NCBI GenBank assembly: GCA_037043015.1
Contig: CM073326.1
Span: 17,864,345 to 17,928,344, forward strand
Source of the DNA: Bryum argenteum
Taxonomy: Eukaryota; Streptophyta; Bryopsida; Bryales; Bryaceae
Direction: 5' to 3'
Length of the DNA stretch: 64,000 nucleotides
Below, piece by piece: positions 1 through 64,000 of this stretch (position 1 is its first letter; every line of letters begins with the position of its first letter). Made by a program: the position numbers and the translations under genes. The notes under the pieces were generated by a model. It was not told where the DNA came from, did no database searches, and worked only from the letters and a program-made list of their open reading frames with translations.

Positions 1-640
1 GTTGATCTGGTTCTGCTTGCCGTCATAGACCTGCATTTAAGAAGAATCGGGACTTCACGAGGTCCCTCGAGGTGATCGTCTGTGTGTAACCTGCTATGCG
101 CTACGGTATGCCCTCCCGGGATTAATTCACATAATTTTTCCTATTTTTTTGGTCTTCATCTGGTCGTGGTCGCCGTCGTGGTTCCGCATGTGTGGTCCCC
201 TTCTTCGTGGTCTTGATCGTGCTCTTGAACGTCCCCTGCCAGGGGGTACCGGTTTGGCAAGAGGGCCCTCCAGGTGATCGTTTTTAAATTTCACGCGGTA
301 CTACAGTACTGCCCGTAGTGGGAGAATTTTATTTTTTAATAATTTTTTACCTGCTGATCTTGTTGATCTTGTTGTGGTCGCCTTCATATTCGTGCATTCG
401 AGATCCCCATCTTACTGTTCAATGACTTGGTCGAATTGCGGCGATGCTTATTATCATTTTCGAGTGAACTTCCTTGCCCGGCCCTGTTCTAATGAGCTCT
501 GTGATAATGAGAATAAAGTGTTATCTTTCCTTAGATCTCATTGATTGAATGGATATGCTTTTATTGTATCTTGTTAACTAATAGGGCAATGTGTTTTGAT
601 ATTTTGTTATGTCTCATTACTTCTGTTCGTGGTATGTTGA
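1..640. other. Non-coding segment with diverged short repeats upstream of the unit-1 gene
   Basis: No convincing coding exon is seen. The stretch holds loosely repeated blocks about 190-210 bp apart: a GAGGT/GAGGG-CCCT-CGAGGTGATCG-type block near 58-80 and again near 262-284, each followed by a T/A-rich stretch, and CTTGTTGATC/GTGGTCGCC-type blocks near 165-180 and 355-390. It could be intron or promoter of the gene that ends at 1001, or internal repeats of the mobile unit. Weak evidence only. Confidence 0.3.
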
Positions 641-677
641 TTTTTGGATATGCTTATGTTGAGTGTTTCACATCGTA

Positions 678-1001
678 ATGCAGGACGTCGAAAAAGTGAA
701 TGTGGTCGCGAAAGAGGAGGAATCGGATGCCGACAGCGACTTGTCCGCTATAAGAAAGAATGTATGGGCTTATGTAGAGTCTCGGCGTTTAGTAATACCA
801 TTATCCTCGGTCCCGGAAACTCCGCCTCTCGCCCCACCTGTCAGTCACACTTCACGTGATGACTTTGATCGGTTTGCACGAGCAGTTAACACAAGAATAA
901 AAAAAAATGAGTCCAAAGCTAGACGTTTTGAAGCGAGAGCATTAGCTAGGCTTGCACCCAGACGTTCTCCGCGACTCGCAGCGAAGTTGAAATCCATATA
1001 G
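678..1001 (+). CDS. Conserved small reading frame or last exon upstream of the large gene
   Basis: An open frame of about 107 codons ends in TAG at 999-1001. A homologous frame lies at the matching place in unit 2 (42277-42594, - strand). Both share an acidic start (ESDADSDLS), the block RRLVIPLSSVPETPP (one change in unit 2: V-I-A-L) and the basic end RLAPRRSPRLAAKL before the stop. In both copies a CAG acceptor-like site comes at or just before the start (aatgcag/gac here, tttttgcag/gg in unit 2), so this is probably the last coding exon of an upstream gene rather than a complete protein; the ATG at 678 overlaps that site. Its stop lies 140 bp before the ATG of the large gene. Direct splicing into that gene would create a stop, so the two are probably separate reading frames. 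No domain recognised. Confidence 0.5.
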   Translation: MQDVEKVNVVAKEEESDADSDLSAIRKNVWAYVESRRLVIPLSSVPETPPLAPPVSHTSRDDFDRFARAVNTRIKKNESKARRFEARALARLAPRRSPRLAAKLKSI

Positions 1002-1141
1002 TTCTATGACAACATTACATGACATTACAACATCTTTCTACATTGTGAACGGATTTATATTTGATTTAATACTATATTACATATTTGATTTCTTCTTATT
1101 TTGGTTTTCCCGATTTTGTATTTTGTTGTCTTACTTGTCAG

Positions 1142-4100
1142 ATGAGAATCTCCGACGTCGTATCTCTTCAAGACGAAGAAGATACCGCACTTCCTCGGAA
1201 CTCCCCATCTGCTTCGGTTTCTCATGGAGATGATGCCGTTCTCGAAGCAGAAGACAATGCTGAAGGCGTGTCTTCTGCGATTCCGCACGACAGTCCTACC
1301 GGATCCGAACCACTTCCAGAAACTGCGCAAGATGTCGATGAACGCGAGTCTCCTTCAGATGACGAACAGTCTCCTATGCCTGGAAGTGTCAACGTGGGCA
1401 TTGTACACATGCCTCCTCATCTTCAAAACAAAGACCCGGGTTGGAGTGCCAATGAGATGCGAATGATTCACAAAAGTGATTCTATAGCAATCATAAACAT
1501 GTTCCGTTTCAAACCTGTAAAGAAGTCACGTATGCTCATTCCATTGTGCCGTTTGGTATGTTACCCAAAAGTTCGACCTATCTCCGAACAAGATGTCCGG
1601 AAACTCGAGAACGAGTTCAATAAAGGTTATCGCGAAGGAGATCGCGTAATGTATGTATCTCCATTCGATAGGAAAGGAAGAGATAAAAAAGTTGATGCAG
1701 AAGATGGTGTGTGGGAGAATTCGCTTTGGAGAACTGCAAATGAAGAGTTCGAGAAGACTTTGATGTCGGATCCTGATCTGCATGATCTCAGTGGGAAATA
1801 CTTCTACGTATACGAAGGTAACCACCGTTTGACGGCGTGGATGCGTCACATTGAGAGGTACCACTTGACGGATCCATCATGGTACATCTCAGTTGATTGC
1901 ATCGTACTCGATGCTCGCGGCGAAAGCAACCTCCTTCTTGACGCCATGAATGACATCAATTGGTAATTACTTGAAACATTATTTGTATTAAGTTCATTTC
2001 AATTCCTTGTAACCTCGACGTATTCTCATATTCTATTAACGTATTCTTGTCTTTCGGCTATATAGGTCTACCGAACATGACTATGTTGAAGATAGTTTGT
2101 GTGCGAAGCTGCAACGCATGCGAAAGTTCGGTAAGTTAAAACTTGAAGATTTCAAGGATCTCATTACCCCGGAGGATTACCAAGTTTGCCTTAAAGCTAA
2201 AGCGAGAAAAGAAACATGGTATCCTGTCACGGTGGACGTCTTCGTCAAGTTCTTATATGCGGTAAGCATTTTAGTACGTACTAAACACTGCTATATTGTA
2301 CACGTTTCATTACAATTTCTTACTACTACTTCTATGTTATGTAGAGGAGGTTAGCGAAAGCATCGGATAATGCTGAAGCTACTTACTACGCCAGTACTCC
2401 TAAAGAAAAGCAATCGGGGCCAGGAGTTTGGAGTGCCATGGATAACGCTATCAAAGCGGAAATCAAATCTATTCGTGGCAAACAGTTTGACAAGATGGTT
2501 GCTGTGGCCAATAACCAGCTTGGCAAAGTGTTCCCGAAAGAGGTAAATAATTCTGTCTACTCGGTTTTTAAAGAGCCTCAATACTGTTTTTGATTAATAA
2601 TTAACTAATCTACTCCAACTTGTTCTATGTGCAGATCTATTCTCACTACAGCCACAACCTAAAGCCCGATATGACAATCGAACGGTTGCACATGGTTGCC
2701 ACCACGAATGTCCACTTCGATTTCAAGGGAAAGTGGCTGCAATGGTGGAATGCGTCAACTGAAGGTCGACGATTAGTCCACTTCCCAACAGAACGTCCGA
2801 TGAAGGATAAAACGTTGCAAGCATTTCTGCATCGCGCTTCTCTCTGGGCTCAGGTATATTGTAGTGAACTTTTGTCATTAATATACTCCCCTCACATACT
2901 ATGTACTTTTTCAAACTTTCTATACTTTATTGCAGTTACAACAATCTCTCGAAAGTGAAATACAACAACTTCTGGAGGATGGCAAAATCCACATTCAGTG
3001 GTCCGATGCGGTCCTTACGCCATCCGCGTACGTTGAGAAATGGAGATTGCTTTTATGGGAAAATGCCTTTGGCAACTACCTCGCTCCAACCGCTAGCCCG
3101 AAGTTCTTAAAAGGATCCGATATTCAAAAAATTAGTGGTGGCAAGCTTACTATTAAACGGCTCTTATTTCGGTACGTATTCACTTAGCTTATCATTTTCT
3201 TCCTCAATATGCGGAGTTCAACAATCTGTATAGCATACTACATTCTTTAATTGTAATATGTTTTCTTGACTATAGGTACTTGAAACAAGAGCTTCTTAGC
3301 AAAGGAGCCTTGGCTTCGTGGTCCATTCCAGCTGAGCTCGAGGACGTTACCGTTTCAAATGATCCATCCAGCATCTTCTCCGAAGCCCAACAGAAGCGGT
3401 TCTCCAACTCACAATTGCTGACCGGTGGTTGGTTTCTCGAGTGCAACGATAACTTCGTGCACAAGGAAGAGAGACATCTGCTTCGCAACCCCAGATCCAA
3501 CGCACCAGGCGATGCACCTATGGAGATCGTTGACGATGACGATGAAGACGTCTCTATTTTACCAAGCGCAACTGTCTCGCCCTCCGAACCTCCTTCACCG
3601 GTTGCACAGCCCAGGACCCGAGCTAACAGAAAGCGTCGCAACGGTGCTGCGGAGCCTGTAGTTGATCTTGAGCAAGAACCCGATGAAATCGCTCCACTCC
3701 ATCAAGCCATTGCAGGTCCAGACGAAGCTGATTTGACTCAAGCTTCACATGGAGTGACCAACAATGCAGTACGACGCGGTCGTCAATTGACTCAGGTTTC
3801 TGGAGGCGCCCTTACGAATGCGGAGTCTCCTCCTCAATCTTTCACAGTCGACCACAACTCCGGAAAGAAGTTTGCTTCACTCCCATTTCTTGAACCGAAG
3901 CATGTTGGACAGTACTTGTCTTCCGAGATTACCATTTCTCTCCCAATGTACTTGGAAAAAGGGGATATCGGAGCTTCTGTTCAGAAGGCAGCTCATGAAA
4001 CAAAAGACTGGGACACGCAAATCATGGACATCATCAGCCACATCAGAAAGGTATTATGTCTTGAATCATTTATTTCATTATTTTCTTTCTGAATTTTACA

Positions 4101-5454
4101 TTGGAACACATCGCTTACAACGTGGGTAACTTTATGTGATTTGTAAAGATTGGCAAGGACAGGAAGTATCCATGTAAGGAGATGGGCACGAAACACCCGC
4201 ATCCAGGCATTGATCTCATCTACGCAGACGTTCCAGAGAACTTACCTGTGCCAGACGTGTCGCCCGTCGATATCCCTTCATGGAACAAGCGAGAGAAGAG
4301 CTACTTCGAGAGTGTGTTCTTCTTTGCTTTCTACAACTTGACAGACGAGGGTGCGATACTTGTTATGCATCCCAAGGACCGTCGAGTCGAGAAAGCTTTG
4401 GACGCCGAATCGAAGGCATTCGAATTCCGAATGGTGCGAGATTGGTGGGGATATAATCCCATGCCAATGGCCTCGACAAACCCCCACGTGAAAACGGTAT
4501 GGACTTCATTCTACATTTAATTCATCATTCATGATTGTTTACAACGTTTTCTTAAGTCACTCTCATGCATTGATTTTTGCAGACTCACAACTTCCACATA
4601 AAGGTCTTTGTTCGGAAGTCTTTTGCCGCCAGATTTTCCATACGACAGGTTGGAAAAGAGTACGCAGGTGTGCCCATTCTTCCCGACGAGGAGGACCATG
4701 TTTTCAATTTTGCGAGCAATGACTCCATTCGCAAGAAAGAAGATGGTACTCCGTGGCGTGGCTCGCGAGAGAAGGACCCCTCCTTCATCCAATGTTTCAT
4801 TGATTCTCTCACCGACGAGCGGGGAATCGTCTTTGACTGGAGCCCTAGTACCGGTTAGTTGTTGCTTATACGAACTCTCATTTAACTCATTCAATATTGT
4901 AGTTCTGATGTTGGTTGCTGGTATGTAGGTGCTGCCGTGATTGCGTGCGCGCGATCGAACCGTCATCTCATTGCTGTTGAAGCTGATGAAGAGATATTTG
5001 ACGGACTTTTATCGGCATATGTGGATGGTACCGCTTTTGAGGAAGAAAGTGGCGATTCGGATCCAGTCTATGACTACGACAGTGACACTTCTGAACCGCT
5101 TCAGAAGAAGCAACGCCCAACATTTTGTGCGTACATATCTCTTTCTTTTCCCCCTTTGATTGTCACCTTCACTTGCTAATAATTCATTGGTATTGACTTT
5201 TCTGTACTTTTAGGATCGCAGGTTCTAATCGACGCTTGATTGGCACCGGAAGTCTTTACAGCAGTCCTCCGCAACCCTTCACCCTGCCATCTTACGCGGA
5301 GCAGATAGCTCAGGAATTTGTCGCTGCCCCTTCTCCCGTCTTATCAGACAGCAGTAGACGTCGACGCTTTAGCTCGAGAGTGCTTGCGTTTATAGACGAT
5401 GAGGCTGATCAATGTGACCAACACTTTAATGGTCGTTCACCATCAGCATCGTAG
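1142..5454 (+). CDS. ParB-like / beta-class DNA methyltransferase-like protein, ten exons, intact
   Basis: Proposed exons: 1142-1962, 2066-2261, 2345-2542, 2635-2853, 2936-3171, 3276-4050, 4149-4496, 4583-4853, 4929-5126, 5222-5454. All introns are GT-AG and 73-103 bp; the spliced length of 3495 nt is a whole number of codons (about 1164 aa) with no internal stop. The ATG at 1142 directly follows a good acceptor (cttgtcag). The last junction was chosen to match unit 2; 5130/5214 is also in frame. Residues 1-80 are acidic. About 90-274 resemble a ParB/sulfiredoxin-type domain, with YPKVRPISEQDVRKLE and EGNHRLTAW (225-233). A conserved Trp-rich middle region (about 275-555) is unrecognised. It is followed by a low-complexity linker with a basic nuclear-signal-like ANRKRRN. 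Residues 816-1040 follow the beta-class order: IDLIYADVPE (motif IV place, D842), then FDWSPSTG (motif I place, 1015-1022) and IAVEAD. DPPY is replaced by DVPE, so catalysis is doubtful. A nuclear DNA-associated role is inference. Confidence 0.75.
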
Positions 5455-6175
5455 GTGTTTTTATTTTCCTGGTTTGGTTTGGACTACGTAGTGTTATATA
5501 GTTGCCCTACGGTATTGGTCGTACTTGTGGTTTTATTATACGTTTTTATATCTATATTTGACATTTACCTTTTAATCATGAACGTTTAACGCTTTCTTAA
5601 TTTATATCGAAAAGTTTAAGTTTTAAATTCAATGCAAACTAAAAGTTTGAGAACGTTTATTCATTTTCAATTGAAATGATCGAGTCTAGCCAATGTTGGT
5701 AGGGGCTCTAGTTCACTATTTGTATAGCTCAGGATAGCTGCTTTACGATGCACTGCAACGCTCAAACGAGACCGAGGAGAATCGAACTCGGACCACTACA
5801 ATGCCACGTGAATGTCTTTCTGTACATCTTACAAGGAGACACGAAAGACGACTTGAACTCATAAACTTCAGATTATAAATACAAGTGCATTTACATAAAA
5901 TTTCTATAAGTGTAATAGAAAACTGATGACGTCAGCCCTAATTGTATGGCTTACATATGATGTTGTCAACCCTAATTTAATTCATTTTTACTTAAACTTA
6001 CAAATGTGGAATATTTATGAAATATTGCTGGACCCCAATACCATGCAAAGAAATTCTTAAAGAACCTATATCCACGGTTTTGGGTACTTTTAGGCCTAAA
6101 AATAAGCATTTCAAAATTTCAGATCCACCCAATTCCATGGTAATAGGGCAATTAACTTTTAATTTTTTTTTTCTT
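5455..6175. other. 3' flank of the unit-1 gene, non-coding, partly conserved in unit 2
   Basis: No coding signal. Several blocks are clearly shared in reverse orientation with 36881-37791, for example the CCAATGTTGGTAGGGGCT block near 5692 and the block around 5760-5850 with a B-box-like sequence. The segment from about 5900 to 6175 is A/T-rich and also shared. Conservation runs continuously from the stop codon to the terminal repeats, so the gene and the terminus belong to the same unit. Confidence 0.5.
5779..5787 (-). promoter_or_regulatory. tRNA-like B-box (GTTCGATTC), conserved in both units
   Basis: Read on the - strand, the sequence GTTCGATTC fits the RNA polymerase III B-box core. It sits in a conserved block (CCGAGTTCGATTCTCCT), and the same nonamer is at 37330-37338 in unit 2. 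No good A box at normal spacing and no foldable tRNA cloverleaf were found, so this may be a tRNA or SINE fossil or chance. Confidence 0.25.
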
Positions 6176-6241
6176 ACCGCTCAGACTTTACCGCTCACCG
6201 CTCACCGCTCACCGCTCAACGCTCACACCGGTGGTTTCCCC
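6176..6241 (+). repeat. Terminal heptamer repeats and 3' terminus of unit 1
   Basis: ACCGCTC occurs at 6176 and then four times in tandem from 6190, followed by a variant AACGCTC, the 8-bp palindrome CACCGGTG and GGTTTCCCC. Unit 2 ends with the same arrangement at 36812-36880 (- strand). Homology between the units stops at the run of C at 6241. Tandem subterminal repeats next to a fixed end are usual binding sites for DNA-transposon transposases; that role is inferred here. Confidence 0.6.
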
Positions 6242-6762
6242 CCACCCCCAGTCCAGTAACCCGGAATCCACTAACCCGGGTAGTGAGTTGAGATAACCGG
6301 ACCATAGGAGAACCGGATACCGAACTTTGTGACATGCGTGTGGATTTATAGTCCGGGCCTGGAGGGAGGTATAAGGGAAGTTCCTAACAGGGTAAGGAGA
6401 GAGAGAGAGTCTCGGTGACCTTTCCGGTCACGTTAATCAAGGGGAGAAGTGGCCTAATTCCCCCCACTTATCTAAGTCCGGGAAAACCCCTCTGAGGAGA
6501 ATACAGAGGTTAAACTAAACCACAAAGACTAAACCCGCCCCTTTTCCTGTCCGGGCAGCTGTTTCCAGGACAGGATATAGGGTACAGGGGCGATAGGACA
6601 GTACCCGGATAGCACCAATCCGGGTTTGCTAACAAGTGGAAATTGTTGTTCTTGCACTTCACAGGATCTCCGTGGAACGAACACTCGGGTTCTTGTTTGG
6701 GAAACCTCTTTTACCGCGAAAAAGGGTTATCCGGGCACGAATCGGAAAAGCACGTTACAACA
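6242..6762 (+). repeat. 5' LTR of element A, only the last 521 bp
   Basis: Nearly identical to 23555-24075, the end of the 3' LTR; I see differences only near 6359-6361 and 6760. It ends in ...ACAACA where the 3' copy ends in ...ACGACA. The left edge falls exactly at the terminus of mobile unit 1, so the rest of this LTR should lie on the far side of that unit, outside the window, if unit 1 inserted here. Confidence 0.85.
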
Positions 6763-6772
6763 CGATTACTTT

Positions 6773-6790
6773 TGGCGCCGCTGCCGGGGA
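6773..6790 (+). promoter_or_regulatory. Primer-binding site of element A, tRNA-Asp type
   Basis: TGGCGCCGCTGCCGGGGA starts 11 bases after the LTR end. Its complement matches the 3' end of plant tRNA-Asp with one difference, the primer used by many Athila/Tat elements. Confidence 0.75.
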
Positions 6791-8009
6791 TCCTAAAGCT
6801 GCAAGTTCAACATTCCTGCCAGGAGAGAAGGAGAGCCACACTGGAGGTTCAGGCGACAAGATCGAAGCCACTCACATCGTCTTGCGGGTAGGAGTTGCAA
6901 GTGCGGGCCAACCCCCAGCAGCCAGGAAAAGAGCTACAGCCGAGATCGAGCAGCTCGCACAGGCTCGCGAATTTGCTTACGAGGAGGAGGAAATTCACTA
7001 CGCATCCCCTCCTGAGGAGGTCGTCGTCCCGGTTACAGTAGGGGTGGTTCCAGTACCAGCACCCCCATCTGAGAGTGACACACCGAGCTCCCCTCCGGGA
7101 AGCGAAGGACCACTCAGCCCGGGCCGCGTTAACCCAGATCCCACGGACCCTAACCCTGTCCTGCCACTCCGTCGCGCACCACTCACCCGGCTGAAATATA
7201 GCCGCTTCGCGGGTGATGGTGGCAAGGACGTGGACGATTGGGTCGAGGAGTTTGTGGCCACAGCCGATGCCAACTTGGAAGATCCGGAGTCCAGGCTTCG
7301 CGTCTTCTCCGGACTACTCAAAGGCGAGGCGTTGAAATGGTACAATGATGTACCCGCGGAGGTGAAGGCTAACTGGGATCAGCTGAGGATAGCTTTCCTC
7401 CATGCTTTCCGGGAAGCCGGAGGAGAAGCGCGGGCCCTGATGCAGCTGGGGAAAGTCCGGAAGCGCGAGTACGAGTCCGTCCGGAAGTACGGGCAGAGGG
7501 TGAAAGCCCTCATGAACAAGGTGGCCTTCGACATCGCTCCGATGGTGGCGGTCCAGTGGTACGTGGGCGGGCTACCGGAGGATATGTCCTTCCAGATCCG
7601 GAGGAGCAAACCGGAGACACTCCGGGAAGCCATGGATGCTGCCCTGGACTACGAGGACTCCGCTCAAGCCCTCCGTAGCAGCCGCAGAAAGGGAAAGGAT
7701 AAGAAGAAGGAGACGGGTAAGAAGAAGAAGGACACCGACTCGGACAGTTCCGCGGGTAGCGACGACCCGGACTCAAACGACCCGGATAGCTCGGAGAGCG
7801 AGGAGGAGGCCAAACCGGAGTAGGCGAAGAGTTCCAAGAAGTCCAGTTCCGCCACGGTTAAGGTGAAAGTTGAGAAGGAAGATGGTCTCAAGAAAGTCCT
7901 GGCGGAGCTCGAAGCTATCAAGGTGAACATGGCCGAACTCCAGAGCGGCCGCAAAACTCCTCCGACGCAGAGGGCTAACGTGTGGTGCTCCAAGTGCAAG
8001 GAGTACGGA

Positions 8010-11000
8010 TGTCGAACCCTGTTCTCCAATATTTTTGTTTTTAGCAATTAATTAGGAGTAAAATAGCCAATTTAGCAAGTAGGAATAAAAACCGGCCTGC
8101 TTAAACCGGTTCGTAGATAGTAATTTTGTGTTAGGATTCTTCCGGCTAACCTTAGGGGATTTTAAAGCTTACCGGATACCCGGGTTGATACCCGGCTGAT
8201 ACCCTGCGATGCCCGGATGGGCCGGTTCTCCTACCGGATTGATGACCGGGGCCGCCGGTCGACCCGGAGAAAGGGCCGGGAAACTCGCGGGCGCCCGACA
8301 TAACCACCGGCGGCTCAATGATGACCGGGGTAATTCCCGGTGTACGTCTCGAGTGCTGGGTGATGATGTCTCGGAAGGAGAACTCCGGTTTGCTCTTATT
8401 AGGAGCCGCCGCCTCCATTCTCAGCCATTCTAATCCGCGCATTTTGAGAGATAGAGCAGTTTTGAGAGCTCAGCGATCCGAGAGTGTTGGAAAAGCAGAG
8501 TTCGGAGAGATTAGGGTTTCGGGAAGTAGGGTTTCTACCGGAATCAGTCCGGGAAAGCAGGGAGAGAACATTTCCGGGCAGCTACAGGAGAGCGGAACAG
8601 GAGCGATGCCGAAGAGGAGGGAGGTGGTCCCGTGGCGACCGGGGATGCCGATCCCCCTCAAGTCGGTGAAGCCGTAGGTGCCCGAGCTGCCACTGCACCA
8701 AGCGGAGCTGAGGGATGACCTCCTCCGGATGGGGTGCGCCGGGCTGTACGATGCCCCGTGGGATTTGGCGGACCAGGCCATCATCGAGGAGACCGTCACC
8801 CACCGCTTCCCGAGATGTACGTGGCGCACCCGAGGGGGAAGACGGACAATCGGGGCCTCGCCATTGATTGGAGGGCGACCTACAAATTTCGGACTCCCGA
8901 TCGGCTACATCAAGAAGAAGGGCGACGACGGATTGAGGAACCGGTTCCGCAGGGGGCCTACAGAGAAGGACGGATTCAAACCGGAGGACTGCAAGGACCC
9001 CCGGGTGACGCGCCTCCTCCGTTTCTCTCCTCCCCATACTCAGCCCGGACAAGCCGACCACCTGCACCGTGAAGCTGATGAAGGCCATTTTGGCGAATTA
9101 TGATGGGCGGATGCAGGTCGGGTGGCACCACATCATCAGCGAGGTGGTGCAGCGGGAGTTGATGAAGATCGGAAACCGAAGGAAGGGGTGTCCATCGCCC
9201 CCTACATTTTCCACCTCTATCAACGGTGCGGCATCCTCACCGACCGGGAGATCTTCTATTGGCACGAGAAGCACGACCTCCCATCCGGAGATCCGCAGGG
9301 GCCGACCTCTTCCGAGTCCGGGGACAAGATGGAGCAAGTCCGGGCTACCGACCTGGAGGGGTCACCGGAACCAGCCACTCGACAGGCCCGAGCGGTGGGA
9401 CCCAGCCAAGCCGGACCAAGAAAGAAGAGACCCGGTGGCCACCCAGGAAGAAGGAAGTAGCCGGGTGAACCCCACCCGGACTTCTCAGACAATGTCCTCC
9501 CTGTTCATGCCGAATGCAGAGGAGGAAGAGGAGGAAGAAGAAGAGATCGTCTCCCTCATCCGGAGGACAAGAGCCCAGCAACGAAGGGCTGAGGAGATAG
9601 CCGAGGCGAGTGGAGACCAGTCCGCGGAGGAGGAGGACCAGAGCGAAGATGACGAGGAGGAGGAAGAAGAGGAAGCCCCACCTCGACAGGCAAGACCATC
9701 CCGAGGGGTGAGGAGGAAAGACACGACGGGTTTTGGGAGGAGACGTTCTCCCGTCCGACTTCCTCCCCCGGTAGTACAGGAAGCCCCGAACGACGAGGTG
9801 GCTGCAGCAGGGGCCATTGCAGAGGTGCCTCCACCCGGAGAGAGACCCCCAGGAGGGAGAGTGCCCAACCTGAAGCGCAAGGCCAAGAAGAGGAAGAGGT
9901 CAGCGAGTCCGGTAGTAATGCCGAGGGTGCCGAGGAGGAGCGGGCCCCAAGTCCGGACCCCTCACCAATGCAAGATCCGACTCCTGCTCCGGTAGAAGGA
10001 CCGATCCCGGAGAGCCAGCCCAAGGTGAAGAGGAGGCTGCTCATCTCAGAGGAGGAGAACACTCCGGAGAAGGCCACACCTCCCCGACTGGAGTTACCGG
10101 AGCAGAGGAGTGACCCCGCCCCGGCCACTCCAGCATCAGTGGCAGCTCCGGAGTCGTCCCACCGAGGACTTGTGACCCCCGGGACGGGAAACACCACCCC
10201 GGTGCTTCCCCGCCCCTACTACCGGATACCCAGCGAGGGTATCCTCCATCCCATCCGGCTAGCCATGGAGGAGGTAGATCGGGAGAATGAACAGCTGTTC
10301 ACCTCCCTGGCGCGACTCGAGCGGGTCTTCCAGACCCCCAACGTGGAGAGATACCCGGAGTTGGCTGAGGAGATGCAACGAGAAACGGCTAAGCTGAGGA
10401 GGGAAAAGGCAGAGCTGGTGATGAAGACCCGGCCGAAGGACAAGGTATCCGTTGGAGTCCAATGTGGACCGGACCCCTCGGACACAGAGACGCATCCGGA
10501 GGTGGAAGCTCTCGGGGGATCGTACAGGAGCAGGAGGCTGCACTCCGGAGGCTGCAGAATATTGATCGGACGGTGCTGCACTCCATCCTGAAGGTGCTGC
10601 AACCGGATGCTGAGGCCCAAACAAAGGCCACCTTCTACGATGCTCGGATTGGGATTAGCGAGTCACCCCAATCCCTGGAGTTGCTCAGAAGGCACGCAAC
10701 CGGCATCAACCAGTGTCTCAAGGAGTTCCGAACCCTCACAGGAAGGCTGCTGGGGGCCCTTCCCCACGTGGAGATGACGGAAGCCCTTCCGGAAGGGGAG
10801 GTGCTCGCACCCCCAGAGGTACCCACGGAGGGGCCGGTGCCCATGGAGATTGGAGAGGCGTCCCTGCCCGTTTCAGAGGAGCAGGGGACTCCATTGGATG
10901 GTGGAGCCCCGGAGGATAGGGAGGCGGAGCGAGCCATCAGTCCCCCTCGGGGAAATGATACACCAGGAACGTCAGGACTACCCGGTCTCTCCGAGGTGGA

Positions 11001-12605
11001 AGAGGCCGTAGGAGGAGAGGTTAACCCCTCTCAACAACCGGATGAGCACCCGGATGGCGATGTCACAGGAGAAGGGGCAGAACTCCCCGAGCAGGTTGAG
11101 GATGTGATACCTCACCCGGAGGCCCAAGTCAACGAGGTGGGAGATCCGGGCGAACAGGGTCAGCAGGAGGAGCCCAAGGTCCCTCAGGAACAGCAGGAGG
11201 AACCCGAGGTCCCTCAGGAGGAAGTTGAGGTCCAACCCGTGCCCCCTCCATCGAAATTGAAGGCACTCCGGGACAGGTGGAAGAGCCGGAGGACACAGTA
11301 AAACCCGGGGTTTTACTTCGACACTCGGGTTGATCCCAGATGCACACCCCCGTGAGTAGGCAGGCACTTCCAGGAGGAATACCCCGCCGTCAAACCCCTC
11401 GAGCCGCCCCACGCCGCCGGAAGAAGACATTAGTCAGTAATTAGTTAGGTTAGAATGGATAGGATTAGTAGGTGCCTTTTTGGCCACTCACCCGGGAATC
11501 TCGGAAGCCCGGGAATTCCGGATCTGATAGGGTTTCCGGAAAATCCGGAACCCTCTGTACTTACCGAAGACTCTGCGGAGTCCTTCGGGTCTTCTCTGTG
11601 TTTCCGTACCTGTGAGTAAAGGTTGATCTTTGCACCTAAATTCGCGATTGTGTGTAAGTCGTAATCTTGTAATTGTGTGTGCGCAGTTGATGTCTGAGCC
11701 GGGTCGTTGATACAGAAAGTCCCTCGTAGATTCGGTGGTTGCAATCTCAGAACCCGGGAGAGGTCTCTAGGAGAGCGACAGAGTCAGTGAGAGGTCCGCG
11801 TGAGAAGTACCAGAGCATATCTGGAAGTAGTCGTCACCTAGGAAGGTGATACACTAACCGGGTTGGGCTGAGGTACCAGGGTTAGCAAGGGACGCTAACC
11901 TGATTGCCAACCTCCCGAACGGGATGTTCGGTTGAGGAAAGCCTCCCCCCAGGAGTAGTGCACGAACCCGGGTCTATGTTATTGGAACTCTAACGGATCA
12001 AGTGGCGGGACACCACTCACTGTGATCCGGATCACGAGTAAACAACCCCCCCCCTTGTTGGCTCAGATTAGGGAGGAAACCGGGCTACTGCTGTGTGACC
12101 CACTGTTTGGGTAAAAATCCGGATAGTGGCAGTAGTAGCAAGGAAGGAACTCCAAGAGAGAAGGAAAGGGTAGTCGAGATACTAAGGGTGGAACTCCGGA
12201 CACCTTAATCATCCGGTAGGGAGCGACATTCCGCGCTCTTCCAAACAAATAGGAAAAACCCCTCCGAGGATTTACGGAGGTTAAACTAAATCACCACAGG
12301 ATACTAAGTCCCCACCGGACAGGGGGCCGTTCGAATCTAGAGGGCCACCGGATCAGAATCAAAACTGGTTTCCCTGGGGTTTTGGGTTCAGGAACTAGTC
12401 AGGTCCCAACCCCCGAGTTCCCTAATCCGGTAGATTAGAACGTTTATGTCGTTGTAGCGTCCATTGGTGGTCGGTCCGGATTTCATTTGGTCTTCACACT
12501 TCACAGAATCTCCGTGGAACGTTACCCGGAAGGCGAACCATTTTGCTTGGTTGTATAAGTAAAATTGTGCTGTTTTTGGACTTCTCGGTCTGGTAACTCA
12601 CGACA
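8010..12605 (+). mobile_element. 4.6-kb solo LTR inserted in gag of element A
   Basis: The segment begins TGTCGAAC and ends ACTCACGACA, giving perfect 5-bp inverted ends (TGTCG/CGACA). It is flanked by the 5-bp duplication ACGGA (8005-8009 and 12606-12610), and removing it with one duplication restores a standard zinc knuckle. There is no gag or pol inside. Its last few hundred bases resemble those of the element A LTR (AACCCCTC-GAGGA...GGTTAAACTAAA; CTTCACAG-ATCTCCGTGGAACG), so it is a solo LTR of a related family. It contains a decayed coding region at 8606-11301. The remainder (8010-8605 and 11302-12605) is non-coding and rich in CCGG. Confidence 0.85.
8606..11301 (+). pseudogene. Decayed LTR-internal coiled-coil protein gene (plant transposon ORF-like)
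   Basis: From the ATG at 8606 the reading frame is broken by a TAG at 8676 and by at least three frame changes (near 9080-9100, 9980 and 10480-10590), but the pieces line up with the region in the 3' LTR of element A. Shared landmarks: LRMGCAGLYDAPWDLADQAI here versus LTRMGCVGLYWVPWNVEDAG there, then WRATY, then a GWHHIISEVVQRE block followed by CPSPPTF versus GWGHILEEVVVRA followed by CPLAPYVYHLY. That last block resembles the plant 'putative transposon protein' (Transposase_32) signature. It is followed by acidic and Pro-rich linkers and a Glu/Lys-rich helical part (near 10260-10450). Function unknown. It lies wholly inside an LTR, in the sense direction. Confidence 0.6.
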
Positions 12606-13348
12606 ACGGACACAACCCCACGGAGTGCCCCAACACGTCCACGAGGAGGCCCTCGAAGTGGACCGACCCCCAGACAGGGGTCCGATACGTGCTGGCTGAG
12701 GAGGAGGAGGAACCGGAAGAGGAGGATGTGGTTACCCTGTACCAGGTTCATGCGGGATATGGGCGCGGCCGAGGTGTCACCCCGCGTTCAGGAGGCCGGA
12801 CGTATCTAGCTGCCCCAGGAAGGAGTCTACCCGGACAGCCATCCGGGCAGCCCCTCACTGGCACGTACCTGGACTACGTCATCTGTTACCGATGCGGGAG
12901 GAGAGGGCATTATGCCAGTGGCTGCGACGTACCTGACGTCGAGCCCGGTGCCCCGAAGAACTTACCCTGTCAGGGTTGCCACGAGTACGGACATAACCTC
13001 GAGGGTTGTCCGAAGAAGCCCCCTCCGAAGGTCATCTACAAGTCAGTGCAAACCCCTCCGCGCTCCCAGTCCGGCCTCAACTACGGTTCCACTGCCGGCA
13101 TAGAGAACCCGGATAAATGAGGGTGCGAGGTGGAGCTACCCGGCGAACAGGAGGCCGCAGTAAATAAAGTCTCCACGCGTAGCTCCACTTAGGAAAAGAG
13201 CAACACAGGCTCGAGGCGACAGAAGAAGGCGATCCGGGAGGCAAACCGGAAAGCCCGAGAAGATGAGGAACCCGGGCAGGAAGAGGAAGACGAAGAGCCT
13301 ACCCGGGTAGAGCTTCCGACACCATCCCTAGCAGACGCAGAAAAAGGG

Positions 13349-14101
13349 GTGGGAACCACCAAGCTTGATCGTGACATCAGTGACGAGGTCAGGGGGGACC
13401 TTGCCGCAACCCGGGCAGATCCGGACCGCAGGGTGGTCCATTTCCAGGACAACCCTGTCGTGATCAAACCCGGACCTCAAGTGAGGGTCGATGAGTATGA
13501 TATTCTGCAAGACATCAAGGACACGCAGGCCAATGTGACTATCGGGCAGCTTCTCCACGATAACGCCAATTATCAGAAGACTGTCCGGGAAGCCTGGATT
13601 CAACGGCGGAAGAAGAGATACAAGCTTCCTTCAGTTGTGGTGAACTTCGCACAGGTGGAGGATTTCGGCGCGCCCGAACTGCAGGTCGAAGTTGATGGCT
13701 GTATCATCCCCGATGTCCCAGTAGATGGTGGCTCCGGCGTAAACCTGATGTTGGAGGATACGGCTCACGACCTCGGATACACTACCCTGGAAACGACCCA
13801 GTTGGTCCTTCGCATGGCTGACCAATCCCGGGTAGCCCCGGTTGGGAGGCTTTCCAGGGTTCCCACCATCATAGGGGGAGTTACTTACCCCCTGAACTTT
13901 GTCATTATCCGGGTAGCAACCGGGCGACCTTTCCGGATGCTTCTGGGTCGGCCCTGGCTCTACATGGCCCGGGTAATAGTGGACTGGGGCGAGAAAGAAT
14001 TCCGGGTGGGAAAGAGGCCAACCCTCATCATCCCCTGGTATCACATCCCTCTCCAAAGGATGCCCGAACACCGTGGTGAGCCGAGAGGACCCCGGGAGTG
14101 A
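13349..14101 (+). CDS. Aspartic protease segment of element A
   Basis: The open frame upstream of 14101 can be followed back to a TAG at 13190; no ATG lies near its start, so it is presumably made as part of a gag-pol product. The protease core is PVDGGSGVNLM (catalytic Asp in DGGS, the form seen in many plant Athila/Tat elements), followed by LVLRMADQSRV and [13 protein letters not shown]. It would cleave the element polyprotein in the particle. It is separated from RT by the insertion at 14100-15526, so the polyprotein is broken here. Confidence 0.75.
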   Translation: MGTTKLDRDISDEVRGDLAATRADPDRRVVHFQDNPVVIKPGPQVRVDEYDILQDIKDTQANVTIGQLLHDNANYQKTVREAWIQRRKKRYKLPSVVVNFAQVEDFGAPELQVEVDGCIIPDVPVDGGSGVNLMLEDTAHDLGYTTLETTQLVLRMADQSRVAPVGRLSRVPTIIGGVTYPLNFVIIRVATGRPFRMLLGRPWLYMARVIVDWGEKEFRVGKRPTLIIPWYHIPLQRMPEHRGEPRGPRE

Positions 14102-15526
14102 CGCCCCGGGCTTGGCAAGAGACAAGGTGAAGTGACCAAGAGGAGTCCCGAGCAAACAGCACGCAATGGCGTCGTGCTCGGGACGAACTTGGTGGCGTGT
14201 CTTACATAGTTGGAAACCTTGTTTGAGCACGCACCCATGGGTCCAAAGAACGCGCGATTTGGAGTTGTGAGTCATGAGATATGACTCTCCAAAGTTGGAG
14301 CGCGTTCCGGGACACTCCGGGACTCGGGAGTGTTGCCTTTCGGGACTCAAAATGTCGTCCTTCATGGATGGCGGCATGTTGCATGTCATTGGAAAGCTCT
14401 GGACAAGAGCTTTCCAAAATGCTAAGGCTCGTGAGGAGCAAAGCAATGCTTTGGGAGATATGGCTCTCCAAAGCATCGGGACTTCGGGACTCCGGGACTG
14501 CTGCCTCCCGGGACTCCCGAATGTTCAGAGGAGCATAGCTCCCACATGGAAGCTCCGATTGGGACAAGTGAGGAGTCTATCGACATCTACTCAAAGAGTA
14601 GATGTCGAAAATGGGCTCGCACGTCCCATTTTGATAACTGAGCTACAAGTTAGCCCGAGAAGAAGATACGGCCCGTTTTTGAGACTAAGGCAAAAACGGG
14701 TGGTCTTCCAAAACAAAAGTGTGTCACGGAAGGCCCCTCAACACAAGAGGGGGGGGCCTACCGAAGACTCCAGAGAGTACTATGAGGAGGGGTGGTCTCC
14801 CTCCTCACTTGCACATGGTGCCTTGAGGAGCCGGGGTGGCTCCAAGGGGTGAGGCTTGGGATGGGGCCTCACTCCCGCACCTTGTGGAAAGTAGAGAGTG
14901 CTTTGGAGCCTCTCTAAACATGGGGTAGGGAAGAGTCCCTCTCCAAGTTAGTCCCTGTGATAAGTAGTGCCGGTTCCCGGGAGTGACCGGGAATGGCTCA
15001 AGAAGGTGAGGCATGGAAAGGAAGCCTCACTTCTACATCTTGGGCATTGTGGGATGCTCTTGAGCATCCCGCAACATTGGGTTGGAAAGAGTCCCGCTCC
15101 AAACTAGTTCCTGGGAAAACTAGTGCCGGATTCCGGGAGGATTTCCGGCAAAGTCCCGAATGGGGTGAAAAACAAGAGTGGAAGGGGACTAGTGGGAAGT
15201 TGGAAAATGGATAAGGGCGGTTAGCTCCGGGGGTGATTAGTAGCACCCTTGGGAGCTTGGACATGTGTGGAAGGCCGCCCCGTGCCACCAAGTGGCATGC
15301 CCATGTGTTTTGTGGGAGTTCCGGTTTGCGGGTTCCGGGTAATGAGTTGGGGAGTCAAGGTGGGTTGGACACCTTGACTTAGAATGGTGCTAACATTGTG
15401 TGTGTGGGGCACATGCAAGTGTTAGCAAAGTCGTGGCCGGTTGCTACCAACTAAGTGAGCCGTGATTCCGCTACCAAGTAAGGCTTACTTGAAGTAAAAG
15501 AGTTGGGAGTAATTAGGGTCGCGACA
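14100..15526 (+). mobile_element. Probable 1.4-kb insertion (solo-LTR-like) between protease and RT of element A
   Basis: The protease frame stops at 14101 and pol resumes at about 15527; the intervening sequence has no recognisable coding content although the polyprotein is normally continuous. It starts TGACGCCCCGGG and ends AGGGTCGCGACA, resembling plant LTR ends (TGTGACGCCCC...GGGTCG..ACA), but I cannot find a matching 5-bp duplication, so the exact borders are uncertain. Inside are short inverted and repeated pieces, for example GAAAGCTCTGGACAAGAGCTTTC near 14391. Confidence 0.45.
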
Positions 15527-15531
15527 CCTGG

Positions 15532-18500
15532 ATGCATTCCGCCCACGAAGGCGAGACGCACGAATCCGACGGCTACACCACGGGGTGGTCGGACTCGGAG
15601 GACTCCAACACGCAGGCCAGCTACCTGGTGAGTGAATTCTCCGGATTGGTAGAGCGGGACTTTGAATTCCCGGATTCCGTGACGAAGGATGGGCGGGAGC
15701 TTGTGGCAGATGAGGAGGTCGAGGACAGGGCGGAGATGGACGACAGATCCCTTGGGGAATCATGCGTAGCCCTATCCGAGAAATGGATACGAAAGCAGCT
15801 CACCGACCCCGCTGGACAGCCCTGTCGCCTCAACGGGGAAGGAGTTATTCCCTGGGGAAACCTTGGGATAACTCCGGAGGAGGCGGAGCTCGAACGGATA
15901 AAAGGTGTCGTCTCACCTAAGGATTTTGAGGAGATCGAGGCTAAACCCGGAAAGAAGTTTTTCCTGGGCAAGACCCTGACTGCCCTCGAAAAGGGTGAAT
16001 ACAGCACCTTGCTGACCGGGTTTGCCGATGTGTTCGCCTGGGCACCCACAGATCTCCGCGGAATTCCTTCACAGCTAGGGGAGCACCAAATCGACCTAGT
16101 CGAAGGAGCTAGCCCGATTCGTCAACGCCAATACCGGCTTAACCCGAAATACTCCCTGATGGTGAAGGAGGAGATTGACCGGCTATTGGAGGCCGGGTTC
16201 ATCTACCCGGTAAACAACACGGAGTGGGTGTCCCCGATTGTGGTGGTACCGAAGAAGACGGGAGCGGACGGGAAGGTGAAAATCCGGGTTTGCCAGGACT
16301 TCCGTAAGCTCAACGCCGCCACTAAGAAGGATTACTTCCCGCTCCCGTTTACCGACATTATCCTGGATCACGTGGCCGGGCAGGAACTTTATAGTTTCCT
16401 GGACGGGTTCTCCGGGTACAACCAGGTCTCCATCCGCGAAAGTGACCAACTAAAAACCACTTTCACCACGGAATGGGGGACCTACGCTTTTAACCGGATG
16501 CCGTTTGGGTTGTGTAACGCCCCGGGCACGTTCCAGCGGCTCATGATGGATATCTTCAAGGACTTTCTTCGGCATTTCCTAGAAGTATTCATTGATGATT
16601 TCGCAGTATTCAGGAAGCGAGAGAATCACCTGGAGCACTTGAAGAAAACATTCCAGCGCTGTAGGGAGACAAACCTCAAGCTCCACCCCGGGAAATGTTT
16701 TTTCGGAATGGAGACCGGGTTACTACTCGGGCACGTCGTGAGCCGGAGAGGGTTGCAGGTGGACACGGACAAGGTCAGCGCTATCCTGACCTTGGTACCG
16801 CCGCGGACGGTGAAGGAGGTTCGCGGATTCCTAGGCTGCGTAGGATATTATCGGCGCTTCATCGATGGATATGCCCGGAAAGCTGCCCCGTTAACGGCCT
16901 TGCTGAAAAAGGATGAACCCTTCCTGTGGAAACCGGAAAGGCAGGCCGCCTTCGAGGACCTGAAGCAGCAGCTAACCCGGGCACCTATCCTGGCACCTCC
17001 GGATTGGACCCGGGAATTCCATGTTACCCTCGACGCCTCGGGGTGGTGCCTAGGAGCCATCCTGTGGCAGCCGGATGAGCAGAAGCGGGAGAGGCCTATC
17101 TACTACGCCAGCCGACAAATGAGTTCAGCGGAGAGGAATTACACCACCACCGAACGCGAAGCCTTGGCCGTAGTCTATGCCTGCAAAAAGTTCCGGCACT
17201 ATCTACTAGGATATCGAGTGGTCTTCCATACGGATCACGACTCGCTCAAGTACCTGGTGAACAAGCCGGACCTCTCTGGACGGATAGCCCGGTGGATACT
17301 CCTGTTACAGGAGTTTACCTACGAGGTGGTCGTCAAACCGGGTAGGGCAAATGCCAACGCCGATTACTTATCCAGGATGCGTGGCGAGCCGGCCCTGGAA
17401 GACATTTCCTCCCTGTTCCCCGATGAATTCCCGGATAGCCAGGATGGGCCGGACGTTGTGGTGCTGCAAGTGGGAAGCGAGGTACTTTCCGAATTCCAGC
17501 AGATCCGGGATTACCTCCTGACCCAGCGCTACCCTGCAGGCATGAACCGGGAAGAAAAGAGCGTCTTCCAACACCGTGTGGCTCCATACACTTTAATCAA
17601 CGGAGTCCTGTTCCGGATGGGAGCCGATGACAGGCTGCGCCGGTGTTTGGAACCCGGAGAGCGGAGGCAGGTGATGGAGGCTTTACACGCGGGAGATTGC
17701 GGAGGGCACCTAGCCGCCATGAGTACGGTTAACCGTATTAAGAGCGCAGGGTATTGGTGGCCCTTCGTAATCCGGGATGTCCGGCAATACGTCCAGCGCT
17801 GCGACCAATGCCAGCGGACAGGACAACCGGGTTTCAGGAACCACTGGCCCCTGACCCCGATTTTTCCCCTGGCCCCTTTTGTTAAATGGGGAATCGACTT
17901 TGTAGGTCGAATCGCCCCCATTACCAAAAACCGGAAGCGCTACATCATACTCGCAACCGATTACGCCACGAAGTGGGTAGAAGCCCGAGCAACCCGGGGA
18001 AATGACGCCAGGACAGCAGCATCGTTCCTGTTCGAGGAGATCATGATGCGGTTCGGCCATCCCCTGGAACTGGTTAGTGACCGGGGAGCGCACTTTATCA
18101 ATGATGTCATAGAGGACATCACCTCCAAGTATGCGATCCGACACCGCAAGACAACCCCGTACAATCCCAAGGCCAATGGTCAGACAGAGCGGTCAAATGG
18201 CACCATCGGCAAAATGTTAAACAAGATGGTATCCGCCCATAAGACCGATTGGGACAGGAAGCTTGCGTCCGCAGTTCACGCATACAACACGGCGGAGAAA
18301 ACAACCACCGGCAAGACCCCGTACTTCATGGTCTTCGGCCAAGAGGCCATTCACGGAGTTGAGCTTGCAGTTGAAACTCACCGGGTTATGGCTACGCGGC
18401 TCGGAGAAGAGGGAGACGGCAAACCGGAAAGGTTGCAAGCCATCGATGCCTTGGAGGAGGGCCGGGCAGAAGGTATGGGGAGAAACCGGAAAGTGCAGGA

Positions 18501-18804
18501 GGATCGGAATGAGAAGTATGATACGAGACTTCCCGGGGACCACGGAATCCGAGAAGGCGGCCTTGTGCTCCTGTACGACAGCCGCCATCAAAACTTCCCG
18601 GGTAAGCTACACACCCGCTGGATGGGCCCTTACCGGGTAGCCCAAGTGTTTCCCAACGGATCCCTCCAGTTGGAGGATTTACAGGGTAACCGCATGGATA
18701 CGCGTGTGAACGGGTCGAGGGTGAAACAGTACCACCCGGAGGAGTTAACGGATGAAGAGGTTCTGTCACAGGAGGACGAACCTCCACAGCACGAGTCCGA
18801 GTAA
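15532..18804 (+). CDS. pol: Reverse transcriptase-RNase H-integrase of element A, intact
   Basis: An uninterrupted frame of 1090 codons. The N-terminal 190 residues are a linker. RT follows (YRLNPKYSLMVKEEIDRLLE; catalytic FIDDF at 353-357). RNase H has the first acidic site in TLDASG (D501), then TTEREALAVVYA and HTDHDSLK (D568). Integrase has an HHCC zinc domain (H719 in HAGDCGGHL; CDQCQR) and the D-D-E core: D789 (GIDFVG), D850 (VSDRGAHF) and E886 (QTERSN), with 35 residues between the last two. The tail carries a LLYDSR...KLHTRWMGPY block and no chromodomain. Together these enzymes copy element RNA to DNA and insert it in the nucleus. Protease lies upstream across an insertion, so this enzyme block is intact but the element is not. 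Confidence 0.9.
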   Translation: MHSAHEGETHESDGYTTGWSDSEDSNTQASYLVSEFSGLVERDFEFPDSVTKDGRELVADEEVEDRAEMDDRSLGESCVALSEKWIRKQLTDPAGQPCRLNGEGVIPWGNLGITPEEAELERIKGVVSPKDFEEIEAKPGKKFFLGKTLTALEKGEYSTLLTGFADVFAWAPTDLRGIPSQLGEHQIDLVEGASPIRQRQYRLNPKYSLMVKEEIDRLLEAGFIYPVNNTEWVSPIVVVPKKTGADGKVKIRVCQDFRKLNAATKKDYFPLPFTDIILDHVAGQELYSFLDGFSGYNQVSIRESDQLKTTFTTEWGTYAFNRMPFGLCNAPGTFQRLMMDIFKDFLRHFLEVFIDDFAVFRKRENHLEHLKKTFQRCRETNLKLHPGKCFFGMETGLLLGHVVSRRGLQVDTDKVSAILTLVPPRTVKEVRGFLGCVGYYRRFIDGYARKAAPLTALLKKDEPFLWKPERQAAFEDLKQQLTRAPILAPPDWTREFHVTLDASGWCLGAILWQPDEQKRERPIYYASRQMSSAERNYTTTEREALAVVYACKKFRHYLLGYRVVFHTDHDSLKYLVNKPDLSGRIARWILLLQEFTYEVVVKPGRANANADYLSRMRGEPALEDISSLFPDEFPDSQDGPDVVVLQVGSEVLSEFQQIRDYLLTQRYPAGMNREEKSVFQHRVAPYTLINGVLFRMGADDRLRRCLEPGERRQVMEALHAGDCGGHLAAMSTVNRIKSAGYWWPFVIRDVRQYVQRCDQCQRTGQPGFRNHWPLTPIFPLAPFVKWGIDFVGRIAPITKNRKRYIILATDYATKWVEARATRGNDARTAASFLFEEIMMRFGHPLELVSDRGAHFINDVIEDITSKYAIRHRKTTPYNPKANGQTERSNGTIGKMLNKMVSAHKTDWDRKLASAVHAYNTAEKTTTGKTPYFMVFGQEAIHGVELAVETHRVMATRLGEEGDGKPERLQAIDALEEGRAEGMGRNRKVQEDRNEKYDTRLPGDHGIREGGLVLLYDSRHQNFPGKLHTRWMGPYRVAQVFPNGSLQLEDLQGNRMDTRVNGSRVKQYHPEELTDEEVLSQEDEPPQHESE

Positions 18805-18849
18805 CTGCGGTTACTGGGGGCTGAGTGTTCGCGAGGACGCTCACAGATG

Positions 18850-18858
18850 AAAAAGGGG
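18850..18858 (+). promoter_or_regulatory. Polypurine tract of element A
   Basis: AAAAAGGGG lies three bases before the TGTCAAACC start of the 3' LTR, 45 bases after the pol stop codon. This is the usual plus-strand primer position and fixes the LTR start at 18862. Confidence 0.75.
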
Positions 18859-19159
18859 TAATGTCAAACCTCATTTTTTCGTTTTTGCCCCAATTTGGTC
18901 CGGATAGTGCTTAGTAGTAGTTAAATAGGATAAATAACGCCCTGGTAACCGGCTATCCGGGTAATAACCGGGTAGGGTTAGCTTAGCCAGGGACCTGCCT
19001 GTCCGGGAGCATCCTAAAGCTTAGTGGGCAGGATAGGATAGCGGAATTTCTAACCCGCCTTTTTCTTCCTAACCTTTGCTTTTAAAAACTCGGGCACGGA
19101 CTCCCCATACCTAGCCCGACCACTGAGCGCCCGGGTAGGGTTTAGCCGACCGATCTCAA

Positions 19160-19400
19160 GTCTGTCCCAACCCGGGAAAGCATATGCTGACCCGGTTATG
19201 TGCCGATCGGGCATGTGCCTACCGGGCATGAGAGGCCCGGGTATGATCTGTCCGGGCATGATCCGGACAGTCATTGCCCGGCCAGCCATGGCCCGGCCCG
19301 GCTATGGCCCGACCGACTATGGACCGACCGGTCATAACCCGGCCGGTTATCAATGGCCGGAGAGGCCGCCGGGCGGAAGGAAGGGCCGGGCAGTAAAAAC
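19160..19400 (+). repeat. CCGG-dense leader block in the LTR of element A
   Basis: About 240 bases consist largely of short related units around CCGG or CCCGG, such as ACCGGGCAT, TCCGGGCAT, CCCGGCTAT, ACCGGTCAT and CCGGCCGGTTAT. It lies upstream of the LTR-internal reading frame. The whole of element A and the solo LTR are CCGG-rich, this block most of all. Confidence 0.6.
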
Positions 19401-19670
19401 ACTGGCGGCGCCGACAGCCCGGGCTGACAGGCCCGTGATTAAGGCCGCGCCGCCAAAAAGTACCGCCACCTCCCCCCACTCTCTTTTGTCGTTAATGGCA
19501 CGGGGAAGGCCGTTGTCCTTCCCTTTTTGATTTTCCCCCCCCCCCTCTCTTCTCTCTCTTCCTCGTTTTTCGTGCGCCATTGCCGGCCGTGCTGCTTCCC
19601 CGATTCTCGCACGAACCTGTACACGCGGCCGCCCTGCACACCATAGCCCGGAGAGGAGGAGTACGGAGAC

Positions 19671-22600
19671 ATGGCCGGGGAGAGAGCTTCGCGGGTGAGG
19701 AGCAAGATTATCCAGGCTGGCATTCCAATAGCGGTGGATGCCAGGGCGCAGTTGGTGCAGGACTTGACGCGGATGGGGTGTGTGGGATTGTACTGGGTGC
19801 CCTGGAATGTGGAGGATGCAGGGATTATCGAGGAGGCCGTGTCCGGACAGGATCCACCGACTTTCGCCGACAACCCTGTCCGGGCCAAGCCGCACTTTTG
19901 GCAGGAGGCGTGCTAGAGGGCGACGTATGGCTTTCCGGATTCCTCCACCGGGTACATCCAGGTGAGGAACGACCCCTCCCTCGGAGGAATGTTCCACAAT
20001 CCCGCGCATGAGCACGACGACTACCGGGTGGAGGATTGCGCAAATGCTCAGGAGCGGCGTCTGCTGAGGTTCCTGGCACCGATCCTCAACCCGGAGAAGC
20101 CCCAGTTTGTGTCAAACCGACTCCTGAAGGCAATCATGGAGTCCTACCTGGGACGGAAGTGCGTAGGATGGGGGCACATCCTCGAGGAGGTGGTCGTCCG
20201 GGCCTCGAAGAAGGCCACCAGTATGAAGGGCTGTCCCCTGGCACCGTACGTGTACCACCTGTACGCGCATTACGAGTGCCTCAATCCGGGTGAGATCACC
20301 CTCCTCAGGATGCTCATGGAGGGTAGACAGGACATGTTTCCCGGGGAGCAGATCCCCGAGGTGGGAGTCCCTGCTGCGGCCAAGTTGCTCCCCAGGATGC
20401 CCGCCCCCGGAGGAGGGGCACTCCCGCCTCCTCCACCTCCTGCACCACCCGGACCGCCGGGCCCAGGAGAGCAGAGGCCTCGAAGAACAGGAGATGAGGC
20501 ACCCCGGCCAGGAGATGGAGGAGCGCCAGGACCTGGTGCAGGAGGAGCAGCCATCCTCCGGCAGAGGGAAGTCGCTACGCAGCCCCGTCCGGAGGGAGCC
20601 ACCACACCCCGGCCAGCCACCAGCCACCGGATGGCGACCCGGAGTGGAGCTGCAGCCGGATCAAGCCACCAAAGCCCGATCCTACCCTGGTTGGAGGAGA
20701 GTTCCCCTGTAGCAATGGCGACCCCTCCTACTGCAGCAACCACTTCGACTTCTGTGATAGCCTCTCCACCACCCCTTAGGCCGGTGCAGGGGAATGACAG
20801 TGAGGGAGAGGAGGCTCCCGTCCTGCACCGGAGGAAGTCGGGAAGGGTCCTGAGGTTTGTGGAGAGCGAGTCGGCCTCCTTGCCCAGAGACCAGGGGGTG
20901 GGAGCTTCGGCCCCGCCAGGAGAGACCGAGGCCGGGGAAGCTCCACAGCAAGGAGATCCTACCCCGGAAGTGCAGACCCCTACCCGGGGAGTGGCGGTGG
21001 GGGACGTACCTACTGAGGTCCTCCTCCTGGCGGATAGCCCAGCAGAAGGTCCCGGACAGCCTACGGCCACGGGAGAGATAGAGTGGGGAGACCCGCAGTA
21101 CGCGAAGAAGAGGAAGGCGGACCTCCCCGCCGAGAGCCCTCGCCCGCGCGTCCGGAGAAAGCTCACGAAGTTTAGAGCGGACACTTCGCCAACTTCGGCC
21201 GCTTCTCCTGTTACCCGGGCCAATCCCCCTGAACCGGTGGTCCGAGCAATCCCAGCAGTTCAGCGGATTTCACCCCCCGGGGAGAGGGAGATCCGGAGGA
21301 AGGGAAAGAGGGTGCTGGAGGAGTCCTCTGAGTCAGAGGAGGAGGAGACCCCCGCGCCGCATTCGGCCGCCCACGCTACCCGGGTATGCATGAGGCGGCA
21401 CCCTCCAATGCTACCCGGTGCCGAGGATGGGAGGACTTCACCCCGCGGAGGACGGAGTTCGACCCACCCCTTCCTGTACCCCCATTCCGGATAACAGAAG
21501 AGCATCCGCTGCAGCCAATTGCGCACGCACTACAGGTATGCACGCAGGAACACTTGCAGATGCACAAGGCCCTGCGCGGTATATCCGTGGCTCTCCGAAC
21601 CGGCCAAGTAGAGAGGTTCCCCGACATGGTGCGGGAGTTAGTCCAGGAGAATGCGGCAGCCCGGGCAAGCAACAACGAGGGGTCCCTCATTATCTTACGG
21701 CAAGCCCGGGAAATCCAGCAGTTGGAGGAGGAGTTGTCCAAGCAACAGGGGTACGCTCGACAGCACCTTTTCGGGCTCAGGAGATTCCTGTATGCACCCG
21801 GAGAGGCACAGCTGAAGGCTCAGCTGCTCGATACCCAATTCCAGGCATCGGGATCGGACCTCCCAACCCGGATGGCGGCATACATGAAGAAGGCCGCAGA
21901 GAGGATGGAAGGAGCCCTCCAGGAGATGAGGACCCTCATCGGGGAAATGGCTAAGGCTTTTCCCGGCAAAGCACCCCCATCGGAGGTAGTGGAAAACCCT
22001 CCTACCCGGGTAGCATCTGAGACAGTGGAGGCTGCCCGGGTAGAGGAGGAGGAGTCTGCCGACCCCGTAGCTATGGAGGAGCCCATCCCTCCATCCGCCC
22101 TTGGCCGAGGAGAAGGCCCGGCCGGGCAAGCGTATTGCCACTCCTCCCCGAGGGTATCCCCGAAGTGACTAAGGAGGCCAGGATGGAAGAGGAAGAGCAC
22201 CCCGACCCTGTGGCAATGGAGGAGCCGGCCCTGCCCACAAACTTGAGCCCGGAGAAGACCCCTGGAGAGACCGGACCTTTGCATTCCCTCGGCAAGGACA
22301 TTCCGGAGAGTCTTTGAGGCGAGCCTTGAGGGCATACCCCCAGTCGAAGAAGAGGTTTCCCGGGTAGTCAAGGAGGGTGTTCCCCGGGCAGGGGAGGAGG
22401 TTTCCCGAACAGCAGAGGAGGATACCCGGGTAAGGAATCCCTCGCCCATCCCCCCGGACCGGACCGTGGACCCCGACAGCAGGAGTCCTAACCCTGCTAC
22501 GGAGGCCACGATCCAACCAGGACCGGAAGGGGAAACCGACACCCGGCAACCCGGACTGAGCATAGAGAGGCTGCAGGCACCCCCCTGCCCGGATCCAGTC

Positions 22601-22996
22601 GTCCCATCAGAGCCATCCGACCTCGGGGCCCTCCCCGAGAAGGCCCTGCCCGCGGAGATCATCCCCCTCATCCCCGAGGACTTGATCGAGGTCCCGGAGA
22701 TCGGGGAGGCACTCCCGGACACCTCAGCCCCGATGCCTTCCGGAGACACTGAGATCCTTGGGAGTGAAGATACCGCTCCAAAGGCTCGCGGAGACGGGGA
22801 ACGAGGAGGAGGAGGTCACTTCCCAACCCGGGTTGGGAGCGCAGAAGGTCGAGACCACCGAGACTGCCGAGGCTTCCGAGGCTGCGAAGTAGGATGGGCG
22901 GGACAGAAAGAACCAAGGCCGAGTCGATTGAGGGCGGGTGCGTTGGTCAAGATAGGGTTGGATTTCGGTGTGCCTTTATGGCAAAGAGGAGAATGA
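19671..22996 (+). pseudogene. Decayed LTR-internal coiled-coil protein gene in element A
   Basis: It starts at ATG 19671 (MAGERASRVRSKI) and is stopped by a TAG at 19914-19916, where the relative in the solo LTR reads DWRATY (TGG changed to TAG). It continues as a long open stretch 19962-21494, with frame changes near 21400-21490, 22140-22170 and 22320-22470. The N-terminal third carries LTRMGCVGLYWVPW and GWGHILEEVVVRASKK...CPLAPYVYHLY, resembling the plant Transposase_32 group. The middle is Pro/Gly/Glu-rich and low complexity. The part at 21500-21960 is helical (VRELVQENAAARAS, LEEELSKQQ). Not part of gag-pol. A role in RNA or DNA binding is possible but not shown. Confidence 0.6.
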
Positions 22997-24076
22997 CGGC
23001 GTTAGGACTGGCAAGGGCCGGATTTAGAAAGATTCCCTGACACAGGATTTTGTCCTCTCTGGGATGCCAGGGAGGATCTGCTACTTAGCCGAGGGGAGGA
23101 TACTCCCTCGGGGTCTTTTTGTGATTTTGCCATACCCTAATCCAGTGCAAGTACGCCTCTTTCTCACTTCCCTCGTGTGTGCTCGTGTGTGATTGCGTGT
23201 GTCGGATTGTGCATCTTTCTCGTTCTTCCTGTCTTGTCTGTAGGGTCGGGGTGTGTGCAGAGTTCAAAGGACCCTTGCTGTCCGGGCAAGAGGTAACGGT
23301 TCCGTCCTTGAACGGAGAGGAGTGAGGAGAGTAGAGAAGCTGGTAGGAGAGGAGTGCGGCCAACGAACGGCACCTCTCACTTAGGGCCCGGTTTAGCCTG
23401 TCCGTGCAGCATTCAGGATTACGGCGGCCAGGAAGGGATTCCGGCCGCCTAACCGACTCCCGAGGCCGCACTCGGTTGAGTCCCCCTGGATTGTTGAAGT
23501 CCGGATAGGAAGGTCGGTGTATAGGTGATAGCGGTGAACTCCGGGTCAGTCGCACCACCCCCAGTCCAGTAACCCGGAATCCACTAACCCGGGTAGTGAG
23601 TTGAGATAACCGGACCATAGGAGAACCGGATACCGAACTTTGTGACATGCGTGTGGATTTATAGTCCGGGCGTAGAGGGAGGTATAAGGGAAGTTCCTAA
23701 CAGGGTAAGGAGAGAGAGAGAGTCTCGGTGACCTTTCCGGTCACGTTAATCAAGGGGAGAAGTGGCCTAATTCCCCCCACTTATCTAAGTCCGGGAAAAC
23801 CCCTCTGAGGAGAATACAGAGGTTAAACTAAACCACAAAGACTAAACCCGCCCCTTTTCCTGTCCGGGCAGCTGTTTCCAGGACAGGATATAGGGTACAG
23901 GGGCGATAGGACAGTACCCGGATAGCACCAATCCGGGTTTGCTAACAAGTGGAAATTGTTGTTCTTGCACTTCACAGGATCTCCGTGGAACGAACACTCG
24001 GGTTCTTGTTTGGGAAACCTCTTTTACCGCGAAAAAGGGTTATCCGGGCACGAATCGGAAAAGCACGTTACGACAA

Positions 24077-24634
24077 TGTCAATTAGACAATTCTACATAC
24101 TCACACAAGCATTCCATCAAGTTGACAAGTATATTAATAATTCAATAACAATTAGAAATGCTTTACACAATTAAGTGTCGAATTCGCCAATTGAAGCCTC
24201 TTGCTTCAATTGCTCTTCTTTGTTGGATTCCGCTTCCGGCACAATTGAAGCCTCTTGCTTCAATGGCTCTTTGTTGGAGTCCGCTTCCGGCACTCGCCTT
24301 CTTATTACTCCCGGAGTAATAAGATTTACACTTACACTTTAAACAACTATGAACAATCTTAAAGCTTGAGATGTAAAGTATATTAATGAATTAAAATTGT
24401 TTTAAGTGGAATACACGGAGAGAAGGGTGTAGACAAGAATGTCTTGTCTTTCCACACCTTTTATCTCTCTTAAGACGAAAAGGTACATATGTAGACCTTT
24501 TGAGATCCACCTTTCTATTTCTAAAACCATTTTGTCCTATTATTTCCTATCTTGTCTATTTGTCTTATCTAATTATAAACCTTTTTACATTCTATTGGAC
24601 ATTTGAGCCTAATTAAAGCTCTTTTCTCATCACA
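24077..24634 (-). repeat. LTR-like segment with several perfect hairpins
   Basis: On the - strand it starts TGTGATGAG just after a purine-rich tract and ends TCTAATTGACA, so it has TG...CA ends. No second copy was found in the window. Hairpins: CAATTGAAGC/GCTTCAATTG (24189-24213, inside a 54-bp imperfect tandem pair to about 24297), CTTATTACTCC/GGAGTAATAAG (24301-24323), GACAAGA/TCTTGTC (near 24433) and AAAAGGT/ACCTTTT (near 24479). It is either a short LTR or the terminal part of a giant LTR of element C. Confidence 0.5.
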
Positions 24635-24671
24635 TAGCCCCCTTCTTTAAAGGCTTGGCACCTGCCAAGCC
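24635..24671 (-). promoter_or_regulatory. Polypurine-like tract with adjacent 9-bp hairpin
   Basis: The - strand reads AAAGAAGGGGGCTA directly before TGTGATGAG, preceded by a perfect hairpin GGCTTGGCA/TGCCAAGCC (24652-24671). The layout copies the tract at 32331-32368 (AAAGAGGGGGGCT with hairpin ATAACTTG/CAAGTTAT). It is a candidate plus-strand primer site. Confidence 0.5.
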
Positions 24672-27245
24672 CTGCTTGCCTCCTGGTACTTCTTGCACTT
24701 TTCATCTCTTAAGGAAGGCTATTTGTCCGCTAGAATTGTCCTTGTACACCCGTATGTCATTCACTTGATTTCTTTATTGATGTAACAAGTTGTCAACTTT
24801 AGTTTTGATTTTCGCATACACTTCTTTTTTATTTTTGGCTTCTTGATTCTTTTTGATTATAATCTTTTAAACGTCTTCCTAGATCCCCTTTTTGGATTCC
24901 GGTTTTTTGATCTTTCTCGTACCTCGAAATCTCCATGTAACATCCTGGTATTGTCCTTGAAATTTCTGGTTCATTTCCTCTTAAGAGGTATTTTTGTCAA
25001 CTTTACAACTTATTAGACTCAATGTTTGTTAATCATCCCTCATTATTGATACTTATTACTTGAAACTTTCTTATCCACTTGACTTTTCTCTCAATGATGT
25101 TCCCTCAACAACTCATTATTCTCTCGGGAATTTTTTCATGATTTTGCTCACTTTACTCAGAACTTTTCTTTCCTTTCTTTCATTATCATGTTTTGACCAT
25201 ATTCCTCACTTGAGACTCCTATTTATGACTTACTTTGCTCGTTATAAACTTTTCTATGTTTATCCTCTTAAGACTCTCTCATCTCCTCAAGTCTCTCTTT
25301 TTTCTTTCGAGTCTCTCATTTTCTCTCAAAGTGCTCTTTTCTTCTTAAAACGCGCTCACAATGCTCATTTTCTCTCGGAACGCTCATTTTCTCTTAGAAC
25401 GCTCATTTTCTCTTTTTGCCTTTATTTTCACTCATGTTCTCACATTTTTACTCATGTTCTCACGTTTTTACTCATGTTCTCACATTTTTACTCATTTTCT
25501 TTCAAAACTTATATGACATATACTCATATTTTAGATTGTGGGACAAGGATGCTAATTGTTCTTCTCTCAAACATTATTGTTGACAAATTTCTACTCACTC
25601 CATTATCATGTTCTCTCTTATTTTTCCCTCTCGGCATGCTAATAGTTTTGTTTTTGAGAATAAAACTTTGAATACTCAACGGATTCTTTCTTTAATTTGT
25701 TTCATTCACTCGGCAATTTGCTTCTATCAACTTTACATCTTGTCTTCTTCTTTTATTGATTTTTTTTTTTTTTTTTTAATTTTTTAAACTTAATTTTAAT
25801 TATGTTCAATTTATCATGTTTCTTTATGATTAATTTCTTCTTGTTTATCATGTTTTCCTTATTACCTTAGTGATGTTCTTTTATCATGTTTCTTACTTAT
25901 CATGTTTTCTTTATTACCTTAGTGATGTTCTTTTATCATGTTTCTTACTTATCATGTTTTCTTTATTACCTTAGTGATGTTCTTTTATCATGTTTCTTAC
26001 TTATCATGTTTTCTTTATTACTTTTGAATTTTTGATTGGACATAAGAAACTCAACTTAGGAATATTAAGAAAATCTATTAGACGTAGCCTTAAACTTCCG
26101 CTCTTGCTTAAGAATTGGTTGAGTCTATCTGACTTTAAAATGTTACATGACTTCCTTATCAAGCCTTTGGTCAGTCTAATTGACCTATTAAAAACTCTTT
26201 CTTTGAAGGTTTTAGATCTGCTGAGTGAAACTTTTACAATTGGAGTTTCCAAGTTTACTTGACTTTTCTTGAGAATTCTCCCTTTCTCTCTTCAGAATTC
26301 AACTAAGTATTTGAACATTTAAGACTTAACTGAATCCTTGAATTATTTTGTACAAGTTGTTGGAACCATTTTTCTCTGTCTACTTAACTGATTTACAACT
26401 CTTTATTATGCCTCCGGAACTGAGCAATCTTTCCTCCTGTTTCTCTTAGTCAATTGGACTCAATTGTACTCACACTCTCTGGTTTACAGTCTACTTGACC
26501 CGTCTATTTTCATACTTGCTTCTTACTCAAGCTTCCTATCTACTCGACACATTCTCAGCTTACTTTCTATCTCCTAAACCACTTAACACAGTCTAATGGA
26601 CTTCGGTAAAACTTAAACTCTCCATCTTATTGGCTTAGAGTTTATTACTCCTTGTGGTATTCATTCATACTTGACATTCCCTGTCTGGTTGACTTTTTGT
26701 TGTTTATACTCTCTGTCAAATTGACTCCGAGTTCTTTACTCTTCTGATTCCTAAGACAGACTCTTTCTGAACCTGTGTTACTTAGTCTAATTGACCTTGA
26801 TGAAATTTCATTTTCCATTCTCTAACTCAACTCAAAGTCCATAATTCCTTGCAAAGTAAACACAAGACGAATATGAACAAGGCAATGCATTGAGAGAGAA
26901 TGTGCTGATCCTGTCTATTTGACCTCAACCTACACTCCAACACAAGAAAAAATGTGTAATACAAAGATTTCAGAAAGCTTTTCTCATGGATGGAATTGCA
27001 TTAAAATTGAAAAGAGAAACAAGTGTTTTTGGTAAAAGGTACTTATGCATTTGAGTGTTTGACACGGTGTCTACTCGACACGACTTATATGCTGAGAAAG
27101 AGAGTATACTGAAAAGTGAAAGTGAATATAACAAGGCAATGTGATGAGGGAGAATGTTCAATAACTGTCTACTCGACCTCACACTGAATGCCTACGACAG
27201 ACTATGTACAACCGGAACATTACTGACGTCAAATTGACCCATACT
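24672..27245. other. A/T- and C/T-rich non-coding segment downstream of the coiled-coil reading frame
   Basis: No plausible coding exon is seen; the longer open frames are low-complexity Ser/Leu/Phe runs from TCTC-rich DNA. Contents: CTCATTTTCTC-type simple repeats (25360-25500, including three ACTCATGTTCTCAC copies), a 52-bp tandem repeat (25815-26030), and GTCNANTNGAC motifs from 26174 onward. Confidence 0.55.
25815..26030. repeat. 52-bp tandem repeat, about 3-4 copies
   Basis: The landmark CCTTAGTGATGTTC recurs at 25865, 25917 and 25969, a 52-bp spacing, with TTATCATGTTT-type filler. The last partial copy runs into 26030. It is A/T-rich and has no coding content. Confidence 0.7.
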
Positions 27246-30200
27246 TCATCGTGCAAGCCAATTTCGGTACCTATCCTTGTTAAGCAGCTCCCTCCTGTAC
27301 TCCTCTGCCTCCAGACGGTCGACTGCCTTGCGCACATCATTGTCCAGCAACAACTTCGTGTCGTTCTTGCGTTGCGCCGATAGCCATTTGTCAATTGCAA
27401 TTTTCCTCGTTCCATTGAACTCATTGATGAAGCAGCCGTGAGCACCGTGAAGGAAATGCGTACTCGCCATCACTTCTATCATTCGGTTCCACCTGGTGCA
27501 TCGATACTGCAACTTCAGGGAGAGCTGAAATTCCGGCTTAAGCTCTTCGAACCTGTTCACATCGATCTGCACAACATACTTAGAAAATTACAAAACACAG
27601 CTGCTCGAAAACACACAGGATCGGTGTGTCCCTTGTGCTGCTCAAAAAACTTCTTGTACGCATCCGCACACGCCTCTGGCTTGTCAAATTGACCTGGTAT
27701 CACTGGCTAGTTGTATTCGATGGAGTCAATGGTGGCCTCCCTTGGCCATTTGTTCCTCCTCGCGTTCATCACGCAGAAGTGTGCGTTGGTAGAAACTGCT
27801 GGTGGAGGATCTATAGTCCAATCGACCAGGGCTCCAAATCGCCCCATTTCTTTGTATACCAAGTCCCAGGCGCGCTTTTCTACTCTCGAGAGCCCATAAT
27901 CCTCCAGCAACCATTCAATGGCCTTCCAGGATGGCACTGGTTGCTCAGATGGATTGTCAAATAGACTCTCGTAATTTCCAAGGTAGCGCTTCTTCAACTC
28001 AGAGCCTGTCACCATGGATCGTAGACTCACCCACTTCGGTGGCCTGAATGTTGCTGGCAGTGTTGTCAATTTAACCTGGCTCGGCAGGGGTGCTATGTCC
28101 AATCGACCCTCTCCGAGTCCCTTTAGCAACGCCTGAATCTCACTATAAATGGTGGCCATAGCATACACATATGTCCCAGCCGAAAATTCTCCACGCAGTG
28201 CTACCGCTTCTCGTTCCAGTACCAGAGCTATTTTCCTCTGGATCTCTACTCGATCGTTGAGTTGACTCTTCATCATACAGAGTATGGCCTGCCATCCCTC
28301 AAAACCTCCCATGCCATGGATCTGTGTGAGCCTTTGCAGCTCATCTGTGCTATCTCCAACTCGCACCAATCGGACCTCCTCAGGTGTCTTGTCAAGTCGA
28401 CGCTTAACTTGTTGCTGCTCCTCGAGTGCTAAGTAATATGCCAGCACTCTTGCTCCCAAGTGCCCAATTGGTATAAGGAACTGCCTCGGCTCCGTCAGCT
28501 CCAAGTCTTGTCTTGCCAGCATCTCACACAACAAATTCTGTTGGTTCGAAAATCGACTTGCCCTATTCCAGATTCGGAGGAAAGCCTCTCCGTCTATTTG
28601 ACTTCGGATCTGCAGATTGTACATAGACAAGAGGATTGAACGTTGGAGCTCGTAAGCTCGGAACAGAGAGAAGCTCGGTGGTGCTCTAGCTTCTTGCTCC
28701 CACATTGCCGTGACGAGCTGGTCCAATCGACTCATTAGAATAGTCACCTCGGCACTTAGGTGGTTATTCTCCTCCCTTAGCTTGTCCGCTTCTGCCTTCC
28801 ATGTCTCCACCTCCTCGTTCGCCTGTGTTGCTCTATCCGCCATGGTGGAAATATCATGTGGCAGGGTGGTTTGAGTCGACTCGACCACATAATTGAGCTG
28901 TTTCTTTAAACTGATACATTCTTGTTTCGAGCAAGCTAAATCCCGGGCCAAGATGACGTTATCATCCTCCTTCTCCTTCAGCTGGACCTGTAAAAGGTCA
29001 ACAACTGGTCCACTTGACGGCCCTGACTCATCAGTCATGGTGGACTGCTCCCTTCTTGTTCCATTGTCGACTTGACCTTGTTTCTCGGCCGTTTCTGCGG
29101 CTGCTTGGATGAGTTGATCATTCAATGATGTCAATTCGACCTTCTCCACCAGAGCCTGGTCAAGTTCCGCTTTTCTCCTGGCTTCATTTCCTTTCCATAC
29201 ATTGACATCGCCCTCCAATTTCTTGATTTGTAGCTTCATCTGGATCTCTCTTCCCAATACTTCTTGGAGCTCTTGCATCACCCTTCCTTCTTTGGCTCTG
29301 GCCTGCTTCAGCTCGCATACAAGTTGTTGCTTGGTCAAATTGTCCGGAATCTGAAGTTGAACTGGTGCGGCAGACAGGGATAAGGCTAATGCATTGGCGA
29401 ATCCTCGAGCAGTTTGCGGTTCTCTCCTTACTTCCTCGGAAACGTCCTCTTCCTGCTCTTCTGCATCTCGCACCCGCTTTCCTCGTCTAATAGACTCGGT
29501 CTGACTCAGAGGTGTAACAGTTGTTGGTGCGGCCACTTGACTTCGTCTAATTGACCCAGATGGAGCGCTTGTCGTTGCGGTGGTGCTCGCTGGTACTGGT
29601 ATTGCTGGGTCTACTCGACCGCTCCTCCTTCCAGTGTCGATCTGCCTCACAGTTGGAATCGGACTCATGCATAGTTGGCACACCTCCGAGATATATACTC
29701 CACTGAACAGGATCAAAGGATTTCTCATCCGCTTCCGATTCAACTCGACCCTTGTCTGGTTCCAGATGATGCGACCCCAGTTCAGCTCCTTGCCTTCCCA
29801 CGCCATGATGGCCGCTGACAAACCATGCTCTTCAATCACCTCTACTCCGTTCAGCGCCATGAGAATCTTCTGGTTCATGTAGTGGAGCCACTCCTTCCAG
29901 AAACCTTTTGCTTTTGAGATCACATAATTCGCACCACCTTTCGGATTCTTCCCGAAAATTTCAGCTACCTTCTTGTTAGTCAACTTGTTGACTCCTCCCA
30001 ATGTGAGTCCTGTCCCTTGCAGCCCGAGCTTCAAAGAACTACCACGGTGTGAACCGAACATTTTTCCTCGCACCGTGACTTCTTTCAAGCTCCATAGTAC
30101 GAATTTTTGATGAATTCGCTCACACGGTGCGGATCCATCTCGGAAGTGTCTCATGAAGAAAGTTCCATAGCCCTGCATCGATCAGATTCTCCTTGTTCGA

Positions 30201-30272
30201 TTCGATGTAGACCCAGCCTTCTGGTGAGAAGGAGAAGGTCGGTGCCTTCTCAATTTTTAATACAGGTGCCAT
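27246..30272 (-). pseudogene. Coiled-coil protein gene of element C (plant transposon ORF-like), nearly intact
   Basis: The best start is the ATG at 30272 (MAPVLKIEKAPTFSFSPEGW); that frame stops at 30120, and an overlapping frame then runs 823 codons from 30178 to 27707, so one or more frameshifts lie near 30120-30150. After the TAG at 27707 the same frame continues about 30 codons to a GT donor-like site, with an acceptor (ttgtgcag) before a further open stretch ending at 27246. Features: EVTVRGKMF, then LNWGRIIWNQTRVELNRKR...LILFSGVYISEVCQLC, which fits the Transposase_32-type block. Next come a basic RRGKRVRDAEEQEED stretch, a long coiled coil (LVCELKQARAKEGRVMQELQ...; about residues 290-500) and a Trp-rich C-terminal part. 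Nuclear or RNA-protein function is possible but not shown. At least 14 GTCNANTNGAC sites lie within it. Confidence 0.6.
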
Positions 30273-32330
30273 GCTGCCCTGTCCTCCCGCTTCTCCTGTT
30301 TGTAGTCAATTAGACACAGGAGCAAACATTTTGTTAGGTGGTTTGTCTACTTGACAAGTGCTCATCCTTATCCGTGTCAATTTGACCTCCTTAATTCGAT
30401 TTTATATCTTCTGTCAATTTGACACGATTTTTAGCATCTTTATCCATTTCGATTGTCTATTAGATTCGTTTTCGAACATTCCTCATTCAACAGTATGTGA
30501 ATTAGACTCGTACAATACACACATTGCTTGTCAACTGGACTTCAGCCTAATTGGATCATGTCGTTCGACATCCTTCACATGGTCAATTGGTCTTTTACAA
30601 CAGCTCATTCATTCAAACTTTCATTGTCAATTAGACTTTGAGATTGGTGTGTTCTTTCCTTACTTACCTGTGGTATTATTTTCCTGTTTTACAGCTACTC
30701 TCGACATTGTGAAAATTCAGAAGTGTTACTTGAAAATTTGAAAGAAAAACAATTGCCAATCCATTGCACAAAAGTTAGTTAGGCATGTATATTACTCAAT
30801 TACTCAGGTCAAATGGACTCCTCCTTGTCAATTCCACGTTCATGCATTTTATTTGTCAATTTGACACTCATCAGCATACAACGGCCTCGGTTCTTTGATT
30901 TCTTTTGTCCATTTGACCTCTTATTTTACAATAATCAACACAGCATGTAGACCTTTTCTGTCCATTTGACACCAATTCATGATCTCCCATGCATTATCCT
31001 CTAATTAGGTCCATTTGACAGTTTCTTCTTACTTACACCTTCGACCTTCCTATTACAGCACAGTCTATTTGACGTTCACACCTAACACAATTTTTACACC
31101 GTATGACACACTGTTTATTTGACCTAATTCCTTCGCTCTTCGTTCTTTACCATTTCATTCACAGTCTACTCAACTTCCAAAACTTTGCTTCTCGCATCAA
31201 GACATCAGCTTTCTTTCTGGAAAACTTACCTTCTATGTCACGCCACTCACATGCAGCAAGCAAACCTTGTTCTCCTCGCCTTGGTCGACTTGACTCCCTG
31301 GTCCAGTCGACTCGACCTCCTGTTCGTTTTGCGAGTACTCCCACTCAGCGGCAGCGCGTGTCCACTTGACACTTAGCAGGCCGCGCGAGTCAACACAAAC
31401 AACAACACGAAACACACAAAGGAGCAAAAACACGAAGGAGTGGAAGGAGCGGAAGACTCAAACTGAATGCACAGTGAGGGCGGGAGACTCAAGAAGGAGG
31501 TGGTTTTAACAAGGTCATGAAATCATGATCGTTTGGTGGCGGCGCATGACGCCGTAACTGCCAGTCTATTCGACCCCACTAACCCCAGTTAGTCAATTTG
31601 ACCGGCCACCAGTATACTTATCATGATTACTTTGTTGATTTAACCATTTGTATTGTTATTATTATTTTTAATCATTTGTGTTAAGTCTATTTGACAATAT
31701 CCTTTTGTTTAATGATTAAGTCTTTGTAGACAAAATCTAGAGTTTTTATTTTCTAACTTACTTTGTTAGTCAAAGTTTAGTATTCTAATATTTTAGAATG
31801 TTTGAAATATTCACAAAATTTAGATAATTAAGACTTAAAAGTAGTGGGTATCCCTAATCCTTTTCTTAGTTAGGACTATTTGGTGTCTAAAATTGGAAGA
31901 TCTTTCTTGTTTTTTACATTTCCTTGGTTTATTACTTATTTATTGCCCACTCTCTTTGTAAGTCTAAATTCTAATATTTGTCCTTATAAGAGATTATGCT
32001 ACTTCTTCTAGTTAATCCCATAATTACATCTATTTTCCTTGGGGTTAAAACTTTCTTTATACTATAAAGTTCATCATGGCTTGACTTCTATTTACTTCAA
32101 ATCACTTCAGAAACACTTTATAATTACTTTTATAAAGAAGGTTCTAACATAATGATTCCACTTGCTCTAACTTTTCTTGCTATCCGATTGACTTTGCTAT
32201 AATTAATGCATCATTGATTACTTTACTTATACGTCTATTTGACTAAAATTTAAAGAGTTTAATTTAAGATATTTTAATGTTTGGGGTTAAGTAACTTAGA
32301 TTTTTCATAATTTTAAATTTGTTATTTATT
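30273..32330. other. Motif-rich non-coding segment between coiled-coil gene and pol of element C
   Basis: No convincing exon is seen. On the - strand this is upstream of the coiled-coil gene, so it should contain its promoter and leader. From 30305 to 31602 it has the densest GTCNANTNGAC sites (18, some 30-50 bp apart, two overlapping at 31301/31306); two more lie at 31685 and 32233. The part 31610-32330 is A/T-rich. Confidence 0.55.
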
Positions 32331-32368
32331 AGCCCCCCTCTTTAAAATATAACTTGTCCTCAAGTTAT
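32331..32368 (-). promoter_or_regulatory. Polypurine tract of element C with adjacent hairpin
   Basis: The - strand reads ATAACTTGAGGACAAGTTAT (a perfect 8-bp-arm hairpin) and then TTTAAAGAGGGGGGCT. A TTGAGGACAA sequence before the polypurine tract is common in plant Ty3 elements. The bases after it (AATAAATAAC) do not start with TG, so the LTR start is mutated or shifted. Confidence 0.6.
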
Positions 32369-32550
32369 GTATAGTTTTAGACGATGACCATTATAACGCG
32401 TTTGATGAACGTTTCCCGCAAAGTCCTGAATTTCATCTGAACCATTTGGATAGCTTTTTAAGACTCTATATGGGCCAAACCATCTCATTTTAAATTTTCC
32501 CGGAAATTTTTGGAATCTACTATCATAAAGTAAAACCAAATCATTTTCTT

Positions 32551-33612
32551 TTAATTCCTTTGTCCCAAGTTTACTATCATAGTAGATTTTCTATGTTTTT
32601 GTATGGCTAGCATATTTAAATATGCTTGAGCCCTTGATTCATCCAATTTTTCTAACATTATATATCTTTGCTTTAAAGAATCCTGGTCTCCTAGTCTTTC
32701 TTCTATGGCAATTCTTAAGGACGGCAATTCTAATTCAATAGGGAGTATGGCTTCTTGACCATAAACCAAATTGAACGGTGTGTCCTTAAGAGTAACTTTA
32801 TAGGCAGTCCTATAAGCCCAAAGTGCGTCTAATACACGACTATCCCAGTCCGTAGTTGACCCTTGTACAGTTTTTGTAATAATCTTACACTAAATGCCGT
32901 TAGTTTTCTCGGTTTGTCCATTAGATTGGGGGTGATAAGGTGTAGATGGTCTATGTTTTATAAGATATTTTGTAGTCAACTCTTCTATAGTTTTATTCAT
33001 GAAATGTGTACCTCTATCACTCACCAATTCCTTTGGACAACCAAAGCGAGTTATTATATTTTCATACAAGAATTTGGCTACGGTTTCTGCATCATCCTTT
33101 TTAGTGGGGATGGCCTCTGCCCATTTTGTGACATATTCCGTAGCTACAAGAATATATCGTTTTTGGCCATAACGGCTAGGGGGTTTAATTGGGCCTACAA
33201 AGTCTATACCCCACTTCTCAAAAGGTACTTGGGCTAGAATTGGGTTTAAGGGCATGGCTTTCGTTGGTGTCGGTTTGCCTACTCTTTGACACGCATCACA
33301 TTTTCGAGCATGAATTGCGGCATCTGAGAACAAGGTGGGCCACCAATACCCGGCCCTTAAGACTTTTTGTGCGGTTACCATTCCTGCGAAATGGCCCCCA
33401 CAAGCGTCATCATGACACGCTTTTAAGACTAATGGTACTTCACTAGGATTCACACATCTTCTTAAGATTCCGTCTTTGCCTTGCTTATACAGAACCTTAG
33501 CAATTATTGTATAAGGTTGAGCTTTATAAGCTAAGTTTTGCTTCTGCTTTTTGTTATAGTCTAAAGGAAAAGTGTTAGTGGTCAAATAATGAATAACATC
33601 GGCATATTCCAA
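32551..33612 (-). pseudogene. Integrase of element C, with stop codons
   Basis: An open frame on the - strand from 33612 to 32890 contains the HHCC zinc domain (HDDACGGHFAGM; CDACQRVGK), GIDFVGPIKPP, TKWAEAIPT, VSDRGTHFMN and QTEKTNG, giving the D-D-E catalytic set. It ends at a TAG at 32890-32892; the C-terminal part (MVYGQEAILPIELE) is found again at 32769-32551. It would insert element DNA into the chromosome. Close relative of the element A integrase, but this copy is broken. Confidence 0.75.
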
Positions 33613-34188
33613 TGGAATAATGTCAACGTTAAAAATGTGCGCATCGGGAAAGCTATCATCTATAGGCTCGGATTTACTTCTTTACTTATTCTAGACAAAA
33701 ATCCGCATTACCATGTTGTCTTCCGGTCTAACATTAATTGTAAAATCAAATTCTTGTAATAGCAATACCCAAACGTGCTATTCTCCCACTAAGTTGAGGT
33801 TTATTAATCATATACTTAAGAGCATCATGATCAACATAAAAATTAAATTTATATCCCAATAAATAATGTCTATACTTTTGAACCGAGTAAATCATCCCTA
33901 AACCTCTCGTTCGCTCACCATGAGAATAATTCCTTTCACCGCACTCAATTGCACCGCTAGCAAAATAAATTGGTCTATCACGACCCTTATCATCTTTTGG
34001 CTTAGCACACTACCAATGGCTACATTTGAGGCATCCACATAGACTTCAAATATTTTATTCCAATCGGGGGGGAATTAGTACGGGAAATTTGTAGTAAGCC
34101 TTTTCTTAAGTTTATTAAAGGCCTTAGTGCACTCCTCCGTCCGGACTCCGGCATTTTGTTTGTTTGGTTAAATGAGTCAACGGGTGTG
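33613..34188 (-). pseudogene. RNase H remnant of element C
   Basis: No long open frame, but pieces on the - strand still read as RNase H in changing frames: EVYVDASNVAIG (first acidic site), RPIYFASGAIE, RNYSHGER and FYVDHDALKYMINKPQLSGRIAR. Several frameshifts and stops separate them. Confidence 0.6.
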
Positions 34189-36811
34189 CTATTTGAGCAA
34201 AGAAATAAATATGGCGGCGGTAGTAGCCCGTACCTCCCAAAAATGACTTAACATCGGTAATATTTTTGGAATTTCAATTGCTAATATTGCCTTAACCTTA
34301 TCCGGGTCTCTGACAATACCGTCTTTAGACACTATATGTCCTACAAGACGTCCATAAGGTACTATAAATTCGGATTTAGCCGCGTTTATAGAAATGCCAT
34401 ATTCTTGGCATTGCTCAAAACATTTTCTTAAACACTCCCCATGTTCTTCCTTTGTGCTAAAAACACAAAAATCATCTAGAAATATTTCAATAAATTTTCG
34501 CATATATTTTTGAAATGCTATAGTCATAACCCGTTGGAATGTAGCAGGGGCATTGCACAAACCAAATGGCATGACGTTATAGGCAAATGTGCCCCAATCA
34601 GTTGTAAAAGTTGTTAAAGGTCTATCTTCTGGGGCAATTTGAACCTGATTATACCCAGAAAATCCATCTAGAAAAGAGTAACATTCATGCCCAGCTACTG
34701 CATCTAATATTGCATCTGTAAAAGGTAAGGGAAAATAATCTTTCCGAGTTACACTGTTTAACTTTCTAAAATCCTGACATATCCTTAATTTCCCATTCTT
34801 TTTTGGTACAACAACGATGGGAGAAACCCATTCGCTATATGGTACAGAATATATAAACCCACATTCTAATAATTTGTCAATTTCTTCCTTGACTAGTAAT
34901 GAATATTTGGGGTTCATCCTGTATTGTCTTTGGCGTACAGGTTTAGTGTCAGGTTCTAGGATTATGCGGTGTTGACAAACATGTGCAGGGATCCCTTTCA
35001 AGTCCGTATATGTCCATGCAAATGCAGTTTGATACTTTTTGAAAAATTTAAACCATTGATCCCTTTCTTTTGGGCTTAAGTTTTCATAAATCCTTATGGT
35101 TTTTGAATTTTCGGGTGTTCCAAGTTCCATGTCAATACAAATACTTTTGGGTGATTTTAAATTTTTTAACACACTATGAGACATATTGTCTAATAATTCC
35201 TCTGAATCGGTTAAGTAAGGGGGTTCCTCCTCAGATTCCTCCTCCACCTTAACCGTATAAACCGGAGAATTCTGCCATGCTAATATAGCTGCATCTGAAT
35301 CCTCCCCGTTTAAAGGGTTGTAATATTCTCCCGGTTTTAAGGTTTTAACTATGGTTTCCTCTTTACCCACTTGATTTGTGGTTTTATCTTCTTCTATGCT
35401 ACCCGTAGAGTACTCAGAGTTTTCCTCTTGAGTTTCCCCGTGGTATTTGGCTGGGTACATAGGTATTGTAATTTTGTCTTTTCCCCTGCCTAAGGTTATT
35501 GTGCCTTTACCCCAATCATCCCTAGCTTTTGCTAAATACAACCAAGGTCGGCCCAAAAGTACCGGATAGGCGGCGATAGGTTCACTAATTTTAAAGACTA
35601 TATAGTCAATTCTATAGTTCAACCCTCCTATCATTGTAAGAATTTGTTTAAGCACTCCCAAGGGTTTAACCCTTCGTTGGTCGGCCATTCTTAAAATTAT
35701 AGGAGTGGTAGTCATGGTTTGTAAGCCTAACTCCTCCATAGTATCTAGATTCATTAAATTTACACTAGACCCACCGTCAATTTGAGCATTTTCAATCAAA
35801 GTCCCATCTATAAAAATATCTATGGTTGGTGCACCAGGATCTATAGAAATATCATGTACCTCGACTATTTTTGGACGTTTCTTAACCAACGAGGAGCTAA
35901 GTTCGCTCCTACATTGGGGGGAAACGGCCAATAATTGCCTTAAGGATATTTGAGGTTGAATACTATCCATATTTGTAAGGATGTTATAAGGGTTCATTCC
36001 TACCATAAGATTCATGATTCTATTATGTTTTCTCTTTTTTGTGGTAGGGAGAATTTCTCTTATAGTTTTCTTAATTATTTTCCTAGGTGGTTTGTAGAAT
36101 GATGGTTGTGTTAAGGGAGCCATTTGCTCTTGATTTAACACTTTCAATGGATCTTCCTTAGGCAAATTTTCATTTATATTAGACTGGTCTAAATTGACAT
36201 TTCGAGGTGTTTCTATAATAGGTGGTACATGTGTATTGTTAAGTTCGTCTACGGTTTTGGGTGTAGTATTTGGTACCAAGGGTTCATTAATGATTTGATT
36301 GCCTTTTAATTTCGTCCATTCTTTAGGGGTAGATAATTGTCTCTTAACTGGTTTTCTATAATCGGTGTCTGAGCTACTTTCTTGATTGGATTCAAGATTA
36401 ATTCCTCTCTCCCGTGCTTTGGACCTAGTGACTACTTGACAATCCTTATCATCAAAGAAATTGGTTGTCCTTAAAACACAATTGACCTCTTGAATTTTTT
36501 CAGGGTTTGAGAATTGCACTTGTTTAACCGGTTCCGGTGCTCGACAATCCTCAGCCAAATGGCCAGGTTTCTTACATTGTCTACAAAACAAATCGTATCC
36601 TGTTTCTTTCTTAGGTGCAGGACAATCTCTTGCAAAATGTCCTAGTTGCCCGCAATTGTAACACTCCAAAGTTCTACCTCTATTGTTCATCCCTGGCTTC
36701 CTAGGGTTAATGTTGGATGTTGGTCCATTCCAACTGGTAGAGGCGTTATTCCACCTTGTCCCACCGTCTCCCGGTTTATAAGGGAGTCCGTTGTTAGGAC
36801 GGGTGAACGGA
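34189..36811 (-). pseudogene. gag C-terminus, protease and RT of element C
   Basis: One long frame on the - strand enters from unit 2 at 36811 and runs to 34189. It holds two zinc knuckles ([14 protein letters not shown] and [14 protein letters not shown]), a linker, protease ([31 protein letters not shown]) and RT ([25 protein letters not shown] at the catalytic site; [12 protein letters not shown]). The frame is lost near 34250, just after RT. The capsid half of gag and the primer site are absent because the sequence switches to the terminus of mobile unit 2. The continuous frame across the junction into 37125 is accidental. Confidence 0.75.
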
Positions 36812-36880
36812 GGGGAAACCACCGGTGTGAGCGTTGAGCGGTGAGCGGTGAGCGGTGAGCGGTAAAGTTTGAGCGGTAAG
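36812..36880 (-). repeat. Terminal heptamer repeats and 3' terminus of unit 2
   Basis: On the - strand: ACCGCTC at about 36872-36878, then four tandem ACCGCTC units, AACGCTC, CACCGGTG and GGTTTCCCC, ending at 36812. Same order and spacing as 6176-6241; beyond it the two loci have no similarity (CCACCCCC at unit 1, TCCGTTCA at unit 2). Confidence 0.6.
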
Positions 36881-37791
36881 GAAAAAAAAAATTTAAAGTT
36901 AATGGCCCTATTACCATGGAATGGGTGGTTTAGAATTTTTGAAATGGTCCTTTTTAGGCATAAAAGTACCCAATACCGTGGACATAGGTCATACAATATT
37001 TCATAAATATTCCACATTTGTAAGTTTAAATAAAAGTTAATTAAATTATGGGCTAGCATCATCATGTGTAACCAACACAATTCAAATCGTATCCATAATA
37101 TAAACCGAAATTTGGGATGATCCATTTAGGTAATCAATAAGTTCAATTTATCGACAGTAAGCTTTAGAGGCTAATTAGGGCTGACGTCATCATTTACCTA
37201 TTACACATGTTAGAAATTTATGTAAATGCTTCGGCATATATTATCTGAAAATTATCACTACACGTCGTCTTTCCGTGTCCCCTTGTAAGGTGTACGAAAA
37301 GACATTCACGTGGCATTGCAGTGGTCCGAGTTCGATTCTCCTGGGCCTCGTTTGAGCGTTGCACTGCGTCTTAAATCAGCTATCCTGAGCTATACATATA
37401 CTGCACTATAGCCCCTACCAACATTGGCAAAATTCAATAACACCAATGGAAATAAAAAAAGACCTTCTCAAACTTTTAGTGTGCATTTAGTTTAGAACTT
37501 AAGCATTTACATACACCGGTGCATCGAACTTGGAGTTTAAGAAGTTACATCAAAATTAGGGCTGCCGTCTTTATTACAGGCAAGCATGACTTTAGATTAC
37601 ATTGTAGTGAGAGACTTAGAGTAATACTTGAAACACTTCGTGTAGCTTAAGCTATAAACGATAATCACAATGAATAGATATATAAAACCATATATATTGA
37701 AAAACACAAATACATGCTAAAGCAGTAATAGATCGAGGTAAACGAATACTCTAGTACCATGTCCAGTACCTATCTGATAACAAATCACAGT
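36881..37791. other. 3' flank of the unit-2 gene, non-coding
   Basis: Partly conserved with 5455-6175 in reverse orientation, including the B-box-like GTTCGATTC at 37330-37338 (+ strand) and the AGCCCCTACCAACATTGGC block near 37410. No coding exon seen. Confidence 0.5.
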
Positions 37792-40700
37792 CTAGGCAGA
37801 AGGTGTTGAACCATTAAAGTGCTGATCACACTGATCAGCCTCAAAGTCTATAAACTTAAGCACTCTATTGCTATAACGTCGACGTGGAGTGTCAGAGAGA
37901 ATGGGAGATGGAGCTTGAACAAACTCTTGAGCAAGTTGCTCAGCGTACGACGGTAGGGTGAATTTTGATGGAGGGCTCTTGTAGAGATGAGCGTTGCGAG
38001 TCAATCGCTCCTTCAGACCTGCGATCCTAAAATTGCAAAGAAAGTCAGTCCAACAGATTTTTAAGTGCTAAATAAAAAATCGAGAAAGAGATTTCAAGAT
38101 GGAATTACGCACCAATGAACTTTCGCGGCTTCTTCACGACCGGTTCGTCAGAGTTATAATCCGCGGGAGGGGCAGATTCTCCACTTTCTTCATCATCGGG
38201 AGGACCATTCTTGTAATCGGCTAGCAGACCATCAAAGATTTCTTCGTCAGGTTCCATGGCGATGAGGTGTCGGTTGGAGCGCGCGCAAGCAATGACAGAT
38301 GCACCTACAAAAACAGAAGCCCACGTTAGAAAAGCGAAATGTATAAACGAACTCGAATGTAGTGTTTACGGAAACATTACCTGTACTAGCGCTCCAATCG
38401 AAGACTATACCTCCGTCGTCCGTGAGACAATCGATGAAACACTGAATGAAGGAGGGGTCCTTCTCTCGTGAGCCTCGCCACGGCGTACCGTCCGTACGAT
38501 AACGTAATGTTTCTTTCTCTGCAAAGTTACAGAGGTGGTCTTCCTCATCAGGTACGATTGCCACACCCCCGTATGCGTGTGCCACTTGCCGAGTCTGGAA
38601 CTTCGAAACATACTCTTTACGAACATAGACTTTGATGTGGAAGCAGTGAGTCTGCAAAACACAAGTAAAAATACGTTAACATAGAAGCATAGTCGGAAAA
38701 AATCATGAATCGTGAAATTTAAAATTGGAATCTGTTACGTACCTCTTTCGGTTTGGGTACGGTAGAGGCCATAGGAAGGGGATTATATCCCCACCAGTCT
38801 CGAACCAGACGAAAACCATATGTTGCAGACTCAGAATCGAGAGTACGCTCGATTCTACGACATTTTGGATGCATGAGAAGTATGGCTCCAACGTCCGTCA
38901 AATGATAAGCGGCAAACACGAAGAGGCTCTCAAAGTAGGTTTTGTCACGCCAATTCCAGGATGGAATTTCTGTTGGAGATACACCCGGAACAGGCAAGTT
39001 TTCGGGAGCATCTGCAAAAATGAGATCAATTCCTGGATGCTTGGGTTCATACTCCATCGCCGAACACGGGTACTTACGGTCTTTGCCAATCTGAGATACA
39101 AATCAAATATTAGAAAGTGGCAAATAGATTTACAAGTAAGATTTATAAGTAGGAGATTATAAATGACTAATGTAAGAAATGATACCTTTCTAATGTGCTC
39201 GACAATATCGAGGATTTGCGAATCCCATTTTGCAGTTTTTGACGACTGATGAACCAAATCTCCAATGTTGCCCTTCTCGAGATACATTGGCAGAGTGACA
39301 GAAATTTTTGACGAAGAGCTGCTACCAATGTGATTGGGTTTCGGAAGAGGGCGTTTGGCAAATACTGGCTGGCTGAGGCGACGCGGGGACTGCTGAGAGT
39401 TGTGGTCAACGGTGAATGATTGAGGAGGGGACCTAGCATTCGTAAGTCCACCAGTAGAAAGTTGAGTCAGTCTTCCACTGCGTCGATTTGCATTGTTTGT
39501 CGCTCCCTCTGAAGCCTGAGTCAAATCAGCATCTTCTGGCCCTACAATGTCCTCTGGGGAGGATCAATATCTTCCAAATCTTCGTCCACTTCAACAACAG
39601 GCTCTGCAACAACGTTGCGACGCTTTCGATTTGCGCGAGACTTGGGCACTGCAACTGGTGAAGAAGGAGAAGAGATTGGATCGGATGCGACTGGTATGAT
39701 GGATAGGTCGTCATCGTCGTCGTCGTCAAGCTCCATCGGTACGGAGTCAGTAAGGTTTGAAGCCAGGTTTCGAAGAAGATGCTTCTCCTCTTTGTGCACG
39801 TAGTTGTCGTCGCACTCTAGGAACCATCCACCGGTCGACAATTGGGAGTTTGTAAACCGCTCTTGTTGGGCTGAGGAGAAAAAACTGCGGGGATCATTCG
39901 TCACTGCAACGTCTTCGAACTCCATTGGGATGGAGAACGAAGGTAATGCTCCCTTTGCAACAAGCTCTTGTTTTAAATACCTACAAGAAGATAAACCAAT
40001 TAGAGAGAGAAAATTGAATACGTTGAACTACTTTAAATAATATATTATAGGAAAATGAATACTTACCGGAAAACAAGTCGTTTAATAGTGGCTTTGCCTC
40101 CAGTAATCTTACGAAGATCCGAGCCTTTAATGAACTTCGGACTTGCAGTTGAAGAAAGATAGTTGCCGAACGCCTTCTCCCATAAGAGCAACCTCCACTT
40201 CTCAATGTACTCGGATGGCTTTAGGACAACACTAGACCACTCAATGTTGAGGTTCTCGTTGTCTATTAGATTCTGCAATTCACTTTCAAGTGATTGCTCA
40301 AGCTGAGAATACAGGAAAAATGTTAGTAATTAAGGTAACATATAAACTCAAAATTTGTTATCAGAAAACGAAAATGCGACTTACCTGTGCCCAAAGAGAA
40401 GCACGATGTAAAAAAGAAACCAACGCTTTATCTTTCATGGGGCGTTCTTCCGGAAAGCGAAACGATCGTCGAACTTCGTCTAATGAGTTCCACCATTGCA
40501 GCCACTTTCCCTTGAAATCGGAGTGAACATTGGTAGTGGCCACCATTTGTAAGCGATCGATTGTCATATCGGGTTTCAGGTTCTGGCTGTAATGAGACTT
40601 AATCTGCACATCACAATTACAGTTTTGATTAGAGCAGCAGAACGTAGAGACAGTTAAAGAGCGATAAATCAAAGAACTGAGCAAACTATACCTCTCTCGC

Positions 40701-42136
40701 AAAGACTTTCCCGAGTTTGATATTGGCCACAGCGACCATTTTGTCAAAATTCTTGCCACGTATTAATTTGATTTCAGCCTTGATTGCGTTGTCCATGGCA
40801 CTCCAAACTCCCGGTCCAGTTTGCTTATCCTTTGGAACTGTGGCGTAGTACGTCGCTTTAGCATCGTCGGATTTCTTGGCTAACCTCCTCTATATAACAA
40901 CAAGAACACAAATGAGAAGTTGTTTTAGATAAATTTGAAGAAAAGGAGTCGAGCACATATATAGGGAACGTACCGCATATAGGAATTTTACAAAAACGTC
41001 TATAGTGACAGGATACCAAGTCTCCTTTTTTGCTTTGGCATTTTTACAGATTCTGTAATCTTCGGGAGAAATGAGGTCCTTGAAATCTTCGAGTTTCAAT
41101 TTACCAAACTTCCTCATGCGTTGCAGTTTCGCACACAAACTGTCCTCGACGTGATCATGTTCAGTGGACCTAAAACAGAGAATGAAAGATTTTAAAAATT
41201 GTGTATGATAAAATCATAAAGGAAACAAGTTTTACAGAATTCGACATTCACTTACCAATTAATGTCGTTCATAGCATCGAGGAGGAGATTGCTCTCTCCA
41301 CGGGCATCGAGTACGATGCAATCAACCGAAATGTACCACGAGGGATCATTCTTGTGGTATCTCTCAATATGGCGCATCCACGCAGTAACACGATGGTTAC
41401 CTTCGTAGACATAGAAATATTTGCCACAAAGGTTATGAAGATTTGCATCGGCTCGCAGCGTACTTTCGAACTCTTCATTCGCGGCTGCCCAAAGCGGGTT
41501 CGTCCAAAGTACCTCTTGGGGGTCAACAATTTTTTCTCGGCCTTTTCTATCAAAGGGAGACACGTACATTACCCGATCACCTTCGCGGTATCCCTTGTTG
41601 AACTCATTCTCCAGTTTTCGGACATCTTGTTCAGAGATCGGTCGGACCTTCGGATAACAAACGAGGCGACAAAGTGGAATAAGCATGCGTGATTTTTTAA
41701 CAGGTTTGAAGCGTAACCTGTTGATGATTGCAATGGAATCACTCTTGTGGAGCATTCGCATCTCGTTAGCACTCCATTCGGGATCCTTGTTTTCAAGATG
41801 TGCAGGCATGTGAATAATGCCAACGTTGACACCTTCAGGCAATGTAGATTCTTCATCATCCGAGAGGGATTGGTGTCCATCATGGTCCTCTGTTGGTAGA
41901 TCAATATCTGCAGCTACGAGAAGATTGTCACTTGACACCGCATTGCATTCGCCCTCCACAAGTTGGCGACCAATTGTCGAAGGACTAACTTCAGGAAATC
42001 CAGTTTCCAAGTCTTCAACATTTCTCACACTATCAAGTATGACTTCATCTTCGTCGGAAGATACAATTTGTGGAGGATTAAGAAGAGGCGGGTTGGCTTC
42101 ATCATCTTGAATGAGATGATCTTGAGCTATATTCAT
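37792..42136 (-). pseudogene. ParB-like / methyltransferase-like gene, second copy, one frameshift
   Basis: Exons on the - strand: 42136-41256, 41169-40974, 40889-40692, 40603-40385, 40302-40067, 39980-39186, 39090-38743, 38651-38381, 38304-38113, 38018-37792. Exons 2-5, 7 and 8 have exactly the same lengths as in unit 1 (196, 198, 219, 236, 348, 271 nt), and all junctions are GT-AG. The spliced length is one base short of a whole number of codons: in exon 6 the frame ends at a TAG near 39542 and resumes in another frame just below it, within the variable linker. The ParB-like block (VRPISEQDVRKLE, EGNHRVTAW) and methyltransferase-like block (IDLIFADAPE, FDWSASTG, IAMEPD) are well kept. Either a young pseudogene or a one-base sequence error. 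Confidence 0.75.
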
Positions 42137-42276
42137 CTGGCAGTCCAGAAAACCAAATACAAGACACCACAAAGGTAATGAGATAGGGTCAAGTGAAAAA
42201 TAATATATAAAAAGTATCCCATGATCTTTTAGTAAATAAGTAGATGATAAACATATCATATAATAGAACGATGCGA

Positions 42277-42594
42277 CTAAGGAAACTGCAACTTTGCGGC
42301 AAGTCGCGGAGAACGTCTGGGAGCAAGTCTAGCTAATGCTAATGCATGGTTTCGTGCAGTCTTGGCATCATTCTTTTTAATTCGCATCTTAATCACTCCT
42401 GCAATTCGATCAACGTCATCACATGGAGTGTGACGGACAAGTGAGGCAGGAGGTGGAGTTTCGGGAACCGAAGACAATGCTATAACTAATCGACGGGACT
42501 CCACTACAGCCAACACATGGTCTCTCAAAATCGAGAGGTCGCTGTCTGCATCAGAATCTTCTTCTGTATGCACTGCATGTAACGATAAAGAACC
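42277..42594 (-). CDS. Conserved small reading frame or last exon upstream of the unit-2 gene
   Basis: Homologue of 678-1001. On the - strand it opens after a strong acceptor (ggtgcttttttgcag) and ends in TAG at 42277. It shares ESRRLVIALSSVPETPPP and RLAPRRSPRLAAKL with unit 1. There is no ATG at the exon start, which supports its being an internal or last exon whose upstream exons were lost to the satellite. Function unknown. Confidence 0.5.
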   Translation of the reverse strand, partial: GSLSLHAVHTEEDSDADSDLSILRDHVLAVVESRRLVIALSSVPETPPPASLVRHTPCDDVDRIAGVIKMRIKKNDAKTARNHALALARLAPRRSPRLAAKLQFP

Positions 42595-44778
42595 CTGCAA
42601 AAAAGCACCAACACAATAATCAAATACCAAACAATAAAAACTATATCTTAAAAATGAACATATTCATTCTACCTTACATTCACACAAATAATAACTTATT
42701 CCTAACTCAAGACCTATCAACCGTTCCAGATTCATCCATGCAAAATTGTGGAACAAACCACCCACACCAATTCATCACGTATTCTTAAAAAATTTGACAC
42801 CCTCACACAGCAGATCACCACGAGGACCCCGAATTCCAAGTCCAAGGAATGGCTGAGCCATGGGCTGCAGTGCACAGACCCTCCCGGTATCAAGCAAGCT
42901 GAGCACCCCCCGTGGGCACCCCTCTGTGCATGTCATGGGGGCCAACCTCGGGGGGCCGTGGCTCCGTCTCGTGGTGATCGATGCAGAACCTGAGCATGAA
43001 AACGAAGGAAGAAGGATGCAAAAAAAAATTTGAAACTTGCGGTGCCGGATTCGAGTCAGACTTGTGTCGACGAAAGTCTGACGCTTGTCTGATCGTTTCC
43101 GAATTTCGCAAGACCTCCTCCTCAAAAACTTTTGCAAATCAGGCTCAAACAACTCACACACCCCCACACAGCGGATCACCACGAGGACCCCGAATTCCAA
43201 GTCCAAAGAACGGCTTTGCCATGGCTGAGCATGGGCTGCAGTGCACAGACCCCCCGGCATCAAGCAAGCTGAGCACCCCCCGTGGGCACCCCTCTGTGCA
43301 TGTCATGGGGGCCGACCTCGGGGGCCCGTGGCTCCGTCTCGTGGTGATCGATGCAGAACCTGAGCATGAAAACGAAGGAAGAAGGATGCAAAAAAAAATT
43401 TGAAACTTGCGGTGCCGGATTCGAGTCAGACTTGTGTCGACGAAAGTCTGACGCTTGTCTGATCGTTTCCGAATTTCGCAAGACCTCCTCCTCAAAAACT
43501 TTTGCAAATCAGGCTCAAACAACTCACACACCCCCACACAAATGGATCACCACGAGGACCCCGAATTCCAAGTCCAAGGAATGGCTGAGCCATGGGCTGC
43601 AGTGCACAGACCCTCCCGGCATCAAGCAAGCTGAGCACCCCCCCTGTGCACCCCTCTGTGCATGTCATGGGGGCCGACCTCGGGGGGCCGTGGCTCCGTC
43701 TCGTGGTGATCGATCGATGCGTAACTCGAGCATGAAAACGAAGGAAGAAGGATGCAAAAAAAAATTTGAAACTTGCGGTGCCGGATTCGAGTCAGACTTG
43801 TGTCGACGAAAGTCTGACGCTTGTCTAATCGTTTCCGAATTTCGCAAGACCTCCTCCTCAAAAACTTTTGCAAATCAGGCTCAAACAACTCACACACCCC
43901 CACACAGCGGATCACCACGAGGACCCCGAATTCCAAGTCCAAAGAACGGCTTTGCCATGGCCGAGCATGGGCTGCAGTCACTGACCCCGGCATCAAGCAA
44001 GCCGAGCACCCCGGCCCCTCTGTGCATGTCATGGGGCCGACCTCGGGGCCCGTGGCTCCGTCTCGTGGTGATCGATGCGAGTAACCCGAGCATGAAAACG
44101 AAGGAAGAAGGATGCAAAAAAATTTGAAACTTGCGGTGCGGATTCGAGTCGGACTTGTGTCGACGAAAGTCCGACGCTTGTCCGATCATCGTTTCAATTT
44201 CGCAAGACCTCCTCCTCAAAAACTTTTGCAAATCAGGCTCAAACAACTCACACACCCCCACTTTGGCGGATCACCACGAAGACCCCGAATTCCAAGTCCA
44301 AGGAATGGCTGAGCCATGGGCTGCAGTGAGACCCTCCCGGCATCAAGCAAGCTGAGCACCCCCCTGTGCACCCCTCTGTGCATGTCATGGGGGCCGACCT
44401 CGGGGGGCCGTGGCTCCGTCTCGTGGTGATCGATGCAGAACCTGAGCATGAAAACGAAGGAAGAAGGATGCAAAAAAAAATTTGAAACTTGCGGTGCCGG
44501 ATTCGAGTCAGACTTGCGTCGACGAAAGTCTGACGCTTGTCTGATCGTTTCCGAATTTCGCAAGACCTCCTCCTCAAAAACTTTTGCAAATCAGGCTCAA
44601 ACAACTCACACACCCCCACACAGCGGATCACCACGAGGACCCCGAATTCCAAGTCCAAGGAACGGCTTTGCCATGGCTGAGCATGGGCTGCAGTGCACAG
44701 ACCCCCCGGCATCAAGCAAGCTGAGCACCCCCCGTGGGCACCCCTCTGTGCATGTCATGGGGGCCGACCTCGGGGGGC

Positions 44779-45245
44779 TGTAACACCTTCTAAGTATGGA
44801 GAGGAGCAAGGGGACTTGGGCGCCAGAAGGATGCTGGCGCCCCTTGCTAAGTGCCAGACCTGGTTGGGAGTGCCAGCCTAGAGCGGGCTTATCTAGGTTG
44901 GTCGGTATGGGGGGCAGTGCTCACTTGGTGAAGTGAGTACAAAGGGGGCGCGGCGCGATGCCACGCGCGGTGAGGCCAGGATGGACTCGGAGCTCGCTTG
45001 GACTAGCGTGGGAAAGCCGTGCTCTGCACTCTGGCATTGTTGCCTTAGTGAGGGCTCCCGAGGGTGAGACAAAGTGAGACCCACTAGTTGGACTAACTAG
45101 TCCCGTGGTCTTGCAGGTGGATACTTGCTAAGGCCAAGGTGCTAACCGTGTGCTTGTCTTGTGCAGGTACTTGATTAAGGTTGGTAGCAGCTAGGGAGCG
45201 GCCCGGAGCGGCTGGACGTGGCGTGGAGCGTGGCGAAGCGTTACA
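44779..45245 (+). repeat. 5' LTR of element D
   Basis: 467 bp, TGTAACACC...GCGTTACA, same length as 52027-52493 with about 7 differences, for example in the AGACCTGGTTG, GGGCTTATC and GGACTAACTAGTCCCG sites. Confidence 0.93.
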
Positions 45246-45247
45246 TG

Positions 45248-45259
45248 TGGTATCAGAGC
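45248..45259 (+). promoter_or_regulatory. Primer-binding site of element D, initiator Met tRNA
   Basis: TGGTATCAGAGC two bases after the LTR end is the complement of the 3' end of plant initiator Met tRNA, the standard primer of many chromoviruses. Confidence 0.9.
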
Positions 45260-45336
45260 ACTTGAAGCCTGGTATCGTGGGGAGTCAAGTTCCGCTACTT
45301 GTCAAAGGGGCGTAGGCGTTTCATTCAAGAGAAGTA

Positions 45337-46855
45337 ATGGGCAAGGCGTCTAAGTCCAAGACAGTGGACTCCTCGCGACAGGAGAACTTGGACGACATCG
45401 GGACTCAGCAAGAGAGGATGGTCACCTTGGAAGAGTTAGCGGAGGGAGCCGTGACTCGGCGAAGGAAGGGCAAACGTCGTTGAGGAAGTGGTTTCTCTAG
45501 ATGAGCAAGAGCAGCTCCAAGATGCTCAGGACCCCGAGGAAGTCCCAGTGGAAGCAAGTGGTGAGGCTTACTCAGAGAGTGAGCCTGAAGCAGACTCAGA
45601 CAGGGAAAACCCGCGACACCGGGAAAAGGTGAAGCACCGTGAGAAGCCCTCTCAACGAGAGTTGGCCTTGGAAAAGGAAATGGAAACCATGAAGAGCCAA
45701 ATGGCTCTCCTAATCAGTCTCGTGAGTTCGGGAGGGCGCGGTGAAGGAAACACCCGAGGGGAGAGTTCCAACTTCCTCAAGAACGCCCCAAAGCCGGCAC
45801 TTTGGGAAACGAAGGACAAGAGTAACGTGGAAGCTTTCCTCTCAGAGTATGAAGTCTATTGCGAAGCCTCGGGACTCCAAGGGGACAATGAGAAAGTGAG
45901 GTCGTTTGCTCCCTTTCTAAAGGAGGGAGCATCCATTACCTTCATGTCTTGGAAGAATCAGCGCTCGGAGAAGGGTCCCATCCCGTGGAAGGAACTCAAG
46001 GAGTGGGCCATCAAGATATGGCGAAAGCCTCATCAGCACCTCTTGGATGTCTCGAACCTGGGGGCGATGAAGTATAAGGGTGATAACTTGGCCGCTTTTG
46101 CTGAGGAGCATAAGGCCAAGTACCTCCAATACCGTTGTGAGGAAAACCCGGGCCTGGCTAATATGGGCAGCTTCCTCGCCGCCTTGGATGACAACATAAG
46201 GAGGAAGGTGTGGGAGAGAGAGGTACTCCCCACCAACATGATGGAACTCTATGATGTGGTCATACGACTTGGGGACGCCAGGGAGGTTGGACGCCACCAC
46301 AACCCGAACAAGCCGTTTGGTAAAGAAAACCAAACGAAGGATTCTACTTCTCAGCAGGCGGATGGCAAGAAGCGCAAGACATGGGGGCGTCCGGGAGGTG
46401 GAGGTGGCCAGCAAGCCAACTCAAAGCACGGAGGCAACAAGACCCCAAAGAAGGCGCGAGTCGACACAGCCGAAGCCAAGGAGAAGAATTTGTGCTTCTC
46501 TTGTGGGAAGCCGGGGCATCGTGCAAGCGATTGCCCCACCAAGAAGTCTAAGGTAATGGCCTTAGCTCAAGACCCCGAACCTGAGTCTACCATGGACTTG
46601 GAGCCAGAGTTGGAGTCAGTGGGGGAGATAGCTCCCCCAAGTGTAAGTGTTAGGAAGCAGGTGAGAAGGGGAGGCTTCGCGGCCTCCCTCTCCACTATCA
46701 ACCCTCAAAGAGGTTTGATCTATCTTGACACTAAGGTAAGCGGGACTAATGTGGCTATGTTGCTGGATACAGGCGCCACCAACTCCTTCATGACTCCTGA
46801 GTGCGTGAAGAGGTTGGGTTTGAAGGGTGTGAAGACCGAAGAGCCCGTGGGGTGA
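45337..46855 (+). pseudogene. gag and protease of element D, frameshifted
   Basis: ATG 45337 (MGKASKSKTVDSSRQ) opens a frame that stops after 48 codons at 45481. The main gag frame overlaps in another frame and runs to a TGA at 46853, so a one-base indel near 45475 is likely. A basic RHREKVKHREK coiled region is followed by the capsid domain (KPALWETKDKSNVEAFLSEYE...; WAIKIWRKP), a zinc knuckle CFSCGKPGHRASDC, then protease with MLLDTGATNSFM (catalytic D-T-G). A second one-base loss at about 46850 moves the rest of protease and pol to another frame. Confidence 0.85.
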
Positions 46856-47874
46856 CGTTTGCCCAAGGGCGTTCTGTTGCAACAGAGGTGGTGCTAGCTG
46901 TGGGATTCAAGGCAGGAAATTGGAAGTTTGAAGAAGACTTCACGGTGTGCGAGCTTAGTGGGCTTGATTGTGTTTTAGGGAACACTTTCTTAGACTTCTA
47001 CGGAGTAGAAGTTAGAAGGAGGCCTAAGTTAGAAGTGGTGATGGTCGGTGGGGATGGGAAACCAAACTCACTGCCTTATACCAAGACTCCTAGCTTGGGG
47101 AGTGTAGGCATAAAACTTGTAGTGCAATCTGAGCTTGGTGATGAGCAGTTTGTATTGGTTATGAGGGACCTATTCCTCCTCAATGAAATAAAAGAGAAGT
47201 TTCCCGAAAATGAGTCAAGTGCCATGGCTAAAGTGTTGGATGCTTTCAAAGATGTTTTGACCGATGAGCTCCCAGGTGAGCTGCCTCCTAGTCGGGAGGT
47301 TGATCATCATATTGATTTGGTTCCCGGATCGGAACCTCCCAACAAGGCCCCGTACCGCTTGAATCAGAAAGAGCTCGTGGAGCTCAAGAGACAATTTGAT
47401 GAGCTCTTGGAGAGAGGCTACATCAGGCCCAGCAAGTCCCCCTTTGGGGCCCCGGTCCTCTTTGTGAGCAAAAAGGATGGCAAGATGAGGATGTGTATTG
47501 ACTACCGGGGTCTCAATAAGGTCACCATTAAGAACAATTACCCGCTACCAAGAGTTGATGATTTGTTGGATAGGTTAGCGGGTGCTAAGTACTTCAGTCG
47601 GATTGACTTGAAGTCAGGCTACTATCAAATCAGGATCCATGACCCGGATGTGGCCAAAACGGCCATGAGGACCCGGTATGGGTCCTATGAGTTTTTGGTA
47701 ATGCCCTTTGGGCTATGCAACGCGCCGGCTACCTTTACAACGATTATGAACTCCATCTTCCATAAGGAAATGGATCAATATGTAGTTGTCTACATTGATG
47801 ACATATTGATCTACTCAAAGTCCTTGGAAGAACATGCGGAGCATGTTAGTAATGTGCTCCAGAAATTGAGGGAC
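46856..47874 (+). pseudogene. Reverse transcriptase of element D, split by a solo LTR
   Basis: In the frame of 46801-48081: end of protease ([15 protein letters not shown]), RT entry ([23 protein letters not shown] shown in part), [35 protein letters not shown] and the catalytic YIDDIL at about 47792-47809. The frame is cut after VLQKLRD at 47874 by the solo LTR and resumes at 49171 with NQLFANASKSEF. Residues read beyond 47874 belong to the insert. Confidence 0.85.
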
Positions 47875-49170
47875 TGTGAGCCAAAAAACCACTTTGGGGT
47901 GGCAATTGGTCACAAGGATCAAGATCACAAGAGAAATGAAGAAGGGAAGAAGGGAAACAAGGAGAGGATGAAGAACAAGGGAAAGAACAAGAAGAAACCA
48001 CCGGCCGGATGCATTTTTAAGTACCCTTCAGATTCTAGGCCGCCATTTCTCCATCCTAGTTCGGAATTGGGCGTGCATTAGCTTTTTAGAAAGCCAACTT
48101 AATTGTGCATCTACCCTGAAAATCTCAAAAGCATAGGACAAAAAACCTAGGACTGATTGCCATTTGACTGGGCCTTGTTTTTATACCATCCGGCCGAGAA
48201 CACCTTCAACACTACTGACTTTGGGAGGTGATTTCTCCCTCCCTACAGATCGGAATTGGACGAGCCATATACCAAAAGAAAGCTACTGAGGAGATTTACC
48301 AGCATCCCAAATCTCAATCGATTTGGACTGAAACCGAGGAACTGATGGCTATTTGACTGAGAGGCACTTCCAAGGAGATGAGCAAATGACAACAATCTAC
48401 AAGGAAGAGCAAAAACAAGGAAAGAGGGGAGCAAGAAGAGAGAGAAGGAGGCCCATGGCCTTCCTTCTCTTCACTAACTAAGCATTAGAAGAGGGAGAGG
48501 GAGAACACCAACATGAATCAATGAACAAGAGGGGAATGGATTGATTGATTGATTATAGCTTGAAAACAAGCTCTTAAGTACAAATGGAGGAGCCGCCAAA
48601 GAGGCGGCTCACCCTAACCCTAAGGCCCTAATCTAAGGCCTCCATGGATGAATGACGCTCCATCCTCCATGGCGCTCCATCCTCCATGGCCCTCCACCTT
48701 GAAGAACCCCTACAAACGAATGTAACTCACAATTGCCACCACAAAGTCAATTGGACAAGACCAAAACAATCAAGTCTCAAACACAAATATGAACACCCGA
48801 GGTTAATTGTGCAAGGCCAATGGTAAAACATCTAACTCTTAATCAAGCAACTAACCCTATTTCTAATTAAGGATCCACTAGGGGGATTCATTCCTCCTCT
48901 AGTCCTTCCCCATCAAACTATGGATCCACTAGGGGGATTCATTCCTCCTCTAGCCCTTCCACACTAAATCTAATCTAAAGCTTAAATAAATGCCAAACAT
49001 CCTATCCAAGGCCTTACAACAACCATCCTCAAACATGCATATTGTATTCAAAACTTAATTATCTTAATTTCACCAATCTACTTCAAAATGACATTTGCTA
49101 ATTAACAATTCATTCATAAAAGTAACAAATAAACAATAACATCAAAAGAGAGCAATAACATGCTCTCACA
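47875..49170 (+). mobile_element. 1.3-kb solo LTR inserted in RT of element D
   Basis: It starts TGTGAGCC and ends GCTCTCACA (6-bp inverted ends TGTGAG/CTCACA), flanked by the duplication GGGAC (47870-47874 and 49171-49175). Removing it restores the RT frame. It contains only non-coding DNA: a GAAGAAGGGAAGAAGGG stretch, TGATTGATTGATTG, two GGATCCACTAGGGGGATTCATTCCTCCTCTAG-type repeats (near 48870 and 48921) and paired CTCCATCCTCCATGG pieces near 48660-48690. The parent family is unknown. Confidence 0.85.
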
Positions 49171-51068
49171 GGGACAACCAACTCTTTGCTAATGCAAGCA
49201 AGAGTGAGTTTGCACTAAGGGCGTTGGAATTCTTGGGTCACATTCTCAATGGCGAGGGCATCATGCCCGACCCCAAGAAGATAAAGGCCATTCAGGAATG
49301 GGAGGTCCCAAAGACACAAAAGGGTGTCCGGTCTTTCTTGGGGTTGGCAAACTACTACCGCAAGTTCATCAAGAACTTTTCTAAGGTAGCTGGACCACTC
49401 TCTGATCTCTTAGTTAAAGAGAGCAAGGTGATCCAATGGACAGAGAAATGTGACCAAGCCTTTGCAGAATTGAAGGCACTACTAAGTAGTGCTGGAGTAT
49501 TGAAGTACCCAGAGTTTGACAAACCCTTTGAAGTGCACACCGATGCCAGTGACTTTGCCATTGGCGGGGTGCTCATGCAAGATGGGCACCCCGTAGCCTA
49601 CGAGAGTCGCAAGTTGACAGGATGTCAACTAAGATGGCCAACTCACGAAAAGGAGTTGTACGCGGTGGTCCAATGTCTCAAAACTTGGAGGCATTACGTG
49701 GGTGGGATGAAGACTAAGGTCTTCACGGATAATATCTCACTCAAATACTGGGATTCCAAAGCAACGGCAACGCCCAAGGAACTTAGATGGTATGATACAA
49801 TCATCTCAATAGATGTTGAGTTGATTCACAAACCGGGACGTGATAACTTAGTCCCGGACGCCTTGAGTAGGCGGGAGGAGTTCATGACTCCTCGTATTAT
49901 GACCATAATTCAAGGGGAGGAAGCCAGGAATGAAGCTGAGGAGGATAACCCGGTAACGGCGGCTTTCCTCCAAGAAGTGAGGGAAGCCATGAAAACCGAT
50001 GAAGACGCCATTCGAAATGAAGCCATCTTCAATTCGGGGCGCAAAGGGGGTTCTGGAGACAGCGCTAGGAGGGTGCGCAACCTCAAGAGGAAAAATGGTC
50101 TCCATTACTACCGGCAACACCGGTTATATGTGCCGCAAGGGGAGCTAAGGCAAAGGCTTCTCATGGAGTTCCATGATAGTCCCCTTGCAGGGCACAAGGG
50201 AGTGTTGGCTACAAAGGTTCAGTTGGCAAATAAGTACTTTTGGCCATTCATGATGAGGGATGTAGAGGACTATGTGAAGTCTTGTGTTAAGTGCCAAATG
50301 AATAAGCACAGCACCCAAGTGAAGATTGGGAAACTGCAACCCTTACCGATACCTAAGGGACCATTCCAGTCTGTGTCTATGGACTTCATGACTGGGTTCC
50401 CAAAGTCTAATGGCTGGGATGCAATCCTAGTCATAGTCTGCCGGTTTAGCAAAATGGCCACATTTGTGCCTACCACTAAGTCAGTGGATGCTAGAGAACT
50501 GGCAGACTTATTCTTTGACTGCTGGGTGAGGTACAAGGGTTTCCCTTGGGACATTGTGAGTGATAGAGGTCAAGTGTTCCAATCCCTATTTTGGCAGCAC
50601 ATGATGCGCAAAACGGGAGTGAACATAACCATGACTACTGCTTGGCACCCGGAAGGCGATGGACAGACTGAGAGGATCAATTCAATCCTCAATATGTATA
50701 TGAGGTCCTTTTGTGATGGGGACCAATTGCAGTGGCCAAAATTGCTTGCAATGGCAGAGCTGTGTTATAACACAACTTCCACGGTGTCACATAAAAAGAC
50801 ACCGTTCTTTGTAGTCCATGCCTTTGAAGCCGTCTTAGCAGAAGACTTAGCCGCTGGCAAAAGTGAATTTCACAGAAACCAGGAAAGGCTCTCCGGCTAC
50901 TACTCAGTGGAAGCAGTGGAGTGGATGGAAAGGAGGAAAGCAATTTGGGCCAATGCTAAACTACGGTTAGCTAAGGCCCAAGACCGATATGCAAGTGTGG
51001 TCAATAAGAAGCGCCGGGAAGTCCACTTCGTGGTTGGGGAGAAAGTGTGGTTGGATACCAGAAACCTG
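49171..51068 (+). pseudogene. RT end, RNase H and integrase of element D
   Basis: Open from 49224 onward (and in frame from 49171). RT thumb: ALEFLGHILNGEGI. RNase H: VHTDASDFAIGGVL, THEKELYAVVQCL and FTDNISLKYW. Integrase zinc domain: HDSPLAGHKGVLAT and CVKCQMNK. Core: SMDFMTGFPKSNGWD, VSDRGQVFQS and PEGDGQTERIN (D-D35-E type). The frame is lost near 51065 by a one-base change just before the C-terminal tail, after GEKVWLDTRNL. Confidence 0.85.
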
Positions 51069-51658
51069 GGCTGCCATCGGAGTTGGCAGCTAAGTGGTCC
51101 GCTAGATGGATAGGGCCTTATAAAATTCTCAAGGTACTCCATAAAGATGTGTACATCTTGGAGTTACCACCAAGACCAGGAAAACCCATGCACCCAGTTT
51201 TCCATGTGTCCCTCCTAAAGAAGTACCACAAGGATGATAGGAACTTGCATCTATGGCAACAAGACCCAAGGCCCGAACCAGAGTATGAACTCTGGGATGG
51301 CAAAGTGGGTAAAGTGTCTGCAATCTTGGATTCCAAAAAGGTGTTTGGGAGAAACAAGCAATACAAGTGCTTGTTAGAAGGATACAGTCCATTCGAGTAT
51401 GAGTGGATTAATGAAAATAACTTGGGGCATGTCAAGGAGATGGTCAAGGAGTTTGAGGCTCGCCGGAGCGAGGAGGCCAAGACAACATCTAAGTCCACAT
51501 CCAAGAAGAAGACCTCTTCGTTGGCACCTTTGGACAAAGACGTCGAGGACTTAGAGGAAGTTCCCGAGGAAGACACTCTTCAAGACCGCACCGGCCCCAA
51601 ACAGAAGGTTAAAAGGAGTAAACGGGCAAAAACGGACCACATTTTCCATAGGCGGTGA
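51069..51658 (+). pseudogene. Integrase C-terminus with chromodomain-like tail of element D
   Basis: In a different frame from the integrase core: LAAKWSARWIGPYKILK and HPVFHVSLLKKYHKDD (the usual Ty3 integrase end), then at about 51299-51467 a chromodomain-like stretch (VGKVSAILDSKKV...YKCLLEGYSPFEYEWINENNLGHVKEMVKEFE), which fits the fold pattern although the usual aromatic cage residues are only partly kept. A Ser/Lys-rich tail follows to the stop at 51656. Chromodomains guide chromovirus integrases to certain chromatin; that this one does so here is inference from its place in a satellite. Confidence 0.7.
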
Positions 51659-52011
51659 AGTTTTCCTTAATTAACGCATGGCAATAGCTAAGCCATGTCC
51701 TGCAGGGGGTAATCAAGCAAAAGGGCTAACCACCCCGAAACAAACTCTACCGGCCGGCTTACTAAATGTCCAATACTTGCCCATGGCAAGGCAAGGTCTC
51801 GAAAATGGAACTGGATGGGAAACCGAGAAGAGCAAGGCCAAAGAGGAATTAGGCCAAGGCTTTAGACAAGCGCTGGAGTATGGGAAGAAGCGGCCCATAC
51901 AAATGAGAGCAAGGAGGAAATGGGAGCAGTCTAACTCTAAAGGACTTCCTGCCTTTGATCTGTTGGATGACGGATGTCCATACGGAATGCTTGATGCGGA
52001 CATCAAGTCCT

Positions 52012-52026
52012 TCAAGTGGGGGTGGA
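52012..52026 (+). promoter_or_regulatory. Polypurine tract of element D
   Basis: AAGTGGGGGTGGA lies immediately before the 3' LTR start TGTAACACC, the standard place for plus-strand priming. Confidence 0.75.
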
Positions 52027-52493
52027 TGTAACACCTTCTAAGTATGGAGAGGAGCAAGGGGACTTGGGCGCCAGAAGGATGCTGGCGCCCCTTGCTAAGT
52101 GCCAGACCCGGTTGGGAGTGCCAGCCTAGAGCGGGCGTATCTAGGTTGGTCGGTATGGGGGGCCGTGCTCACTTGGTGAAGTGAGTACAAAGGGGGCGCG
52201 GCGCGATGCCACGCGCGGTGAGGCCAGGATGGACTCGGAGCTCGCTAGGACTAGCGTGGGAAAGCCGTGCTCTGCACTCTGGCATTGTTGCCTTAGTGAG
52301 GGCTCCCGAGGGTGAGACAAAGTGAGACCCACTAGTTGGAATAACTAGTCCCATGGTCTTGCAGGTGGATACTTGCTAAGGCCAAGGTGCTAACCGTGTG
52401 CTTGTCTTGTGCAGGTACTTGATTAAGGTTGGTAGCAGCTAGGGAGCGGCCCGGAGCGGCTGGACGTGGCGTGGAGCGTGGCGAAGCGTTACA
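52027..52493 (+). repeat. 3' LTR of element D
   Basis: 467 bp, same ends as the 5' LTR; followed by the GGGGC duplication and the second half of the interrupted satellite monomer. Confidence 0.93.
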
Positions 52494-55481
52494 GGGGCCG
52501 TGGCTCCGTCTCGTGGTGATCGATGCAGAACCTGAGCATGAAAACGAAGGAAGAAGGATGCAAAAAAAAATTTGAAACTTGCGGTGCCGGATTCGAGTCA
52601 GACTTGCGTCGACGAAAGTCTGACGCTTGTCTGATCGTTTCCGAATTTCGCAAGACCTCCTCCTTAAAAACTTTTGCAAATCAGGCTCAAACAACTCACA
52701 CACCCCCACACAGCGGATCACCACGAGGACCCTGAATTCCAAGTCCAAGGAATGGCTGAGCCATGGGCTGCAGTGCACAGACCCTCCCGGCATCAAGCAA
52801 GCTGAGCACCCCCCGTGGGCACCCCTCTGTGCATGTCATGGGGGCCGACCTCGGGGGGCCGTGGCTCCGTCTCGTGGTGATCGATGCAGAACCTGAGCAT
52901 GAAAACGAAGGAAGAAGGATGCAAAAAAAAATTTATAACTTGCGGTGCCGGATTCGAGTCAGACTTGCGTCGACGAAAGTCTGACGCTTGTCTGATCGTT
53001 TCCGAATTTCGCAAGACCTCCTCCTCAAAAACTTTTGCAAATCAGGCTCCAACAATTCACACACCCCCACACAGCGGATCACCACGAGGACCCCGAATTC
53101 CAAGTCCAAGGAATGGCCGAGCCATGGGGCTGCGATGCATGTGAGACCCTCCCGGCATCAAGCAAGCCGAGCACCCCCTGTGCACCCCCCTCGTGCATGT
53201 CATGGGGGCCGACCTCGGGGGCCGTGGCTCCGTCTCGTGGTGATCGATCGAGAACTCCGAGCATGAAAACGAAGGAAGAAGGATGCAAAAAAAAATTTGA
53301 AACTTGCGGTGCAGGATTCGAGTCAGACTTGCGTCAACGAAAGTCTGACGCTTGTCTGATCGTTTCCGAATTTCGCAAGACCTCCTCCTCAAAAACTTTT
53401 GCAAATCAGGCTCAAACAACTCACACACCCCCACACAGCGGATCACCACGAGGACCCCGAATTCCAAGTCCAAGGAATGCTTTGCCATGGGCTGCAGTGC
53501 ACAGACCCTCCCGGCATCAAGCAAGCTGAGCACCCCCCCTGTGCACCCCTCTGTGCATGTCATGGGGGCCGACTTCGGGGGGCCGTGGCTCCGTCTCGTG
53601 GTGATCGATGCAGAACCTGAGCATGAAAACGAAGGAAGAAGGATGCAAAAAAAACTTTGAAACTTGCGGTGCCGGATTCGAGTCAGACTTGCGTCGACGA
53701 AAGTCTGACGCTTGTCTGATCGTTTCCGAATTTCGCAAGACCTCCTCCTCAAAAACTTTTGCAAATCAGGCTCAAACAACTCACACACCCCACACGGCGG
53801 ATCACCACGAGGACCCCGAATTCCAAGTCCAAGGAATGGGTGAGCCATGGGGCTGCAGATCTCACAGACCCTCCGGCATCAAGCAGTGAGCACCCCCGTG
53901 GGCACCCCTCTGTGCATGTCATGGGGGCCGACCTCGGGGGGCCGTGGCTCCGTCTCGTGGTGATCGATGCAGAACCTGAGCATGAAAACGAAGGAAGAAG
54001 GATGCAAAAAAAAATTTGAAACTTGCGGTGCCGGATTCGAGTCAGACTTGCGTCGACGAAAGTCTGACGCTTGTCTGATCGTTTCCGAATTTCGCAAGAC
54101 CTCCTCCTCAAAAACTTTTGCAAATCAGGCTCAAACAACTCACACACCCCCACACAGCGGATCACCACGAGGACCCTGAATTCCAAGTCCAAGGAATGGC
54201 TGAGCCATGGGCTGCAGTGCACAGACCCTCCCGGCATCAAGCAAGCTGAGCACCCCCCGTGGGCACCCCTCTGTGCATGTCATGGGGGCCGACCTCGGGG
54301 GGCCGTGGCTCCGTCTCGTGGTGATCGATGCAGAACCTGAGCATGAAAACGAAGGAAGAAGGATGCAAAAAAAAATTTGAAACTTGCGGTGCCGGATTCG
54401 AGTCAGACTTGCGTCGACGAAAGTCTGACGCTTGTCTGATCGTTTCCGAATTTCGCAAGACCTCCTCCTCAAAAACTTTTGCAAATCAGGCTCAAACAAT
54501 TCACACACCCCCACACAGCGGATCACCACGAGGACCCCGAATTCCAAGTCCAAGGAATGGCTGAGCCATGGGCTGCAGTGCACAGACCCTCCCGGCATCA
54601 AGCAAGCTGAGCACCCCCCTGTGCACCCCTCTGTGCATGTCATGGGGGCCGACCTCGGGGGGCCGTGGCTCCGTCTCGTGGTGATCGATGCAGAACCTGA
54701 GCATGAAAACGAAGGAAGAAGGATGCAAAAAAAAATTTGAAACTTGCGGTGCAGGATTCGAGTCAGACTTGCATCGACGAAAGTCTGACGCTTGTCTGAT
54801 CGTTTCCGAATTTCGCAAGACCTCCTCCTCAAAAACTTTTGCAAATCAGGCTCAAACAACTCACACACCCCCACACAGCGGATCACCACGAGGACCCCGA
54901 ATTCCAAGTCCAAGGAATGCTTTGCCATGGGCTGCAGTGCACAGACCCTCCCGGCATCAAGCAAGCTGAGCACCCCCCCTGTGCACCCCTCTGTGCATGT
55001 CATGGGGGCCGACCTCGGGGGGCCGTGGCTCCGTCTCGTGGTGATCGATGCAGAACCTGAACATGAAAACGAAGAAAGAAGGATGCAAAAAAAAATTTGA
55101 AACTTGCGGTGCCGGATTCGAGTCAGACTTGCGTCGACGAAAGTCTGACGCTTGTCTGATCGTTTCCGAATTTCGCAAGACCTCCTCCTCAAAAACTTTT
55201 GCAAATCAGGCTCAAACAACTCACACACCCCCACACAGCGGATCACCACGAGGACCCCGAATTCCAAGTCCAAGGAATGCTTTGCCATGGGCTGCAGTGC
55301 ACAGACCCTCCCGGCATCAAGCAAGCTGAGCACCCCCCCTGTGCACCCCTCTGTGCATGTCATGGGGGCCGACCTCGGGGGGCCGTGGCTCCGTCTCGTG
55401 GTGATCGATGCAGAACCTGAGCATGAAAACGAAGGAAGAAGGATGCAAAAAAAAATTTGAAACTTGCGGTGCCGGATTCGA

Positions 55482-55509
55482 GTCAGACTTGCGTCGACGA
55501 AAGTCTGAC
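55482..55509. repeat. Dyad symmetry element in the satellite monomer (representative copy)
   Basis: GTCAGACTT and AAGTCTGAC (9-bp arms) flank GCGTCGACGA, which itself contains GTCGAC. In some monomers both arms change together to GTCGGACTT and AAGTCCGAC (for example near 44148 and 57290), keeping the pairing; others are mixed (near 58011 and 60546). A third related half site, CTTGTCTGATC or CTTGTCCGATC, follows and usually changes with the right arm. Confidence 0.6.
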
Positions 55510-58500
55510 GCTTGTCTGATCGTTTCCGAATTTCGCAAGACCTCCTCCTCAAAAACTTTTGCAAATCAGGCTCAAACAACTCACACACCCCCACACAGCG
55601 GATTACCACGAGGACCCCGAATTCCAAGTCCAAGGAACGGCTTTGCCATGGCTGAGCATGGGCTGCAGTGCACAGACCCCCCGGCATCAAGCAAGCTGAG
55701 CACCCCCCGTGGGCACCCCTCTGTGCATGTCATGGGGGCCGACCTCGGGGGGCCGTGGCTCCGTCTCGTGGTGATCGATGCAGAACCTGAGCATGAAAAC
55801 GAAGGAAGAAGGATGCAAAAAAAAATTTGAAACTTGCGTTGCCGGATTCGAGTCAGACTTGCGTCGACGAAAGTCTGACGCTTGTCTGATCGTTTCCGAA
55901 TTTCGCAAGACCTCCTCCTCAAAAACTTTTGCAAATCAGGCTCAAACAACTCACACACCCCCACACAGCGGATCACCACGAGGACCCCGAATTCCAAGTC
56001 CAAGGAATGCTTTGCCATGGGCTGCAGTGCACAGACCCTCCCGGCATCAAGCAAGCTGAGCACCCCCCCTGTGCACCCCTCTGTGCATGTCATGGGGGCC
56101 GACCTCGGGGGGCCGTGGCTCCGTCTCGTGGTGATCGATGCAGAACCTGAGCATGAAAACGAAGGAAGAAGGATGCAAAAAAAAATTTGAAACTTGCGGT
56201 GCCGGATTCGAGTCAGACTTGCGTCGACGAAAGTCTGACGCTTGTCTGATCGTTTCCGAATTTCGCAAGACCTCCTCCTCAAAAACTTTTGCAAATCAGG
56301 CTCAAACAACTCACACACCCCCACACAGCGGATCACCACGAGGACCCCGAATTCCAAGTCCAAGGAACGGCTTTGCCATGGCTGAGCATGGGCTGCAGTA
56401 CACAGACCCCCCGGCATCAAGCAAGCTGAGCACCCCCCGTGGGCACCCCTCTGTGCATGTCTGGGGGCCGACCTCGGGGGGCCGTGGCTCCGTCTCGTGG
56501 TGATCGATCGTAAACACGAGCATGAAAACGAAGGAAGAAGGATGCAAAAAAAAATTTGAAACTTGCGTTGCCGGATTCGAGTCAGACTTGCGTCGACGAA
56601 AGTCTGACGCTTGTCTGATCGTTTCCGAATTTCGCAAGACCTCCTCCTCAAAAACTTTTGCAAATCAGGCTCAAACAACTCACACACCCCCACACAGCGG
56701 ATCACCACGAGACCCCGAATTCCAAGTCCAAGGAATGCTTTGCCATGGGCTGCAGTCTGTGAGACCCTCCCGGCATCAAGCAAGCTGAGCACCCCCCCCT
56801 GTGCACCCCTCTGTGCATGTCATGGGGGCCGACCTCGGGGGGCCGTGGCTCCGTCTCGTGGTCATCGATGCAGAACCTGAGCATGAAAACGAAGGAAGAA
56901 GGATGCAAAAAAAAATTTGAAACTTGCGGTGCAGGATTCGAGTCAGACTTGCGTCGACGGAAGTCCGACGCTTGTCCGATCGTTCAATTTCGCAAGACCT
57001 CCTCCTCAAAAACTTTTGCAAATCAGGCTCAAACAACTCACACACCCCACACAATGGATCACCACGAGGACCCCGAATTCCAAGTCCAAGGAATGCTTTG
57101 CCATGGGCTGCAGTCTGCGGACCTCCGGCATCAAGCAAGCCGAGCACCCCTGTGCACCCTCTGTGCATGTCATGGGGGCCGACCTCGGGGGCCGTGGCTC
57201 CGTCTCGTGGTGATCGATCGCGCAGAACACGAGCATGAAAACGAAGGAAGAAGGATGCAAAAAAATTTGAAACTTGCGTTGCGGATTCGAGTCGGACTTG
57301 CGTCGACGAAAGTCCGACGCTTGTCCGATCGTTCAATTTCGCAAGACCTCCTCCTCAAAAACTTTTGCAAATCAGGCTCAAACAACTCACACACCCCCTT
57401 TGGCGGATCACCACGAGGACCCCGAATTCCAAGTCCAAGGAATGCTTTGCCATGGGGTGCAGTCATGTGCAGACCCTCCGGCATCAAGCAGCCGCCGAGC
57501 ACCCCCCGTGCACCCCCCTCTGCATGTGCATGTCATGGAGGCCGACCTCGGGGGCCGTGGCTCCGTCTCGTGGTGATCGATGCAGAACCTGAGCATGAAA
57601 ACGAAGGAAGAAGGATGCAAAAAAAAATTTGAAACTTGCGGTGCCGGATTCGAGTCAGACTTGCGTCGACGAAAGTCTGACGCTTGTCTGATCGTTTCCG
57701 AATTTCGCAAGACCTCCTCAAAAACTTTTGCAAATCAGGCTCAAACAACTCACACACCCCCACACAGCGGATCACCACGAGGACCCCGAATTCCAAGTCC
57801 AAGGAATGCTTTGCCATGGGCTGCAGTGCACAGACCCTCCCGGCATCAAGCAAGCTGAGCACCCCCCCTGTGCACCCCTCTGTGCATGTCATGGAGGCCG
57901 ACCTCGGGGGGACGTGGCTCCGTCTCGTGGTGATCGATGCAGAACCTGAGCATGAAAACGAAGGAAGAAGGATGCAAAAAAAAATTTGAAACTTGCGGTG
58001 CCGGATTCGAGTCAGACTTGCGTCGACGAAAGTCCGACGCTTGTCCGATCGATCGTTTCAATTTCGCAAGACCTCCTCCTCAAAAACTTTTGCAAATCAG
58101 GCTCAAACAGCACACACCCCCACACGGCGGATCACCACGAGGACCCCGAATTCCAAGTCCAAGGAACGGCTTTGCCATGGCCGAGCATGCAGCACACACA
58201 GACCCCGGCATCAAGCAAGCCGAGCACCCCCGTGGGCACCCCTCCGTGCATGCATGCGGGGGGCCGACCTCGGGGGCCGTGGCTCCGTCTCGTGGTCATC
58301 GATGCAGAACCTGAGCATGAAAACGAAGGAAGAAGGATGCAAAAAAAAATTTGAAACTTGCGGTGCAGGATTCGAGTCAGACTTGCGTCGACGAAAGTCT
58401 GACGCTTGTCTGATCGTTTCCGAATTTCGCAAGACCTCCTCCTCAAAAACTTTTGCAAATCAGGCTCAAACAACTCACACACCCCCACACAGCGGCTCAC

Positions 58501-61500
58501 CACGAGGACCCCGAATTCCAAGTCCAAGGAATGGCTGAGCCATGGGCTGCAGTGCACAGACCCTCCCGGCATCAAGCAAGCTAAGCACCCCCCCTTTGCA
58601 CCCCTCTGTGCATGTCATGGGGGCCGACCTCGGGGGGCCGTGGCTCCGTCTCGTGGTGATCGATGCACAACCTGAGCATGAAAACGAAGGAAGAAGGATG
58701 CAAAAAAAAATTTGAAACTTGCGGTGCAGGATTCGAGTCAGACTTGCGTCGACGGAAGTCTGACGCTTGTCTGATCGTTTCCGAATTTCGCAAGACCTCC
58801 TCCTCAAAAACTTTTGCAAATCAGGCTCAAACAACTCACACACCCCCACACAGCGGATCACCACGAGGACCCCGAATTCCAAGTCCATGGAAAGGCTGAG
58901 CCATGGGCTGCAGTGCACAGACCCTCCCGGCATCAAGCAAGCTGAGCACCCTCCGTGGGCACTCCTCTGTGCATGTCATGGGGGCCGACCTCGGGGGGCC
59001 GTGGCTCCGTCTCGTGGTGATCGATGCACAACCTGAGCATGAAAACGAAGGAAGAAGGATGCAAAAAAAAATTTGAAACTTGCGGTGCCGGATTCGAGTC
59101 AGACTTGCGTCGACGAAAGTCTGACGCTTGTCTGATCGTTTCCGAATTTCGCAAGACCTCCTCCTCAAAAACTTTTGCAAATCAGGCTCAAACAACTCAC
59201 ACACCCCCACACAGCGGATCACCACGAGGACCCCGAATTCCAAGTCCAAGGAATGGCTGAGCCATGGGCTGCAGTGCACAGACCCTCCCGGCATCAAGCA
59301 AGCTGAGCACCCCCCCTGTGCACCCCTCTGTGCATGTCATGGGGGCCGACCTCGGGGGGCCGTGGCTCCGTCTCGTGGTGATCGATGCAGAACCTGAGCA
59401 TGAAAACGAAGGAAGAAGGATGCAAAAAAAAATTTGAAACTTGCGGTGCAGCGGATTCGAGTCGGACTTGCGTCGGACGAAAGTCGACGCTTGTCCGATC
59501 GTTCCGAATTTCGCAAGACCTCCTCCTCAAAAACTTTTGCAAATCAGGCTTAAACAACTCACACACCCCCATTGGCGGATCACCACGAGGACCCCGAATT
59601 CCAAGTCCAAAGAACGGCTTTGCCATGGCTGAGCATGGGCTGCAGTGCACTGACCCCCCGGCATCAAGCAAGCTGAGCACCCCCCGTGGGCACCCCTCTG
59701 TGCATGTCATGGGGGCCGACCTCGGGGGGCCGTGGCTCCGTCTCGTGGTGATCGATGCGAGAACCGAGCATGAAAACGAAGGAAGAAGGATGCAAAAATT
59801 TTTGAAACTTGCGGTGCGGATTCGAGTCAGACTTGCGTCGACGAAAGTCTGACGCTTGTCTGATCGTTTCCGAATTTCGCAAGACCTCCTCCTCAAAAAC
59901 TTTTGCAAATCAGGCTCAAACAACTCACACACCCCCACACAGCGGATCACCACGAGGACCCCGAATTCCAAGTCCAAGGAATGCTTTGCCATGGGCTGCA
60001 GTGCACAGACCCTCCCGGCATCAAGCAAGCTGAGCACCCCCCCTATGCACCCCTCTGTGCATGTCATGGGGGCCGACCTCGGGGGCCGTGGCTCCGTCTC
60101 GTGGTGATCGATGCAGAACCTGAGCATGAAAACGAAGGAAGAAGGATGCAAAAAAAAATTTGAAACTTGCGGTGCCGGATTCGAGTCAGACTTGCGTCGA
60201 CGAAAGTCTGACGCTTGTCTGATCGTTTCCGAATTTCGCAAGACCTCCTCCTCAAAAACTTTTGCAAATCAGGCTCAAACAACTCACACACCCCCACACA
60301 GCGGATCACCACGAGGACCCCGAATTCCAAGTCCAAGGAATTCTTTGCCATGGGCTGCAGTGCACAGACCCTCCCGGCATGAAGCAAGCTGAGCACCCCC
60401 CCTATGCACCCCTCGGTGCATGTCATGGGGGCCGACCTCGGGGGGCCGTGGCTCCGTCTCGTGGTGATCGATGCAGAACCTGAGCATGAAAACGAAGGAA
60501 GAAGGATGCAAAAAAAAATTTGAAACTTGCGGTGCCGGATTCGAGTCAGACTTGCGTCGACGAAAGTCCGACGCTTGTCTCGATCAATCGTTTCAATTTC
60601 GCAAGACCTCCTCCTCAAAAACTTTTGCAAATCAGGCTCAAACAACTCACACACCCCACACAAATGGATCACCACGAGGACCCCGAATTCCAAGTCCAAG
60701 GAATGCTTTGCCATGGGCTGCAGTGCACAGACCCTCCCGGCATCAAGCAAGCTGAGCACCCCCCGTGGGCACCCCTCTGTGCATGTCATGGGAGCCGACC
60801 TCGGGGGGCCGTGGCTCCGTCTCGTGGTGATCGATGCAGAACCTGAGCATGAAAACGAAGGAAGAAGGATGCAAAAAAAAATTTGAAACTTGCGGTGCCG
60901 GATTCGAGTCAGTCTTGCGTCGACGAAAGTCTGACGCTTGTCTGATCGTTTCCGAATTTCGCAAGACCTCCTCCTCAAAAACTTTTGCAAATCAGGCTCA
61001 AACAACTCACACAGCCCCACACAGCGGATCACCACGAGGACCCCGAATTCCAAGTCCAAGGAACGGCTTTGCCATGGCTGAGCATGGGCTGCAGTGCACA
61101 GACCCCCTGGCATCAAGCAAGCTGAGCACCCTCCGTGGGCACCCCTCTGTGCATGTCATGGGGGCCGACCTCGGGGGGCCGTGGCTCCGTCTCGTGGTGA
61201 TCGATGCAGAACCTGAGCATGAAAACGAAGGAAGAAGGATGCAAAAAAAAATTTGAAACTTGCGGTGCCGGATTCGAGTCAGACTTGCGTCGACAAAAGT
61301 CTGACGCTTGTCTGATCGTTTCCGAATTTCGCAAGACCTCCTCCTCAAAAACTTTTGCAAATCAGGCTCAAACAACTCACACACCCCACACAAATGGATC
61401 ACCACGAGGACCCCGAATTCCAAGTCCAAGGAATTCTTTGCCATGGGCTGCAGTGCACAGACCCTCCCGGCATGAAGCAAGCTGAGCACCCCCCCTATGC

Positions 61501-63733
61501 ACCCCTCGGTGCATGTCATGGGGGCCGACCTCGGGGGGCCGTGGCTCCGTCTCGTGGTGATCGATGCAGAACCTGAGCATGAAAACGAAGGAAGAAGGAT
61601 GCAAAAAAAAATTTGAAACTTGCGGTGCCGGATTCGAGTCAGTCTTGCGTCGACGAAAGTCTGACGCTTGTCTGATCGTTTCCGAATTTCGCAAGACCTC
61701 CTCCTCAAAAACTTTTGCAAATCAGGCTCAAACAACTCACACACCCCCACACAGCGGATCACCACGAGGACCCCGAATTCCAAGTCCAAGGAATTCTTTG
61801 CCATGGGCTGCAGTGCACAGACCCTCCCGGCATGAAGCAAGCCGAGCACACCCCTATGCACCCCGGTGCATGTGTCATGGGGGCCGACCTCGGGGGGCCG
61901 TGGCTCCGTCTCGTGGTGATCGATGCGTAACCCGAGCATGAAAACGAAGGAAGAAGGATGCAAAAAAATTTGAAACTTGCGGTGCGGATTCGTCGGACTT
62001 GCGTCGACGAAAGTCCGACGCTTGTCTGATCGTTTCCGAATTTCGCAAGACCTCCTCCTCAAAAACTTTTGCAAATCAGGCTCAAACAACTCACACACCC
62101 CCACACAGCGGATCACCACGAGGACCCCGAATTCCAAGTCCAAGGAATGCTTTGCCATGGGCTGCAGTGCACAGACCCTCCCGGCATCAAGCAAGCTGAG
62201 CACCCCCCGTGGGCACCCCTCTGTGCATGTCATGGGAGCCGACCTCGGGGGGCCGTGGCTCCGTCTCGTGGTGATCGATGCAGAACCTGAGCATGAAAAC
62301 GAAGGAAGAAGGATGCAAAAAAAAATTTGAAACTTGCGGTGCCGGATTCGAGTCAGTCTTGCGTCGACGAAAGTCTGACGCTTGTCTGATCGTTTCCGAA
62401 TTTCGCAAGACCTCCTCCTCAAAAACTTTTGCAAATCAGGCTCAAACAACTCACACACCCCCACACAGCGGATCACCACGAGGACCCCGAATTCCAAGTC
62501 CAAGGAATGCTTTGCCATGGGCTGCAGTGCACAGACCCTCCCGGCATCAAGCAAGCTGAGCACCCCCCGTGGGCACCCCTCTGTGCATGTCATGGGAGCC
62601 GACCTCGGGGGGCCGTGGCTCCGTCTCGTGGTGATCGATGCAGAACCTGAGCATGAAAACGAAGGAAGAAGGATGCAAAAAAAAATTTGAAACTTGCGGT
62701 GCCGGATTCGAGTCGGTCTTGCGTCGACGAAAGTCCGACGCTTGTCCGATCGTTTCAATTTCGCAAGACCTCCTCCTCAAAAACTTTTGCAAATCAGGCT
62801 CAAACAACTCACACAAGCCCACACAAATGCGGATCACCACGAGGACCCCGAATTCCAAGTCCAAGGAACGGCTTTGCCATGGCCGAGCATGGGCTGCAGT
62901 CAGCACTGCACCACGGCATCAAGCAAGCCGAGCACCCTCCGTGGGCACACCCCTCTGTGCATGTCATGGGGGCCGACCTCGGGGGGCCGTGGCTCCGTCT
63001 CGTGGTGATCGATGCGAACCCGAGCATGAAAACGAAGGAAGAAGGATGCAAAAAAATTTGAAACTTGCGGTGCGGATTCGAGTCGGACTTGCGTCGACGA
63101 AAGTCGACGCTTGTCCGATCGTTTCAATTTCGCAAGACCTCCTCCTCAAAAACTTTTGCAAATCAGGCTCAGACAACTCACACACCCCTACACAGCGGAT
63201 CACCACGAGGACCCCGAATTCCAAGTCCAAGGAATGGCTGAGCCATGGGCTGCAGTGCACAGACCCTCCCGGCATCAAGCAAGCTGAGCACCCCCCTGTG
63301 CACCCCTCTGTGCATGTCATGGGGGCCGACCTCGGGGGGACGTGGCTCCGTCTCGTGGTGATCGATGCAGAACCTGAGCATGAAAACGAAGGAAGAAGGA
63401 TGCAAAAAAAATTTGAAACTTGCGGTGCCGGATTCGAGTCAGACTTGCGTCGACGAAAGTCTGACGCTTGTCTGATCGTTTCCGAATTTCGCAAGACCTC
63501 CTCCTCAAAAACTTTTGCAAATCAGGCTCAAACAACTCACACACCCCCACACAGCGGATCACCACGAGGACCCCGAATTCCAAGTCCAAGGAACGGCTTT
63601 GCCATGGCTGAGCATGGGCTGCAGTGCACAGACCCCCCGGCATCAAGCAAGCTGAGCACCCCTGTGAGCACCCCTTTGTGCATTTCATGGGGGCCGACCT
63701 CGGGGGGCCATGGCTCCGTCTCGTGGTAATCGT

Positions 63734-63859
63734 ACCTGAACCTGAATATACAGAACGCCGGAGCCTAGAATTCTGGTTTGAGCAGCATCCTAAACATCTA
63801 TAAATTGTTGGGGACAAGCATTTCAATGAAATATGTCTACGGTTGAGCATAATCTTTAC
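63734..63859. other. Unique sequence at the right edge of the satellite
   Basis: The last monomer stops at CGTCTCGTGGTAATCG; the following 126 bases are unrelated to the satellite. No coding exon is seen here; it would be intron of the partial gene at 63860-64000 if that exon is real. Confidence 0.4.
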
Positions 63860-64000
63860 CTTCAAGTTCTTGGAGTTGAAGTTCTGCAAATCCGCTCGAT
63901 TGTTGATGATCGTTCGTCCCCAATGTGGGTCACTCCTGTAAATGGAAGCAAAGAGACTCGACTCCGAAGATTGAGAACTCACATTCTCCAGATCCTTGAC
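63860..64000 (-). CDS. Partial exon of an unrecognised gene, continuing beyond the window
   Basis: On the - strand the last 141 bases are open (VKDLENVSSQSSESSLFAS..., then SDPHWGRTIINNRADLQ) and end at a good donor, CTTGAAG/GTAAAG. Composition and codon use look like an ordinary plant exon rather than satellite. No domain recognised. The frame can be read on through the donor into the satellite, but that extension is not expected to be coding. Confidence 0.4.

Follow-up and report, generated by a model that had tools for sequence, protein, structure and literature searches.

The window analysed here, a 64-kb stretch of Bryum argenteum DNA, raises the question of why one short palindrome, GTCNANTNGAC, is written tens of times across a single retroelement, and which protein might recognise it. 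We found 46 exact GTCNANTNGAC matches in the window, 45 of them at 24078–32243 and one stray at 48746, and 100 dinucleotide-preserving shuffles of the window gave a mean of 0.90 and a maximum of 4, which rules out chance or composition as the source of the array. The 45 sites comprise 1 at 24078, 11 at 26174–27693, 13 inside an 823-codon open reading frame (ORF) and 20 at 30305–32243. Between 26.1 and 31.75 kb, 43 exact matches and 16 one-mismatch variants stand against 0.1 and 2.4, respectively, expected from first-order Markov sequences. Spacing in this dense part ranges from 5 to 696 bp, with neither a 10–11 bp (helical) nor a 3-bp phase, and the sites inside the ORF use all three frames (7, 3 and 3). 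The earlier note on this DNA had claimed 45 exact palindromes with fewer than one expected, many one-off variants, irregular spacing and copies in all three frames of the 823-codon ORF; the counts agree with each of these claims, and the shuffle check that it proposed came out in its favour (0.9 per 64 kb).

The sites are carried by a Ty3-type LTR element whose extra ORF, integrase ORF and reverse-transcriptase ORF all lie on the minus strand. Pfam places RVT_1 in 34189–37125 and then rve in 32890–33681, the order reverse transcriptase to integrase. The gag-pol ORF (34189..37125, minus strand) contains CCHC knuckles, a protease-like part and reverse transcriptase (RVT_1, E 4.6e-27; zf-CCHC, 1.8e-12), with homology to a copy on contig C9 only up to 36811, and the integrase ORF (32890..33681, minus strand) contains rve and H2C2 zinc-binding domains (E 7e-16 and 6e-11). 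The element's pol matches are mostly unnamed. Continuous homology to the C9 copy delimits the element at 24076..36811 (minus strand), truncated at both ends relative to that copy, with identities of 90.4% over 24076–26224, 97.5% over 26225–31589 and 98.2% over 31590–36811; because the C9 copy matches the window without a break, pol and the extra ORF are parts of one element. The C9 copy has LTRs of 1600 bp that are 98.4% identical (C9:15698099–15699698 and 15714540–15716139), and GGCAGCGGCGCCAAAA, which adjoins its 5′ LTR, is read as a putative primer-binding site. Positions 24076..24640 of the window (minus strand, end approximate) are the remaining piece of the 3′ LTR and correspond to the inner part of the left LTR of the C9 copy; another element, whose LTRs are 521 bp long (6242–6762 and 23555–24075, 99.4% identical), cuts the window copy off at 24076. 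The spacer from integrase to extra ORF (30179..32889) holds the 20 sites of the upper group. The C9 copy carries 7 GTCNANTNGAC sites per LTR and 48 in its 3′ third (15701139 to 15707220, comprising the 3′ region, extra ORF and spacer), and none in its gag-pol and leader (7.3 kb, from 15707220 to the 5′ LTR). The earlier description, a Ty3 element that also encodes a coiled-coil protein, is borne out by the LTRs, RVT_1, rve and an extra ORF downstream of pol. Its coordinates hold for the span of the array but not for the extent of the element, which reaches beyond; the LTRs hold sites too, and the window keeps a truncated LTR piece.

The extra ORF lies between pol and the 3′ LTR, on the same strand as pol, and encodes about 1000 amino acids. 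The longest open frames in four other copies of the same clade (clade A, without stops in the match) and in one clade-B copy are 939–1059 codons (L017, L018, L022, L023 and L039), the first part of the L018 and L022 frames being without alignment. Since these frames are about 940–1060 codons long, the 823-codon frame (27707..30178, minus strand) is a degraded copy; it leaves the L017 frame near its start and stops early. The reading frame described earlier therefore exists, but not as an intact gene. Downstream of its stop, 27240..27706 (minus strand, start approximate) holds what is left of a C-terminal coding stretch that other copies keep open, as indicated by the L017 frame, which runs on here, and by tblastn pieces of L016, which is the window copy itself. 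The N-terminal region of the protein shows weak to moderate similarity to PF20167 in L052 (E 6e-11; 43 bits, cut-off 45), L039 (2.5e-4) and L017 (3.5e-4), and PF20167 is absent from the list for the other 8 of the 11 extra-ORF proteins, several of which are without the N-terminal part. The middle is, by our reading, a probable coiled coil. The C-terminal domain is distinct, with 39 of the 40 invariant columns of a nine-protein alignment falling at residues 811–1018 of L017. Pfam scans of the 11 proteins at cut-offs of E 1, 5 and 0.5 recognised no DNA-binding domain and listed no DUF1985. Searches of a large protein collection with the extra ORF or the nine-protein alignment gave no homologue at E ≤ 0.001 among roughly 8000 best candidates each time, solved structures gave one weak match only (E 0.13), and structure predictions of single window fragments were unusable (pLDDT 33.3 and 32.4).

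Within its own genome (258.8 Mb covered, 25 contigs) the extra ORF gave 67 matches, and a clade-B relative used as the query gave 61. We examined 30 loci from the 67-match search and 9 further stretches. When the best 60 of 145 integrase places were considered, an integrase lay within 9 kb of 27 of the 37 extra-ORF places, always upstream on the same strand (clade A 10/14, B 3/3, C 5/7, D 3/5 and E 6/8, nine of the D and E places being assigned by identity to the clade-B query and not by tree). At one clade-A locus, L018 (C1:2908001–2938000), the extra ORF and array are present, with no pol by tblastn within 30 kb and no integrase among those listed, so that the extra ORF and its array may be able to exist apart from pol.

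A tree built from the C-terminal half of the extra ORF at 23 loci, drawn in part from fragments of broken copies in which stops were written as X, sets clade A apart (support 0.993) and resolves clades B, C, D and E (0.999–1.000). The array was present in 21 of the 31 loci tabulated, after eight loci were left out as repeats of the same copies (L024, L026, L031–L035 and L043). All 14 clade-A loci carry GTCNANTNGAC (11–44 sites each; reversed control 0–1), all 3 clade-B loci carry CRANTYG (43–54 each; control 2–5), both clade-D loci also carry CRANTYG (54 and 37; control 2 and 2), and both clade-E loci carry GACTATAGTC (7 and 4 exact sites, or 16 and 10 when one mismatch is allowed; control 0). 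Outside its own clade each motif stays near background, with three exceptions: L039 of clade B has 2 GTCNANTNGAC matches, L057 has 1 GACTATAGTC match, and A loci have 7–22 CRANTYG matches (control 1–8), since the core CNANTNG is part of the A motif. Thus motif type follows the extra-ORF clade, with three motif types in four arrayed clades, as would be expected if the sites are recognised by a protein of the element itself.

An array in every clade was not borne out. Searches for dyads and gapped words, and an exhaustive scan for palindromes, found none at the seven clade-C loci, though the extra ORF is present; CTCNANT half-sites, tried as a candidate, numbered 28 in L037 (reversed 17) and were weaker in the near-identical L040 (19 against 13). 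Three loci picked blind downstream of more distant integrases (L055, L056 and L057) likewise gave 0/3: L055 and L057 had no array, and the ACTN6AGT matches of L056 were mostly near-copies in a repeat. L057 (C10:12223000–12226500), which shows no clear palindrome array, has an open frame whose C-terminal domain looks the same by eye, a domain seen in neither L055 nor L056. In the exhaustive palindrome scan the top-ranked palindrome was GTCNANTNGAC in L023 and GNCTATAGNC in L053; the scan returned only CAANTTG-containing fragments in L048, and found nothing in L052 or in four single clade-C loci.

The palindromes appear related by eye. Clade A has the half-site GTCNA, clades B and D have CRA, and clade E has GACTA. 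The two halves are separated by 1 bp except in E, where the spacer is 0; the core C-N-A is common, and the outer bases and spacer differ. B and D share CRANTYG at about 30% protein identity, while A and B differ in motif at about 42%, so protein distance alone does not predict the motif. One reading of this pattern is that a CRANTYG-like ancestor would have been followed by changes in A and in E.

Genome-wide, GTCNANTNGAC occurs 3572 times, about twice as often as the pattern read backwards (1848), and close relatives of the array element hold 6–44 sites per 3.3–5.5 kb locus. A GTCGAC-rich repeat seems to supply part of this excess; small groups of GTCGAC-containing matches with similar spacing, probably a repeat, occur on C1 (e.g., 230807–231599 and 2534711–2535502). 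GACTATAGTC occurs 360 times against 138 reversed. Its clusters were located from the pattern alone, and the five densest among the places listed are all on C1. Three of these five have an integrase or extra-ORF match of the lineage next to them: 15430017–15433004 (integrase at 15434646), 32373454–32373960 (integrase at 32375563) and 19620941–19624788 (extra ORF at 19620638). The clusters at 29807839–29810779 and 32352881–32353418 had no integrase or extra ORF among the matches listed.

Could the array be a by-product without function, left by the expansion of repeats, by biased mutation or by codon usage? Tandem repeats do give high palindrome counts elsewhere. When 25 control chunks of 3.3–4 kb outside the arrays were scanned for any enriched 3+3 palindrome, three scored like the array family (12.2–18.5), all of them tandem repeats, and the other 22 scored 8.7 or less; arrayed loci scored 12–36 and clade-C loci 3.9–6.5, the arrayed L052 scoring just 6.2, on another dyad, and standing out only by CRANTYG. 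One of the 22 lower-scoring control chunks, 49001–53000 of the window, scored on GACNNNNGTC: it had 8 matches to GACNNNNGTC, the outer frame of the clade-E palindrome, against 0.7 expected. The array element itself contains a 52-bp-period repeat at 25838–26024. However, self-BLAST of 18–46 kb with a low-complexity filter found only this repeat and one 59-bp pair (78%), so the GTCNANTNGAC sites are not repeat copies; their flanks are unrelated to one another, and a tandem-repeat origin is thereby ruled out. A codon or amino-acid origin is ruled out by the three-frame placement together with the comparisons between copies that follow.

A copy on C1 that is 67.7% identical to the window across 3161 aligned columns retains 15 of the 17 window sites in place. 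Across the 18 sites of either copy, the fixed bases were identical at 139/144 positions, the N bases at 36/54 and the rest of the alignment at 1965/2963. Where both copies encode the same residue, the third codon positions were identical in 31/32 cases at fixed bases, 5/9 at N bases and 220/424 outside (fixed vs outside, Fisher p 9e-8), and fourfold sites in 12/13 cases at fixed bases compared with 77/170 (Fisher p 1e-3). Coding-site upkeep extends to further copies. In coding DNA at 53–70% identity, 62–92% of sites were kept in most pairs, against 2–17% of control 8-of-11 windows, and 6 of 7 diverged copies kept their coding sites far above the controls: 12/14 aligned window sites in L018 (controls 191/2779), 11/14 in L019 (466/2825), 8/13 in L022 (154/2764), 8/12 in L023 (59/2604), 8/12 in L025 (64/2617) and 9/11 in L030 (41/2501), with 2/12 (74/2678) in L029, a decayed copy with several stops. 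L017 (14/14 kept, 98% identity) is uninformative on upkeep. An alignment of nine copies showed two sites, 27816 and 28592, in 9/9. The 15 of 17 sites kept, the fixed-base comparison and the coding-site upkeep contradict an origin as a by-product, and the fixed versus N bases and the synonymous third positions show selection on the motif as DNA; we consider the by-product reading extremely improbable.

Outside coding DNA, upkeep was partial. The 3′ non-coding sites were kept at 7/9 in L018, 7/9 in L019, 5/9 in L022, 4/8 in L030, 1/5 in L023, 0/6 in L025 and 0/3 in L029. In the upstream part the numbers were 13/15 in L019, 0/9 in L018, 0/8 in L022, 1/14 in L023, 1/10 in L025, 2/13 in L029 and 0/3 in L030; identity to the window there is 34–39%, except in L019 (66%) and L029 (50%), so most of these alignments mean little. 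Upkeep inside the other clades was weaker. In clade B, 25/42 sites of L039 were kept in L038 (fixed bases 78% vs 66% background) and 25/54 in the reverse direction (69% vs 66%), 14/27 from L039 to L048 (77% vs 61%) and 14/41 from L048 to L039 (62% vs 62%); L038 and L048 are too alike for this comparison. Clade D kept 31/37 and 31/35 (fixed bases 94–95% vs 88% background). In clade E, only 1/5 and 1/3 exact sites were kept, no better than background, and both copies hold the same motif; either the positions may have turned over or the alignment may be poor. The sites are therefore kept as DNA clearly in clade A and weakly in B and D. This upholds the earlier claim that the pattern is kept as DNA, and the comparison with other copies that the note suggested gave kept positions in coding DNA, partial turnover elsewhere and counts that stay high.

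What protein, then, would read these sites? Their two-fold symmetry points to a dimeric DNA-binding protein, and since the clade-specific sites lie in elements that encode clade-specific coiled-coil proteins, the extra-ORF protein is the candidate binder. We propose that this protein of about 1000 amino acids, most likely a dimer, would bind the 11-bp palindrome across the element's own LTRs and own gene, coding DNA included, and that dozens of sites would load it onto the element's own copies. By analogy with VANC on VANDAL, the loaded protein might block or remove host silencing marks, so that the copies would stay transcribable. Related clades have diverged in their palindromes, and since these share the C-N-A core and differ in outer bases and spacer, specificity would have evolved via half-site readout and spacing. 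We give this combination of self-binding and VANC-like anti-silencing an even chance; its anti-silencing part is argued by analogy. Counted against it are clade C, with an extra ORF and no array, and the array-free loci beside more distant integrases; the motif that B and D have in common despite their dissimilar proteins; the weak site upkeep in B and its absence in E, and the loss of most sites in poorly aligning non-coding parts; the lack of a recognised DNA-binding domain; and L018 without pol.

The same sequence evidence for self-binding fits equally well with another job for the extra-ORF protein on the arrays, such as activating LTR transcription, directing new insertions towards existing copies or keeping them away, or compaction or tethering of the element's DNA. 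Activation or integration control would leave the same pattern, and the sites do cluster in the LTRs and around one gene; however, sites across coding DNA would seem to exceed what a promoter needs. We judge such a role possible but doubtful. Still less probable, in our view, is that a host DNA-binding protein (e.g., a transcription factor) recognises the sites and that the element gathered them as enhancers. TNGAC is the commonest GTCNANTNGAC half-site; in two copies taken together, 43 of 75 sites have T at N, and TTGAC resembles the WRKY W-box, a pointer to a host factor. Yet the palindrome has a fixed spacing and tolerates any base at N, sites are kept inside coding DNA, and three different motifs occur among the clades of one element lineage in one genome, all of which speak against a host factor.

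VANDALs are DNA transposons. In the passages cited, VANC of Arabidopsis VANDAL recognises a 9-base non-palindromic motif, YAGTATTAY, that is mainly non-coding and lies in tandem repeats (PMC5735166); VANC proteins carry DUF1985 and DUF287, many short motifs occur on one family and are rare in related families, which have different motifs, and the binder is proven to be an element-encoded extra protein (PMC5735166; PMC10398659). As far as these passages go, the likeness lies in the many short motifs on one family, the different motifs in related clades and the extra element protein (here the putative binder). The differences are that the carrier here is an LTR retrotransposon and that the sites are palindromes, also occur in coding DNA (13 in the ORF), are not tandem and come with a protein that has no DUF1985 match. 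The earlier parallel with VANDAL/VANC thus holds for the different motifs in related clades but not for the form and placement of the sites or for DUF1985. Because the DNA-transposon context, DUF1985 and the tandem non-coding placement are all missing here, the array element is not a VANDAL/VANC member, although by analogy it may work like VANC. The maize Spm/En protein TnpA binds subterminal repeats of its own DNA transposon, at sites that are confined to the subterminal regions and used in transposition. It resembles the present case as an element-encoded protein with repeated short motifs in its own element, tied to methylation and expression (the binder here being a candidate), and differs in belonging to a DNA transposon with subterminal sites only, rather than an LTR element.

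The position of the extra ORF between pol and the 3′ LTR and its partial, sub-threshold PF20167 similarity recall the Athila-type 3′ extra ORFs with similarity to Transposase_32 (PF20167), such as ORF(+) of sunflower Athila 14; that protein has 487 amino acids and the cited passages mention no motif array, whereas the present one has about 1000 amino acids, a long putative coiled coil and a separate conserved C-terminal domain (PMC11728184). The same source describes the extra ORFs of plant LTR retrotransposons as having unknown functions (PMC11728184). If the proteins bind the clade-specific palindromes of their own element, the extra ORF would gain a testable job, self-recognition would extend beyond DNA transposons to retrotransposons, and there would be a natural series of proteins and matching sites for learning how DNA specificity changes. 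Our search of open-licence papers found no retrotransposon system of this kind, and what is new here is that motif type follows the extra-ORF clade. Whether this amounts to a self-recognition code in LTR retrotransposons, in which an orphan protein family downstream of pol would recognise in each clade a different palindrome written tens of times in its own DNA, coding sequence included, we regard as evenly balanced. Sites kept as DNA within coding sequence are an unusual double constraint that is directly measurable.

The element with 521-bp LTRs (6242–24075) is G+C-rich and has its own pol, with an integrase 46% identical to that of the array element. Two inverted segments, 713–6241 and 36812–42565, about 70–83% identical, flank the nested elements, and the homology of the array element to the C9 copy ends exactly at 36811. 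Each segment has one ORF (1070–1966 and 41252–42328), the two proteins being 59% identical; the one at 41252–42328 was scanned and had no credible Pfam match. Further along the window, 42740–64000 is a tandem array of about 360–370 bp units with long spurious open frames, and just left of the window (L014:5535–9887) lie about 23 copies of a 192-bp tandem unit.
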